In this document: in pieces, positions 1 to 64,000 of the stretch
Numbering within the stretch: position 1 is the stretch's first letter
Layout: every line of letters starts with the position of its first letter
Source: Agelas oroides
Lineage: Eukaryota > Porifera > Demospongiae > Agelasida > Agelasidae
Direction: 5' to 3'
Assembly: GCA_949130485.1 (NCBI GenBank)
Contig: OX422195.1
Coordinates: 3,524,566 to 3,588,565, forward strand
DNA: 64,000 bases
The notes under the pieces: generated by a model
Databases searched by the model: none
What the model was told of the DNA's origin: nothing
What the model saw: the letters and a program-made list of their open reading frames with translations, nothing else
Position numbers and translations under genes: made by a program

Positions 1-324
1 AATCAATGGAAAGGAGTTAGGCCTTCATATTTTAGATTTGAGTTAGCTGGACCATCAGTATTACCTGCAAATGTTTGGAATGGCTAATTATGAATTTTAA
101 ATTGGTGTGACGTCACTGTAGAACCTCTATACGCACGTAATGAATGTGCCGAAATCGGACTATAGGTCTAGGTCAAGGTCACCCTCACGCTTCCTCGTGA
201 TAAGCACTTATACGAAGGGGTGTGGCTTGTGCGACTAATACGGACTCAGTACTGCGTACATCTTCAGACAGTGATGTACAAAGTGTCATCATTTCCTCAC
301 TGCTTAGTAGGCCTGATCGTGTAG

Positions 325-3300
325 ATGATTGCAGATAAGCACAATACGGAGGAGGTGGGGACGGAGAGAACGATCAATGGTCGGAAAATCCCGTTGGGAA
401 CGCGGCTGCTGGAGAAGCTAGGACTATGTAACTGCTGCCCCAAGGCAAGGTGTGCGTTCATGTTTATATCCTGATTGAAGCGAACCTTCTGCTAGAGCTA
501 TCTTCCAGACCACTACACTGTGTACCAATTTTGGGCCAGGCAATTGTATGTCCGGGATAAGACTTAGCAGTCACAAAAAACTTTTTTCGGCCGGGCAGGG
601 TGTCTTGCCTGTTGCAGTCTTTCTGCATTTTTAGCTGCTGTAGAACGGTACAAGAAGCAGTAATGATCCCTGAAAGGCTCAGCATGGTAATTGAACGGTT
701 AAACTGCCTACTTCCAGTTTGTGCTACACAAAGTGGCAATAGCTATTATAATAATATTAGTACCTCGGTACTAACCATGCAGAGTTACAGAGTTAGCCTA
801 AAGATCCAGCCTGAGAATCGAACAGTGTCTATGGATAAATACCATCTATCCTCTGCTCCAATGCCAGAGCTCCAGTGGCTCAGTTGGTAAGAGCATCTGA
901 CTAGAATTCAGAGGACCCAGGTTCGAATCCTGGCTGGATCTCAATGTCTTTTTTCGCCATCATTTAACTCTGCAAATAAAATACATCTCAATATAATAAT
1001 ATTGTTAGTTATGATTGCATGGTTGGCAGCAAATACAATGGCACTTGTTCTGTGAGCATTTTAAGGTTCAGTTTAGATTCGAAAGTAAGTAAAAGTAAGC
1101 AATGATGAAGTGTTTTGATGAATGTCATGTCCTTGAACCATGTTTCAGCTAAACTCTGGTCACTGTTACATGTAGTTTGGCAGGAATGCCCTTCATCAAA
1201 CTTGTGTGATGTAATATCACTTACTGTGAAGATACGTTTTGTGCTAGCATGCAGAAAAGGTGGGATAGGGGAGGTGGGATAGGGGAGGTGGACATGGGTC
1301 TGCTATGGCTAGCTATAGAAATTAAGCCATTAGTTACCTTGTACAGGCTCTATTTTGCCATGCACTATATATAGTCTGCAGTTCTCGGTCTGCATGAACA
1401 AGTGTTGCTGAGTATTGAAAGGTCACTATATAGTGGGTGTGGTCAGAAATACAAGAAAAGCATGGTGGAGGGACCCATTGACTAAAATTGGAAGTTGTAG
1501 AAAGTGAAAATTCAGTTGGTTGCAACTTAGTTTAGTTAAACCATGCAGCAGCCATATGGTGTGATTGAGCCACTCATGGGTTGCAATAATTGAACCATTA
1601 TACACTGATTCACACATAATATAATAGCACACATGCCCCCTCCGCTTCTGTATTATGCACATTGTAGTGTACTTTTCTCTGGTATTCTGTTGCATGAGGC
1701 CTGTTCCCAATATGCAAAAGCAGTAACATGTATGAATAATTAGTATAATTATGAGAAGTAGGATTACAAAATGTTTGGTCCTCTCTCCCTTTAACCACAT
1801 ACACCCACAGTCATAAAATAGCCGTCTTCTTTCTGACTGTCTTCTGTTACACTACCTATCTCATTGCCAGGAAGTCCTTCAGTGTTGTGAAGGTAAAGTG
1901 CATCAAAAGTACATACTACCTCCTCCTCTCCTTCCTCCTCCTTCCTACCCCTTCCCCCATGCCAGCTATGTTCAAGCATAATAGTATTTCAATTGGAAGA
2001 AAATGCTATAATTTGTCATTTGTTTCAGCAAGCAATCTTGGGGGGCAACTGGAAAGGTGGGAAACGGGAAACGGGACAGGAAGCAGGCAATCTCCTTGTC
2101 TACAATAATAGCTCTCCGACTGCTCACTCAACTACAATGAAGAAGTAGGGATTAGAGTTGTGACCTGGACATACACACACATTCAGGTAGTCCTGTGTCC
2201 ACGCTGTGCCGGTGAAGGTAGCAACTCTTCAAATGAAAGCTTCAACTATGCAAACTATACATATGATGCTGGAAGTGGAGACTCTCCCGTCATACCTGGA
2301 TGGCATCCCTTCAGTAAGTTGTGATCGTGTAATTCCATTCTTGGGCAACTCTCCACCATTCATGGGATCCCTTCAGTAAGTTGTGATCATGTGCAAAAGC
2401 AGTCCCATCCCATTCATGGGCAATTATAGCCGTGTTCCCAGATCCCCACCTAGTGTTTTATCACCAGCTTTTCAGTTCTGCAAGAGACGAAAAGCTGAGT
2501 GGGGGCTGGAAATGAAGCTAAGACAACTGTACACTCTTCATGACTAGCAGTATGGATAATCAAAGTGGGGTGGATCTACACACATTTTGATTGTTGAATA
2601 TTTTACTCCAGATGGACCCAATGGGCAGACATTGCTTGGTTTAACAGACTTTTGCTTTGTGTTGGCATACTCTGTTTTCATGTTTGTCAGGTGCGTTAAT
2701 CATCATATGCCACAATGTTATCTCAAAACTCACACTTTGTTAAGCACATTCTACTTATAAGCGCGTAGACATCTATTTGCTGTTAAGCGCTGATTTGCAT
2801 GCCATTATTGCTGCACTGTACTATTAATGAACCACACACAAATGCACCTCACTGCGTGTTAGGCGCATTTCGCTGTTAAGTGCTCATTTCCGTCCTGTGG
2901 AGATATAAGCATAATATGTGCTTAACAACACATGAGTGCAATATGTTGTGATGGACAGTGGTATATTTGCACTTGTGGTCTTGTAGCATTTGTGTGAATA
3001 GTATTGTGTTTGTACTGTGTTTGATGTGCACTGCACTGATGAAGGGATTGTACTTAGACCAAAATGTAGATCACATAACCGTTACTGAATTTCAATGGCA
3101 GGCAAATCTTGTGATAAGTGTCTTTCTCCTCCAGTGGTCAGATTGCAGACCGAGTAAACCTGAGATACTTCCTCACTGTTGGCATGATTGGTATGCACTA
3201 CTCATGTGTGTTACATGTACATTGTACATGTGTGGTTGTTCTTCAACTGCAATGTATACACTTTTATGCATGCAAGATGTATTAAAGAGGGATGTGGCAG

Positions 3301-6300
3301 CAGTTCGCTGCAGTCGTATCCTTGCTTGAACAATAGTGGGCTAGCTCACTAGTTTTGTACCAACGGACCACTAAAATGCTTTTGGGCATGTTGCAAATAC
3401 TGGGCAGGCCTGTATGTAGGTGTAAATCCAGCATCTACTGCTATAAACTCCCTGTGGGGAAATCTAACAAGGTACAAAAAACATGAAAGGTTTGAATTCA
3501 GTGTGGTTGAGTAAAATTTGTGTACGCTCAATCAATAACTACAATGCTTGGTGGGTATAATTGCTAGGGTTGCAGATACTTCATGGGCTCAACCACCTGT
3601 CACACCATTCCACTTTCATATAATATATACCTGTACATGTGTAACAAGATACACTTGAAGCTATGTAAGTAACATACCATGGTATGTCTAATTCCATACC
3701 ATGAAACAAATTGCTCGTTGTTATCATGTGTTAGATTTATTTGACTACAAGCGGTGAAGCTACAAGCACTATCTGTGAAAAAACAATCTAACACACACAG
3801 TAGCTGTTGTCCCTTTCCCTGTTAACTGATGAATGAGCTCCTAGACCTTTCATGAGCCTCAATAATAAGGGAAGAAAAATTGTTACCATGGTGATGGCTA
3901 CTGAGTTCAACAATATTTGCTCACTGTGGTGATAAAGGCCTTCCTTTGTTTGCTTGAGTTGCAACTTATACTCAACTGTGGCTGCAGTCTACCAGTGTCC
4001 TGTCTTTGCTTGTGTGTGAGGGTTTCCTTCATGCTTTTGTCGCTTGTAGTACGGCTGTACGGCTAGGTAGCTCTTCGATATTAAGCTACTGAAGCAGCTG
4101 CTACAGTGATTTGCTTCATTCAAAAAGAAAAACCAGCTATACAATGGTGGGCGTAAACCGGAAACAATTATTGCGCTTGTGTGGTAGCTTACCCGCCACC
4201 TTAATGGATTTGTTAGTTAATCCCTGTCCACGGTTCTCTTCTTCCATCACAGGGAGTGGCACGGCAGTTTCACTACTGGGTGTGGCATACTTTGCCAACA
4301 TCCAACACATAGCCTACTTTATTGTGGTGCAGATATTATCTGGTATGATGCAGGTATGGCCAATATAGTTGGTACCCTATAGTATTTTATGCTTGACTTC
4401 AAAAGAAAGCCCCTATTATTGCCAAGAAAAGCAGGCATTATATCCTGGGAGTTGTGTTGAGTGGCAGAGCACCAACACCGGCTGGTTCATTATGTGAAAA
4501 ATTCTTTTCTCTGCACACATCAAGTGCAAAGTTAAACATAATGGGATATGGAGATGGGACGTTCATGGTGGGGCAGTTATGGCGAAGTGAGTTACTGTTT
4601 TTGGGGAGATATGCACTGGTCTTCAGGTGACTAGCGATTTATACTTGTGTGACCAGGTTATGGGCCATGTATATTAAAATGTCAACGCAAAAGTTGATAT
4701 TTCCTTCCTTTTCATCACAAGAACACTGTAAAGATCCACACAAAGTCCTGCCTTTCTTGTTATTCATGATATGTTTAAGGGTATATAGTCTCATTGCTAA
4801 TCTGTCATACACGTTTGCTCTCAGAGCCATAGCAGTCAGTTTGTTGAGACAATTAGTTCTCTTATTTTTCAGTCTACTGGACTGGCTGGACTGACAGCAG
4901 TGGTGGCAAACTGGTTTGGAAAACAAAAGTGAGTAACAGTAAGGGGTTAGGGTCTTCTTTTGTACCCGGCAAATCTCATTGTGCACCACTATGGTGGATA
5001 CCCACGGTATCTTCCCACTGGCCATGAGTTTAGCTGTCCCACAATAATCCTGCAGGGAAATGTATAGTCAAGTGTCTGGTTACCCCCTACTATCCATAGC
5101 ACACTGCTTAACTTTATTGCTAATATTTCATCTGATTGTTCATCAGCAGTGCAAATAACAAAACTATGTAAAAATCAACATTGTTCAGTTTGTCATTATA
5201 TATGTGGCAGTCCCAGGTAGATATCAAACATTATTCCATTACGTAATTCGACTGAGTTACCGCATTTGAAACGCTGTAGCGCAAAATTTCTGTTAAGAGT
5301 GGGGCTCATACATGCACCGAAAATGCATGAATACCTGATAAGTCTACGTAAAGTGTATGAGCCCCGCCCTTAACGGAAGTACTGCGCTACAGCGCTTTGA
5401 ACGCAGTAATGCAGTCAAAATACGCCACGGAATAATGTTAGATTTCTACCTAGGACTGCCACAGAAGAAGAGTTGCTGAAAATCGTCTGGCAATAAGCTG
5501 ATGCTAGGGGATGAACACCTTAGCTGGGGCAATAGGCAGGAACTCTCTGAATGCTATCAAAGTTGGAGGTGTTACAGTTATGTGCATGTGTGAATAGCTT
5601 TGAGTAACTATGACACACATTTCATTTGGTTATGTTATTTGCCTTGATCAGGACTGTATTGACATATCCAAATTTCTATTCTAATTTGTGAAATTGGTTT
5701 CCTCAGAATTTTTTTACATTTCTGGGCGAGATCCGAACTGAGAATCAGCCCTTGAAGTGAGTAATAGCAAAAAGCCCTCCCTCTTGATTTCTTCTCTCCA
5801 GCCGAGGACTCCTGATGGGCATATGGAGCTCCCTAACTCTTGTTGGAAACATCCTAGGTGCTATAATCCCCTCATTCTGGGCCACCACCCCCAACTCACC
5901 CTGGAGTTGGTCCTTCTTTGTACCTGGCTTCATTGTTGGTGGCATGGTACTCATCACCTTCTTCTTTCTGGTGACAGGTATGGGGGGGGGGGGGGCTGGG
6001 TGTCTGTCAGTTTTAATGAAATAATTATGAATGTGATCTGATGACACCCATACAGTAATGTAAAAAGTAGTAGCTAGCATGGTTGTAGTATTTCCATATA
6101 AAACTTGTAAATAGGTATATTGGTGTACCATAGTGTCCATGGGCGCTCGCAGCTCAAGCACCAAAAATTGGGGGTGGGCGGTTACACAGAGGAGGTGCTT
6201 GAATGGTCCAACTATCTCCGTGCAAGCGCCCACCCCGGATCCGAAGTTAGCTGACAGGCGCTACTGAATTGACTCGCGTCGTAGCTTCGCCCATGCTTCG

Positions 6301-9300
6301 TTTTTTAGGCAAACGAGGCCAGCGCGGCAATAGAGAAAGCTGTATCCTGCTAGAAAACGGACCAACCCGAAGTCTCGTTGCCAGGGCTTTGCAGCGTTCG
6401 TCGCTGCCAGTACGTAAATTTCGTACTGCAAGCGAAGAACGCTGCGGACGAGGCTACGACCGGTGTGTGCAAACCTTTGTTGCCGGATGTAGTGGCGCCG
6501 TACTCAGTCTACGTGAGTTCGAACTGTGAACTTCGAGTCACAACGCAAGAATTTTGCGTGGTGGGCGGCTACACAGAGGACCTTACAGAACTGTCAAAAT
6601 CAAGGGGTGGGCGCTTGCCGGGATGGGCGCTTGCCCAGGACAACACGGATTTGAGTGTCACATGGTAAAAGTTAATTGTGCAAATACTAGTGTAATGTTT
6701 GGATGAGCCGGAGTTACCTGTTATGTGCAAAACAGCACTGTATGAACTTTGTCAGCAAGTGTTTCAGCATGAATAAAGACAGGAGGAGTAGCTGGAGCAT
6801 GAGCACCTACTGCATTGTGTAGACAACCAGGGCTGCTTCAAGAACAGAAGCTTTCAGAAAACAGCACAGATTCCACTGCTAGCTTCATGATTTGAGTGTG
6901 CAAGTATTAGAATGGATGGCAGCTTACCAGCATGCCTCTTTCTAAGCCGTCTCATGACAGACAGCAAAGTATAGCATGCAGGAGCCAGAGGCCAGACTTT
7001 GCTTTGTGTGCAACACTCGGTCAGTCATAGTACATGTAGCTGCCCAGCCTAGAAAAAAATGACTTCACTGCATGTGTGGTACCTCTTCTTGGCAAGCTAT
7101 ATATAGCAATTCTTCTCATATTATAATGGACGTATACTGAAAAGTTTGAAGTAATAACTAAGTGGTACAAATATAGAATCTACTTTCAGCTCACTATTGC
7201 ATGTGAGACTTGTTTTTTCTTTCTCCTTCTCTAGACCCTAAGCATGTTGGACTGCCTCCTGCTGTGCAGCACTTGGTACGTCCTGGTTGGGGTATAAGTA
7301 CTTGTTACCTACTGCATGGTACTGCATGAACCAGAAACTGTTACCAGTGGTCATCATGCACATTCCATTCACGTAGGGTGGTGTAGTATCTGCTTGTAAC
7401 CCCCTCACAACCAGGGAGGGGATCCAGACAACACTCACAGTCACAGGGAAGGAGGAAGATGGTGTGAGCGAGCAATCAGGGGAGTGGGAGAAGGAGCAGA
7501 AGGTTACATGGAGAAGGGGAGGGAAGAGAGGAGAAAGTGGAGGGGAGAGGTGGAAGGGGGGGGGCTTGAGGGCAAGATAAAACAGTCATGAAGTGCATCT
7601 GCACATGAAAATAAATGTGAGGCCTTGCATGCACTCATATCCCACTTCCTCCTCACTTCATAGATTGCTGAATTGGGTCACTCTCCCACAGCTGGTAGAC
7701 ATAAGATCTGGAGTTTCACTCCCACTCACTCTCCTGTACTGGGAAGGAGAACTGACCCAAACACTCACCATGTACTGAATGGATTGACTGTCGCCAGTGT
7801 TCAGTTGGAGGGAGAGGAAGAGGAAGGAGAAAAACAAAAAGGAAAAAACAAAGAAGACAGAGAAGGAAGTGGAAAGGCGTCACCACAGCAGGTATGTGTT
7901 GTGCACTAGCTTGTCAGTCTGTCTATCTGTCTCTTCAGATATAAACAGGATTATCAAATGCATGTTCAAATCTAATGGCTTCACACATAGCCTCGTACCC
8001 AGGCTCCTGCGCAGGGAGGAGCCTGGGTACGAGGCTATTCACACATACATGTAAGTAATCAGTTAGACTGGCTTCACAGCACAGATAACACTACTGCAAT
8101 TCACAGGGAAGGTTGCATATCATGATTCCCCACTTGTTAGGCGGTTATCACCCTATCCTAACCGACTCCAGAACTCTCTACAACTCTCCCCTCTACATGC
8201 CAGAACTGACCACTTTAAATATTCTTTTTTTCCATCATCTATAGAGGCCTGGAACTCCCTACACTTTGATGTTGCCAGCAAGAACTCTCTGTTGTCCTTT
8301 AAACATGCCCTACATAACTAGTTGTATTCGTAGCTTACGTCTTGTTATTGTGTTGGTGTTCAGTTTTGTTGTAAGGTCTTTAGATTGACACTAGCTCATA
8401 TATATATATAGCTATTTCTATTGACCTGTGCTAATGCATCAAATTTATTATCATAAAAAAAAAATTTAAAAAAAATATAAAAAGAATTCCATTTTATACC
8501 GCAACCAGATTTTGATGTCATATATATATATATATATACCATACCTGTGTTCTTTGTGACACTTATAGTGTCAACTCTTTCCTGTCTGTAAAACCATAAC
8601 AGGCTGTGATTACTCTAATCTGCTCTACCTCTAAATATGGTTTCCACACACCAATTATTTCTTTCCGGAACATCCCAAAAATGATAGCTTTGTGCCCAGG
8701 CTACACATATGAAGAAAAAGGAGTTGGTACCATTAGCTTTCTTTGGGAACTGCTCCATGACAGTGAATGCTCATGCTCAAATGTAACATAATTAAGCACG
8801 CTACACACCTTATACCAATTCTTCAGCTTTTGGATGTCATCAGACTGCCGAAAACTCTAATTATACTTGAATATCATTTTTGACCTTGTGTAATTTCATT
8901 AGCATTACAACATTTTCTAATTATCTCTGAAATTCACTTTCAGCCAAAGAAGAAGGCTATAGGGTTCTTCAAAGCTCTCCTTATTCCAGTGAGTGTTGCC
9001 ATGTCTTTGCACACTAATATAGCACATCTGTTGCTTAGATACACTTTAGAAGTTGCAGGTTATGTGGGCACAATGTCAAAGTTGTATATATGCATAGTTG
9101 GAGCAAGCCTGAGCAAGCCCCACACTACAGGTAGTCTATGCACAATTTTGTATGTATGCTTGTAATTCTGTACATGTTGGGTTAATGTACAATGTCACAC
9201 TGTGCATGCGTTACAACAGAACCACATGCACATCAATCCATCTACGTCAGAACACACTGCTAGCTACGTAACAGGGCCGTAGCAAGGCATTTAGAGGTGG

Positions 9301-12300
9301 TGTGGCCAAAGTCCTGTAGCTGTAAGCACGCAGCAGCTAGGTGAGTGTGAGGGCGTGCTCCCCCAGGAAAGTTTTAAAAATTAAACCCTCGCAAATCGCT
9401 TCTGAGGCCATTTTGGCCAAAAATACTCTTGACGAGGAGGATAGTTGCTACACGTCTACACTACGAGGTAGCAGATCACAGATTGCACGCGTAAGGTCAC
9501 TTTAGTGAGCTATATATGGAAGTTGTCTGCGAGCATGCTCCTGCAGTTTGGAGATTGCTTGTTTCTTGGCAAGCATTTACTATAGATGACCACACGGAGA
9601 GAGATATATTAATATCCCACGTTCTTATAGCTGCATGAACATGTCACAGCTGGACAACTTGTATTGGCCTGTGGTGGGCAAAGCTTTATGTCTTTGGTTT
9701 TATGGCACCTAGCAAACGAACGGCTACTGACAGTGAACCGAAATGGCTGTACTGAATGGCAGAAATCCAGATAATGGGACTTGTACCAATCCTTATATAA
9801 GTTGCCAGCGAGGGCTTAGCATGGTCTCAAATGCAGCAGTCTGATCACACCTGTAGAACAGCAACATCATATCTGAAAGTCTATATAAACCCTTGCCAAT
9901 GGAGTCCATGTGATGCTTGTGTCAATTTTTTTCTCTCTCTCTCTCTCTCCAGGGTGTGATTGAGTTTTCCATTGCACTGTTCTTCAACAAACTTGTCAGT
10001 TTTACCTTCTTCTTCTGGCTTCCACTCTATGTGAAGGCTTCATGTAAGTTGTGCTGGAGTTGTTATGAGGAGATTCCAACCCATGAAGAAACATCTTTGT
10101 ACATTCTATGCAGACATCATGAAGTGCACGAATAAGCAACACATGTACACTAAGGAAACATGGTTTGGTGTTCTCCCACCCGTATCAGTTGATGAATAGC
10201 CTCATTCCCAGTCAGTTCCGGCTTACCTCCACTTTATGATCTTGGGTCAAGTATAGATCTACACTCTAGCTATGGCTGCTGGTCTCTTGTAATCATCTGT
10301 GTGTCTGTCTGCAGATCCGAATCTCCTCACTGCAGAACAAGCTGATTGGTTATCCACCCTCTTTGATGTGGGAGGTATCATTGGTGAGCATTAGCTGCAC
10401 ACAGATGCATCATGTTCTGTCCTATTTTGACAGTGCATTTGCTGACCCACATAGACTACATTAGACCCAAACTAAATTACCACTTTCTGGGTGACAGTTG
10501 CTATGTATACCTGCAGGTGGGATTATCATTGGAGTGGTTTCTGACTGTCTGAATGCCAGAGCCATGTCATGTGTAGTGATGCTCTTCCTGGCAGTACCCT
10601 CTGTAAGTTTTTTAACCTTTGTCAGTTTGGTATTAGCAATGTCACTGATGAATATTTGAGTGGTAGTGTAATCTCTTTGCTGAGTACACTGTCACCACAC
10701 TGTTCAATTCCGACATAACATGGTCTCTAAACTTTGTGTAATGATTATGAAATGATTTCAACTTACTAAATGAGCAATTTCAAAAGTTCAGTATTTGCTA
10801 GAACGTGAACAATCAACGACCACATCTTTGATAAAATTCAGGCCTGGATGTTATATGAAGTCGTGAATTTTAATGCCCAGGATACCAATACCAAGGTTCA
10901 TACTGTAGCCCGCAGGATCTAATACTATACCTCTCTGCAGCTTTTCTTGCTGACAACCTTTGGAGGAGTGAACTTAGCTGCATATTCAGGTAAAGGAAGC
11001 ACTATAGTGGGGAGAGCTAGCCTGATATATAATTTCATGTTGGTGATGCAGATATTATACCAGGCAGCATACCACATATGCCTAGCTAAGAGTTGGTGAC
11101 TGTCATATGCATAGTTGAATGTGTAGTTAGTAAACACATGTGAAGCTGTGCCTTTTTGTTCTGATAGTTACATCATGTTAGGGGTGGGTCCAGGATTAAT
11201 TGGGAAAAAGGAGGAGGCTGGTACATGGTGATGGAGCATGCTTATGCAGGTTGCTATGTGTGTGTGTGTGGAGGGGGGGAGATGGGATGTCTCCCCTTCT
11301 GCACAAAGCATGGATAGCCCTAAATTTACCATCTTTCAATGTGACGCACTGGAAACACTACTTCTAAGCTTGGAGTCTCATCAAAATGTACTCAAATGTT
11401 GACAAGACTTCGGTCCTCCTGTGCAAAGTGCAATAACTAGTAAATATCATCTTCGTAATGCCTTGGAAAAACTATTTCTGAGTTTGGACTCTCGTCACAG
11501 CACCAAAGAATGTCATTCAAGCATTGATGAGTCGTTAGCACCCAAAGCTGGTGTTTGAACGTCAATACAATTTTCAGTCATCTAGCATGAAGCGTGGAAG
11601 CTCCGGATAAATATTGCCTGTGAAACGCCTTGAACAAGCTATTTCTGAACTTTAGACTCTCATTACAGGGAATAAAATGGTGCTCAAATGTCAAAGAGAT
11701 GTCACCTGTAATATGTTCAATGTTGTTCGCTATTCATTGGCATTATAATAAATAGGCGGCACCTACCTTGCGAACTGTAAAGGAGGGGGGCAATAGCCCC
11801 ACCTAGCCCCCCAGATCTCCCATTGTTGTGTAAAAAGTTTTGTACCAGCCTCATCCTGCTTTGTAATACTGCAAGTGGTGGGCTAAGAGTAATGACATAT
11901 AAGAATACACACACAACACGCAAACGTATACAAATACACGCACACACATACGTAGCTGTTACACATACACCTGCATACACATGCATGCACAATGATTCTG
12001 AACCACATCTCCCTGAAAAAACGGCAGGCCTAGATATTATACAATGTCACCCACTGTGCATGTATGTGTGTGTATAAACACACATAGATGTGTGTGTTCA
12101 TTCACACATAGACATACATACATCACATATATATACCTTATTACACGAGTTAGCGTGCAATATCGCGAGTTATTGCACGAGTGGGCGTGGTATTTTCACG
12201 AGCCGAAGGCGAGTGAAAATGCAACCCACGAGTGCAATAACCGCGATATGCACGCTAACGAGTGTAATAAAGTATTTATTATCCATTACCACAACAGCGT

Positions 12301-15300
12301 CGTGTCTCTTCTTACACGAAGTACGGAGTAACTCGGGTTTGAACGCACTGGTTCTAATTAAAGCGCACGCTGGTTGCTAGGATATCGCACGTATATAGCC
12401 CCAGGGCCCGTGCAATATCGTGTGATATTGCACGGCACGGGAATAGGAAAATACTGTTGTAAAAATATCAACTGGATAATAAATACATTTACACCACAGT
12501 GCTGCTGATTGCATGTGGTGCCTGCATAATTGGACCTTACCGTATCATCACAACTGCTGTTTCCACAGACCTGGTATGAGGAAAATTGCATTATACACAT
12601 ATATAATATTGCTTCATTAGTTATTAGGATAACCATTTTGCCACTTGAAATGATTGGCATAAATGGTGATCGTATACCCCAGGCAGAATTTTCCTACTAT
12701 ACTTTATTCCATGTCATTGCACTACATAAATTCTTTGAGATAATAGCGTATGTAGCTAGCAGCTTGATATCTGCCACCCTACTTGTCATAGTGATAGACA
12801 AGATAGCTAATGGCCAATGGAAAGCTTTCCCACCAGCAATACATTACTGCATGCATGCAGTCATAAGTGATATGTTGCAGTCACTTAGACTTCATGGTTC
12901 AGTATATCGGGTGTCCGATTTTGTTACAAACAACAGGTGACAATTTTTCACCCACAAAATTTTCTACCCTCAATCTCTAAGTTTCACTACCTGCATCCTA
13001 TTAGAATGCTGTCAATCACAGGAACCTGGGTCTTCATTACAAGAGCAGAAGATACAAAACAGATGCAAATGATAAATTGAGGCCAGCTTATAACATGGAA
13101 GAAAGGTGCAAAATGGAAAGTAAGGCAGCATGGTTGCTATTTTCATAGCGTAGTGGTTGTTCTCCCTCCTCTTATGGAACTGACATGATAGCCTGTGATG
13201 GATGACTCACTCAACGCTAAAAATCACTGTGGCCAAACTACCTGCAGAAGTTTAAATCCTTATGCCACCATCAAACTGTATATCATGTATTGGAAAATTA
13301 CATGTTCAAGCTTTTCATAACAAATTTCTTCCACCAAAATAACCATGTTATGATGAGTATTAAGAGAAAATAAGAACCACAACTGTAGCTTGTTCACCAT
13401 ATATTGAGTCGTTACAAGAGAAAGTAAGAACCACAACTACAGCCATATGATCTCATTCCTCTGTAGGCCACAGGAAAGGATAACCGGAATGCAACAGCAA
13501 CAGTTACTGCTATTATTAATGGGACAGGTTCTCTAGGTATGTTTAGCACTGTGCATTTGTGGAAAACTTCTAATTATGGTATAAAAAAAAAACATGCACT
13601 TGCACTTGCACAGGGTGCTTTAGTGCACAGGGTGCTCACAGGGTGCTTTAGTGCACAGGGTGCTCACAGGGTGCTCACAGGGTGCTCACAGGGTGCTTTA
13701 GTGCACAGGGTGCTCACAGGGTGCTTTAGTGCACAGGGTGCTTTAGTGCACAGGGTGCTCACAGGGTGCTCACAGGGTGCTCACAGGGTGCTTTAGTGCA
13801 CAGGGTGCTTTAGTGCACAGGGTGCTCACAGGGTGCTCACAGGGTGCTTTAGTGCACAGGGTGCTCACAGGGTGCTTTAGTGCACAGGGTGCTTTAGTGC
13901 ACAGGGTGCTCACAGGGTGCTCACAGGGTGCTTTAGTGCACAGGGTGCTTTAGTGCACAGGGTGCTTTAGTGCACAGGGTGCTTTAGTGCACAGGGTGCT
14001 TTAGTGCACAGGGTGCTTTAGTGCACAGGGTGCTTTAGTACACAGGGTGCTTTAGTGCACAAGGTGCTTTAGTGCACAGGGTGCTTTAGTACACAGGGTG
14101 CTTTAGTGCACAGGGTGCTTTAGTACACAGGGTGCTTTAGTGCACAGGGTGCTTTAGTGCACAGGGTGCTCACAGGGTGCTTTAGTGCACAGGGTGCTTT
14201 AGTGCACAGGGTGCTCACAGGGTGCTCACAGGGTGCTTTAGTGCACAGGGTGCTTTAGTGCACAGGGTGCTTTAGTGCACAGGGTGCTCACAGGGTGCTC
14301 ACAGGGTGCTTTAGTGCACAGGGTGCTTTAGTGCAGGGTGCTTTAGTGCACATGGTGCTTTAGTGCACAGGGTGCTCACAGGGTGCTTTAGTGCACAGGG
14401 TGCTTTAGTGCACAGGGTGCTTTAGTGCACAGGGTGCTTTAGTGCACAGGGTGCTTTAGTGCACAGGGTGCTTTAGTACACAGGGTGCTTTAGTGCACAA
14501 GGTGCTTTAGTGCACAGGGTGCTTTAGTACACAGGGTGCTTTAGTGCACAGGGTGCTTTAGTACACAGGGTGCTTTAGTGCTCAGGGTGCTTTAGTACAC
14601 AGGGTGCTTTAGTGCACAAGGTGCTTTAGTGCACAGGGTGCTTTAGTACACAGGGTGCTTTAGTGCACAGGGTGCTTTAGTGCACAGGGTGCTCACAGGG
14701 TGCTCACAGGGTGCTTTAGTGCACAGGGTGCTTTAGTGCACAGGGTGCTTTAGTGCACAGGGTGCTCACAGGGTGCTCACAGGGTGCTTTAGTGCACAGG
14801 GTGCTTTAGTGCAGGGTGCTTTAGTGCACATGGTGCTTTAGTGCACAGGGTGCTTTAGTACACAGGGTGCTTTAGTGCACAGGGTGCTTTAGTGCACAGG
14901 GTGCTTTAGTGCACAAGGTGCTTTAGTGCACAGGGTGCTTTAGTACACAGGGTGCTTTAGTGCACAGGGTGCTTTAGTGCACAGGGTGCTCACAGGGTGC
15001 TCACAGGGTGCTTTAGTGCACAGGGTGCTTTAGTGCACAGGGTGCTTTAGTGCACAGGGTGCTCACAGGGTGCTCACAGGGTGCTTTAGTGCACAGGGTG
15101 CTTTAGTGCAGGGTGCTTTAGTGCACATGGTGCTTTAGTGCACAGGGTGCTTTAGTACACAGGGTGCTTTAGTGCACAGGGTGCTTTAGTGCACAGGGTG
15201 CTTTAGTGCACAAGGTGCTTTAGTGCACAGGGTGCTTTAGTACACAGGGTGCTTTAGTGCACAGGGTGCTTTAGTACACAGGGTGCTTTAGTGCACAGGG

Positions 15301-18300
15301 TGCTTTAGTGCACAGGGTGCTTTAGTGCACAGGGTGCTCACAGGGTGCTTTAGTGCACAGGGTGCTTTAGTACACAGGGTGCTTTAGTGCACAAGGTGCT
15401 TTAGTGCACAGGGTGCTTTAGTACACAGTGTGCTTTAGTGCACAGGGTGCTTTAGTGCACAGGGTGCTCACAGGGTGCTTTAGTGCACAGGGTGCTTTAG
15501 TGCACAGGGTGCTTTAGTGCACAGGGTGCTTTAGTGCACAGGGTGCTTTAGTGCACAGGGTGCTTTAGTGCACAGGGTGCTCACAGGGTGCTTTAGTGCA
15601 CAGGGTGCTTTAGTGCACAGGGTGCTTTAGTGCACAGGGTGCTTTAGTGCAGGGTGCTTTAGTGCACATGGTGCTTTAGTGCACAGGGTGCTTTAGTACA
15701 CAGGGTGCTTTAGTGCACAGGGTGCTTTAGTGCACAGGGTGCTTTAGTGCACAGGGTGCTTTAGTGCAGGGTGCTTTAGTGCACATGGTGCTTTAGTGCA
15801 CAGGGTGCTTTAGTACACAGGGTGCTTTAGTGCACAGGGTGCTTTAGTGCACAGGGTGCTTTAGTGCACAGGGTGCTTTAGTACACAGGGTGCTTTAGTG
15901 CACAAGGTGCTTTAGTGCACAGGGTGCTTTAGTGCACAGGGTGCTTTAGTGCACAGGGTGCTTTAGTGCACAGGGTGCTTTAGTGCACAGGGTGCTTTAG
16001 TGCACAAGGTGCTTTAGTGCACAAGGTGCTTTAGTGCACAGGGTGCTCACAGGGTGCTCACAGGGTGCTTTAGTGCACAGGGTGCTTTAGTGCACAAGGT
16101 GCTTTAGTGCATGGAACCAATAGTTACCTACTAGAGACTATTGAGTATTCACTAGCCCATCATAGTAAATGCCCCCATACATGCATTGTACAACTGTAGC
16201 AATAGCTTTAGAGTTGCTGTACTAAGATCTTGGCTTTGAATCTCAATGTGCATGTCTCAAGACACCTAGAAGACTAGCTACATTGTTTGAAATGTTATGC
16301 ATAATCAAATTTTGAAATTTTGCCCCGAGATATCTGTGACAAGTTTGGACTATAACCCTGTATTGCACGCCTGAAGAGTCGCAAAGAGGAGCAAAGATGC
16401 ATGGTCTGCTATACTGTACCTCCCCAGTACCACACTGAATGCCAGTAGATTTCAGCTGTTGAGTGCTTTAAGCAATTTTGTGTATCATACCATTTTAGTG
16501 CTTAACTATATACACAGGTGCTGCAATTGGGCCATTGATAGTTGGCTGGCTCACTGATCAATATGTGAGTTGCTTGTATATACATATAGTGTGTGGTTAG
16601 CCCCATTACATACTACCACAATTGTCATTCACCACAGGACTGGACCAGTGCATTCTATTTATTAATGGGCTGCTGCTTTCTTTCTGCCATGGTAAGTACT
16701 AGGATTTCTTCATCATTCATGCGATGAAAGTGGCTCAGTGGTAAGTATACTTTTTCAAGCTGGGATGGCTTCATCATTCATGTGATGAAAGTGGCTCAGT
16801 GGTAAGTATACTTTTTCAAGCTGGGATGGCTTCATCATTCATGCGATGAAAGTGGCTCAGTGGTAAGTATACTTTTTCAAGCTGGGATGGCTTCATCATT
16901 CAAGCCATGAAAGTGGCTCAGTGGTAAGTATACTTTTTCAAGCTGGGATGGCTTCATCATTCATGCGATGAAAGTGGCTCAGTGGTAAGGATACTTTTTC
17001 AAGCTGGGATGGCTTCATCATTCAAGCCATGAAAGTGGCTCAGTGCATGGTAATAAAAGCAGGATTTCAGTGAACTCTATTAAAAAGAACCCATTTTGAG
17101 TTTGCAAAGACCATGCAATTGTAACTTTCTATAATACACCCATCAGCAAACAATTTATGATGGTCAAGCTTTCAAAAACATTACTCTGTCTAGCTACCTT
17201 GAGAGTTCATGTTAAAAGAGCAATGGCATGTGCAGTGAGGGTAGGCTGCAGCATCTGTGCAAAACAAAAGCTATTTTACTTTTCGTCATGTCAAATGGCT
17301 GTACTGTCTGTACATAGCAACTGTACCTCTTGTTTGTCTAAGCTGTCCCAGGTAAGGACTGCTTATCCAAGTAAGAACTGTGCATAGTAGAGACGAGCTA
17401 GACAGCTCATTATACAGTACTTTCACTAGCTGCAGTCCTGTCATGGTTTGACTACGTACATTACGTATGGCCAATATACAGTGAATACTTAGTGTTTGAT
17501 GCTGGTAGTGTGAGGAACCAACATTGTAGTTCATGTACACAGTGCACAACAATTAATAGTAGTCTGACAATTCATTGTGGAACTAGCCTGAGTGAGCAGC
17601 ACACTTTGTCATGGACCATGATCTTGCATGCATAGCAGCAGGGGTTGCTGTTACCTGAGCGTGGTGAGGCAACTTAAACAATGCTATAAGTCCTCACCAG
17701 AGGTAGTCTGCAGAAAACTTGCTGCCAGTTAGGGCAGCTAGTATGGTAGCTTCGTATCCTACTGTGCCTGTGCTTAGATAGGCATGGACTAAGCTTCACA
17801 CTGAAATTATGAGCTAAATCTCTGCCATTTGTGAATGTCATTTATGCATGGCCTTTACCTTTAGCAATTTCAACCACTGTGCATAATTTCTGTTATCTGT
17901 GACCAGCCTTGTTTGTCATGATTCATAGTTACATAACCAGGACGTAAATTGCCATGTAGGCTTCAACTCCAGTTGTCTTTGCTCCAGGTCTCTTCACACC
18001 AATGCTGCACTTTGGCATTGACCTTAATTTTCACTCTCAACTGAGCTTGTGTAATCTTTATATTCAAAATGCGCTCTTTTAAAATTTATGGTACATCACA
18101 AGCATACAACCAATGCAGTCCTGCTGATGTGGGGCTTGTTCATTTAGGAGTAGTGATAAAAAGTTAATAGGTGGTCCTTCTTAAAAATAAAAAATTATCA
18201 TCATTTTCATGAAAGCTGGTAGCGAAGAGTGAAGTGGATGTTTGCGTCAAAGGTGCTGAACTGACGAGAAACATTTCACTGCCACTCATGCTTAAACATG

Positions 18301-18715
18301 CATTTTGTAGCTTCAGTGACAGCTGGTTATTGTGTAATAATTCATGCTCTGCAAGAATTCAAGAATTCTAGAATTAAAGAATTCTAATTTGATGTACCAT
18401 AGTGGAGTAAACTCTCCGTGTGGCTTAGAACACTTACTCTACAAGAAACGCTCCATTGTGTGAGTGCTAAAAAATTGTCACAATATAACAGCTACTGGAT
18501 TCAATAGAACACACCAGCAAAGTGGAATTAAGGCTAGTTCCCACAGATCAGTTTGGTTGACCATTTTTTGGGAACCACTTTGAGGTATACAATCAATTTA
18601 ATTCCATTGTTTGTTCTTCCTCACATACTTGCAAGGATTTTTTTTCTCTTCTATTCAGCTGCTGAGCCGCTTGGCTGTAAAAGAGACTATTCGTTGGATC
18701 AGGAATTGCAGGTGA
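325..18715 (+). CDS. SLC37A2: SLC37A1/A2-like sugar-phosphate/phosphate exchanger, 20 exons
   Basis: Exons read by splice signals and frame: 325-449, 1811-1892, 2187-2313, 2612-2690, 3135-3190, 4253-4353, 4873-4928, 5802-5977, 7235-7275, 7805-7891, 8944-8988, 9953-10043, 10315-10383, 10517-10602, 10941-10989, 12500-12573, 13467-13536, 16518-16564, 16638-16691, 18659-18715. They total 1572 nt, 523 codons plus TGA, with every phase matching; the family is usually 500-530 aa. Seen: ARKSFSVVK after the first membrane segment (family SRKPISVVK), a lumenal loop with NSS, NES and NYT glycosylation sites, GQIADRVNLRYFL, ANWFGKQKNRGLLMGIW, a K/E-rich central linker, STLFDVGGIIGG, GPYRIITTAVSTDL and NGTGSLGAAIGP. 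The last two match SLC37A1/A2 better than A3. SLC37A1/A2 exchange glucose-6-phosphate for phosphate at the endoplasmic reticulum; substrate here is inferred. Exon 10 is the least certain: the acceptor at 7797 breaks frame, that at 7804 keeps it. Paralogue assignment is tentative. Confidence 0.9.
450..1810. other. SLC37 intron 1
   Basis: No coding exon fits frame between the first two SLC37 exons. The stretch holds the tRNA-like gene at 869-941 and a short direct repeat of a 16-bp G-rich unit near 1260-1290. The rest shows nothing recognisable. Confidence 0.5.
869..941 (+). tRNA. tRNA-like gene, anticodon AGA, short variable arm (possible SINE head)
   Basis: A 73-nt sequence folds as a type I tRNA: 7-bp acceptor stem with one C-U mismatch, D arm, 5-bp anticodon stem around loop CTAGAAT, 4-nt variable loop, 5-bp T stem around TTCGAAT. 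The A box (TGGCTCAGTTGG, 876-887) and B box (GGTTCGAATCC, 920-930) are intact and six Ts at 949-954 could end Pol III transcription. The anticodon AGA would read serine, but serine tRNAs have a long variable arm. A related minus-strand sequence at 38294-38364 has loop CTAGTAT, anticodon AGT. A diverged tRNA gene or the head of a tRNA-derived SINE is therefore more likely than a working tRNA-Ser. Confidence 0.5.
2305..2424 (+). repeat. tandem duplication of the exon 3 splice donor
   Basis: The exon 3 end and 5' splice site (ATCCCTTCAGTAAGTTGTG) recur 62 bp downstream, with further similarity up to the two TGGGCAA boxes near 2342 and 2418. The first donor (2314) keeps frame with exon 4. The second (2376) would add 62 nt and an immediate in-frame TGA. 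Confidence 0.75.
3191..4252. other. SLC37 intron 5, no recognisable element
   Basis: Between exons 5 and 6. No exon, tandem repeat or inverted repeat stood out. Confidence 0.4.
5205..5461. mobile_element. MITE, TGGCAGTCC family, about 257 bp
   Basis: Terminal inverted repeats TGTGGCAGTCC and GGACTGCCACA flank a largely palindromic body whose arms share blocks such as GGGCTCATA/TATGAGCCC and GCTGTAGCGC/GCGCTACAGC. A second copy of the same family lies at 29940-30279. No coding capacity and no clear target duplication. Confidence 0.75.
5978..7234. repeat. SLC37 intron 8 with diverged TE remnants
   Basis: Two direct copies of a GTGGGCGG-TACACAGAGGA block lie near 6173 and 6560, next to several GGGTGGGCGCTTG blocks. 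Similar GGGTGGGCGCT motifs occur in the element at 36158-36623, so this is probably an old transposon. The remainder shows nothing. Confidence 0.4.
7441..7572 (+). repeat. purine-rich tract
   Basis: About 130 bp almost entirely of A and G, ending in a run of nine to ten Gs. It lies in the intron between SLC37 exons 9 and 10. Short open frames within it do not join the flanking exons in phase. Confidence 0.6.
7988..8037. mobile_element. 50-bp foldback MITE (TAGCCTCG family)
   Basis: Two 21-bp arms beginning TAGCCTCGTACCCAGG pair perfectly around an 8-base loop. The hairpin is flanked by TTCACACA at 7980-7987 and at 8038-8045, a perfect 8-bp target duplication. This is the shortest complete member of a family with full copies at 24101, 30054, 38445, 39073, 41026, 41958 and 46081. 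The 8-bp duplication suggests mobilisation by a hAT-type transposase. Confidence 0.85.
8397..8538. repeat. AT microsatellites and A-rich stretch
   Basis: Two (TA)n runs (near 8397-8412 and 8518-8538) flank an A-rich tract near 8455-8480. Intronic. Confidence 0.6.
9272..9560 (+). mobile_element. truncated hAT-like element
   Basis: It begins CAGGGCCGTAGCAAGG and carries the block CTTCTGAGGCCATTTTGGCC at about 9400. A closely similar block occurs in the MITE at 21740-22083 and in the element at 43678-44245. No matching right end was found. Confidence 0.5.
10990..12131. repeat. SLC37 intron 15, diverged repeats and CA-rich sequence
   Basis: About 11330-11720 contains three loosely similar blocks (CCTTGGAAAAACTATTTCTG type) suggesting an old tandem or dispersed repeat. 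About 11900-12110 is rich in CACA and GTGTGT runs. No coding exon. Confidence 0.4.
12132..12269. repeat. 138-bp foldback hairpin
   Basis: Arms starting TTATTACACGAGTTAGCGTG and ending CACGCTAACGAGTGTAATAA pair almost completely around GAAG near 12200. Probably part of a MITE. Confidence 0.7.
12272..12486. mobile_element. short inverted-repeat element just upstream of SLC37 exon 16
   Basis: Bounded by a 14-bp exact inverted repeat, GTATTTATTATCCA and TGGATAATAAATAC. Its right end is 13 nt from the exon 16 acceptor, so the branch-point region of that intron must lie inside it. No target duplication was made out. Confidence 0.55.
13608..16112 (+). repeat. 2.5 kb minisatellite built from 17-bp and 11-bp units
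   Basis: The array consists of GGTGCTTTAGTGCACAG (17 bp) and GGTGCTCACAG (11 bp, the same unit lacking TTAGTG), roughly 150 units in all. Variants include TACACAG, CACAAG and a 15-bp unit lacking CA. The 15-bp variant followed by a CACATGG variant recurs near 14334, 14812, 15110, 15651 and 15770, showing higher-order duplication. It lies in SLC37 intron 17. Confidence 0.95.
16707..17050 (+). repeat. 61-bp minisatellite carrying splice-donor-like and A-box-like motifs
   Basis: Period 61 bp (GTAAG at 16741, 16802, 16863, 16924, 16985), about 5.6 copies, starting 16 bp after the exon 19 donor. Each copy contains TGGCTCAGTGGTAAGTATAC, which holds both a near-consensus 5' splice site and a sequence like a tRNA A box. 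Variants alternate ATGCGATG with AAGCCATG. Confidence 0.9.
17051..18658. other. last SLC37 intron, no recognisable element
   Basis: No exon or repeat family was recognised apart from a short AGAATTC repeat near 18355-18390. Confidence 0.4.
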
Positions 18716-18727
18716 GAATTGCAAACT

Positions 18728-18772
18728 ACACACACACACAAACAGACACACACACACACACACATATAAAGC
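18728..18772 (+). repeat. CA microsatellite
   Basis: (CA)n interrupted by AACAGA, in the SLC37 3' untranslated region immediately after the stop codon. Confidence 0.8.
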
Positions 18773-19015
18773 TTCGTGAACTTTGAGCAACAGACTTATG
18801 GTTAGGCCTGACTCACATAGCATTATTTTAGTAAAGGCTTTATGCTTTTGGTTAAGTTGTAGCCAGCTTTTAGATTTGGCAAATACTTTTTGTCCAGTCT
18901 AGTTATAGTTTCCCACTTTTACCATTTCTTTGAAAGTTTCTCCAAAGCCTAACTAAAGGTATTAATCAGTAGAAAAAGACTGTTTTCTATTTAGTATAGT
19001 TAAGTCAGTTTACAC

Positions 19016-19021
19016 AATAAA
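19016..19021 (+). terminator. polyadenylation signal for SLC37
   Basis: AATAAA 300 bp after the stop codon, the first canonical signal downstream. Confidence 0.5.
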
Positions 19022-19506
19022 TTTAGTTAAACCTTACCACATAGCGCCAAATTTCCGCATTTTCGTGGTCATTCGCGGAATTATTTCAACGAAAATTTTT
19101 GACGTGTAAACTACAGGTATTTAACTAAAACAACACTGTCACATGAATGAGTGAATTTTATGGTGTCACACATCCTTACAATTATGATTCTCTCTTGCAC
19201 AGGTTAAACTGCCAGGATAAACAGGGAACTACCTTGTGACACTCAAATATATCATGACAACACTGTACTGCATTGACAAGCATGAACATCACAGCAGTAA
19301 TCAGACAATATCTTGTGCAAATTAGTGTATAGTAATAGAAATTTTAGTCTACACACAACTGAATTGTGACATGCATGTAAGGCTTAGCATTTAAGGTGGC
19401 GGCGGAAGTCACTCGGCGGAGGTTAATGAAAACATAAACCTGGGTTACAGTCAGGACCAGTGTTACTCCTAGTTTCAGGGTTAGGGTTTGGTTTAGGGCA
19501 ATCTTG

Positions 19507-20984
19507 CTTCGCCTAGCGAAGTGGATATAGAGAGCCGGTAGTGGAAATTCAATTCTAAGGTCGATAACTTCTGATAGCAAACTCCAATTTTAATGAAACT
19601 AGTATCAGTAGATAGAGCTTTAAAAGAGCTACAAAATGATATCCTTTTCGTTAGGCTGTGCCGTATATTGTCGTAAATACAACTACAAATGAGTAAAGAA
19701 CCGGTACAGGTGTCCGCGTGAAATGGGGACCCCCCAATTCGGGGACCCTGGTCCCTATATCCCTAGTGATATGGGGACGGGGGGGGGGGCCCATATCACT
19801 AGGGATATGGGGCCCTGGGGTCCCCAGAGCTCTAGTGATATGGGGATCCTTCAGTGATTTGGGGACCCCTAAGGTTTGTTCTATACGCAATTGGAAAAGA
19901 CGTGTATGAACTAATTAACAAGTTGTATATATGCAAGAGTAAAAATATGCTTGTGCAATAGTACGTACAAGTAATATTATCATTAAAGAATATTAGTAAA
20001 TTTGTTACAAAACCACAGTTCATCTTCTGTAGGTGCTTCTGTAAGTCCCATGCACTTCAAGTGAAACCACTCCCCACATTCCTCACATTCTACCATATCA
20101 TCGTAAGTCTCTGGCATGTAACATGTACAAAAAAGTTCTAATGTCATATATGGGAAGAAAGGTGCATTCTCGTTTTGGATAGAAGCAGCCTTCTTGTGCG
20201 GAAATGGTTCCATCTTCTTTTGGAAGCACTTGAGAACAGTGGCGGTACACGGGGGGGGGCGCAGGGGGGCGTACGCCCCCCCAAACCGCTCGTCTGGCCT
20301 GGTCGCGGGGCGGGCGCCATGCTATTATCTACACGGCCACAGCTAGCTAGCTAGGTACGTAGATCAGACATTCTTTGTAACTCAAGATAAGAGAGAAGTC
20401 CACTCATCCAGTCGAATAAAGGAGCAGCAGCCCAGGAGTCCATTGATTCAGTCGAAGGAGCAACAGCCCAGGAGTCCACCGATTCCGTCGAACGACCAAC
20501 AACCCACTCAGTCCGGACGTTCAGCTTCTACTCTGAGTGGTGGTGCCGCACACCATAAATTTTGTACAGGCTTCTCCCCCCCAACCCTCTACTGCTGTGC
20601 ACGCCTATGCTTGAGAAGATGAGATCACATCTGGGATCTGCTCGAAGAGAATGTGCTGAGGATCACCCCCCATGGGCAAATGAAGCGAAATGGGGCCGGG
20701 GGGGTCCCCATATCACTAGGGATATGGGGACGGGGGTCCCCATATCACGGGGGTCCCCCTATCGCGCTTACACCGGTACTTTAAGATTATGCGAAGTGAA
20801 TTTTACTAGGTACGGCGGCTGTACTAGACAGCTTGCTGGAAAAAAAGGATATCATTTTGTAGCTCTTTTAAAGCTCTATCTGCTGATACTAGTTTCATTA
20901 AAAGTGGAGTTTGCTATCAGAAGTTATCGACCTTAGAATTGAATTTCCACTACCGGCTCTCTATAGCCACTTCGTTTAACGAAG
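19507..20984. mobile_element. 1.5 kb inverted-repeat transposon with PHD-finger ORF
   Basis: About 140-bp terminal inverted repeats: left 19507-19645 and right 20845-20984, including AGAGAGCCGGTAGTGGAAAT and its complement. Each end begins with its own small palindrome, CTTCG-5 nt-CGAAG. Subterminal regions carry inverted GATATGGGGAC/GTCCCCATATC blocks (19713-19860, 20691-20765). Inside is a minus-strand PHD-like ORF (19983-20213) and, from 20237, a sequence starting CAGTGGCGGTACACGG, probably a nested hAT-type end. No transposase was recognised, so it is probably non-autonomous. Confidence 0.75.
19983..20213 (-). CDS. PHD-finger-like protein fragment inside a transposon
   Basis: An open frame of 76 codons ends with a PHD-type zinc finger: FCTCYMPETYDD, then VECEECGEWFHLKCMGL, then ELWFCNKF and stop. 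The Cys-x-Cys, Cys-x2-Cys, His-x2-Cys spacing is typical of PHD fingers. The last C-x2-C pair shows only its first cysteine before the frame ends, so one zinc ligand appears missing. PHD fingers occur at the C-terminus of several eukaryotic transposon proteins. This is probably the tail of a decayed transposon protein, not a host gene. Confidence 0.5.
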   Translation of the reverse strand: MEPFPHKKAASIQNENAPFFPYMTLELFCTCYMPETYDDMVECEECGEWFHLKCMGLTEAPTEDELWFCNKFTNIL

Positions 20985-21739
20985 GGTTTTAGTAGCTTAT
21001 TAATATATTCATGACCCAAAATTGCAGCTCGATGGGCGCACCTACATGCTCACTGTAGGTAGCGTCCTAACCACCAATGTATCTCAAATCAGTCTGTGCC
21101 AGCTTTTGTTCAGAGTTACTCTCAAAGTCAGGCTAGACTCATGTTTGTCACTACTCTTGGAATGGACTACTGTGACTGCACCAAAATGAATCATAGATTA
21201 TAATCTATGAATGAATGCACATTTCAAAAAATTCATTCACGAGTGGAAGCAAGCATTACTAGCCCCACCTCCCCCCTTATGTTGCTAAACAACTCACGGT
21301 TCTGCGGTGGCCCGGTCAGCTCACTTCTAACTTTGCGATATCACATTCGATATTCGGTCAGTGCGCAGTCGGTTTCCGTTAGTGCGTTTCGTTTCCACTT
21401 TTGCGTTTCTGACAGCGCGTTTCTGCTTTTGCACTACAACCTTCGCTAAATAACACTTACGGTATCGCGTTCAATTCGGATTTACGGTAACACGTGCATT
21501 TAATTGCTTGTTTACGTTTCCATCTTGCGCTTCTACTGCTACCCAATTGTACCCCTAGGCTTCTACTGCTACCTGGGAGAGGAGGTCAGTGTGGGGGGAA
21601 GTTCCACACACAACCACTCTTCGGCTTTCTTGTCTACTTCGGCGTAGTACCAACGATATATTGCGCATTCTAGTTAAAGCCCAGCCCGGCACTTGAAGCT
21701 CCGGGCCACGCTCACCTACTAGGCTTGGCATACGATCGC
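20985..21739. other. gap with no gene
   Basis: A perfect 20-bp palindrome (TCATAGATTATAATCTATGA) lies near 21189-21208. Nothing else is recognised. Confidence 0.4.
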
Positions 21740-22083
21740 CAGTGGCGTAGCCAGGATGAGCAAGTTACGTGGGCACAGCATGGGCACACTCAGTGCGTGC
21801 GTAACACGCATCTGCCAGGCAACCTAGGGCATGCTCCCCCCATGAAAAAATTTCAAAATTATACACTCTGAGATCGCTTCTGAGGCCGTTTTCGGCCACA
21901 AATACAATTCTTTCAGTCTTACCTGTATATATATATGGTCGCTTCATGTCCGCATGAAATTGCGATCGCACATGCCAAATTATAACTGATTATTGACCTT
22001 AGCTCTACATTATTTTTACCCGGGCACCAGCGAATTTTACGTGGGCACAGGCCCGGGTATGCCCGGGTGTAGCTACGCCACTG
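21740..22083. mobile_element. hAT-type MITE, CAGTGGCGTAGCC family, with 8-bp target duplication
   Basis: Ends CAGTGGCGTAGCC and TAGCTACGCCACTG, with a perfect 8-bp flanking duplication ACGATCGC (21732-21739 and 22084-22091). The 344-bp body carries the GGGCATGCTCCCCC and CTTCTGAGGCCGTTTT blocks shared with 9272-9560. Eight-base duplications and CAGTGGCG-type ends are typical of hAT elements. Confidence 0.85.
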
Positions 22084-22474
22084 ACGATCGCAAGACCTGG
22101 GCCTACCCAATGAGTACAGTCTTGGCCACTGTGGCCTTTCTGCTGCTTCTAGACACGAGCTTGCTTTCACAAGCAGGCATCACTACTCACAGCTACTGAC
22201 ACTACAGCACTCTACTAAACTCTTTTTTTTTCTTTTCTTTTTTTTCTTTTTTTAAGTCGATCTAAGCTTATCTTCAAAGTTCCGACCACCACATGAGGGG
22301 TTCCGCCAGACCACATCTTAACTAACTTAATTATAAACTGATTATATTGGATGGCAATGTCGACAGGAAACGGGGAAAATCCCCAATTTTACGGAGAGTG
22401 AACGGTTGAACTTCTGCTCTTCTACTATGACAGGTTCACCAAAATATTTTCACAAATTCCTGCTACCACAAAGC

Positions 22475-24000
22475 TAGCCTTGTTCCCAGGCTCTCTCCTC
22501 GAGGCTAGGACCAGTGGCGTAGCCAAGCTGGGGCACACTGGGGCACGTGCCCCAGCAACCGGAAGCCGTGCCACACCAACTGCAGGCGCGCTTGCAAATT
22601 ATCGATGCCGAAAGCATAGATAATAGAGACTCGTAACCGGGATTGGAAACGCGGAGCGGAAGTCGCATGTAACACAATACATTAACACACGGGCACTCCG
22701 CGTTGCACAGGAAGTGTTGAATTTTTCACCTTTTGGACGCAGCTGCTACAAGATTCAGAGACGACCAGAGGGAGAAAGAAGACTGCTTTCCGCACTTGGG
22801 TGGTGAATGCGTTGCTGGGAGGTAAGCAAGATGACTGTCTGGGAGGCATAATTTCGTAGTGTGCATTAATTTGGGTAGCTGTTGTTCAAATAAGCGTTTA
22901 ATGATGTGGTGATTGGGAGTTGAGTGTGGAATGGGCATGAATTTTGCTCTTTGTGTACCTATATTTCCCCTTGAGTAAGTCTTTCTTGGTGTTTGAGCCT
23001 TCCCTTAGATTAGTCTGAGTGTGGGCTTTGTGATGATGCCAAGTTTGTGAGCATTCTGCTCCTCCAAGTTATACTATGCTCAAAGAAAGTGTGAATCTCT
23101 GATGTACTGTGGCTCTAGTTTTCCCTCAACTTTCTGTACCTCTCATGGGGCTGTTTAATGCCTTAATGGAAAGAATTTGGTGTTTGCATGATCTTCCACC
23201 TTTCTGTTATGGACTCAGACCATTGTGATATTTGGGGACACTTGTGATCCTGTGATATATTGGAAAGTTTATGATAATATATTATGTTTCCACGGACTCA
23301 ATGTATTTGGTTTGCAATCGTACAGGATGGGAAGAAAGTTCAGGCTTCACCACAAGAAGAAGCATTATGACCCAAGTTCTGTTGTAGTATCTATTCCCCT
23401 GAGTGCTAGAGAAATTCTTTGGCCTACAGCGACAGCGAGGAAGAGTGAACGAGAACCCTAACGTGCAGGAGTTCTGTAAGAACACTCAGGCTCTCAGGGT
23501 CATAAACTGTTCATGCCTGGGCCCTGTCAAAGGCAACTGCAGGGGAAGCAACAAGAAGGAGATGACTGCAGCTGACTTGGAGAAGGAGAACCAGCCTCTC
23601 AGGAAGAGAAAAGCCACTAGGCCTACAAAGGGAAAACAGTCACTGACACAATAATTCTGTACATGTATTATTATTAACCAGTGCACTTTGATGACAACAA
23701 CCATACAAGTCATGAGAACTATAGCCATTACATGTTGTCTTGTGTAGTTAGTTTCCGTCTGAGGGACTTGGATTTACCAGAGTCATCGCGCTGTCGTGCT
23801 TGAACCGCCATCTACCTTCCAGATCAGCTTCACAACCAACAACAGATATCCTTGTTCAAGTTTATTTACGCTAAATTAGAAAGGCATTCACTTCCGGAGC
23901 GCAACGCGGAGTGTAGTGCAAAATATCAGCGTTTCCAATCCCGGTTACGAGTCTCTATTATCTATGCCGAAAGTGCCGTTGTCGACCGCGATCGGGTGCT
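22475..24000. mobile_element. composite transposon region bounded by inverted repeats
   Basis: A TAGCCTTGTTCCCAGG foldback end (22475) is followed by a CAGTGGCGTAGCC end (22512) closely related to the element at 61819. A stretch near 22605-22718 recurs inverted at about 23895-23985, sharing GAGACTCGTAACCGGGATTG and CACTCCGCGTTGC. The interior has short open frames but no transposase was recognised. A pyrimidine run lies at 22220-22255, just upstream. Confidence 0.55.
23403..23654 (+). CDS. uncertain ORF fragment inside the inverted-repeat region
   Basis: 83 codons, basic at the C-terminus, with a Cys-containing block (QALRVINCSCLGPVKGNCRG) that looks like transposon-encoded protein sequence. 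No family can be named with confidence. It could also be non-coding. Confidence 0.25.
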   Translation: MLEKFFGLQRQRGRVNENPNVQEFCKNTQALRVINCSCLGPVKGNCRGSNKKEMTAADLEKENQPLRKRKATRPTKGKQSLTQ

Positions 24001-24100
24001 AAAAATACATGAAGGTCTTGAATCTAGCAGCGCAGATAGCTATCTGTATCCTCAGAAATCGCGTGCAGTGAGATCAGGGGAGCGTACGACGGTATGAGAC

Positions 24101-24761
24101 TAGTCTCGTGCCCAGACTATTTTTCGTACGCGGAGGGGAAAAATCTCTACCCACCAGGCCCCGTCCGAAAAATCGGAAAAGGGGCCTGGTAGCACTTCCG
24201 TGTATTTTCTGTCGCTAATGTAAACGTCATCAAACGCGTGCTACGGTAGGACACGCCTTACTGCAACCGTTGATGTCAGCTGACTATCATGCAAATGCGT
24301 GCAAGATGAAGCAAGAGCGAGTTGAACAAGCGATGCTGTAGTAGCCTATGCTATCTTCCGTGTTTATCTGTCCAGTTCGGATGCACACTGTCTATACACA
24401 AATTCCGACAGATCGTCTCAGTTGATCGGGATCCAAGCCAGTGTCAACAGACGATCAGGGAGTTTGTCTCGATAACCCGTATGGGTAAACAGCGCTCTCC
24501 GATTTCGATCGTCCACCGATCTCGCGTAAACGCGACACCACTGCCGCACGTATGTAGGTGACACAGACGACTACTCTACCATATTGCATAGTCGGCACTT
24601 TTGGCCTCGTGCGCATGTGACGGGATCACGTTCCGCGTGGTTTCATTCCGCAATCTGATTGGCTCCTCAAAATTTTGAGAGGTAATAGTCGACAGAAAAT
24701 ACACGGAAACGCTACCAGGCCCCTTTCACGATTTTTCGGGCGGGGCCTGGGGACGAGGCTA
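24101..24761. mobile_element. long member of the TAGCCTCG foldback family
   Basis: Starts TAGTCTCGTGCCCAGAC and ends GGCCTGGGGACGAGGCTA. Internal arms mirror each other (CCGTGTATTTTCTGTCG near 24200 against CGACAGAAAATACACGG near 24690). No flanking duplication is visible. Its right end is 150 bp upstream of the FBXL12 start codon, so that gene's promoter or 5' exon may lie in or beside it. Confidence 0.7.
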
Positions 24762-24911
24762 CAGTAAAGTAACTTCGAACCCATTCGCTTTGCGCAGACT
24801 GGGAACCGGAACGAGAAAAGTAGCTCAATCGCGGCGCGCGCGTTCGGATAGCAATTATGAATGGGTCAAAGTTCACTAACAGATTTGCTTTTTTTTTTTC
24901 CTGCCAGGTGA

Positions 24912-27900
24912 ATGGAGAAGCCTCCTAGAAAGAAGCGAAGGGCTGTGCAGCCACAGTATTATCGTGTTCTTGGTAAGTACATACAGTGTGTTTGTGAAGT
25001 AGAAAGTGGGCATCATAGCATGGAAGTTCAAATGCTCAAACTACATGAACTAGTCAGCTAGTGCCTGTAGGTTTATTGAATGGTCAAAGCAAACCACGTA
25101 GCCAGAGAATGATGGTAAATGCTGCAGTTCTTAACCCTGTCATCCAGAAAGTACTTGTAGAAGTTAAAACGCCTTCACCAGTCAGTGATATTTAGCTCAT
25201 CAGCTGCACCCCATTCTGCAAGGAGAGAAGGGATCTGCTAACTTTCAGTTCAGCTGCTAATAGCATAGAAATTTACAATTTACTACATAAATACTAGAGC
25301 AGGATAAATATCTGAGGAAGACTGACAGCTCTTTCACAACCTGCAGTTTCCCATTTAAGCTGAATTAGCTATCAACACTTTGTCTAGAAACCGGACCCTT
25401 GGAAGAGAGAGTGTGATCAGTAGGCCGGTATAAATGTGTGTGCACTGTAGAATGTTAGGAGTTTGCCACCAGTGGATCCTTGTACTGAACCAGGCACTCA
25501 CAGAAGCTCAGTTTCTGCAACCTTCTCCAATGGAGCTAAATACAAGGCCCAAATTCGTTGATTTTTAGTTTCTCGTCAGTTCCTCTGTATGCAAGTTGAC
25601 AAATGTGATGACAGGAGGATCAGCACTCTTTGTATGCCATTGTAGAAGGTTTCTTTTGGATACTATGCAGTAGACAGACACATTTGTAATTCACAGTCAC
25701 TAGGAAGTGGAGGAGTTTCATCACAAATTTGTTGAGGTGTTGATCTCTTGGTAGACAACTATCTGCTGAATCTTCTGACTCAGACATTAGCAGTGCACTC
25801 GATACTGCAGTTGGACAGCTTGGATGATTTCAGGTTAAAAATCTGAGAGCTTTGACACTGGGGAAGAGTCTGAAAGTCCTCTCGTATGACCCCCAGTCTA
25901 CATCTGGTAGCAGGCAGTAGGCAAGTTAAATTGTATGCTATTCTTAAAAGCATGAAGGGCAAAGATCTGTCAGTTATTTCTGTTAATTTGCAGGATGTCA
26001 TTTAAGTGAGAGTAGGTGAATGAGCATAACAGGCCAGCACCCCACAGTGCTCATGGTCAAAACTTTGTTATGAATCTCTTACATCTTCTGTGACCTGTAG
26101 TTAAAGTACTCACTTATATATGCATATACACACAGTATGCCTCGCGTACATGTAATGCTGGCCAGACTCTGAGAGATGCAGAGGAGGTTGAAAGTTAGAA
26201 AAGTAGTAGTTGGGGCTTCCTCGTGTCTACCCACGACGTCACACATGTGCTCCAGGCCAGGCTCTCCCCCTTCTTAGCGGGGAGAGCCTGGGAACGATAA
26301 ATAGTACTTGTGAAGTCTGTAGCTGTTGGCAAAACCATGTAGGGAAAATCGCATGTGCCGGCTGCATACTGCGTGGGCATCATCACGAAACCGAGTCCAC
26401 AAGGGGAATGTGGCGCGGGTGTAAGTTTACAGACTGTCATATTTATACCGGTTTGTTCTTTTATGAAAGTTGTTCGGTGGATACTGAGGAAAATAACTTG
26501 TGTTTGAAAAATGCTATTGGTATCTACAACTCACACCCAGCAGTATCCAGTGGGCAAGTTAAACAAGAGTGGCCTGTTTACATCACCATGTATACTACAA
26601 TATGAATGACTGTAGTGTCACTAGTTCTGCCAAGATAAAGATCTGGTGACTGGCATTAGTCTATAGCAGTTTATTGCATCTCACTATACAGTGTGGGACC
26701 AATTACAGTAGGGCATTTGGTTACAAGAGTGCTAATTAGTTTCGAAACCAGACAGGTCTGGTTATTGGCCAGGATATCTACAACCAGAATTCAGATATGC
26801 TTCATGATAATATTCTTATGGGTCGTTATAACTGCACAGGAGCCACCTTCACAAGTGGTTAGGCCCAAATTCATTGATTGTTAGTTTCTCATTGTCCGCT
26901 TGCATGGATTTTCTGCAATAGAATTTATCACCATGTGCATATCACTGACAATAACAAGCAAGTGATAAGTGTTACGAGTGCATAAGGTGTAGGAATTTGG
27001 CTACTATGAAAAACCTGGCTGGTGGGCAACTACCATCACCATCGTGGAATGTCTTTCACTCCATAAGAACTACAATCATGTCGAAGGGTGACGCATGCAG
27101 TCATCTGAAAAAGGTCAACGCAGAGGTGATGCCATCTTAGAAAGGAGCAAGCCTCAGCTATAGGTACAACTTGCTGCTATAGCTGAACCTCCACAATCTC
27201 TTTCTCTTGAAGAGTGCCAAGAAGTAGATAAACAAGCAAAGTAACAAGTTCCATAATAAGAGCTTCAAATTCTGTGAAGGCAGAAGTGAATTGTGTAATG
27301 TCAATACAGGTATATGTCTTGTAGTGAATAGGGAAAACTCTTGCAGCTGTGCACAAACACAAGTTGCTATTAGTCTGGTTGTTAGATATTAACTCTTACA
27401 TGGCACAGTGACACCAAGTCTTCAGCTTGACCAAACATGTTGAGCTAAAACTCGGTTCTCACCATATGTGAAGCACTGTTCATGCCTTGAGAGAGATTAG
27501 TAAGATTCTCAGCTGTGCGGTAAACAGGGCTATAGCTATGATGGTTGTGTAATGTTGGCTGAAATCACCCTGTGGAGACTTATTGAAAGTTACCTGTGTT
27601 TTCATTGCTACAGCACCACAGCCATCTCTGGAGCTTCTCCCAGACAATCTTCTCCTTAAGATCTTGAGTCTTCTTGACGTTCACTCCTTGATTCGTCTCT
27701 CACGAGTGTGCAAACGGTTCCATCACCTCTACACTGATGAGTACATCTGGAGTGATGCCAACCTGAGCAGCAAGTCTGTTGGGAGCAAGCTGAATGTACA
27801 CAAGCTCAAGAAGATTGTTCATGACAGAATACCCCCTACCTTGCAAAAAGTGAAGCTGTCATCAAACCATCCTAAGAAACCACCAGTTGTTACAGCTGCA

Positions 27901-29333
27901 GTGTTAAATGATTTGTTCAACAAGTGCTCAGGAATCAAAAACTTCACTCTGGAAACCTGTGACTTAACCACGGTATGTACCTAATTACAGACCTACTGTA
28001 ACACAGTGACAGCTTAATTCTCAAGCACCATCAGAAGGTTTCCTTGGGTTCAATTTCTTAGCCACTTGGCAGCCTTACACTTCTTCAGACAATCTACAAA
28101 ACAAGCTGGCAAGTGTACAGGGCTTTGTGGGCTCGAGTTTCCCCTCGAATTCAAACACTGAACAGTTCAGATCTACTTCTATTCTTAATGACTGCTCAGA
28201 TAAATTAATTATATATATCCTCTCCATGCAATAAACAAAACTCTGTATTGCTCTTTTCCAGTTTCCTTCTGACTGCAAACTTTTTCACAGTGACACACTA
28301 GAGTACATTACACTCACTCAGTGTGAGGTGCAGTTCAGGTGGATGGAGACTTTGAAGCCAATGTGGCCGAAACTCCAACATCTTTCCCTGGCCAACACGG
28401 CTAAGGTTTCAGACCATGACCTGAAATACATTTCAGGATGTCAACTATGGACCAAATCTCTCAGGTCAGTGATGTCTGTTATTGTGTTGTAGTTCTTAAC
28501 AATAACCAATCCACTGTGCTTAATGGCCTTGTACCCAGGTACACTCATCATGCACAGTCTCAAAACATGCACACTTCTTTGTAAGAGTGGAGTGAGCAGT
28601 CTTGCTTTTATTTGTGTCTGCCCAGTTAATGCATGCTACCAAATGATTACACCAACCCACTGCTTACAGAAAAAATGCTGACAAGTGTATGTATTTCCCT
28701 CTTCCTGAGGCATAATTATATTTCACAATGTTGGGGTGTAAAGTACAGCTAGACACTCTTCAGTGTCTGCTACTCCCTCCCTACTTCACCTCTTGTCACA
28801 TTGTTGAAGTTGCCAAAGGGTCCGGTCTCATTCTGTTCTAAGGCAAACCTTGCTGCTATATAAATATAGTTTTTCATCCCCTCAACACGTTCCACTACCA
28901 ATAAAGGTACTAAACAACTATTCTGAATATACCCCCCGATACCCCCCACATGTACAATATGCTGCCATGCATCAGAGTTGAATGACATGACAGCGGAAGT
29001 TATAGTTTCCTCAATCCATTATGCAGGGTCGTTGTTCTCAGTGGGTGCTACAGGGTTACCAATACTGGAATAATGGCCATGTGTGAATCTCTGACACAGC
29101 TAAGAACTCTGGACTTATCCTCCTGTACTCTTGTGACAGATGTTGCTCTGCAGCACATTGCCCAGCTCCCCCACCTTGAACAGCTCTTAATAGCAAACAT
29201 CAAAATTCAACCTGAAGAGACGTATTCCAAGCTGCCCAAACTGTTTCCAAATCTTAAAACCCTCTGCTTGTCAGATGTAGAACCTCATCTGAAGCCACTT
29301 TTCTCCAAAACTGAAGTTGTATACTGTAATTGA
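24912..29333 (+). CDS. FBXL12: FBXL12-like F-box and leucine-rich-repeat protein, 4 coding exons
   Basis: Coding exons 24912-24972, 27614-27972, 28262-28464 and 29027-29333 join in frame to 309 codons plus TGA; human FBXL12 is 326 aa. The start ATG follows a strong acceptor (T11-CCTGCCAG), so an untranslated upstream exon is likely. After a basic N-terminus (PPRKKRRA) comes an F-box at residues 28-66 (LLPDNLLLKILSLLD, RLSRVCKRFHHLY). Degenerate leucine-rich repeats follow (LQHLSLANTAKVSDHDLKYI; VVVLSGCYRVTNTGI; LRTLDLSSCTLVTD). The order and spacing of these blocks match FBXL12 better than other FBXL proteins I can recall. F-box proteins bind Skp1 and bring substrates to SCF ubiquitin ligases; the substrate is unknown here. 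Confidence 0.85.
24973..27613. other. FBXL12 intron 1
   Basis: 2.6 kb with no additional exon in phase. It contains a degenerate foldback copy at about 26252-26299 (GGCTCTCCCCC against GGGGAGAGCC, then GGGAACGATA), a fragment of the TAGCCTCG family. Confidence 0.5.
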
Positions 29334-29613
29334 GTATCCTCATTGCTATAGCCATGGTACATTGTCCTACATGACATATACTGCATTAGCTTCCCATGCA
29401 CTTGAGGGCCAATTGACATACACCTTACGTAGCAACGTAATAATATTACACAAAAATAATATTAATACAAAATGTTATATATATATACATGTATATAGTA
29501 AATGTAGTTACCATAATAGCTAATATGGTGGAAAGCAATGTCAGCCTGATGATGGATTATTGATGGTAATCATTTTATCGACAAGTTGTCCGTGTATTGC
29601 AATGCATGTAGGT

Positions 29614-32600
29614 TCATGCAGACTCTTCTTCCTGCAACTCCACTCCTTCAAGCACCTTTCTGTTGGTTTCCTGCTGTAGCTTGCTCTCAAATGTACGGAC
29701 ATCATCTAGTTCCATTCCTATATAAGGGATACCGTGACAGTCACATAGGCCCTTCCCCTGAAATACTATATTTTTAAGCAACAACATCTTGCTACTTTAC
29801 TGTAAAAGTTAGTAATAAACTACTTTCATAGACCTCAATGAAGATTAAACCTTTTTGACAGCTTATTACTGTGTGAAAATAAAGCCTGTATCGTGTGGGA
29901 AGGGGATATTTTCCTGCATGTTTTACTGGAAGCGATATGTGGCAGTCTCATAATTGTAGAATCAAAAATTATTCCGTCACATATTTCAATTGCATCATAG
30001 TGTTCGAAGCGCCATACCGCTGAACTTCTGTTAAGGGCGGAGCTCATACGAGCTAGCCTCATTCCCAGGCTCTCCCCTCGCCCTGACGAAAAATAAAAAA
30101 GGGGAGAGGCTGGAAACAAGGCTACATACGAGCTTCGTAGATGCGTGAATATCTAATAAGCTTACAAAGTGCATATGAGCCCTGCCCTTAACGGAACTTC
30201 AGTGATATGGCACTTTGAATACGGCAATGCGATTGAAATACGCGGCGGAGTAATCTTCGATTTCTACACAGGACTGCCATATATACATTGTGTTGGATGA
30301 GGTCTGGGGATGAGACTACCTAAAAGCATTTGCCACCCTCTGCCTTCTCTACCCTTAGCCTAACCCTTGAAATACAGGTGCTGTATTTACCAAACCATTC
30401 ATCCATCCAGACAAATGCCTGTTGGTGACCAGTTATCAGTATATCTCGAATTGCCTGAAGGAGAGAATGATACAAACCGAAATGCATGCTTACTTCTACG
30501 ATGAAACACCTACTTCAAGTCATCATGAATATTCAGGCCATAACGAGAGGGCTTATTCCATGCTGAAACAATGTAGAAGGGGAATATGCACCAAAGCGCA
30601 CAAGAGCATACCATTTTTGAAAGCCTTAGAAAGTCCAGGGTTGTAAATTCACATCACCGGACAGTAGTACTAATGACCTTGTTTCAGGTGCTACGTTGTG
30701 TGCTACATTGTGTGTTACCTGATGTTGAACACTCTTGTTCCATATCAGGCAAGTCTTAAAAACAATGCTATGGACAAGTGCAGTGTAGAAACAAAAATGA
30801 TGTGGACAACAGTCACCCCCTATGGCACTAACAAACGGTAAGGGTTTATGTGAAACCAAGCATTGTATCATACATTATGTCTCATGACTTGGTGGTGTCA
30901 ACTCACCTTGTGTACTGCAGTCTCTACTCTTCCTTGGAGCCCCCAAATTTCAAAGAATACCTTCACAACTTTGTAAGAGCACATGACTGGTTGGCTCGTG
31001 TCCTATGGACAGATATTGGTTCACATACCACACAATTAGTCTTACCCATTCATGTAGAGTCACTCTACATGGAGGTATACACTGTACACAAAGATATACC
31101 TTCAAGTACAGTGACTGTACACTCACCAAATTCAACTTTTTCCTACATACAACTGCAACAATGTGATATTGTATGCCTACTAGGAATATGCCTGTGCAGA
31201 GTGTTTGCCTCGCGCACGGGTTCAGTATAGTAGGTGTGGTGTTGTGTGAAGGTGGAAATTTGTTGTGAGGAGACGGTAAAGCGTTTGCTTGCTTAAAGTG
31301 TACCAAGACTGCATCAGCAAGGTAGTGTATCCCTAACCGAATGCAAAGTCGCTGTATTTGTGAACCAATAGTGCATCAATGTGCCCTTGGTAGGCTAATG
31401 CATGGAAAGCTAGACGTTTTGCCTTACCTGTGTCTGCTAGATTCTTCCCGTGCATTCTGAGGCAGTAGCTCTTTGCTTCCGCTTTCAGCACGACCACATG
31501 GAGACAACTCGGTTCCATTCATACTCCTCACCAAGCATTTGCAAGTGTCAATGTGACCATGTGTATATGATGCCTGTGCACACGTGCCGCTACCCATGCC
31601 AAGTAAAATGTGATAGATATACATGTATGCATAAATACATACATACATACATACAAATGTGAACTGACTACACGTCATGATAATCAGCCTCTCGTTAAGG
31701 CACTCATTACAATACCATGTAATAGAAGGAGAAGAGAATGAAATTGCCACAGCAGATGTCAACAACTCTGTTTTTAAGTTACATACCCTCCATCCCTCCT
31801 TTAAGGGACCTCTTCCTGTCTTCTTTGATTGGAATTTTGTGCAGTCCTATGAACAAAGGAGAGCGATATGTCATTTCCAGGCCCCTGCCCATGCAGCTCT
31901 CTGTCACTTGCAGCAGATGAAAAGCAGGAGAGCCTGACAATTTCTCACACAAGTGACAGCAAGGAAACTACAATAAATGAACAGCACTGAAGTGCAGAAC
32001 CCTCGGCGCAAGGTAGATGATAAGTGTTTATGCTTATCATAATTGGTAGCCTATTCCTTTATGAAAAACATTCGTGGTTCCCCACCACTTTCCTCTGCAC
32101 AGTTTGCTCAAAGGTTTCAGACTCTCTCATGCTTGCTTTGTGCATTCTATCTCACTCTTTCTTCTGCACAGTTTCTCTCGCAAATTAACTCTGCTTTTCG
32201 TTTGGATCGAAAGACATGATCACAGCGTTCACATGTCTTCCGTCTTACAGGTACAGCAGCTTTACACTGCGGGCATACCTTTGTTGGAGGCATACTTACT
32301 GCCAATGGCCAATAATCGAACTCACAAAGAACGTCTCTCCCAAGAACTAAATGGCTGCTAGCCACGTGGTGCAGATTCATACGCATGCACGTTTTCCGCG
32401 GAGTAAAAAATGGCCGACTTATCATGTAGCCGTACCAACAGGAAACGCTCTAGCTTCACAACGAAGCATTTTCAGAGAAAATCGCTTAAAATTTCCGACC
32501 TTCATCCGCCGCTGAGAAGGTTAGTATCGTTTGTGGCACGAATAATCACGTATAAAGTGAGATATTGAGTAACAGACACACAGACACACAGACACACAGA

Positions 32601-35600
32601 CCAAGTACTGTAACCCTCGCTGCGCATGCGCGCCGAGGGTTAATAATGTTTCTTTGCCCACATAATCACTGACAAGCTTTTTTTTTAAGGTCTCAAAGTT
32701 AGCTTTTCAACTTGCATGTGGAGAAAGATGCCAGGAGAGTATGTGAATAGTCCACCCAATTAAAGATTAAATAACACACTTCCATATTCCATGTCATCAT
32801 TCAAAGAGAACAATACAGCAAGCTTTGCTAGACATAGCAAGCTACAGTCTGAAGCGTTCGTGATAAGTATATAAAGCCCACGTGCATGAATGCACATGTC
32901 TGGGTCCCTAAGAGCCTGGTATGAAGCTACTGTTAGGTAGGCTGCAAAACCATATCCTACAGTGGCAAACGGGTGTATGTATTGGGCAAAGCAACACATG
33001 TAGGTAACCATAAGCGTGGACCATGTAAGAGAAATTGCAAGTTGAAGTTGATATTTGGAGTGTCTAATCAAGCATAGCTGCCTACACATGGCAGTGAACA
33101 GCTGTTGCTAGTTTCATCCCTGGGTAGAGTGACCTGGTTACAGGGTTTACAAGATCCATAGCTAGAGACTAGGCTGGCTGCTGCAAAGAAAATGGAGTTA
33201 CTGGGAAAGAGAGTATTTCCACAAGCTTGAGGACTTTTCTTATAGTATCTGTCCAAGCACTTTTAAGTTTTGGACGTTTGCAAAGTGAAAAACAAGGTAG
33301 ACAGAAGTGGGGAGGGGTCCCCAATCAGTTTTCTTCATCCTGAATAACTAGACCATCCCTCTCCATTATACGTACTGTAAGTGATCAAAAAATGAATGGT
33401 GGGAAGGCCTGGGAATGAGGCTAAGTTTCGAGAGCTTCTACACTTGACCACAATTTGCAGTGGTGTGACAACGTAATAAATTGTGAAAATTGACAGTTAC
33501 ATGCTCTCCCTTCCCCTCCATGCACTCTTGACTGTATGTGTGTGTCCAATTGTCCATAAAAGTGTCTCCTTACCAGCTCCGGCTTTTTTTCCCCACTGGA
33601 TAATCCATCAACAGCAATATCGACGTGGACCACTTCCCTCTGTGTCAGGAGATCAGGGCTCAGATCTAGTGCCTGCAGCCAAACAAACACTTTGTCACTA
33701 ATGCAGGCAAATTACTTTCTCATGAGATAACCCAAGTTGAGTTGTTAGTGTCAGAGATACCAATGTCAAGTGGAGAAAGGGCACTAGTTAGGTGTGCACC
33801 GTACATCATGCAGCAAAACAAAGCATGTTCTGCTCTAAATGTAGATATGCTATTTACCGTAATGCTACAATGCTTTGTACGTACTTTAACTTTTTGTGAA
33901 CTTTGCTTATAGTATCATAAAATGATCACAATAACTACAGTTACATAGTGCACTAGGTTGCTATGCACTTTGTAACCTCCCACCCAAGAGTCTAACATAT
34001 TCACAACTTTAGATACTGAAATAAATCCCCAAAACATCTGGTATCTGAAACACTGAGAGAAAAAAAAGGAAAACGGAAACAGAATACAAGAAATAGCTAC
34101 CCAGTGTCCAAGTACACCATTGGGGAGATCCCCTTTTTCCTCCACCCCCCCAATTCCAACTCTGCCTACAGCATAATCATGCTTGCTGTTTAGTTAGACC
34201 ACACAGAATGTAGGACCACACTCTCTCAACTAGTAGCCTAACACAGCCTACAAGCTAACTATGTATAGACCGTGTGCCTGCGTGGGGGTGGTCCGTATAT
34301 TATATACGATTTTCCGCATACTCACCACCATTTTGTAGGGCAGTAGAATAGCAGTGATGTACACGTGGACCCCTTGTTGGCTCCCTACAAGCAAATTATA
34401 CTGACAGCTGGATAGCTTAGTGGCTCACGTATGTTATAAGGCTAATAGCGATGTATGTCATACTGCAGCGATTTTAGATGCGGCTCATACAGCTCACAAC
34501 TTCGTCACTCATGTTGCTGTATAAACTTGCCGTTCATGGAGCCATTATTTGCCCTACATTACGTCATCAGAATACTGACGCCACAGCCCATGACGTCACT
34601 GCCACTTGTAACCATGCTCATTCAGGCACACCGTCTATAGTATACTGTGCAAGTGCCTATACAACTACCAAAACGGTAGCTGCCCAGTCTCCTCCATATA
34701 CTGTATCAGACACACAGTTTGTACAGCCACACGCCATTTTAGAGCAAATACCGGCCACCACTCAAGTACACACTGTAGTAACATTTGCTGCCATGAACTG
34801 AAGTCAGTTGAGAACGTGACAGTATTTCAACATCTTGTCTTTTAATAACAATGATATCTAGCACAAAACCTTAACCAATGCAACAGATAGGAGACAATAC
34901 CCTCTTTCCTAGGCCTCTGTTTTATCTCCATGGCTGTGAGATGAAATCTGGATGCAGGCCTGAGAACGCTAGGCAAATGCACACAAGTATGCAAGCCCTC
35001 ATGAAGAAGTATCAGATACAATCTCGTTTTTTTTTTCGGGAGGCATCAATTTAGGGGAGCTAGGTCATGGCCACACACAGTGTACCCTGTCCGTCGAAAT
35101 GAATCCCAAACACTACTACAATTTAACTCTTCATTATAGAGACTTGTACCATGGCTGTAACCATTGGACCAATCAGATTGGTTCATTGGAGGTTCTAAAT
35201 CTCATAGACACCTCCTAGGAAGTTTATAAATAGTTAGACACTCTTCTCTTAGAGCACGGTCTTCAAAGCATTCACATTTACAGTCAATAAAGCTAATATA
35301 AGTAAGCTAAGATTGTTATACAGTAGTAAACAATAAACAACTGAGATGTTTACACCGTTGTTGCACTGTGAAAAACACAATAATGTTATTCTGCCTCTGT
35401 GGTGATCGTACTGTATTCTGAAAGGTCCTGAATGATCTCGAAGAGTTCATATACTTCGTTCCCTGACCATGGGCACACGCGCACAGGGAGACTCTCAATG
35501 AGATAATGGGGCGGAGTTTAGTCAAATGGTCCATGGCCTTGTGTCTTTGGTCTGTCGTTTGATACAGAAGATTGTCGAGCACGTCCTAAGTGGACAATTG

Positions 35601-38600
35601 CTGCTTGTTCACTCTCGTTTACTTGACAGAGCAGTTAGTCGATTCAGGTAACTCGCAGTCGTTTTCGCCGGCTTCGGTTCGTTTGACACGGTCGAGCTCA
35701 TTCATGAGTAGACAGTTGCTGCACAAAGTTTCCAGGAGTTCCATTACTGCCACATTTCAGAGACCTTTCTGGTACTGCAAATTGTGCAAGCGCATGACGA
35801 ACTGTTCACTTTTTATAACCCGCTACTACGTAAGCGCGTTGCTATGCCCCATGGTACAAGTCAGCTATACAACTCGGTTTCGGTCTCTATGATATACACA
35901 ACCTCGTACCTGCGGCACTTGGTAGTGTATATCCCATAGAGACCTCCACCTCATTGTATAACCTATACATAAACACAATTTTTTACAAGTTGAACCAATA
36001 GGAACTATACTTAAGTTCAGTGTCTATTTGTAGCCATCACCATGGTAACAAGACCAATTGAGCATACTAGCTCATTATTCAGTTAACAAGGACAGGAATG
36101 ACAACTACCAAGTATGTTAGATCAATTTTACATGGACTACTTGTGGCTTCAACATTTTAGTCTTGCAAAAGAGTGCCCATGGGCGAAGCACCTTACAAGT
36201 CTGCAAAGAGAGGGGTGGGCACTCTTTTGCATTTAACCACGAAAGAGCGCCCATGTCATGTTACAGCAACTCGATACCCTCGAAGCAAATAATTGGACAG
36301 ACAATAACGTACAATGGAACCACCAGCGGCTTCGAAGTCAAGTCTTAACGGCACACAACACTCTGAATGGCACCAAGTCACCGTGAGCATGGTGCGCACC
36401 ACATTAGCTACGTCTGTCTACGCAAATATGCCTTTGGTGAAGTATTACGCGAAGTTTCTTTCCTTAGATACGCATAGTGCTTGAGGCTGTGCTTCTCAAA
36501 CTCCACGCAAAGCTTGCTCCAGGGTGGGCGCTCATTCGAGTAAACTTTGACCCTATACAGGAAAATGGACCAAAAGCAGGGGGTGGGTGCTCTTTCGTGA
36601 GTGGGCACTCTTTCGCGAGACTACGGTAGTGCAAAACAAAAATAAGAAATGTGACATATACCGTATTTCTTGGAATAGACGCAGCACTTGATTAGTCACC
36701 ACCCTCGAATAGTAGCTGCACAATCAGGAGCTCTGAGTGAAATAAATGCCACCCACGAATAGTAGCCGCGGCTACTATATGTGGCACACACACACGCGTA
36801 TGCGAATAATTTCTTACGACGGTGACTGGGCAAGCGTTAGGGCTGTTGGTATTGTACGACTTGTTTCCACAGCTGACAGTAGGACTGAGAGGCTGCACTT
36901 ACTAGTGACAGCGTCTAACAGTCGTCACTGTATCGCTCATACGTACATGTACCTTATCCAGCCGTCGCTGATGTCGGCGGGCTTTCCAAAGAAATAAATG
37001 CCGCCCTCGAATAGTAGCTGCACAGAAACGTGCAGCGAAAAAGAAATATGGTACGTGTGAATCTTCTTGGTTCTACAAGTGATGGTTAGTTAAATGAGTC
37101 TTTGGGTGCATGTGGATAAAATGTATGGGAGTTATGATGGCAACAGTTCATAAGTATAGACAATAATTGGAGGTGCTCAGTACAGCACTTACCCGTACTT
37201 ACTTAATGCAGTATTGTAACATAGCATGTTAGTATGTGATTTCTGCTAGGACCTAGTACTTTAAACTAGACCCAAAGGTACTCTCAGCCATTCCATGCAG
37301 ATTTGTGACTCTTACCACACCCATTCATTTTCAAACTTTTACATGTAGTAGTCAGGGCTTTTCAACCAGTAAATGCTTGTCAAGACTGAAAACTACCTAC
37401 GGTACCAGAAATGGAGCCCCTACAAGGTGAGAGAAGCATTTTCTAAGCCTGTTTCTGCAAAGAAATGGCCTAATCAGTACCGGCCAAGTCCTTTCTACAG
37501 CCAACCACAATAGCCACCAAAATAACTCATATCAATAAAATGTGGGAACCAAAATTTTCAAACCAGTCCACATCAGGTGTGGCCAACAATCAAGATATCT
37601 AATTATTTAGCCTCATTCTGAGGCCACGTGAGAGGAGAAAAACAGCCTGGTATCAACTGCTTGCGCATGTGCACCCATTTTCGCTAATCGGGATATTAAG
37701 CACCGGTGCCTATTTTCAAAATTAGCAGACTGAATGGGTGCTTATAATCATGGGGGGCTTATAATCATGGGATGCTAATAAACGCATGTAATATTATAAC
37801 AAGGTACAGTTGTAGGGGAACATACTAGTTGAGACATATATATTAGGCCTAGAGTTGCTATTTCTTGTCCCATGATACAGACGGTACTTGATTGAACATT
37901 GCCAACCCCCGCCCACCAAAGTAAAACGCTTGCTTGGGAACTAACAAATCCCGGAGAAGTATTTGGTAATTCCTGGATATGTTTTATCAGAGGTCTTGCC
38001 TATATAATTATACCCATGTGATAGCTGGCTTACAATTGGAAATAAATATCAGCGAAAGTTAGTCGCTGCGTTTGAAAAGCCAAATCAGCAATTCACTTCT
38101 GTTTGCAGTGGTAACGGATACACATTGTACCTTTTTATGTGGGGTGCCTATTTTGTATGGGTGCTTATAAACACTCAATGTGGTGGTTGTAATCAAAGTA
38201 GGTGCCTATATTCATGGGGTGGTTATTTTGTGTGGGTGCCTATTATTATCCCTTTTACGGTATTTCCATAAAATTGTAACGTTATGTCCACCAGGATCGA
38301 GTTGGGATTCAAACCCAAGACCTCTGAATACTAGTCAGATACTCATACCACCAAACCACTTGGACTTCTGCCAGAGGAGTGGAAGATAAGCTACATAAGC
38401 AGCATTGCCTAGAGGCCTCAGCCGAATCCCAACTTGGTTATGGCTAGCCTCGGTCCCAAGCCTCCCCCGTTTTACCTTCCGTTTGCGTTCACAATAATAC
38501 ACGGGAGCGGAAGGCCGGCGAAAAACGGGGAAGGCCTGGGAGCATTCATCACGTGAATGACGTCAGGTGGACGCGAGGTGGACGTAGGGGGGGAGGGGCC

Positions 38601-41600
38601 GATATTCAAATATATATATATACGTACTAAACTTGAAAGCGAGTTTCTTATCGGTGAAGACGAGTAGTTTCCATCACGCTAAGGTCTGGAGTCCGAAAAC
38701 GCGTTAGAGCGCTCGAACGGATGGTCCTGTGCGTTGTTTTGGCAGTTGGGCCCCTCCCCCCCTATGTCCACCTTGCGTCCACCTGACGTCATTCACGTGA
38801 TGAATGCTCCCAGGCCTTCCCCGTTTTTTGCCGGCCTTCCGCTCCCGTGTATTATTGTGAACGCAAACGGAAGGTAAAACGGGGGAGGCCTGGGACCGAG
38901 GATAGTTATGGCTACTAGGACTGCTAGGAGGACCACAGTGTGTTCCGACTGGGCCTGTAAAGGTTGCAAAGTTCAGCCAGTGTTCCAGTTAAGTCCAGCT
39001 CTGAGAAAGTGACAATCAGTTGGAATTTGGCTGTGGCCTCTAGGCAATGCTGCTTATGTGTCTAGTCCCATGTAGCCTTGTTCCCAGGCCTTCCCACCAT
39101 CCAGATTTTGATCACTTGCAGTATGCAAAAACGGAGGGGGAAGGCCTGGTCCATTTTATCATGTGAATGACGTCAGTGTCTACCTATGTAGACAGAGGGG
39201 AGGAGGGGTCCCCGATCGAAAGAACGCGTAAAGAATGAGCTTGAGGCTTTATCTTGTAGTTTCTGCTCCAAGCGCTGGAGTTTCGAACGTTTGCGAAGCA
39301 AAAAATGTACCGCTCCTGGTTCAAAACGAAGAACGCATGCACGAAATGCAATCGGGAACCCCTCCCTCCCTCTGTCTACCTAGGTAGACACTGACGTCAT
39401 TCACATGATAAAATGGACCAGGCCTTCCCTCTCCGTTTTTGCATACTGCAAGCGATCAAAAACTGGACGGTGGGAAGGCCTGGGAACGAGGCTACCATAA
39501 AAGCTTTAATTAATTAAGGCGCCGTTAAAAAGTAATTACGATCCGCAAAGGCACCTTGTTTGGAGCGCAAAAAATTACTTCGGACCCTTGGGGGTGCCTT
39601 GTTTAGAGAGGCGCCTTCAAATTAGAGCGCAACTGGCTTTCCAATGAACTCTGGAGTATATTAAACCAGGCTATCATGAATACAAGCGCGTTTGGAGTCC
39701 AGAGATCAATGAAAGGCTCAACAACAGTCGAAGAACTAGTAGTCTCGAAAGTCGCACGAGTTAGGTGCAAAATCTCTCTAAATAGAAAGCGCCCTTCAAA
39801 AAATATTTATGACCCCAAAGGGTGCCCACGATAGAGCGGGAAAAATTAGTTTCCTGTCATAAGGGCGCTTTCATTAGAGAGGCACCTTAATTAAAGCTTT
39901 TATGGTAGTCCCATGCCCATCCAGATATATGCTTTTCACACATTCGTACAAATTTGATGCCGGCCTGCACCACATATATAAAAGTTATGCAGCTGGCTTT
40001 GACACCTCAATGTGGCTTCAATTATCACCTGCTTAGGCCCTTGTTGGTTGGCTACGTTAAATATACCTCCATGATTGTGTCAACATATTTTGTGCAATGT
40101 TACCAGACAGATTTCCTGTTGTTATGTATAACCGGCTAGGCATGAGATTATGGGTACACTCAATCGTGATACAACACTGAAGTCGAGCAAAAATGCAGCC
40201 ACCTTTGCCTCTATCATGTATACAAATGCTACTAAACTACCAATCTCATTGTTTGTTTTGAAGTCGTTCCATCATGCTTTCTAAACTGGCCAAGACAATG
40301 TCACTTAACACACTGACAGACGAATCACTCAACCCTGCTTGCATATGTGTACACAGGGTAAGAACTATAAGGCGGTGCCACCTGTATACATGCTTATTGG
40401 GGCAAGCCTGAGCCAAGTCCCAAACTAGCAGAAATGCATTGTGAGTGGGTTTACCTTTTTGAACTGGCAGAATGTCAAATAAGCAGATTTGTGATTAGGA
40501 GTGAAGACCTTTGTAAAGACCCAACGTTTGCGACAATACACAGCACCTCTGCTTTATGTAAGCTACCTCTGGAACGCAGAGAGTGGCAGAGATTGGTCTA
40601 AACTGCCTCAAAGGCTACTACAAGCTTGATGGTTTGAGTGCAAAGCTTAGCCCATGTGTAGAACACTTCAGCCATAGTAGAGCTACCCTGGCTGGACTAA
40701 TGCTGTTAGGTGATGGCTGCATAGTCTGCATGTGTGGTCACCTGCCTCTGGTGTGACTACTACTCAGGTTACTCACTCAGGCTTGCCCCACAATGATGAA
40801 GCATCTCCCTAGTACTCTTTAGTTGAGCATGGTAAGGACTCCTTAGCTACTGCATACACTATACAATGATACTTACGTTCTCTGAGTTGCCATTGTTGTT
40901 CTCGTAGGTGGTCTCAATCTCAATTAGCAATTTCGGCACAAATGAACACTGCAGAAATAGACGTACAGGTTAGACATGACAGTAAGGGAAATAGGTGGAA
41001 CTCTTTAATGATTACTGCACTGGCCTAGCCTTGTTCCCAGGCTCCCCCGCTCCAGAACACAAACATCACTAGGGGAGGGGAGCCTGGTATCTTTTCTCAC
41101 ATGACCATGACATAATTAGAAAGGGGCCACAATTTTCAGAACAAGAAGGCAATGTTTTGCACATTGTTCAACCAAATATACGTTCCATGCTTGATATGTA
41201 GAATATTCACCCCCCGCTAGCTAGATACTTGTAGTATGTTGCCCAGTACCCTTGCTTTTTTTGCTGCTCTGAGCACCCAGGTACGCCCGTGCACAATTAG
41301 GGTCTTTCTCCCCTTTCTACCTTTGACATTGCTCACGTGAGAAAGATACCAGGGTTCTCCCCGCCTTCACGTTTGCCATGTTCACATTCCAGAGTGGGGG
41401 AGTGAGCCTGGAAATAAGGTTGGGAACAAGGCTACAGCGGCACTAAAATCACAATTTAGAGCTAGTCCAAAATCTTGTTACACAACAACAAAGATTGGGT
41501 TGGAGCCAAAAAAGTGTCTGTCACAGTGGCATGGATACTGTAGACAAGCCAGGCTGGCATGATAGCAGATGTTCTGATGGATGCATAATACTGCAGGCAT

Positions 41601-44600
41601 GGTTTCCTTAACCTGACCCTACCCAAGCAAGGCCTACCAGCACTACTACACTGTCTAGTCAAGTACACAAGCCATGATAGCCTCTGCTTGACATGTTGCA
41701 AATGTCAAGTGGTATCACAACAGAAAGTGTTTTCACCAAGCAAAATGTTCCTCTCCAACAAGGGCTGCAGACACTGCTTGCCCCACTACTGCATTGGCCA
41801 AAAATATGAGAGTAATATTTCAAGGACCAGAAATGCTAATGAAGTTAATTACATGCACAGGAAACCACTTCTAAAATGGAGTCAGAAGTATGTGTAATGA
41901 TAACAAACATACCTAAAGATCTCATATCAAATTACAAGTATTGTGTCACCACTGGACTAGTCTCATCCCAGACCCCACCCAGCTCACACGAGGAGAAGGG
42001 GTCTGGTGTCACAAGGTCCAAATCCTTGGGCTAGCTCCAGAAGCGTGGAGCGACCAATGAAATTGTAGAGCGGTGTTTATTGGAATAATGCGGAAGCGAG
42101 AACAAGTACCCTTCTCCTCACGTGAGCTGGGTGTCTGGGCATGAGACTACCACTGGACAATGAGAAATAGGTTGGCGAGCTTCACTTTGGACATTAGCCA
42201 GCGTACCACAGCTCATACCATGTACACAACCAAACAAGAGAAACTACTTGATTGACTAGCTTGTGTCTGTCAAACATCACGGTTGAATGTCCCCAGAGTC
42301 ACGGCTGGAGGCCAATACTTCAGACACACTCAACAGTCAGCATGACTGTCATTAGAGCCTTATCCTCCACTTTAATTCACTGAGTGAGGATACAAACGTT
42401 ATCCCTGCTGCCTGTACAAGGTGTTGAAATTCAGATACTGGGCTGAACACTGGCCTCAGATATTGCCATACTATATCCACAAGACTGAACCAGGATGCTT
42501 TGAAGGGAAATCCCTCTGGTGGAGTCCCACCCAGTTGGGCTGACCGGGGTGGGTGGGAAGGGATAAAGTACACTTACCAATGTTACCTTGGAGGCATGTG
42601 TGTACCAAACCTCATTTACAATGGGTTGCAAAGCATGTCCCTGCATGTACAGCACGTCAGGCCTAACAATTTATAACCAGAGTGGTTCACTGATCTTCAC
42701 TAGGTCTGGCGGAATGTGCCAACATACTTTTGGGAAATAAGAGGTAAGCAGCGGCATCAAGAGAATAACAGGAGGAAAGTTACAAATAATTATGAAGCAA
42801 TAAGGGTGCAGAGTTCACACGCATGGACTTGGCAGTGTGCTGATAAACCAGCATTCTCAACAATTATATAATACGTAAAGGAATTCCCTGGTAAAAATTT
42901 GATAGCTACAAAGGATGCACTCTTCTGTAACTACCACTTGTAGCAGAGCAACACACAAAATAGAAGAAGATTGGCTGTTGACTGCTACGAGCTTGTTTTC
43001 ACTGCCATACAAGCTGTACAAGTTGGCCATTTTCCTAACGTTGAGGCTATTCAAGACAGGTCAGTGCTGGCGATCAACAGCAGCTTATTGCCTAAGCACA
43101 TGAAGTAGGTTGAGAATCGTCATAAAAGTTTTTAAGGTTTTCAGTCCTCACAAGGCAACTCAGATGCAACCTAATGTGCTGCCTTAGTCAGTCTCCAAGT
43201 CCTACCCTTCTTGAATTTGAATACAATTGCAAAGCTAAAGATAGAGCTTCCTGGCTAAAGCTATCAACATTTCACCTTCTCCACTAATGTGGCAGATGAA
43301 CCCAGCAGTCTTCATAAGTGATCGCCTGCTGCAACCCACCTTGGCAAATTATGCGAAAAACTTCCGGTATTATGCTATGCCAGCATTTCCTGGAAATACA
43401 TGCTCTGAAGTATGATGTTTTATGTTCGTATTATGCTCAACCATGTAGTACTAAATAACCTCCGTCCTCTGACCTAAAGCACATGTTTGACTATTAAACA
43501 GTATATTGGCGGTGAATTTGTGGATGGCGTACTAGCTAGGGGAGCTAAAAATGCTTTAACTGTATCTAGACCTACTCTTCTTGTGATATGGACATCAAAA
43601 AGTCCCAATGAAGAGTATAACCAGAAAGGTATACTATTATGCTTGCTGAAAGCACTGTATTATGCTTGAATATGCTCCAGGCCCGGCGGAAGCAAAATTG
43701 CATTGGTCCAGCTTACCGGTACTTGTACCCGAGTGCGTACGTTAGCGTGTACGCAGAAGCTAGGGGGGTTAGGGGACATGATCCCCCAGGGAAAATGTTT
43801 AAATTTGATGCTGTGAGATGGCTTCTGAGGCTATTTAGGGCAAAACGTCACTACTAACTTTTCTGCTTTAGTCCTGGCATGGTAACAGGATTCTGATTCA
43901 CTGGACGCATGGAGATAAGTGCATGTCCATCGACAGTTTCAACCCCCCTGGGAACGACGTGAAGGAGCAACGCATGCAAGCCGGTTAGAATTTTGCTTAG
44001 TATTTAGTCTTATTGTATTCCAAGCAACACCGGCTGAGAATGTGTGGCCACTGCACTCAAAATCTGCTCGTTCTCAGGTCTCCGAAGCTCTCTTTTACGT
44101 CTGGACTGTGACGTTCGTGCGGGCATGGATCTGTACAGACGATACACGGGCTTTTCGCCTGCAATTAAAGGGTCGGCGATGGTATCTCAGTCAAAACATT
44201 GGTCCGGCGGTCACCGGGTCTGCCAAACCTGCTCCGCCGCCCCTGTACTCCTATGCTACCTGTACTATACTATGCTTACAATTATGTCGCCAAGGCCTAC
44301 CCAGCACATGCTTTGATTACAAACATCATAGACTGCTTCAGAAAGAGTTTTTCACCAATGAAGAACCCTTTTAGTGAGCAGCAGTTTTCATTATTGCAAG
44401 CGTATGTGGAGGCATCGCTGTACAATCAATATTAGTTATACTGGTACTTTATTATACCATACTCAGAAAAAAAACATCCTTGAAAATAATAGATATATTT
44501 GGGAAATAATTCTTAGAAATTATAGAATCAGGAATAAGCAGAATGGGTAGTTCTTCAGGCATTTTTGGCCCAAGCCTAATCCTCACTCCTGAGATACTGA

Positions 44601-47600
44601 CAATGATAGTGTTTACACTTCTGTACTCTCTAAGTGTATGGCTAAGCACCATCTGACTATGCCTTTTGGTACAAAGACTTACCGTGTATTCTGTCAACAG
44701 CAACATCAGCAGTAAGTGTGTGTGTGTGTGTGCAGTGTCAAAATAAGATACATGAATGCTATAGCAATCCACAGAATAATGCAATGGTAGTGTGGTCATA
44801 CAAACACATGCAGGATACACAGTACAATACTGCGAGCATCACCCCCATTTTCGCTCAAGAATGGTCAGAGGACTGATTGTGGTACATTGATAAGCTTCTC
44901 AAAACAAATGAACTGATTGTGGTAGTTTGCTTCTCAAAACAAATGCCATGTGCAACAGCAGCCCTCTGGCTGGCTTTGGCCAGACACCTTTCTTGCCCAG
45001 TCAGTTACACAAACTATTTACTGTGCATGCCATTATGCACCACTTTTCATTCTAGACCTACTACTGAAGCATAGTGGTTATCTCACAGAATCCTTGCTAG
45101 TGTCATTAAAAACTATAAGACCATGATCTTGCCTCACTGTAAATAAATACATGGAATTAAACCACTGGACAACCACCAGCCACCACAATCCTCCATATGT
45201 ACTGAATGCCTCAGTCACAACACCTGGCAGCCACTCAGTGTGTGCCAGCAGAACTCTTCTTAGAGGTCAATCAGAAATTCCCTCCACCAGGAAAGAAGCC
45301 ACATTGAGTTAGTGTAGTTTCTCTACTCTAAATGCTTTGGAGCACCTCGCATCAGCTAAAAATAAATGTAGGATGATATGAGGTGAAAGCAAGAAATATG
45401 AACAGCTAGCAGTCACTGTGACTCAAACCCAGGGTCCCTTGCTTGAACTGCTAGCACGCTGACCACGAGCTACAACCACTAGGTAACTACCAGCCCTCAC
45501 AGACCTCTATATATGTTGTGACTGGAGACAATCAATTTTAACTATGTGCTTGAATAGGCATCTGTGGATGGCTACTGTAAAACGCAGAATGGACTGAGGA
45601 GTAGACTCATTCTGCTGACTCAGCAGAAGATAGCTTTGATCTCATGCCAAAATGACAACTTGGCAGATGCTCTGAGTGCAGGAACTCTACTGGCCACTAC
45701 AATGTAGTCACAGGTATCTGTGCTAGCTGTTATGTTTCTCTTTTGGGTGAGACCACCTGAGTCAGGTCTTGCTGCAGCTTGTGAGTTAGTACGGCTTCCC
45801 ACATGCATGTACTGTGTTCTGGGTTAGTTTGACCCTGATTTCAGCTCAAACATATAAATTGCCCTTAGATGAAAAGTTAGGTCAATATTGTTGGATATTG
45901 GCAAATAATTCCCACAAGCTAACTAGTCTGGAAACAAGACTATGAGTCTATGAGACAGCTGTATTTGCCACTGAAAGAGTATGGCTGGTTCGCAACGCAC
46001 ATGACAATGTGAGGCTAGACAATGACCTGCCATCTAGCAAACGGAAATGCTAGGTTAGTCTTAAATATATAGTTAGCATATAGCCTCATCCCCAGGCTTT
46101 CCACTGTGTATATAAACAGTCGGTGAATGGAGAGTTTACAATGTTCATACATGGCCCCCCACATGGGAGAGTCTGAGGACAAGACTAGCTAGCGTAGATA
46201 TACTCACGTTGGTACATAGTTTGGTTCCCAGGCCTTCAAAAGGGTTTGTATTCATGCTGTAGTTGTACAGTTAACCTTCCTGTACTCAGACAGGCTGTCA
46301 TTTCAGAATCAGATCAAGCATACATTCACTTCCGGTGAGTCTGCTCGGTGAGATGAGAAATTGGTTTATGCCAGCAAGCACTTTCCACACAAAACTCTGT
46401 CTTACTACATGAGCAACAGATGGGCAACAACCATTTGTTTGTTTGGAGGGGGTGACATTAACAAGTCCCATTCAACTAACCAATACCAAATAGCTTCATT
46501 CATGATGACTTTGTACAAACAGTTCCTCCCCAACGATATCCACACAACATCATTCATCTGATTGTTGATACTGTTCAAGGCATATTTTGGGGATTCTATG
46601 AGGTGATCATTACATACTACATTTACATACTCTCACCAGTCTTGGTAAAAGGGTAGAAGTTCCAAGCTTTCTCAGTAATGTAAAATATTCTGGGGATCAT
46701 GGACCGCGTCCAGGCTGGCATGTGCCTGTAGGTAGAGGCATACCATCACACAGCTGGAGGTAATCCACATCATAATGCATGGCTGAATCAGGTGTATCTC
46801 AGATGTTCTCAAAACCTGAAGGGCTTTAAATTACTAATAAAATGCATTCTACCCAAGACTTTCTGCCACTTTCTGCCTTAATTGGTGACCACAGTACTAA
46901 GAACTGCTTCCTGGCATGGCACATTTGATATATAGCAACAGGAAGCCTGTAGCTTTCATCTTGGGGTATCATGTTACTGTTAGTAACCTACATATCAATT
47001 TCAAAAGAAAGAAACATTTTCAATATTTCGTATTTTCAGGATGCACATTTCATCATCTGGGGCTTGCCCACCAAGCTTGTTGACGTTAAGTTTAGCCTTG
47101 TCACACCAATGTAAGGATGACTGAAATCAGTCAGCCTTGCTATAATAAAGGATTTCCTAGACTCAAGGAGATCGAGACTCAACCAGATTCAGTCTAAGCA
47201 CCTACACCTCAAGCCAATCATTATTCGGTCTAAGCACCTGCACCTCAAGCCAATTGTTATTCGGTCTAAAAACCTGCACCTCAAGCCAATCGTTATTCGG
47301 TCTAAGCACCTGCACCTCAAGCCAATTGTTATTCGGTCTAAGCACCTGCACCTCAAGCCAATTGTTATTCAGTCTAAAAACCTGCACCTCAAGCCAATCA
47401 TTATTCAGTCTAAAAAACCTGCACCTCAAGCCAATCATTATTCAGTCTAAAAACCTGCACCTCAAGCCAATCATTATTCAGTCTAAAAAACCTGCACCTC
47501 AAGCCAATCGTTATTCAGTCTAAAAAACCTGCACCTCAAGCCAATCATTATTCAGTCTAAAAACCTGCACCTCAAGCCAATCGTTATTCAGTCTAAAAAA

Positions 47601-50231
47601 CCTGCACCTCAAACCAATCATTATTCAGTCTAAGCACCTGCACCTCAAGCCAATCGTTATTCAGTCTAAAAAACCTGCACCTCAAGCCAATCGTTATTCA
47701 GTCTAAAAACCTGCACCTCAAGCCAATTATTCAGTCTAAAAACCTGCACCTCAAGCCAATCATTATTCAGTCTAAAAAACCTGCACCTCAAGCCAATCAT
47801 TATTCAGTCTAAAAACCTGCACCTCAAGCCAATCGTTATTCAGTCTAAAAAACCTGCACCTCAAGCCAATGTTATTCAGTCTAAAAACCTGCACCTCTCG
47901 GCTATTTAATTTGCATTCAGTCTGTCATAGTGACAAACAAGTAAGGCTTGTGTTTTAGCAAACATCATACGGATATCACCGTCCCTTCACATGATATCTT
48001 AGTTGCTGTTGTATGGAGATGGCATCCCATCCGTTCCAATCAACAGCATTTTGCACATTCCTACACTCATATAAGCACAATAGTTTCTGTCACACATTAC
48101 AGTAAATATGCAATATAAGCAAAATTAAATCCTGTTACATTCATAGATATATATGGAGTCAAGGTATTTGCTTGGACAGGATCCACATTCACAGCTAGTG
48201 TGGGGAAAGCATGAGTGAGCCCCAATCACAAACTACTGTATTTGTCAAATGAATGATGCTGAGTACTCCCTTTCCTAAACCATTATAGAAAAAGTATAGG
48301 GATTTAAAACGTGTCTTTGTAAGTGCACTAGCAGACAAAAAGGTGTGGCTGCCAGGATGAAATCCCACACTATTTTACCTCTCACAGGAAATTTAACTGC
48401 AACATGAGTATACTCACAGACCTCCACTTCTTCTCTTTTCCACACATGCACACACACACGCACACACATGCACGCACACACACACATATGCACAGACACA
48501 CACACATGCACACATACACACACACACATGCACCACACACACATGCACACACACGCACAGACACACGCACACACATACACATGCATGCACACACATGCAC
48601 ACACACACACACACAAACACACACCTGCACACATACACACACATGTACACACACACGTACACACACACACGTGCATACACTCACACGCACACATGCACAT
48701 GCACATGCACATGCACACGCTCACACACACACATAAACACACACCTGCATACACACACACACACACACAACACACCTTGACAGATAGATCCTCTTCTCTG
48801 TGTATTGTCCATCTCCATGTTTGTCATCATGGCACGATTCATTCACCACCACCTCCACACCATCACCACTCCCACGACTCTCTTCTGCACTGTGACGTGC
48901 AATCATGTACAGCTGGCCAATGCGATACTGCATACACAGGAAAGAGTTGTGAGTGCATGCAGGAAGACAAACACAAAGTCGTCAGCTACAAAAACCTCAA
49001 TGTACACATGCACTTTGATTTAATATCTGAGGCATGTTCAGTAGAGTACACGACTGTGTACACAGGAAGACAAAGATAAAGATACATTACATTAATGGTG
49101 TAATCAACAGGAACACATGGTTTGATTTATATGTAATAACAATAAGGCCATGAACTGCGGCACTCAACTACAAGAACAGGGCTATCCTACCACACAGGCC
49201 ACACAGGGCTGTCCTACCACACAGGGCTATCCTACCACACAAGGCTATCCTACCACACAGGGCTATCCTACCACACAGGGCTATCCTACCACATAGGGCT
49301 ATCCTACCACACAGGGCTATCCTACCACACAGGGCTATCCTACCACATAGGGCTATCCTACCACATAGGGCTATCCTACCACACAGGCTATCCTACCACA
49401 TAGGGCTATCCTACCACACAGGGCTATCCTACCACACAGGGCTATCCTACCACACAGGGCTATCCTACCACACAGGGCTATCCTACCACACAGGGCTATC
49501 CTACCACACAGGGCTATCCTACTACATAGGGCTATCCTATCAATGCTGGAAGGAACTTTGATAAGCTGGCAAACCAAAAAAAAAAAAAAAAAAAAAAAAA
49601 TAACAAGGGAATGTGCAACTACACATGTGCAAAGAACACCATATGGACCCCACCATCGATATCTATGACCACACATACAAGCTTTGCAGTCCATACTGGA
49701 AGCAGACTGGATTTTGGTTGTCTGCAGTATTGACCTTCCATTAACGTGCATCAATGTGTTAACCAATAATGTAGCTGCAAACTCTAGATATGTTTTCTGT
49801 CCTGCCGGCCTAGCAACAGCACACATACATGTAGCAACTCAGTTCACAAACCATAACCAGCAAAACCTTGTCAGAAAATTACGTGACTGAGGATCTACGT
49901 CCCCACATCTAGCCTCCAACACACTGTGAGCTATGGTGGGTTGCTAGGTAAGAAAACAGTGGCATTTTTCAAGCTGTATGTGACACCACATACACACACA
50001 GCCACTCAACTACTTACAGAACAGCTTGTGGTGGTTTCTTCATATTTCAGTCCACAATACAGCCAGTGTATGACAACCAAATACGCCAGCAATGTGACCC
50101 TGATTCCATATAAATGGCACCTACCTAGCCTAACCTTCACTTAGCTTACACGTATGTAGACGTGGTTATTTTAGATGACTCACCTCTTCTACAGAGAGTG
50201 GCATGCAGACTCTGTACTCCTTGAGCAACAT
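29614..50231 (-). CDS. PITPNC1: PITPNC1-like phosphatidylinositol transfer protein, 10 exons
   Basis: Exons in coding order (plus coordinates): 50184-50231, 48776-48927, 46637-46725, 44683-44690, 40877-40948, 33574-33672, 31787-31846, 30907-31002, 30391-30454, 29614-29717. They total 792 nt, 263 codons plus TGA, with all phases agreeing. The protein starts [16 protein letters not shown] and continues [18 protein letters not shown]-like [64 protein letters not shown] and [13 protein letters not shown]. These match class IIB PITP (PITPNC1/RdgB-beta) along the whole domain. Thr59 and Lys61 fall at the positions that contact inositol phosphate in PITP-alpha. The family carries phosphatidylinositol or phosphatidic acid between membranes. 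The protein stops at the domain end, without the tail of the long human isoform. Confidence 0.93.
29940..30279. mobile_element. MITE, TGGCAGTCC family, with nested insertion
   Basis: Second copy of the element at 5205-5461. The ends TGGCAGTC and GGACTGCCA enclose arms with AGGGCGGAGCTCATA and TATGAGCCCTGCCCTTAACG. Its centre is interrupted by a 71-bp foldback element (30054-30124). Confidence 0.8.
30054..30124. mobile_element. 71-bp foldback MITE nested in another MITE
   Basis: Ends TAGCCTCATTCCCAGG and AAACAAGGCTA; flanked by CATACGAGC at 30045-30053 and 30125-30133. It entered the TGGCAGTCC element, so it is the younger of the two. Confidence 0.85.
31998..32641. mobile_element. element with AACCCTCGGCGC inverted ends
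   Basis: Ends AACCCTCGGCGC and GCGCCGAGGGTT. Near the right end is a short ACAGACAC tandem tract (32572-32602). A minus-strand zinc-ribbon-like frame lies inside. It sits between PITPNC1 exons 6 and 7. Confidence 0.55.
32147..32293 (-). CDS. zinc-ribbon-like fragment within a transposon
   Basis: From a Met at 32293 the frame reads [19 protein letters not shown], then TCERCDHVF and a basic tail. The two C-x2-C knuckles suggest a small zinc ribbon. Such short CPxC-CxxC proteins are common in invertebrate repeats. Whether it is expressed is unknown. Confidence 0.35.
   Translation of the reverse strand: MPPTKVCPQCKAAVPVRRKTCERCDHVFRSKRKAELICERNCAEERVR
32642..33573. other. PITPNC1 intron 6 remainder
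   Basis: Contains a right end of the TAGCCTCG family (GGGAAGGCCTGGGAATGAGG at about 33402-33423); a possible diverged left end lies near 33108. Nothing else recognised. Confidence 0.4.
33673..36157. other. PITPNC1 intron 5, distal part
   Basis: A 13-bp inverted pair ACTTGTACCATGG (35147) and CCATGGTACAAGT (35850) may bound a transposon of about 700 bp. No gene is evident. Confidence 0.35.
36158..36623. mobile_element. 466-bp MITE with AAAGAGTGCCC ends
   Basis: A 22-bp terminal inverted repeat (starting TAGTCTTGCAAAAGAGTGCC on the left) matches the right end with two differences. Repeats of GTGGGCACTCTTT lie near both ends. No coding capacity. Confidence 0.7.
36661..37051. mobile_element. 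MITE with CCGTATTTCTT ends and TA duplication
   Basis: Ends CCGTATTTCTT and AAGAAATATGG flanked by TA (36659-36660, 37052-37053), as in Tc1/mariner-type elements. The body repeats a CGAATAGTAGC(T/C)GC motif three times. Confidence 0.7.
37054..38293. other. intronic stretch with dispersed repeats
   Basis: Repeated GGTGCTTATAATCATGGG-type blocks (about 37735-37770) and GGTGCCTATTTT blocks (37706, 38140-38245) indicate an old transposon. No exon. Confidence 0.4.
38294..38364 (-). mobile_element. tRNA-derived SINE head (anticodon loop CTAGTAT)
   Basis: On the minus strand an A-box-like GTGGTTTGGTGGTA is followed by an anticodon stem-loop TCTGACTAGTATTCAGA and a B box GGTTTGAATCC (38305-38315). 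It resembles the tRNA-like sequence at 869-941. Confidence 0.55.
38391..39062. mobile_element. inverted-repeat element hosting a foldback MITE
   Basis: Arms of about 42 bp: ACATAAGCAGCATTGCCTAG on the left and its complement CTAGGCAATGCTGCTTATGT on the right. The element at 38445-38904 is inserted in it. Confidence 0.65.
38445..38904. mobile_element. 460-bp foldback MITE with perfect 8-bp duplication
   Basis: Ends TAGCCTCGGTCCCAAGCC and GGGACCGAGGATA; arms of about 150 bp include GTGAATGACGTCAGGTGGAC and its complement. Flanking GTTATGGC at 38437-38444 and 38905-38912. Confidence 0.9.
39073..39907. mobile_element. foldback MITE (TAGCCTTG) split by a TA-MITE at its right end
   Basis: The element begins TAGCCTTGTTCCCAGG and runs to GAGGCTA at 39494, with mirrored arms (TGAATGACGTCAGTGTCTAC and complement). 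Its 8-bp duplication GTCCCATG lies at 39065-39072 and, after the second element, at 39908-39915. Confidence 0.85.
39495..39905. mobile_element. 411-bp TA-target MITE nested in the foldback element
   Basis: Ends CCATAAAAGCTTTAATTAA and TTAATTAAAGCTTTTATGG, flanked by TA at 39493-39494 and 39906-39907. The body repeats AAGGCGCC/GGCACCTT-type blocks. Tc1/mariner-like by its TA target. Confidence 0.85.
40396..40794. mobile_element. MITE with ATTGGGGCAAGCCTGAG ends
   Basis: Left ATTGGGGCAAGCCTGAG and right CTCAGGCTTGCCCCACAAT pair with a two-base offset. Related fragments occur near 9103 and 48195. In PITPNC1 intron 5, about 80 bp from exon 5. Confidence 0.65.
41026..41434. mobile_element. foldback MITE (TAGCCTTG family), 409 bp
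   Basis: Ends TAGCCTTGTTCCCAGG and GGGAACAAGGCTA; inner arms share GGTATCTTTCTCAC-like blocks. The flanks CACTGGCC and CAGCGGCA are only partly alike, so the target duplication has decayed. Confidence 0.75.
41958..42149. mobile_element. foldback MITE (TAGTCTCA variant), 192 bp
   Basis: Ends TAGTCTCATCCCAGACC and GTCTGGGCATGAGACTA, flanked by CCACTGGAC on both sides (41949-41957, 42150-42158). Confidence 0.85.
42159..43677. other. PITPNC1 intron 4 remainder
   Basis: No exon in phase with PITPNC1 and no repeat recognised. Confidence 0.4.
43678..44245. mobile_element. hAT-like element with CAGGCCCGGCGG ends
   Basis: Left CAGGCCCGGCGGAAGC, right GCTCCGCCGCCCCTG. The left part carries a TTCTGAGGCTATTTAGGGC block like those at 9272-9560 and 21740-22083. 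No target duplication is visible. Confidence 0.6.
44683..44690 (-). CDS. PITPNC1: 8-nt micro-exon of PITPNC1
   Basis: On the minus strand, GTTGACAG precedes and GTAAGTC follows the eight bases AATACACG. Joined between exon 3 (ending ACT G) and exon 5 (starting TGT TCA), they encode Thr-Glu-Tyr-Thr-Cys-Ser, the sequence found in vertebrate PITPNC1 (ITEYTCSF). Without it exon 5 is out of frame and hits TGA. Frame, homology and splice signals all agree. Confidence 0.85.
45418..45485 (-). mobile_element. tRNA-derived SINE head, diverged
   Basis: The minus strand reads GTGGTTGTAGCTCGTGGTCA (A-box-like) and, about 45 nt on, CCCTGGGTTTGAGTC (B-box-like). The anticodon arm is degenerate. Confidence 0.4.
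46081..46187. mobile_element. short foldback MITE (TAGCCTCA), 107 bp
   Basis: Ends TAGCCTCATCCCCAGGC and TCTGAGGACAAGACTA, with imperfect 9-bp flanks GTTAGCATA and GCTAGCGTA. Confidence 0.7.
47190..47900. repeat. 36-38-bp minisatellite, about 19 copies
   Basis: Unit TCAGTCTAAAAACCTGCACC followed by TCAAGCCAATCATTAT. Units differ by one or two As in the A-run and by ATT/GTT. On the minus strand the 36-bp versions read as a 12-residue repeat ([12 protein letters not shown]), but this is intronic PITPNC1 sequence. Confidence 0.9.
48440..48775. repeat. CA/TG microsatellite abutting the PITPNC1 exon 2 donor
   Basis: About 330 bp of CACA with interspersed CACATG and CACGCA. On the PITPNC1 strand the intron begins GTGTGTTGTGTGTGTG, so the 5' splice site is itself the edge of the array. 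Confidence 0.9.
49193..49545. repeat. 18-bp minisatellite, about 19 copies
   Basis: Unit CACACAGGGCTATCCTAC with CATAGG variants, in PITPNC1 intron 1. There are no spacers, so it is not a CRISPR array. Confidence 0.9.
49576..49601 (+). repeat. poly(A) run of about 25 bases
   Basis: An uninterrupted A-run 30 bp after the 18-bp minisatellite; possibly a retroposon tail, though no retroposon body is seen. Confidence 0.7.
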
Positions 50232-50541
50232 ACTGCTGTTGCTTTCTCTTCTCCTTCTTCCTGAAATTCAGTAGTTCTTACCGCTGTGTACAGACACTGA
50301 GATTCACCTCAACGACCAACACTACACTGGGCAGAAGCCGTTTGGCGGTAGATGTAGACAGGAGACCCGATCTGACTTGATACAGTATTGTAAACATCCA
50401 TTTCCGGTGTGGTTCATCGATGCATCGTGCATATGTTGATTGGTCATGCATGGCAAGTTGATCTAAAATAACGAATAAATAATATTAAATTGCCTCGCAT
50501 GTACTGTGTAGTATAGTGCTAGTGTTTGATGAAAAACAAAG
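50232..50541. promoter_or_regulatory. bidirectional promoter of PITPNC1 and the TCF20-like gene
   Basis: 310 bp separate the two divergent start codons. The interval contains an ETS-type site (ACCGGAAATGG on the minus strand, about 50398-50408) and an inverted CCAAT box (ATTGG, 50439-50443). No TATA box is obvious. ETS and CCAAT sites are typical of CpG-type bidirectional promoters; function is inferred. Confidence 0.55.
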
Positions 50542-53500
50542 ATGGAAAGTGGAGTTTCAATGAAAACTAAAGATCCTACCCAGGCCATTTGTGTCACTTC
50601 AGATCCAAGTATTGATTCTGGGAGACAGCAAGGCGATGAACAGCATGTTGTGTATGGTGATACAAATAGAAACATGCAGACAAAAAGTTCCGAACATGCT
50701 TCTTCTGACCAGCCACCTACAAACACTCCTGTGAGTCAATGTACTAATTTAGAAATGACCAGTGAAAACCAAACCAGTCAAGCATCATCTGGAACTGTTA
50801 GCTGGTATCCATATGCACACTGCACTGAGACTTCCAAGACTACACTTCAAGGAAAGGTTGGTGCGGGTCAGCAGCAATCTCAGGTGCCTGTAAGTGAACA
50901 ACAATGTGAGAAGACCAATAATGCAGGCTGTAGTCACATGGAATCCTATCAGTATAATAAAGACAATGGCAGTGATTCAGTCTCCACTGGACTACCCAGT
51001 AAAGGTGATGCCTCTTCACAGCAATTGCAAATTGCACAACAGATTAACGAGTATCCCTCAGATGAATCCCAGACAAATCAGTATTTGGACAGTCATAAAG
51101 CAGGTAGTGACGCACTGCATAATAACTCCTACCAAGCACAAAATCAGTGTGGATACTTGCATTCAGACCTCTCTTCAGAACAGTGTTCAGTAGGTGAGGA
51201 AACAGGCAGCCAACGAGAAGGAGGTACACAAGCCTGTGCTACTGGACAAGAAGCACAGCAGACCAGTACTGATTTACAAGTCACCCAGACTGATACCTCC
51301 ACAAAGTGCACCCACCTTGATACAACTAGCTATTCACAGCACACTGAGGATAATACCAGTACCCATCCACACGGCACTGAAGATGATGCCAGTATCTGTT
51401 CACAAGTAACCCACAGTAGTGCCACAGTCAATTCACAGGATGCCCACAGTGGGGATGATACTTGTTCCCAAGACACCCATAGTGGTACTGCAACCCATTT
51501 GCAGAATGCACCAAGTGTTACTGCAACTGAATCACATGACACTCAGGCTGCTTATTCATGGGAAACAAAACATGATGTCAGCACCCATGGCCAACATGTC
51601 CAGTTGAGCACTGGTACCTATTCACAAGATACGCAGAGTGATACCAGTTCATATTCACATGGTACTGAAAGTGTTAGCAGCAACTTTTCACAGGGTGCTC
51701 AAAGTGTTAGCAGCAACTTTTCACAGGGTGCTCAAAGTGGTAATAGTACTCATTCACAGGATACTCAGAGTGCCTATTCACAGGGTGCTGAAAGTGTTAG
51801 TGGTACCGATTCACAGGGTACTGAAAGTGCTAGTGGTACCGATTCACATGATACCCAAAGTGCTAGTGGTACGGATTCACATGATACCCAAAGTGCTAGT
51901 GGTACCAATTCACATGATACCCAAAGTGCTAGTGGTACCGATTCACATGATACCTACTATCAGTATGCCCATGAAAGCACTTATTCCAAAGATACCCATG
52001 GTACTTATTCGCAAGATGTGCATTCACAAAACACAGCCCAGAGTGACACTACAACCTACTCCTATGATGCTCAAGGTGGTACTGGTACTTATTCGCAGGA
52101 TATTTATTCCAGCACCACTTCCTATTCACAAAATGCCCCAACTGGTACGGGTACCTATTCACAGAATGCTCAGAGCTGTGGTGGTACATACTCACAGGAT
52201 ATGTATTCACAGCATACATATTCACAGGCTGCCTATTCACAGAATCCTCAGACTGCCTATTCACAGGATCCTCAGACAGGCTATTCACAGGATCCTCAGG
52301 CTGCCTATTCACAGAATCCTCAGGCTACCTATTCACAGGATCCTCAGACAGGCTATTCACAGGGTCCTCAGACTGCCTATTCACAGGATCATCAGACAGG
52401 CTATTCACAGGGTCCTCAGGCTGCCTATTCACAGGATCATCAGACAGGCTATTCACAGGATCCTCAGGCTGCCTATTCACAGAATCCTCAGACTGCCTAT
52501 TCACAGAATCCTCAGACTGCCTATTCACAGGATCCTCAGACTGCCTATTCACAGGATCCTCAGACTGCCTATTCACAGAATCCTCAGGCTGCCTATTCAC
52601 AGGATCCTCAGGCTGCCTATTCACAGGGTCCTCAGGCTGCCTATTCACAGGATCCTCAGGCTGCCTATTCACAGGATCCTCAGGCTGCCTATTCACAGGA
52701 TCCTCAGGCTGCCTATTCACAGGGTCCTCAGGCTGCCTATTCACAGGATCCTCAGGCTGCCTATTCACAGAATCCTCAAACAACCTATTCACAGGATCCT
52801 CAGACAGGCTATTCACAGGATCCTCAGGCTACCTATTCACAGGGTCCTCAGACAGGCTATTCACAGGATCCTCAGGCTGCCTATTCACAGAATCCTCAGA
52901 CTTCCTATCCACAGAATCCTCAGACTGCCTATTCACAGAATCCTCAGGCTGCCTATTCACAGAATCCTCAGGCTGCCTATTCACAGGATCCTCAAACAGG
53001 CTATTCACAGGATACTCAAACAACCTATTCACAGGATCCTCAAACAACCTATTCACAGGATCCTCAGACAGGCTATTCACAGGATCCTCAGGCTACCTAT
53101 TCACAGGGTCCTCAGGCTGCCTATTCACAGGATCCTCAGACAGGCTATTCACAGGATCCTCAGACAGGCTATTCAGAGGCTGCCCAGAGTACCTATACAG
53201 AGCAGTTCAGTCAACAAACAACCAGTACAGCATACCCATCTGATACTTCCTATTCCACCCAGCATTATTCCCAGTACTCACAGGATGCCCAGTATTCCCA
53301 ACAAGGAGGATATACTACACAAAATAATGAGCAACGATATTATCAAGGTTCTGAAGGTTCAAACTGTGGCAGCTATTATGGGGAGTCATATAGTGGTTCA
53401 AGTTACTATGATTCAACACCTTCTGGTGCTTATCAGCAACAGAATGCCCAGCAGTACAACCAAAGTGGGCAGTCACAGCAACAAAGCTATTCATTTGATC

Positions 53501-56500
53501 AGAGTTACCCCAGTGGGTACCAATCTGCCAATGAAAATACAGGTGGCTACTATTCAAATGAACCTCAAGGTGAAAGTAATAGTCAGCTACAATTCAATCA
53601 ACCAAATGCTCAACAACAATGGGAGCATGGTTCATACAAAAATCAGAATACTGGCTCTCACCAACATTACCAGTCACATGCGAGCGCTGGTTATCAGGAC
53701 TATCCTGACTCAGGCTCAGCCTACTATCACCAAGAACAACAACCATCTCGACATCCACTGCCACAGCAGGAATGGCCTCATCCACCCCCGCCTTTGCCAC
53801 CACCACCAGAACTACCACAGCAGGAATGGCCACATCCACCCCCGCCTCTGCCCCTGCACCCAGAATTACCACCACAACAGCCGCCCCCATTACCATCAGA
53901 ATTACCACCACCACCACCACCACCACCACCGCCACATCTTCCACCACCACCACCACCACACCATCTGCCTCCCCCACCACCACCACAACCATGGCAACAG
54001 CCCCTCCCACACCCACACCAATGGCCACCACCATCCCCACAGCAACAGTACAATCATGATTACAGCTATGGGTCTGAAACAGGAGACTATGGCATGTATT
54101 CAGAGCAGCAGCCTCCCAACTATCCTAGCTCCATGAGGCCATGGAGAGAAAATGGTCCTGGTAGTTTCCGAGATCCTCCACATCACTGGCGCCAAAGAGA
54201 AGGAAGATGGCCTCCATATCGCCGTGGACAAAAGTTTGGTAGCCCTTCTGGGTTTCAGAGACCAGGTCGTGGATCTCCATCCATTGATTCAAGGCCTTCA
54301 CCATCTGGTAGCTCTAGTCCTAGCCTGCAAGGTTATAGTCCAAAGCTTAGTCCTTCAAAAGATAGTGGTTCACCACGCACACAGTCTGAGAGTCAGCCAA
54401 GTCAACATTTGAAACCATCGCCAGCGGACAAAGAAGATACAGAAAAGAGTACCAAGTTCTCAAGGCAGTTGCATGATCCTCGAAAAAATCAAGGATCCCC
54501 TTCAAAATCTGATTCTCAAAATGACGATGACAAGCACTACACAAAAAGTTCCAAGTATACAGGCTTCACCAAGAATCCTGTGTATAAACGTAGTGCCATG
54601 CTGAAGCAGAAAACATGGAAGCACAAACTATCTGATAAGCTTAAAGGACCTCAGCTGATTCAACCTCATCATCAAAAATCTGAACATGATAAGGCAGATT
54701 CCACACAGCTAAAGATGAAGAAGACTGAGAAACCAAAATCCACAGAAGTTCCTTTGTTTCCCAAGCCACTTGCTAGCTTCAAGATTCCTAAACACAAGAG
54801 CAGTTCCGAAATTGGGAAAACAACTACTGGTGAAAGCAGAAAAACTGCTACTGAGAAGGGGAACACCACAGAAAGCAAAGACTTGGAATCAAGGCAACGT
54901 GCACATGAAACAGCTTCATCACAAACAAAAGCATCGAAAGCATGCACAGGAAAGGAAGAGTCAAAGAGTGATGTAGCATCCATTCTGTCTACTTGTGATA
55001 CCACCACATTGAAAGCACTTGCTCTTACAATTCAACAGACTTTAGTAAGTTTTAATGCTGATGCTATATACTGTTATAGTAGTACTACTTCATTGACTAA
55101 GTGATAACTTGTATTGTTTTACAGGCTGCAAACAAAGAAACTGTCACTGAATCAAAGTGTGAAGACATACAGGTTGGTAACCTTTATAAAATGAATTGTT
55201 TTACAGTATTTTACCACTTTTCGTCTGATGTTGCACCAGTTCCGAGCAAGTGCACGCCATCTACAATGTAGTTTTATACTACACATTAGCCAGTAATATA
55301 GATTTTTGTGTTGTTTGTTTTTGTTTACTTTGTTTTGTAGGATCCATTACTTAATGTGTCACACAATACAAAGGTTGCTGAAATGTCGCCCACTGCCAAG
55401 GTTACTGAGATTTCACATACTGCCAAGGTACCTGAGATGTCACCTACCACTGAAGTCACTGAGATTTCACACACCACTAAGGGTGCCGGGATGTCACATA
55501 CTGTGAAGGTTACTCCAGCACCAAGGGTAAGTTTTCACTTGTCATATACCCCAGGATTACCCTGTGCATCTTGCACCTTTATGTAATCAGCAAAGCAACT
55601 TGTAAAGGAGTGAGACCTCTGAGCATTGACCACATGCAACTTAGAAATAATGGGTGCACAAGCATGTGACAAATATTGTTATGTTAATTCATAACTATGC
55701 ATTGTGTAGCCGTTCAAGCCTGACACTACAAATGACCCAGTCAGTCCATTTTCCCTCCTGGAAATGGTTTGTAGAGCTTTGTTTCTTCTGTCCACCTGCA
55801 ACAAGAAAGCCAGCCATCGGTGCTGAAGTGCCAGCGTCTTAGAACTTATTTCTTGACTATAGTACAGCATTCAAAGCTGCTACTGCCATGCACTACAGCT
55901 CCCCTGCTACTGGACATATAGCCGATATATAAGAGAAACTGGGTCCAGCTATGTACTACTGTGGAGTAACAAGAATGTATCTGAATATAGTGACAAGGCG
56001 GATGTTATTTGTAAATAGCCTGTTTGTTCTACATCTATCCTACCACTCTTCCATTTCACATCCCCTCAATCTCAATCATATTTACATAGTCAATTAGTGC
56101 TCCTGGACAGAGCACGTACATACAGCAGATTGCCAAGTCAATTTTAGAGATGATAATGTGCTTTGTACCAATTAAGCCAGTTTGATACTACAATGAGTTC
56201 CCTCAAAACTAAGTGAAAGTCTGGGTGCTAGCAGCTATAGAATGCTTTCGAAAAACGTTTCATGTGCTCTTTTACTGCTAGCTGTTACTCGTAACTTCTT
56301 TTATTGTAGGCTATTGTTCCTGCTCAGAGAATAGTGACAGTTGAAGCTTACCCTGGTTCAGACAAGGTCAGCCAATGTGGTCTGGGAATACATGTAGAAC
56401 ATACAAATTCTGGGCCAGAACAAATAGTATTTGAGTGGTCAGGCCACACACAATTACAACTGTGCGTGCATATGCTTGCACAAGTGCAAGCGTATACTTG

Positions 56501-59500
56501 CTGGAGACTTGCACACTGAGCGTGGACACTTCACACTCTTGCTTCACACACATGCATGTTCATTTGAAATTAACAGTAGTGTGGGCAATGAAATGCTAGC
56601 ATTGGGCCCAGAAGCGAGACTATACGCCGTCGACAACATATACAGTACAGTGAATCTCGCAAGTCGGAGCAGTGTTGTTCACAGTTAACCCCGCATTGGT
56701 AATAGTAACCAGCAGATAGACAATGTCGCAATGATCTGCACACTTGCACCCGAGACTTGAACTAGATTCTCTTGTAATGTAACATTGCAATGCGTACATG
56801 TCAGTTTGTCATATTCTAGTACCATATTCTGGCCCAAACTGGTCTCAGAAGCGATCTCAGAGCATGTATTTTCTAAATATTTCCTGGGGGAGCATGCCCC
56901 CACACCCCCCTAGGTGGTGCTTACATATGCACAATCTGAGGTCAAACCCCAGGATAAGAACCCCCACATTGGCTAACCAGCCTATGGACCTGGATCTGGA
57001 ACAACATTTTTGTAGTAACTAAATCTAGCATACCTATTAATGAGTTGATTACACTCAAATTCTGATTTTAAAGCTCACATTACATAGTTCAGATCTACCC
57101 CCTCCCTGGAACTAGAAGCGCTCATACTATATGACAAGAGGGATGGATGCTTTTAGCTTTCATATGGTCAACTTTTCACACATGGATAGCTACATACCGC
57201 AAATCCAGCAGATGGAGTGGTCATTTTGCACTTAGTTCAATATTGAAGGGTATGCGACAGTGTTTCCAGATCCAAACTACTCACAACTAGGCCACCTAAA
57301 CAATACCTGAAGAATATCATTAGTGACTGCATTGCCTTACCTTGTGCTTAACCTCACTTAGTACTTTTATAAACTCCCCCTTGGTACTTAGCATTGTTAT
57401 AAATACACAATTTTTACACATACACATATTTACCTTACACAGCCTTTAAACATATTTTGCCTCAACTTTTTAAAGCTTACCCATCAGTAATGCCAGTACA
57501 GCTAATCCTATATTGAAGGGACGTGTCTTCTAATGCATGACCCAAGTACCATCTGTTTTCCACATGACACACACACATACAGGAATTACAGTTGAACGGT
57601 GATGAATCTACCAATGCTGGAGCCCAGATAGAAAGCGTGGACAAAAGTGTTTTAGCCCAAAGTTCTCCTTCACAGGTTAATTTCTCTATTACACTGCACT
57701 GTTTTTGTCAAGATTGATGAGTTTAGCAGTGGTTAGCTTCAAACATGGCTAGAGGGACACTACATGCATTCAGACATAGAGTTAAAACATGTTCCATCTC
57801 AATTTCAAAGATGCCACAGTTAATAGCAGCAAAAGTTTGCAAATGTATTTACATAAGTATTTGTGTTGTTTTTTCTCACTCCACCAACACAGGATGTTGG
57901 AACAAATTTTGACAATCCTCCTTCAGTAGCCACTAGTATAGATATACCACTGGTCCCTGTCAGCACAACACAGAGCCCAATCCTTGTTGATACTCCCACA
58001 AACAAACAGTCAATTGTAACTGCAGCAAATGTTGTTCCTACCAGTAGTCCATCAATACCATCATTGTCAGCAGCATCACTCTCCATCACGGCTTCTGTAA
58101 CTACAGTAGCATCACACAAGGAGAACATAGTAAATGCTTCAGCGAACATAACCTCTCCAATTCCTGCTACAGAAAGTGTTGTTGTTCCAAGTAATGCTAA
58201 AGCAGCTGAACTCCCATCAAAGAACCAAGTTGCAACCGGTGATCCAGATTCTGATGAATCATTACAAGCCAGTAGAACATCCAATGTCGGTACTCCATTG
58301 CCTACCACCTCTGAAACAGCATCTGAATCACCGCCTTTGGTATCAGTAAGCGAAGAAAGTAACAACCAACCAAAGGAAACTTGTGACCCTATGTCAAAAG
58401 CTGCAGCTTCCGATGCTACTCAATTGCTGAAACCACCAGTTGATAATTCTTCTGATGCAGCTGGAAACATTGTTGAAGAAGTGAAAGCACAGTCCCCAGT
58501 AGCTCCAACAGCTGGGCAGGAAAGCACCGACAGGACTGAAAGTAAACATCAACTGCAAGAAACCACAAAATTGTCTAGTGACTTCCTTGATTATTTTAAT
58601 CCCAAATTCATGTTCAAAGAGTACAACCTGAGACGTACCCGCAAAGCTCCTCCTATTATTGATATGCCACCAGCAAAGAAGCAAAAGAGAGATTCAGCTC
58701 AGTGCAACCTGTCAGTGAGCAAAGAAACAAAATCAGACAGTGATTCTAAAGGAGTTGCTGGACACAAAGAGAAGCCAAAGCAACTGGGAAACCTGTCAGT
58801 GAGCAAAGAAACAAAATCAGACAGTGATTCTAAAGGAGTTGCTGGACACAAAGAGAAGCCAAAGCAACTAGGAAACCTGTCAGTGAGCAAAGAAACAAAA
58901 TCAGACAGTGATTCTAAAGGAGTTACTGGACACAAAGAGAAGCCAAAGCAACTGGGAAACCTGTCAGTGAGCAAAGAAACAAAATCAGACAGTGATTCTA
59001 AAGGAGTTGCTGGACACAAAGAGAAGCCAAAGCAACTAGGAAACCGCAAGCAAGGAAGCAGAGGTTCTGAAGAACCTTGTCCAGGGTCTCCTGGAGTTAA
59101 AAGGGCTAAGCTGGATCTAGAAACCAGGAATGCAACAATGGCTGAGAAAGCTAAACATGAGACCCCAAACAATAGTGATACGAAGCATCACCCATCTCTC
59201 GTTTCTTCCCAAAACATAGAAATTGCCTTGACAAAGATTACTACTTCTCCAAAATCAGAAGAGTCACCTACAAAGCAAGAAAGCGGCAGTACAAAAGGAA
59301 TAAAGCTTCCAGAAGCCATTGACAGAGAAGAGCCAAATACCCCTGAGGAGTCTGAGAAACGAGAAGAAGAGAAAATCAGTGATGAGAAACCTACATCCAA
59401 ACATGCTGCACGAAGGAAGAAGAGCTCTCCTGCAAAGAGATCTAGGAAGAGACAACAGTCAGCTGTTTCTGAACAAAACAAGGATGAAAATGTTGGGGAA

Positions 59501-61334
59501 ACACTACTGTGTGCACTCTGCAGACACAAAGCAAACATTGCTAACCTTGGATTTCTGTTTGGGCCCTATGAGCAGAAGGGAGTAAGTGCATCCAGTATTG
59601 AAAAAGGAGAGAGTGTAGACTCAAGCAGTGCTGGAAATAATGTAGTAAACACAAAACTTGTAGACTCTGTTTCTGCAAACCAGGAGGCAAGTACTATGAG
59701 TTTTTGGGTACATGAAGACTGTGTTGTATGGGCCCCTGGTGTATGTTTAGTCAACAACCAGTTGATGGGACTGGAAGAAGCTGTTAAAGAAGCCAAAACT
59801 ATGGTATGTTGCATGCATGATGGTATGTTGCATGCATGATGGTATGTTGCATGCATGATGGTATGTTGCATGCATGATGGTATGTGCATGCATGATGCAT
59901 GAGTTGTAAGAAAGGCTTTGCTCTGTTTTGAGATAGTGTTGCTTGGCGTTATTTTGGAATTGATGACTATAGTTACTATATAGTGTGTACCACTTATTAT
60001 GCCCTCCCTTTACATGCCTCACAGGTGTGTAGCAGCTGCAAGAACACAGGTGCCACTCTATGCTGTAGTATTCGGGGTTGTAAGGCTGTTTACCACTACC
60101 CTTGTGCAGCAGAAAGTGGTGAGCCAGTGGTACAGTGTAACCTATATGGAGCATTTGGTTGGAACCAACAGTTGTGCAGATCCAATAGTATGCAAAAAGC
60201 TATTGTCATAAAACAACCTGGGCAATTATTTTGATGACCCCAAGTCACTTACTGGAAGCCTTAGGTGCACCTGCATTTACATTGCACCAAGGAGGCTGAA
60301 TTACTGTACACAAGAGGTGGTTGCAGTTTACATAACTCTGCCTGTGTTCACCAGAATCGGACTTTAGTTGGTTTTTACAACCTTCTGGGGGAGTGGACTT
60401 GACCTTAACAGAAGGTTTTTCATGAAGAATGCATTGGGCATTGTACGCTGTAAGCCCATGAAAACTGCAAAGCATGTGTTTGTTTTTCTTACAATGAAAA
60501 GCTTTCTGTCATTAAATTCCTCCCACTCTGTAGACGATGTTCAAAGTCAGTAACAAATAGGTCTGCTCTACTGTTCAGCTTGTGGACTAGGCAGACTCAT
60601 AAACTTGTATGCGTGTTTAATAGTCTATACAGACGCTAAGTTGCAGCAGACTATGTGTTAATAAGCCTTTTTATTGCCAAGAACCCCCTAGTAACCGGCT
60701 GCACACATACCCCCAATTAGTTCTGAGCACCCTTAAAGTGGTGATTTCAATGTAGTCTGGTCCATGCAGGATAAAAAATCCTAAGTGCATGTAGATTTGC
60801 TAGTACTGTACAACCCGTCCCACAATGCACTTGGTAGTAGTAATTATCTCATGACTATAAGTTTCTCTTGTTCACTACTCTTGTCAATCAAGGGTGTTAT
60901 CACCTTTAGAGATCTCAAAAGTTCGTGTTTCAGCTTTTGCAATCTTACAGAGACTTTTACACACTTTTTGAGACTAGAAGGTTTTAAGGGAGAGACTTCC
61001 AAAGATACTGCCCACTGGAACCATGGCAGTGGTGGGCGGCCTTATAAGCCCAGGTTTAGTTCCGTTATTGATCCAGGGAACAAGTACAGGGCAGACAAGA
61101 CATCAATTTCATGCATTGCTGAACCAGAAATTTGCACTCTTTACATTGTAACTTCCTTTCTAGGTACGTAACCAAACAGTTTTTCTTTATTTTACTCCAG
61201 GTTGTACATTCAAAGATGACCAATTTTTAGTGTACTGTCCAAAGCACAAGGATGTGAGTTCTCACAATGTATGCTTGTTGGATTTCAGACACATTTGCTG
61301 TTTACACCACCAGACTATTTGGCTATTGTTGTGA
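50542..61334 (+). CDS. TCF20: TCF20/RAI1-like chromatin protein with YSQ-repeat N-terminus and extended PHD, 8 exons
   Basis: Exons 50542-55044, 55125-55172, 55341-55526, 56310-56366, 57583-57675, 57893-59803, 60025-60118 and 61201-61334. Six of the seven introns are in phase 0; about 2,341 codons. Residues 1-1070 are rich in Tyr, Ser, Gln and Thr with 39 octapeptides (564-875). A proline-rich segment spans about 1070-1168, then basic low-complexity sequence. Exon 3 has six 9-residue repeats. Exon 6 has KKQKR (possible nuclear signal) and four 28-residue repeats (1901-2012). The C-terminus is an extended PHD domain: LLCALCRHK (2167 on), FGPYEQKG, FWVHEDCVVW, VCSSCKNTGATLCC, YHYPCAAESGCTF and YCPKHK. 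This arrangement matches TCF20/RAI1, nuclear coregulators that bind nucleosomes. A loop of about 40 residues is inserted before FWVH. A strong donor after KHKD could give another end (exon at 62303, Gly-Arg-stop). Confidence 0.85.
51797..51950 (+). repeat. 33-bp coding repeat
   Basis: Four to five near-identical 33-bp units encode SASGTDSHDTQ. They form the most regular part of a longer series of 11-12-residue repeats (SQDTQS type) in residues about 250-480 of the TCF20-like protein. Confidence 0.8.
52231..53166 (+). repeat. 39 tandem 24-bp units encoding AYSQDPQ(A/T)
   Basis: Consensus GCCTATTCACAGGATCCTCAG plus GCT or ACT. All 39 copies stay in frame. Variation is confined mainly to position 1 (A/G/T), 4 (D/N/G) and 8 (A/T); Tyr is invariant and Ser is replaced only once (by Pro, or Ser at position 1). 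Codon choice is nearly identical between copies, which indicates recent expansion. Confidence 0.95.
53749..54045 (+). repeat. proline-rich coding segment
   Basis: CCA/CCN-rich DNA encoding long proline runs with two copies of QQEWPHPPPPLP and an interspersed LPP/ELP motif. Such stretches commonly bind WW, SH3 or EVH1 domains or profilin; no partner can be named. Confidence 0.85.
56367..57582. other. TCF20-like gene intron 4
   Basis: Contains a hAT-related fragment near 56850-56955 (TTTCCTGGGGGAGCATGCCC and ATCTGAGGTC), related to the family at 21740 and 61819. No exon in phase. Confidence 0.45.
58706..59041 (+). repeat. four tandem 84-bp coding repeats
   Basis: Each encodes NLSVSKETKSDSDSKG followed by VAGHKEKPKQLG. 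The copies differ by single bases (GCT/ACT, CTG/CTA), so the duplication is recent. The peptide is highly charged and carries several possible CK2-type SDSD sites. Confidence 0.95.
59801..59893 (+). repeat. 19-bp tandem repeat duplicating the exon 6 splice donor
   Basis: ATGGTATGTTGCATGCATG recurs about five times from the last codon of exon 6 into the intron. Only the first GTATGT (59804) gives a frame compatible with exon 7; each later one would add 19 nt. Confidence 0.9.
60119..61200. other. last intron of the TCF20-like gene
   Basis: No exon in phase or repeat recognised; open frames here are short and unsupported. Confidence 0.4.
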
Positions 61335-61818
61335 AATTAGTAAACTGGAATATAGTCCCTTCAAGTTGAGGTGATGATTATCAAACATGGTGTTGCATCC
61401 AGAAACATGAAAGAGAAGAGTCACAAAAAGTAGTTTGTTCACTGAATCTCGAGTCCGTCAACCCTGGCAATGTTTACTTACTTGCACAGCCTGTTGAATG
61501 TCACATTGCCACTCAAGTTAGCGCTTTTCTGCTCATACAACATAGGCAACAAGGAAAAGTTGTAAAAAATATACCATGTATACTTTGCCTAACTTATAGA
61601 AACAGAAAAACTGTCTGAGAACACATTGCTAGTGAGTATAGCTACATCAAACAGGCATGCAACTGTAAGTACCCAGTATGCACAAATCAACACATCACAA
61701 ATTGCATGGAATAGGCATTATTTGTTCATTCTTGAATCATAACAATTAAGGGCTAAAAGTATAATGGTAGCCACCTGGAATGGTTTATAGATCCATGCTA
61801 GCGCACACAACTCTATGA
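61335..61818. other. 3' untranslated or flanking sequence
   Basis: Nothing recognisable between the TCF20-like stop codon and the hAT-type MITE. Confidence 0.4.
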
Positions 61819-62225
61819 CAGTGACGTAGCCAGGCTGGGGCACACTGGGGCACGTGCCCTAGCAACTAGAGGCCGTGCCCCACCAGTGCAGGTATATGCA
61901 AACGAACTATCGGCGCTGATAGTATTGTTGTCAATCGCAAATCGGGCGCCAAATCATCTTGAAATCGAACAGCGCAGTAACGCTATGTATATCCACAGGG
62001 TTACGAGTCTCGTATGCTCACTGTACGTGAGTTTGCCGTATATGTGACATAGACTGCGCTACGATATGGCCTCAGAACCGACCTGGGAGGTTATAAAATT
62101 CCAAACATTTTCTAGGAGAGCATGCTCCGATCCCCTAATGCTTCTGCACTTCGCGCAGAATTTCGTACAAACATAGTGTGCCCATGCTGTGCCCTAGCAT
62201 CGGCGATGTCCTGGCTACGCCATTG
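61819..62225. mobile_element. 407-bp hAT-type MITE with perfect 8-bp duplication
   Basis: Ends CAGTGACGTAGCCAGG and GTCCTGGCTACGCCATTG, flanked by CTCTATGA at 61811-61818 and 62226-62233. Its left end matches the element at 22512 (GGGGCACACTGGGGCACGTG) and the right part has GGAGAGCATGCTCC. Confidence 0.9.
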
Positions 62226-62493
62226 CTCTATGACATTAGTGTGAATGGGACACAATTCGCCCTCACTGCATGAACAGGCATGTTTCACTTTTATTGTTGC
62301 AGGGAAGGTGACCACTGGGGCAACTAAAGCACTCTATTGTCATTTCACTTGTGGTTTTGTATCATAGCTCGTAAAAATGTAAAACTAGTGAATTCCTAAA
62401 ATAGCACATGTATTATAACTTCTGAATAATATAAAAACTATTAATTTTCTCACCTACTTTGGGGTTGTGTATTATATCTCTGCTGTGTTGCGT

Positions 62494-62499
62494 AATAAA
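62494..62499 (+). terminator. polyadenylation signal for the TCF20-like gene
   Basis: AATAAA on the plus strand, 33 bp before an opposing signal on the minus strand. Confidence 0.45.
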
Positions 62500-62531
62500 T
62501 ACGAACAAACCCCTTTGTACATTCTGTATAA

Positions 62532-62541
62532 TTTATTTATT
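62532..62541 (-). terminator. polyadenylation signals on the minus strand
   Basis: TTTATTTATT on the plus strand gives overlapping AATAAATAAA on the minus strand, about 120 bp beyond the stop codon of the candidate minus-strand exon. Confidence 0.45.
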
Positions 62542-62658
62542 ATCATTTTCATTACAAGCCTCATGCACATGCATAATTTGTCCAAATGTATATAAAGAAG
62601 CAAGTAATTAATATATGTTATAATGTTGCTGAACAACACTACTATACTGTGATAGCCA

Positions 62659-62736
62659 CTAGATCCTCTCTGACAGCCAGATGGCAGCTCTGCAACCAGC
62701 CTTGATTACCTGGGACAACCCTTCATATGCAGGTGC
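62659..62736 (-). CDS. candidate last coding exon of an unidentified minus-strand gene
   Basis: On the minus strand a good acceptor (TTACTGTCTTCACCACTTCTACCAG region) opens a 78-nt frame APAYEGLSQVIKAGCRAAIW followed by LSERI and TAG. A polyadenylation signal follows. No protein family was recognised and upstream exons were not found within the window, so the gene would extend past its right end. The plus strand also has a short ATG frame (MAALQPALITW), which is a competing reading. Confidence 0.35.
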   Translation of the reverse strand, partial: APAYEGLSQVIKAGCRAAIWLSERI

Positions 62737-62741
62737 CTGGT

Positions 62742-64000
62742 AGAAGTGGTGAAGACAGTAAATATTGTTATAATGGTTATGTATCAACATTGATCTTATG
62801 TACATGTCACCCAAATTGTATCAGCACTCATGAAATGGGATCGGGAACTTCTAAACAATGTCAACCAGCCATGCACAGTTCCTGTACCATCATACAGCTA
62901 CCCCGAGATTATGTACTGGTACCCTCGTTCTAGCAACTAGTCTGAGGTAGGTAGTGTACCCTGGACAATGGATGGCACACGCACATTTCCGAAATGTTTC
63001 ATAAACAATCCCCTGCCTGACCCTTATACCCTACCCTTGTTTCCAAAACAGCAAAGCCATATTATGAATCTGGTTGAATAATTGTATGTTCTCAGGCCCT
63101 GGGAACGAGGCCAACATACTGGTAATTGGATACTGTGATGCAGATCTAAAATTGCCACTTCAAGTATAGAGTTTGGGAAGCACAGCAATTCTTATATTAA
63201 CAGCTTAGCTAAAGCCAGTAAGGATGAATCACATCAGTTGTGAACAACAGCCATGCACAACAGCTGAATGTGCTACTACCTGTATCATCCTACAGAAACT
63301 AACTTTCTGCTTATTCATGTAGATACATCTGTGGATTTATGCGCTATAACGCTTCTAATGTGTAAAAGTCTTTAACTTGGTGGTTACACCCCAAGATGCG
63401 AAATAAATAGTGGGAATAGGGAAGCATACAAGTAGACGAAAAAATGCCAGGCCAGAGGAAGGATTGAATCTCAAATCTGAGTGCATATTGGTTAGTGCCA
63501 TGGTGCACCTACCCCAGGAATGAAACTTTGGTTCACCAACAAACATGGGAAAGTGGTACTAAATAAGAAAACAATAAACGGTCTCCGTGTTTGCTTGCGC
63601 ATTTTCCGTTTATTAATACAGGTGTGCGGTAGTCTACCTCACTGAAGGTGCTATGTAAACTATTAAAGTGCTAAATAGCCTATGAAGTGCTTACTGGTGC
63701 TATGTTAGCAGTACGCGGTGGTCTAACGGTTAGGGTTCGATCCTCAACATTGGGTAGCACTTTTTTTTTTCAATCCCTGTATCACTGCTTATGGGCTCCC
63801 ATCCCTTTCAGACAATAGTAAATACATGGCAGTGCTTTCATTTATTTTTTAAAGCCTGTACTAAAAGTTATGTAGTCAACTCATGTCTGGCTCCTCCCTT
63901 GAACCCAGCAGTGAGCCATTCAGCAACCTGCAGCACTAACAGCATCTTGGGGTGCGGTTACTTTGCTCGAATGTAAAGCATAATTAATTATACATACCAG
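62742..64000. other. right end of window, no clear gene
   Basis: Contains a right-end fragment of the TAGCCTCG family (CCCTGGGAACGAGGCC, near 63098) and tRNA-like fragments. No exon was identified. Confidence 0.4.
63711..63772 (+). mobile_element. truncated tRNA-like sequence with T-run
   Basis: GTGGTCTAACGGTTAGGGTTCGATCC places an A-box-like and a B-box-like sequence almost side by side, as if the anticodon arm were deleted. Ten Ts follow at about 63763-63772, a possible Pol III terminator. Confidence 0.35.

Follow-up and report, generated by a model that had tools for sequence, protein, structure and literature searches.

Repeated 5' splice sites in an SLC37-like gene of Agelas oroides compared with two close paralogs

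Comparison with two close paralogs supports the view that the repeated 5' splice sites (donors) following exon 19 of an SLC37-like gene in Agelas oroides descend from a real donor, because the paralogs supply the same intron start in unrepeated form. Minisatellites that carry multiple donors are already known; what is added here is clear paralog evidence for the descent of the copies from a real splice site.

Genes, paralogs and repeat content

The window, that is, the whole stretch of 64,000 nucleotides that was analysed (G000:C13:3524566-3588565), belongs to a genome of 259 Mb in 141 contigs. Its SLC37-like gene was modelled by hand with ~22 exons, the exon-10 donor and the end of the last exon being unsettled. 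The predicted product is an MFS transporter (Pfam MFS_1); in NCBIfam, its best matches are to PgtP and related models, each scoring far below the respective cut-off. The name SLC37, given in an earlier sequence-only reading of the window, would fit such a product. Two other genes of the window bear arrays, one encoding a PITP domain (IP_trans) and the other an extended PHD (ePHD) domain (zf-HC5HC2H). Searching with the exon-3 junction retrieved two more SLC37-like copies just upstream, in a 50-kb cluster. These copies are referred to as P1 and P2, and the window gene as P3. Matches to the SLC37-like model were found for 21 of the 22 exons in P1 and for 22 of 22 in P2. A more distant transporter relative lies on the minus strand at G000:C1:32037646-32038138, where two query stretches show 58-67% identity, with longer open frames. 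Intron 1 of the window gene contains a tRNA-Ser gene (869-942) on the same strand, and a palindromic stretch of ~260 bp (window about 5205-5465) looks by eye like a small inverted-repeat transposon.

Tandem arrays are dense throughout the material. A random sample of 200 kb, consisting of 20 segments of C1-C4 at a fixed 3-Mb spacing, holds 87 arrays with a period of at least 7 (43.5 per 100 kb, 5.3% of bases); the 50-kb paralog cluster has 20 such arrays, and the window has 24, or 37.5 per 100 kb. Some lie in open frames. For example, a 1,523-codon open frame (window 50533-55101) has long in-frame arrays of YSQDPQ-type 24-bp repeats, and in the ePHD gene an 84-bp repeat in 4 copies (window 58706-59045) falls within the long open frame and amounts to a 28-residue coding repeat. 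Others are intronic. Most of one intron in the SLC37-like gene consists of a 17-bp array of ~148 copies (window 13607-16111), which starts ~70 bases past a donor; the same intron is 414-526 bases long in the paralogs. An (AC)n microsatellite detected by TRF (18728..18764, plus strand), which is absent from the list of the sequence-only reading, begins 16 bases downstream of the exon-20 donor in the same gene. Donor strength was scored with a generic matrix built on a consensus rather than trained on this genome.

Donor copies in the window genes

The features of the SLC37-like gene that bear on the origin of the copies are as follows.

16638..16691, plus strand: exon preceding the array (exon 19 of the sequence-only reading); the frame is open across exons 11-20 of the hand-made model, and the same exon occurs in P1 (94%) and P2 (100%)
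16692..16697, plus strand: ATG|GTAAGT, the putative working donor; it keeps the frame, the junction is the same in P1 and P2, and the matrix score is 7.26
16708..17045, plus strand: 61-bp array of 5.5 copies at 96% (TRF), its unit homologous to the P1 and P2 intron starts
16527..16708, plus strand: tract that aligns with P2 without differences apart from an 18-bp gap and ends at the array edge, probably a product of gene conversion
2305..2390, plus strand: 62-bp tandem duplication across the exon-3 donor, with donors at 2314 and 2376, from paralog comparison and with approximate boundaries

The exon-19 array is a tandem array at an exon-intron boundary, its unit starting at a donor. The donor motif that had been described for each unit is borne out by TRF and by the presence of GTAAG(T/G)AT in five units. 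Four of the internal donors, at 16741, 16802, 16863 and 16924, read GTG|GTAAGTAT and score 6.69 each, and the fifth, GTG|GTAAGGAT at 16985, scores 5.18. No other copy of the 61-bp unit was found in a genome-wide search. In the coding frame, the extension past the exon-19 donor runs GTA AGT ACT AGG ATT TCT TCA TCA TTC ATG CGA TGA, and all five donor copies consequently meet a stop.

The array is present in P3 and none occurs at the orthologous junction in P1 or P2, so copy number differs between close paralogs. The exon-19 intron begins with GTAAGTATACTTTTTCAAAAGCTG in P1 and with GTAAGTACTAGGATTTC in P2 and P3. When turned to start at its donor, the P3 unit begins with GTAAGTATACTTTTTCAAGCTGGGATGG and resembles the orthologous intron start of P1 (GTAAGTATACTTTTTCAA..GCTG), and its last 30 bases match bases 22-51 of the P2 intron at 25 of 30 positions. 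These two matches indicate that the unit is a tandem copy of approximately the first 61 bases of the exon-19 intron, counted from base 1, and the decoys in the array are thus copies of the true donor. When every intron start in the three genes is compared with the unit, that of P1 exon 19 matches best, with a score of 38 compared with 15 for the next outside exon 19. With the first five bases left out, P1 scores 28; elsewhere in the 314-kb sample, none of 2,243 donor-like sites reaches this value (maximum 24; the array itself and the P1 site were left out of this null). Since P1, P2 and P3 all have an intron at the same exon-19 junction, no new intron has appeared between the copies.

A second, smaller case lies near the start of the gene. 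Exon 3 ends at 2313, and TTCA|GTAAGTTGTGATC is seen again 62 bp on, with a donor at 2376. The single 62-bp copy noted from the sequence is therefore a genuine local duplication, in which exon end and donor are tandemly repeated. The matrix score of the copied donor equals that of the real site, and using the copy gives a stop. Neither P1 nor P2 has the second donor copy; in P3, the sequence after the first copy resembles P1 and that after the second resembles P2. This pattern may have arisen either by an ancestral duplication with separate losses or by exchange between paralogs. The earlier statement that decoys of the SLC37-like gene lead to early stops holds for all five exon-19 copies and for the exon-3 copy. 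Base composition, which had been put forward as a reason for dismissing the likeness of array units to donors, does not explain it.

The 182-bp tract common to P2 and P3 runs from within one exon through a 73-bp intron, the following exon and the working donor. The 73-bp intron shows 100% identity between the two genes, compared with 80-95%, where aligned, for the 20 other P2-P3 introns. The simplest reading is that the tract probably results from gene conversion, in either direction. Such a conversion would account for a P3 working donor without the 12 bases that are common to the P3 copies and P1.

Repeats also occur near the exon-15 donors of the paralogs. In P2, a 22-bp tandem duplication spans and copies the donor, starting 1 base before the intron (cluster 41481-41522, C13 about 3516046-3516087). 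The P1 donor is followed, ~30 bases on, by an array of ~1.4 kb made up of GTGGTGAGCATGTCA-type units of 14-15 bp (L034 and neighbours, cluster 22365-23750, C13 about 3496930-3498315), which contains donor-like strings.

Two further arrays lie at donors of the other window genes.

59801..59897, plus strand: 19-bp array of 5.2 copies (TRF) across a donor of the ePHD gene; the Pfam match spans the hand-made exon junction
48441..48775, minus strand: imperfect GT microsatellite (TRF) at the donor of a PITP exon, beginning at the first base of the intron

The ePHD array begins 3 bases inside the exon. A 19-bp unit containing the real ATG|GTATGT about five times had been described in a gene termed TCF20-like, and it is confirmed here in the gene with the zf-HC5HC2H match, where the real donor lies at 59804 and the copies, with matrix scores equal to that of the real site, at 59823, 59842, 59861 and 59880. 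Were the copies at +38, +57 or +76 used, a stop would be met before the added stretch ended; the +57 copy stays in frame. The +19 copy changes the frame, and no stop falls among the bases that it adds (next exon not joined). The generalization that only the first donor keeps the frame is thus not exact, because the +57 copy is in frame as well. The tract listed as a donor array of PITPNC1 is indeed present at the donor, but it is a GT microsatellite in a place where the intron must begin with GT anyway.

Frequency of arrays and copies at splice sites

The sequence-only reading held that four such cases exceed chance. In the window, 4 array starts fall within 20 bp of a donor, compared with 0.8 expected in 40 introns when all periods are counted (nominal P=0.009), in a post hoc test whose statistic was chosen after the cases had been seen, with the number of introns taken from the sequence-only reading and the array density from the random sample. 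At a period of at least 7, there are 2 compared with 0.7 expected (P=0.16). In the three SLC37 genes, an array starts within 20 bp of 3 of 59 donors compared with 0.94 expected (P=0.07), which is a weak excess; with a period of at least 7, the figures are 2 of 59 and 0.69 (P=0.15).

Copies of the donor itself were counted where the 12 bases around it recurred downstream within 150 bp. At up to 2 mismatches, donors are copied in 3 of 58 introns, where random positions within those introns give 3.59, and at 1 mismatch the counts are 1 versus 2.34. The exon-19 donor passes this test only at 3 mismatches, a level at which 7 of 59 donors pass. For the random segments, splice sites were predicted with the strict version of a home-made exon predictor trained on the sample, which gives rough rates only (in the last round evaluated, 8 of 16 hand-set donors of the SLC37-like window gene recovered among 29 predictions there). 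An array edge lies at 2 of 110 predicted donors versus 1.44 expected, and at 2 of 72 versus 0.83 for the strictest exon score; copied predicted donors number 4 of 105 versus 7.92 expected.

In the random segments, 12 of 505 strong donor-like 9-mers (score above 5) have a tandem copy (2.4%), compared with 3.35% of non-GT positions; in the whole sample, the figures are 22 of 799 and 4.5%. Weaker 9-mers (score 3-5) are copied above background in the whole sample (276 of 3,739, or 7.4%); 130 of the 276 come from the 50-kb cluster, many of them from a single P1 array. Across the genome, the word AGGTAAGT (AG|GTAAGT) occurs in 10,311 copies that form 35 pairs 10-40 bp apart, whereas its reversed control forms 107 pairs among 12,463 copies (Fisher P=4e-7, with clustered pairs that are not independent). 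The spacing used covers 10-40 bp only, and the cases at 61-62 bp fall outside it. Because this word is used by 0 of 59 SLC37 donors, the test is diluted, and many such words may not be donors. The 35 pairs lie at 26 places, six of which were inspected visually. Of these, L041 and perhaps L038 lie behind an exon-like stretch, unlike the other four. At L041 (C6:3197692), the exon-like stretch is followed by two units starting at GTAAGT; L038 (C14:839871) consists of 37-bp units with CAG|GTAAGTG, perhaps after an exon-like stretch.

Comparisons of donors with other positions, of the kind proposed as a check with the original observation, reveal no clear excess, whether by predicted donors, by copied donors or by word pairs. 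Collectively, the counts suggest that copied donors are about as common as repeats elsewhere; the samples are small enough to be compatible with a several-fold excess of array edges at donors.

Copied acceptors, measured against control positions that were unmatched for their pyrimidine-rich make-up, number 0 of 58 versus 3.92 expected (P=0.001) at up to 2 mismatches, and 0 versus 2.45 at 1 mismatch; in predicted exons, they number 2 of 111 versus 5.01. Array ends lie within 20 bp of 1 of 60 acceptors in the three SLC37 genes. Predicted acceptors and predicted donors do not differ in how often an array overlaps them within 20 bp (5 of 116 and 4 of 110, respectively). Copied acceptors look rarer than expected, and the asymmetry with donors is offered as a lead only. 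A downstream donor copy may leave the first donor in use, whereas an upstream acceptor copy would be met first.

Origin of the copies and known systems

The account that we consider probable is that, in an array-dense genome, a duplicated segment now and then includes a 5' splice site, the exon-19 copies being tolerated by-products that were later followed by P2-P3 conversion. Approximately the first 61 bases of the exon-19 intron, from base 1, would have been tandemly duplicated, with a possible 2-bp microhomology (the exon end ATG and the unit end CAGTG share TG), and would have grown to about six units. Each unit would thus carry a genuine donor copy. The copies would be tolerated because the first donor, which is in frame, presumably goes on being used. 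A later conversion, within the tract common with P2, would have replaced the exon and the first donor up to the array edge. We infer this order of events, the use of the first donor and the lack of function of the copies.

It is possible, with some doubt, that misaligned exchange between paralogs, rather than slippage within one gene, made the tandem donors, with P3 joining P1-type and P2-type copies. The P1-like and P2-like copies at exon 3, the combination of a P2-type first donor with P1-type units at exon 19, and the identical P2-P3 tract, which shows that exchange occurred, all accord with this origin. However, the same pattern would result if the duplication were ancestral and P1 and P2 had undergone separate losses. 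A broader proposal, which seems rather unlikely, is that donor arrays act as a device of splice-site turnover: expansion would make spares, and contraction or paralog exchange would promote one of them, replacing intron starts much faster than point mutation. The working donor of P1 is closer to the internal copies of P3 than P3's own working donor is; at exon 3, one of the two P3 copy types is found in P1 and the other in P2.

Two mechanisms had been suggested from the sequence alone, namely donor-seeded slippage and selection for redundant or decoy donors, and both meet the difficulty that donors are copied at the rate of random positions; in the three SLC37 genes, array starts near donors are weakly in excess. 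Slippage of this kind, in which 5' splice sites make duplications start there, for example through strand exposure during transcription, is an unlikely explanation. It draws on that weak excess and on the repeats that start at the donor in exon 19, in P2 exon 15 (22-bp unit) and at L041. Nevertheless, predicted donors in 200 kb show no clear excess, strong donor-like 9-mers are copied less often than non-GT positions (2.4% versus 3.35%), and the reversed control paired more often than AGGTAAGT. Selection is quite unlikely. Downstream donors might be kept to add stops and lower expression by message decay, or to back up the main donor; the copies score little below the real donors (6.69 versus 7.26, and equal in the ePHD and exon-3 cases), and most of them lead to stops. 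Yet copied donors do not exceed background, and the feature is not conserved, since P1 and P2 lack the exon-19 array and the second exon-3 copy. That the 61-bp unit is a dispersed or tRNA-derived repeat with a donor-like string by chance is very improbable: one 18-base stretch matches the tRNA-Ser gene at 869-942 at 94%, but the genome holds no other copy that was found, and the unit is homologous to the real donor of P1 and the intron of P2. The tRNA-like reading was dropped after the paralog comparison.

A minisatellite in human IFI6 (6-16/G1P3) reportedly supplies multiple splice donors, an observation credited to Turri et al. in 1995 (cited in PMC4526556 and PMC2572611). A later source describes the use of two downstream units as donors in mRNA (PMC4526556). 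The exon-19 and ePHD arrays are alike in being tandem repeats at an exon-intron boundary with units that carry donor sites. Descent of the donor consensus in the units from a real donor, which characterizes the IFI6 type, is likewise indicated for the exon-19 array, and for exon 3 by direct duplication. Unlike the downstream units of IFI6, the copies in the SLC37-like and ePHD genes are predicted donors, most of which would add a stop. Human paralogs in segmental duplications have internal tandem repeats that vary at exon-intron boundaries, with transcripts supporting changed introns (PMC2812944). Similarly, the recent tandem paralogs P1-P3 differ in repeat number at such a boundary; unlike the human differences as set out there, theirs is read from genomic sequence. 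Intron gain by tandem duplication is comparable in that splice signals are copied when the duplicated segment spans a splice junction, but here no new intron results and an existing intron holds extra donors. A limited literature search by title and abstract returned no paper on donor-copying arrays in such a genome.

Through the paralogs, the states before and after duplication can be compared and the copied donors followed back to the real one. The counts suggest that donor copies in an array-rich genome mostly need no special mechanism. If the acceptor deficit holds in a full annotation, introns would tolerate spare donors better than spare acceptors.
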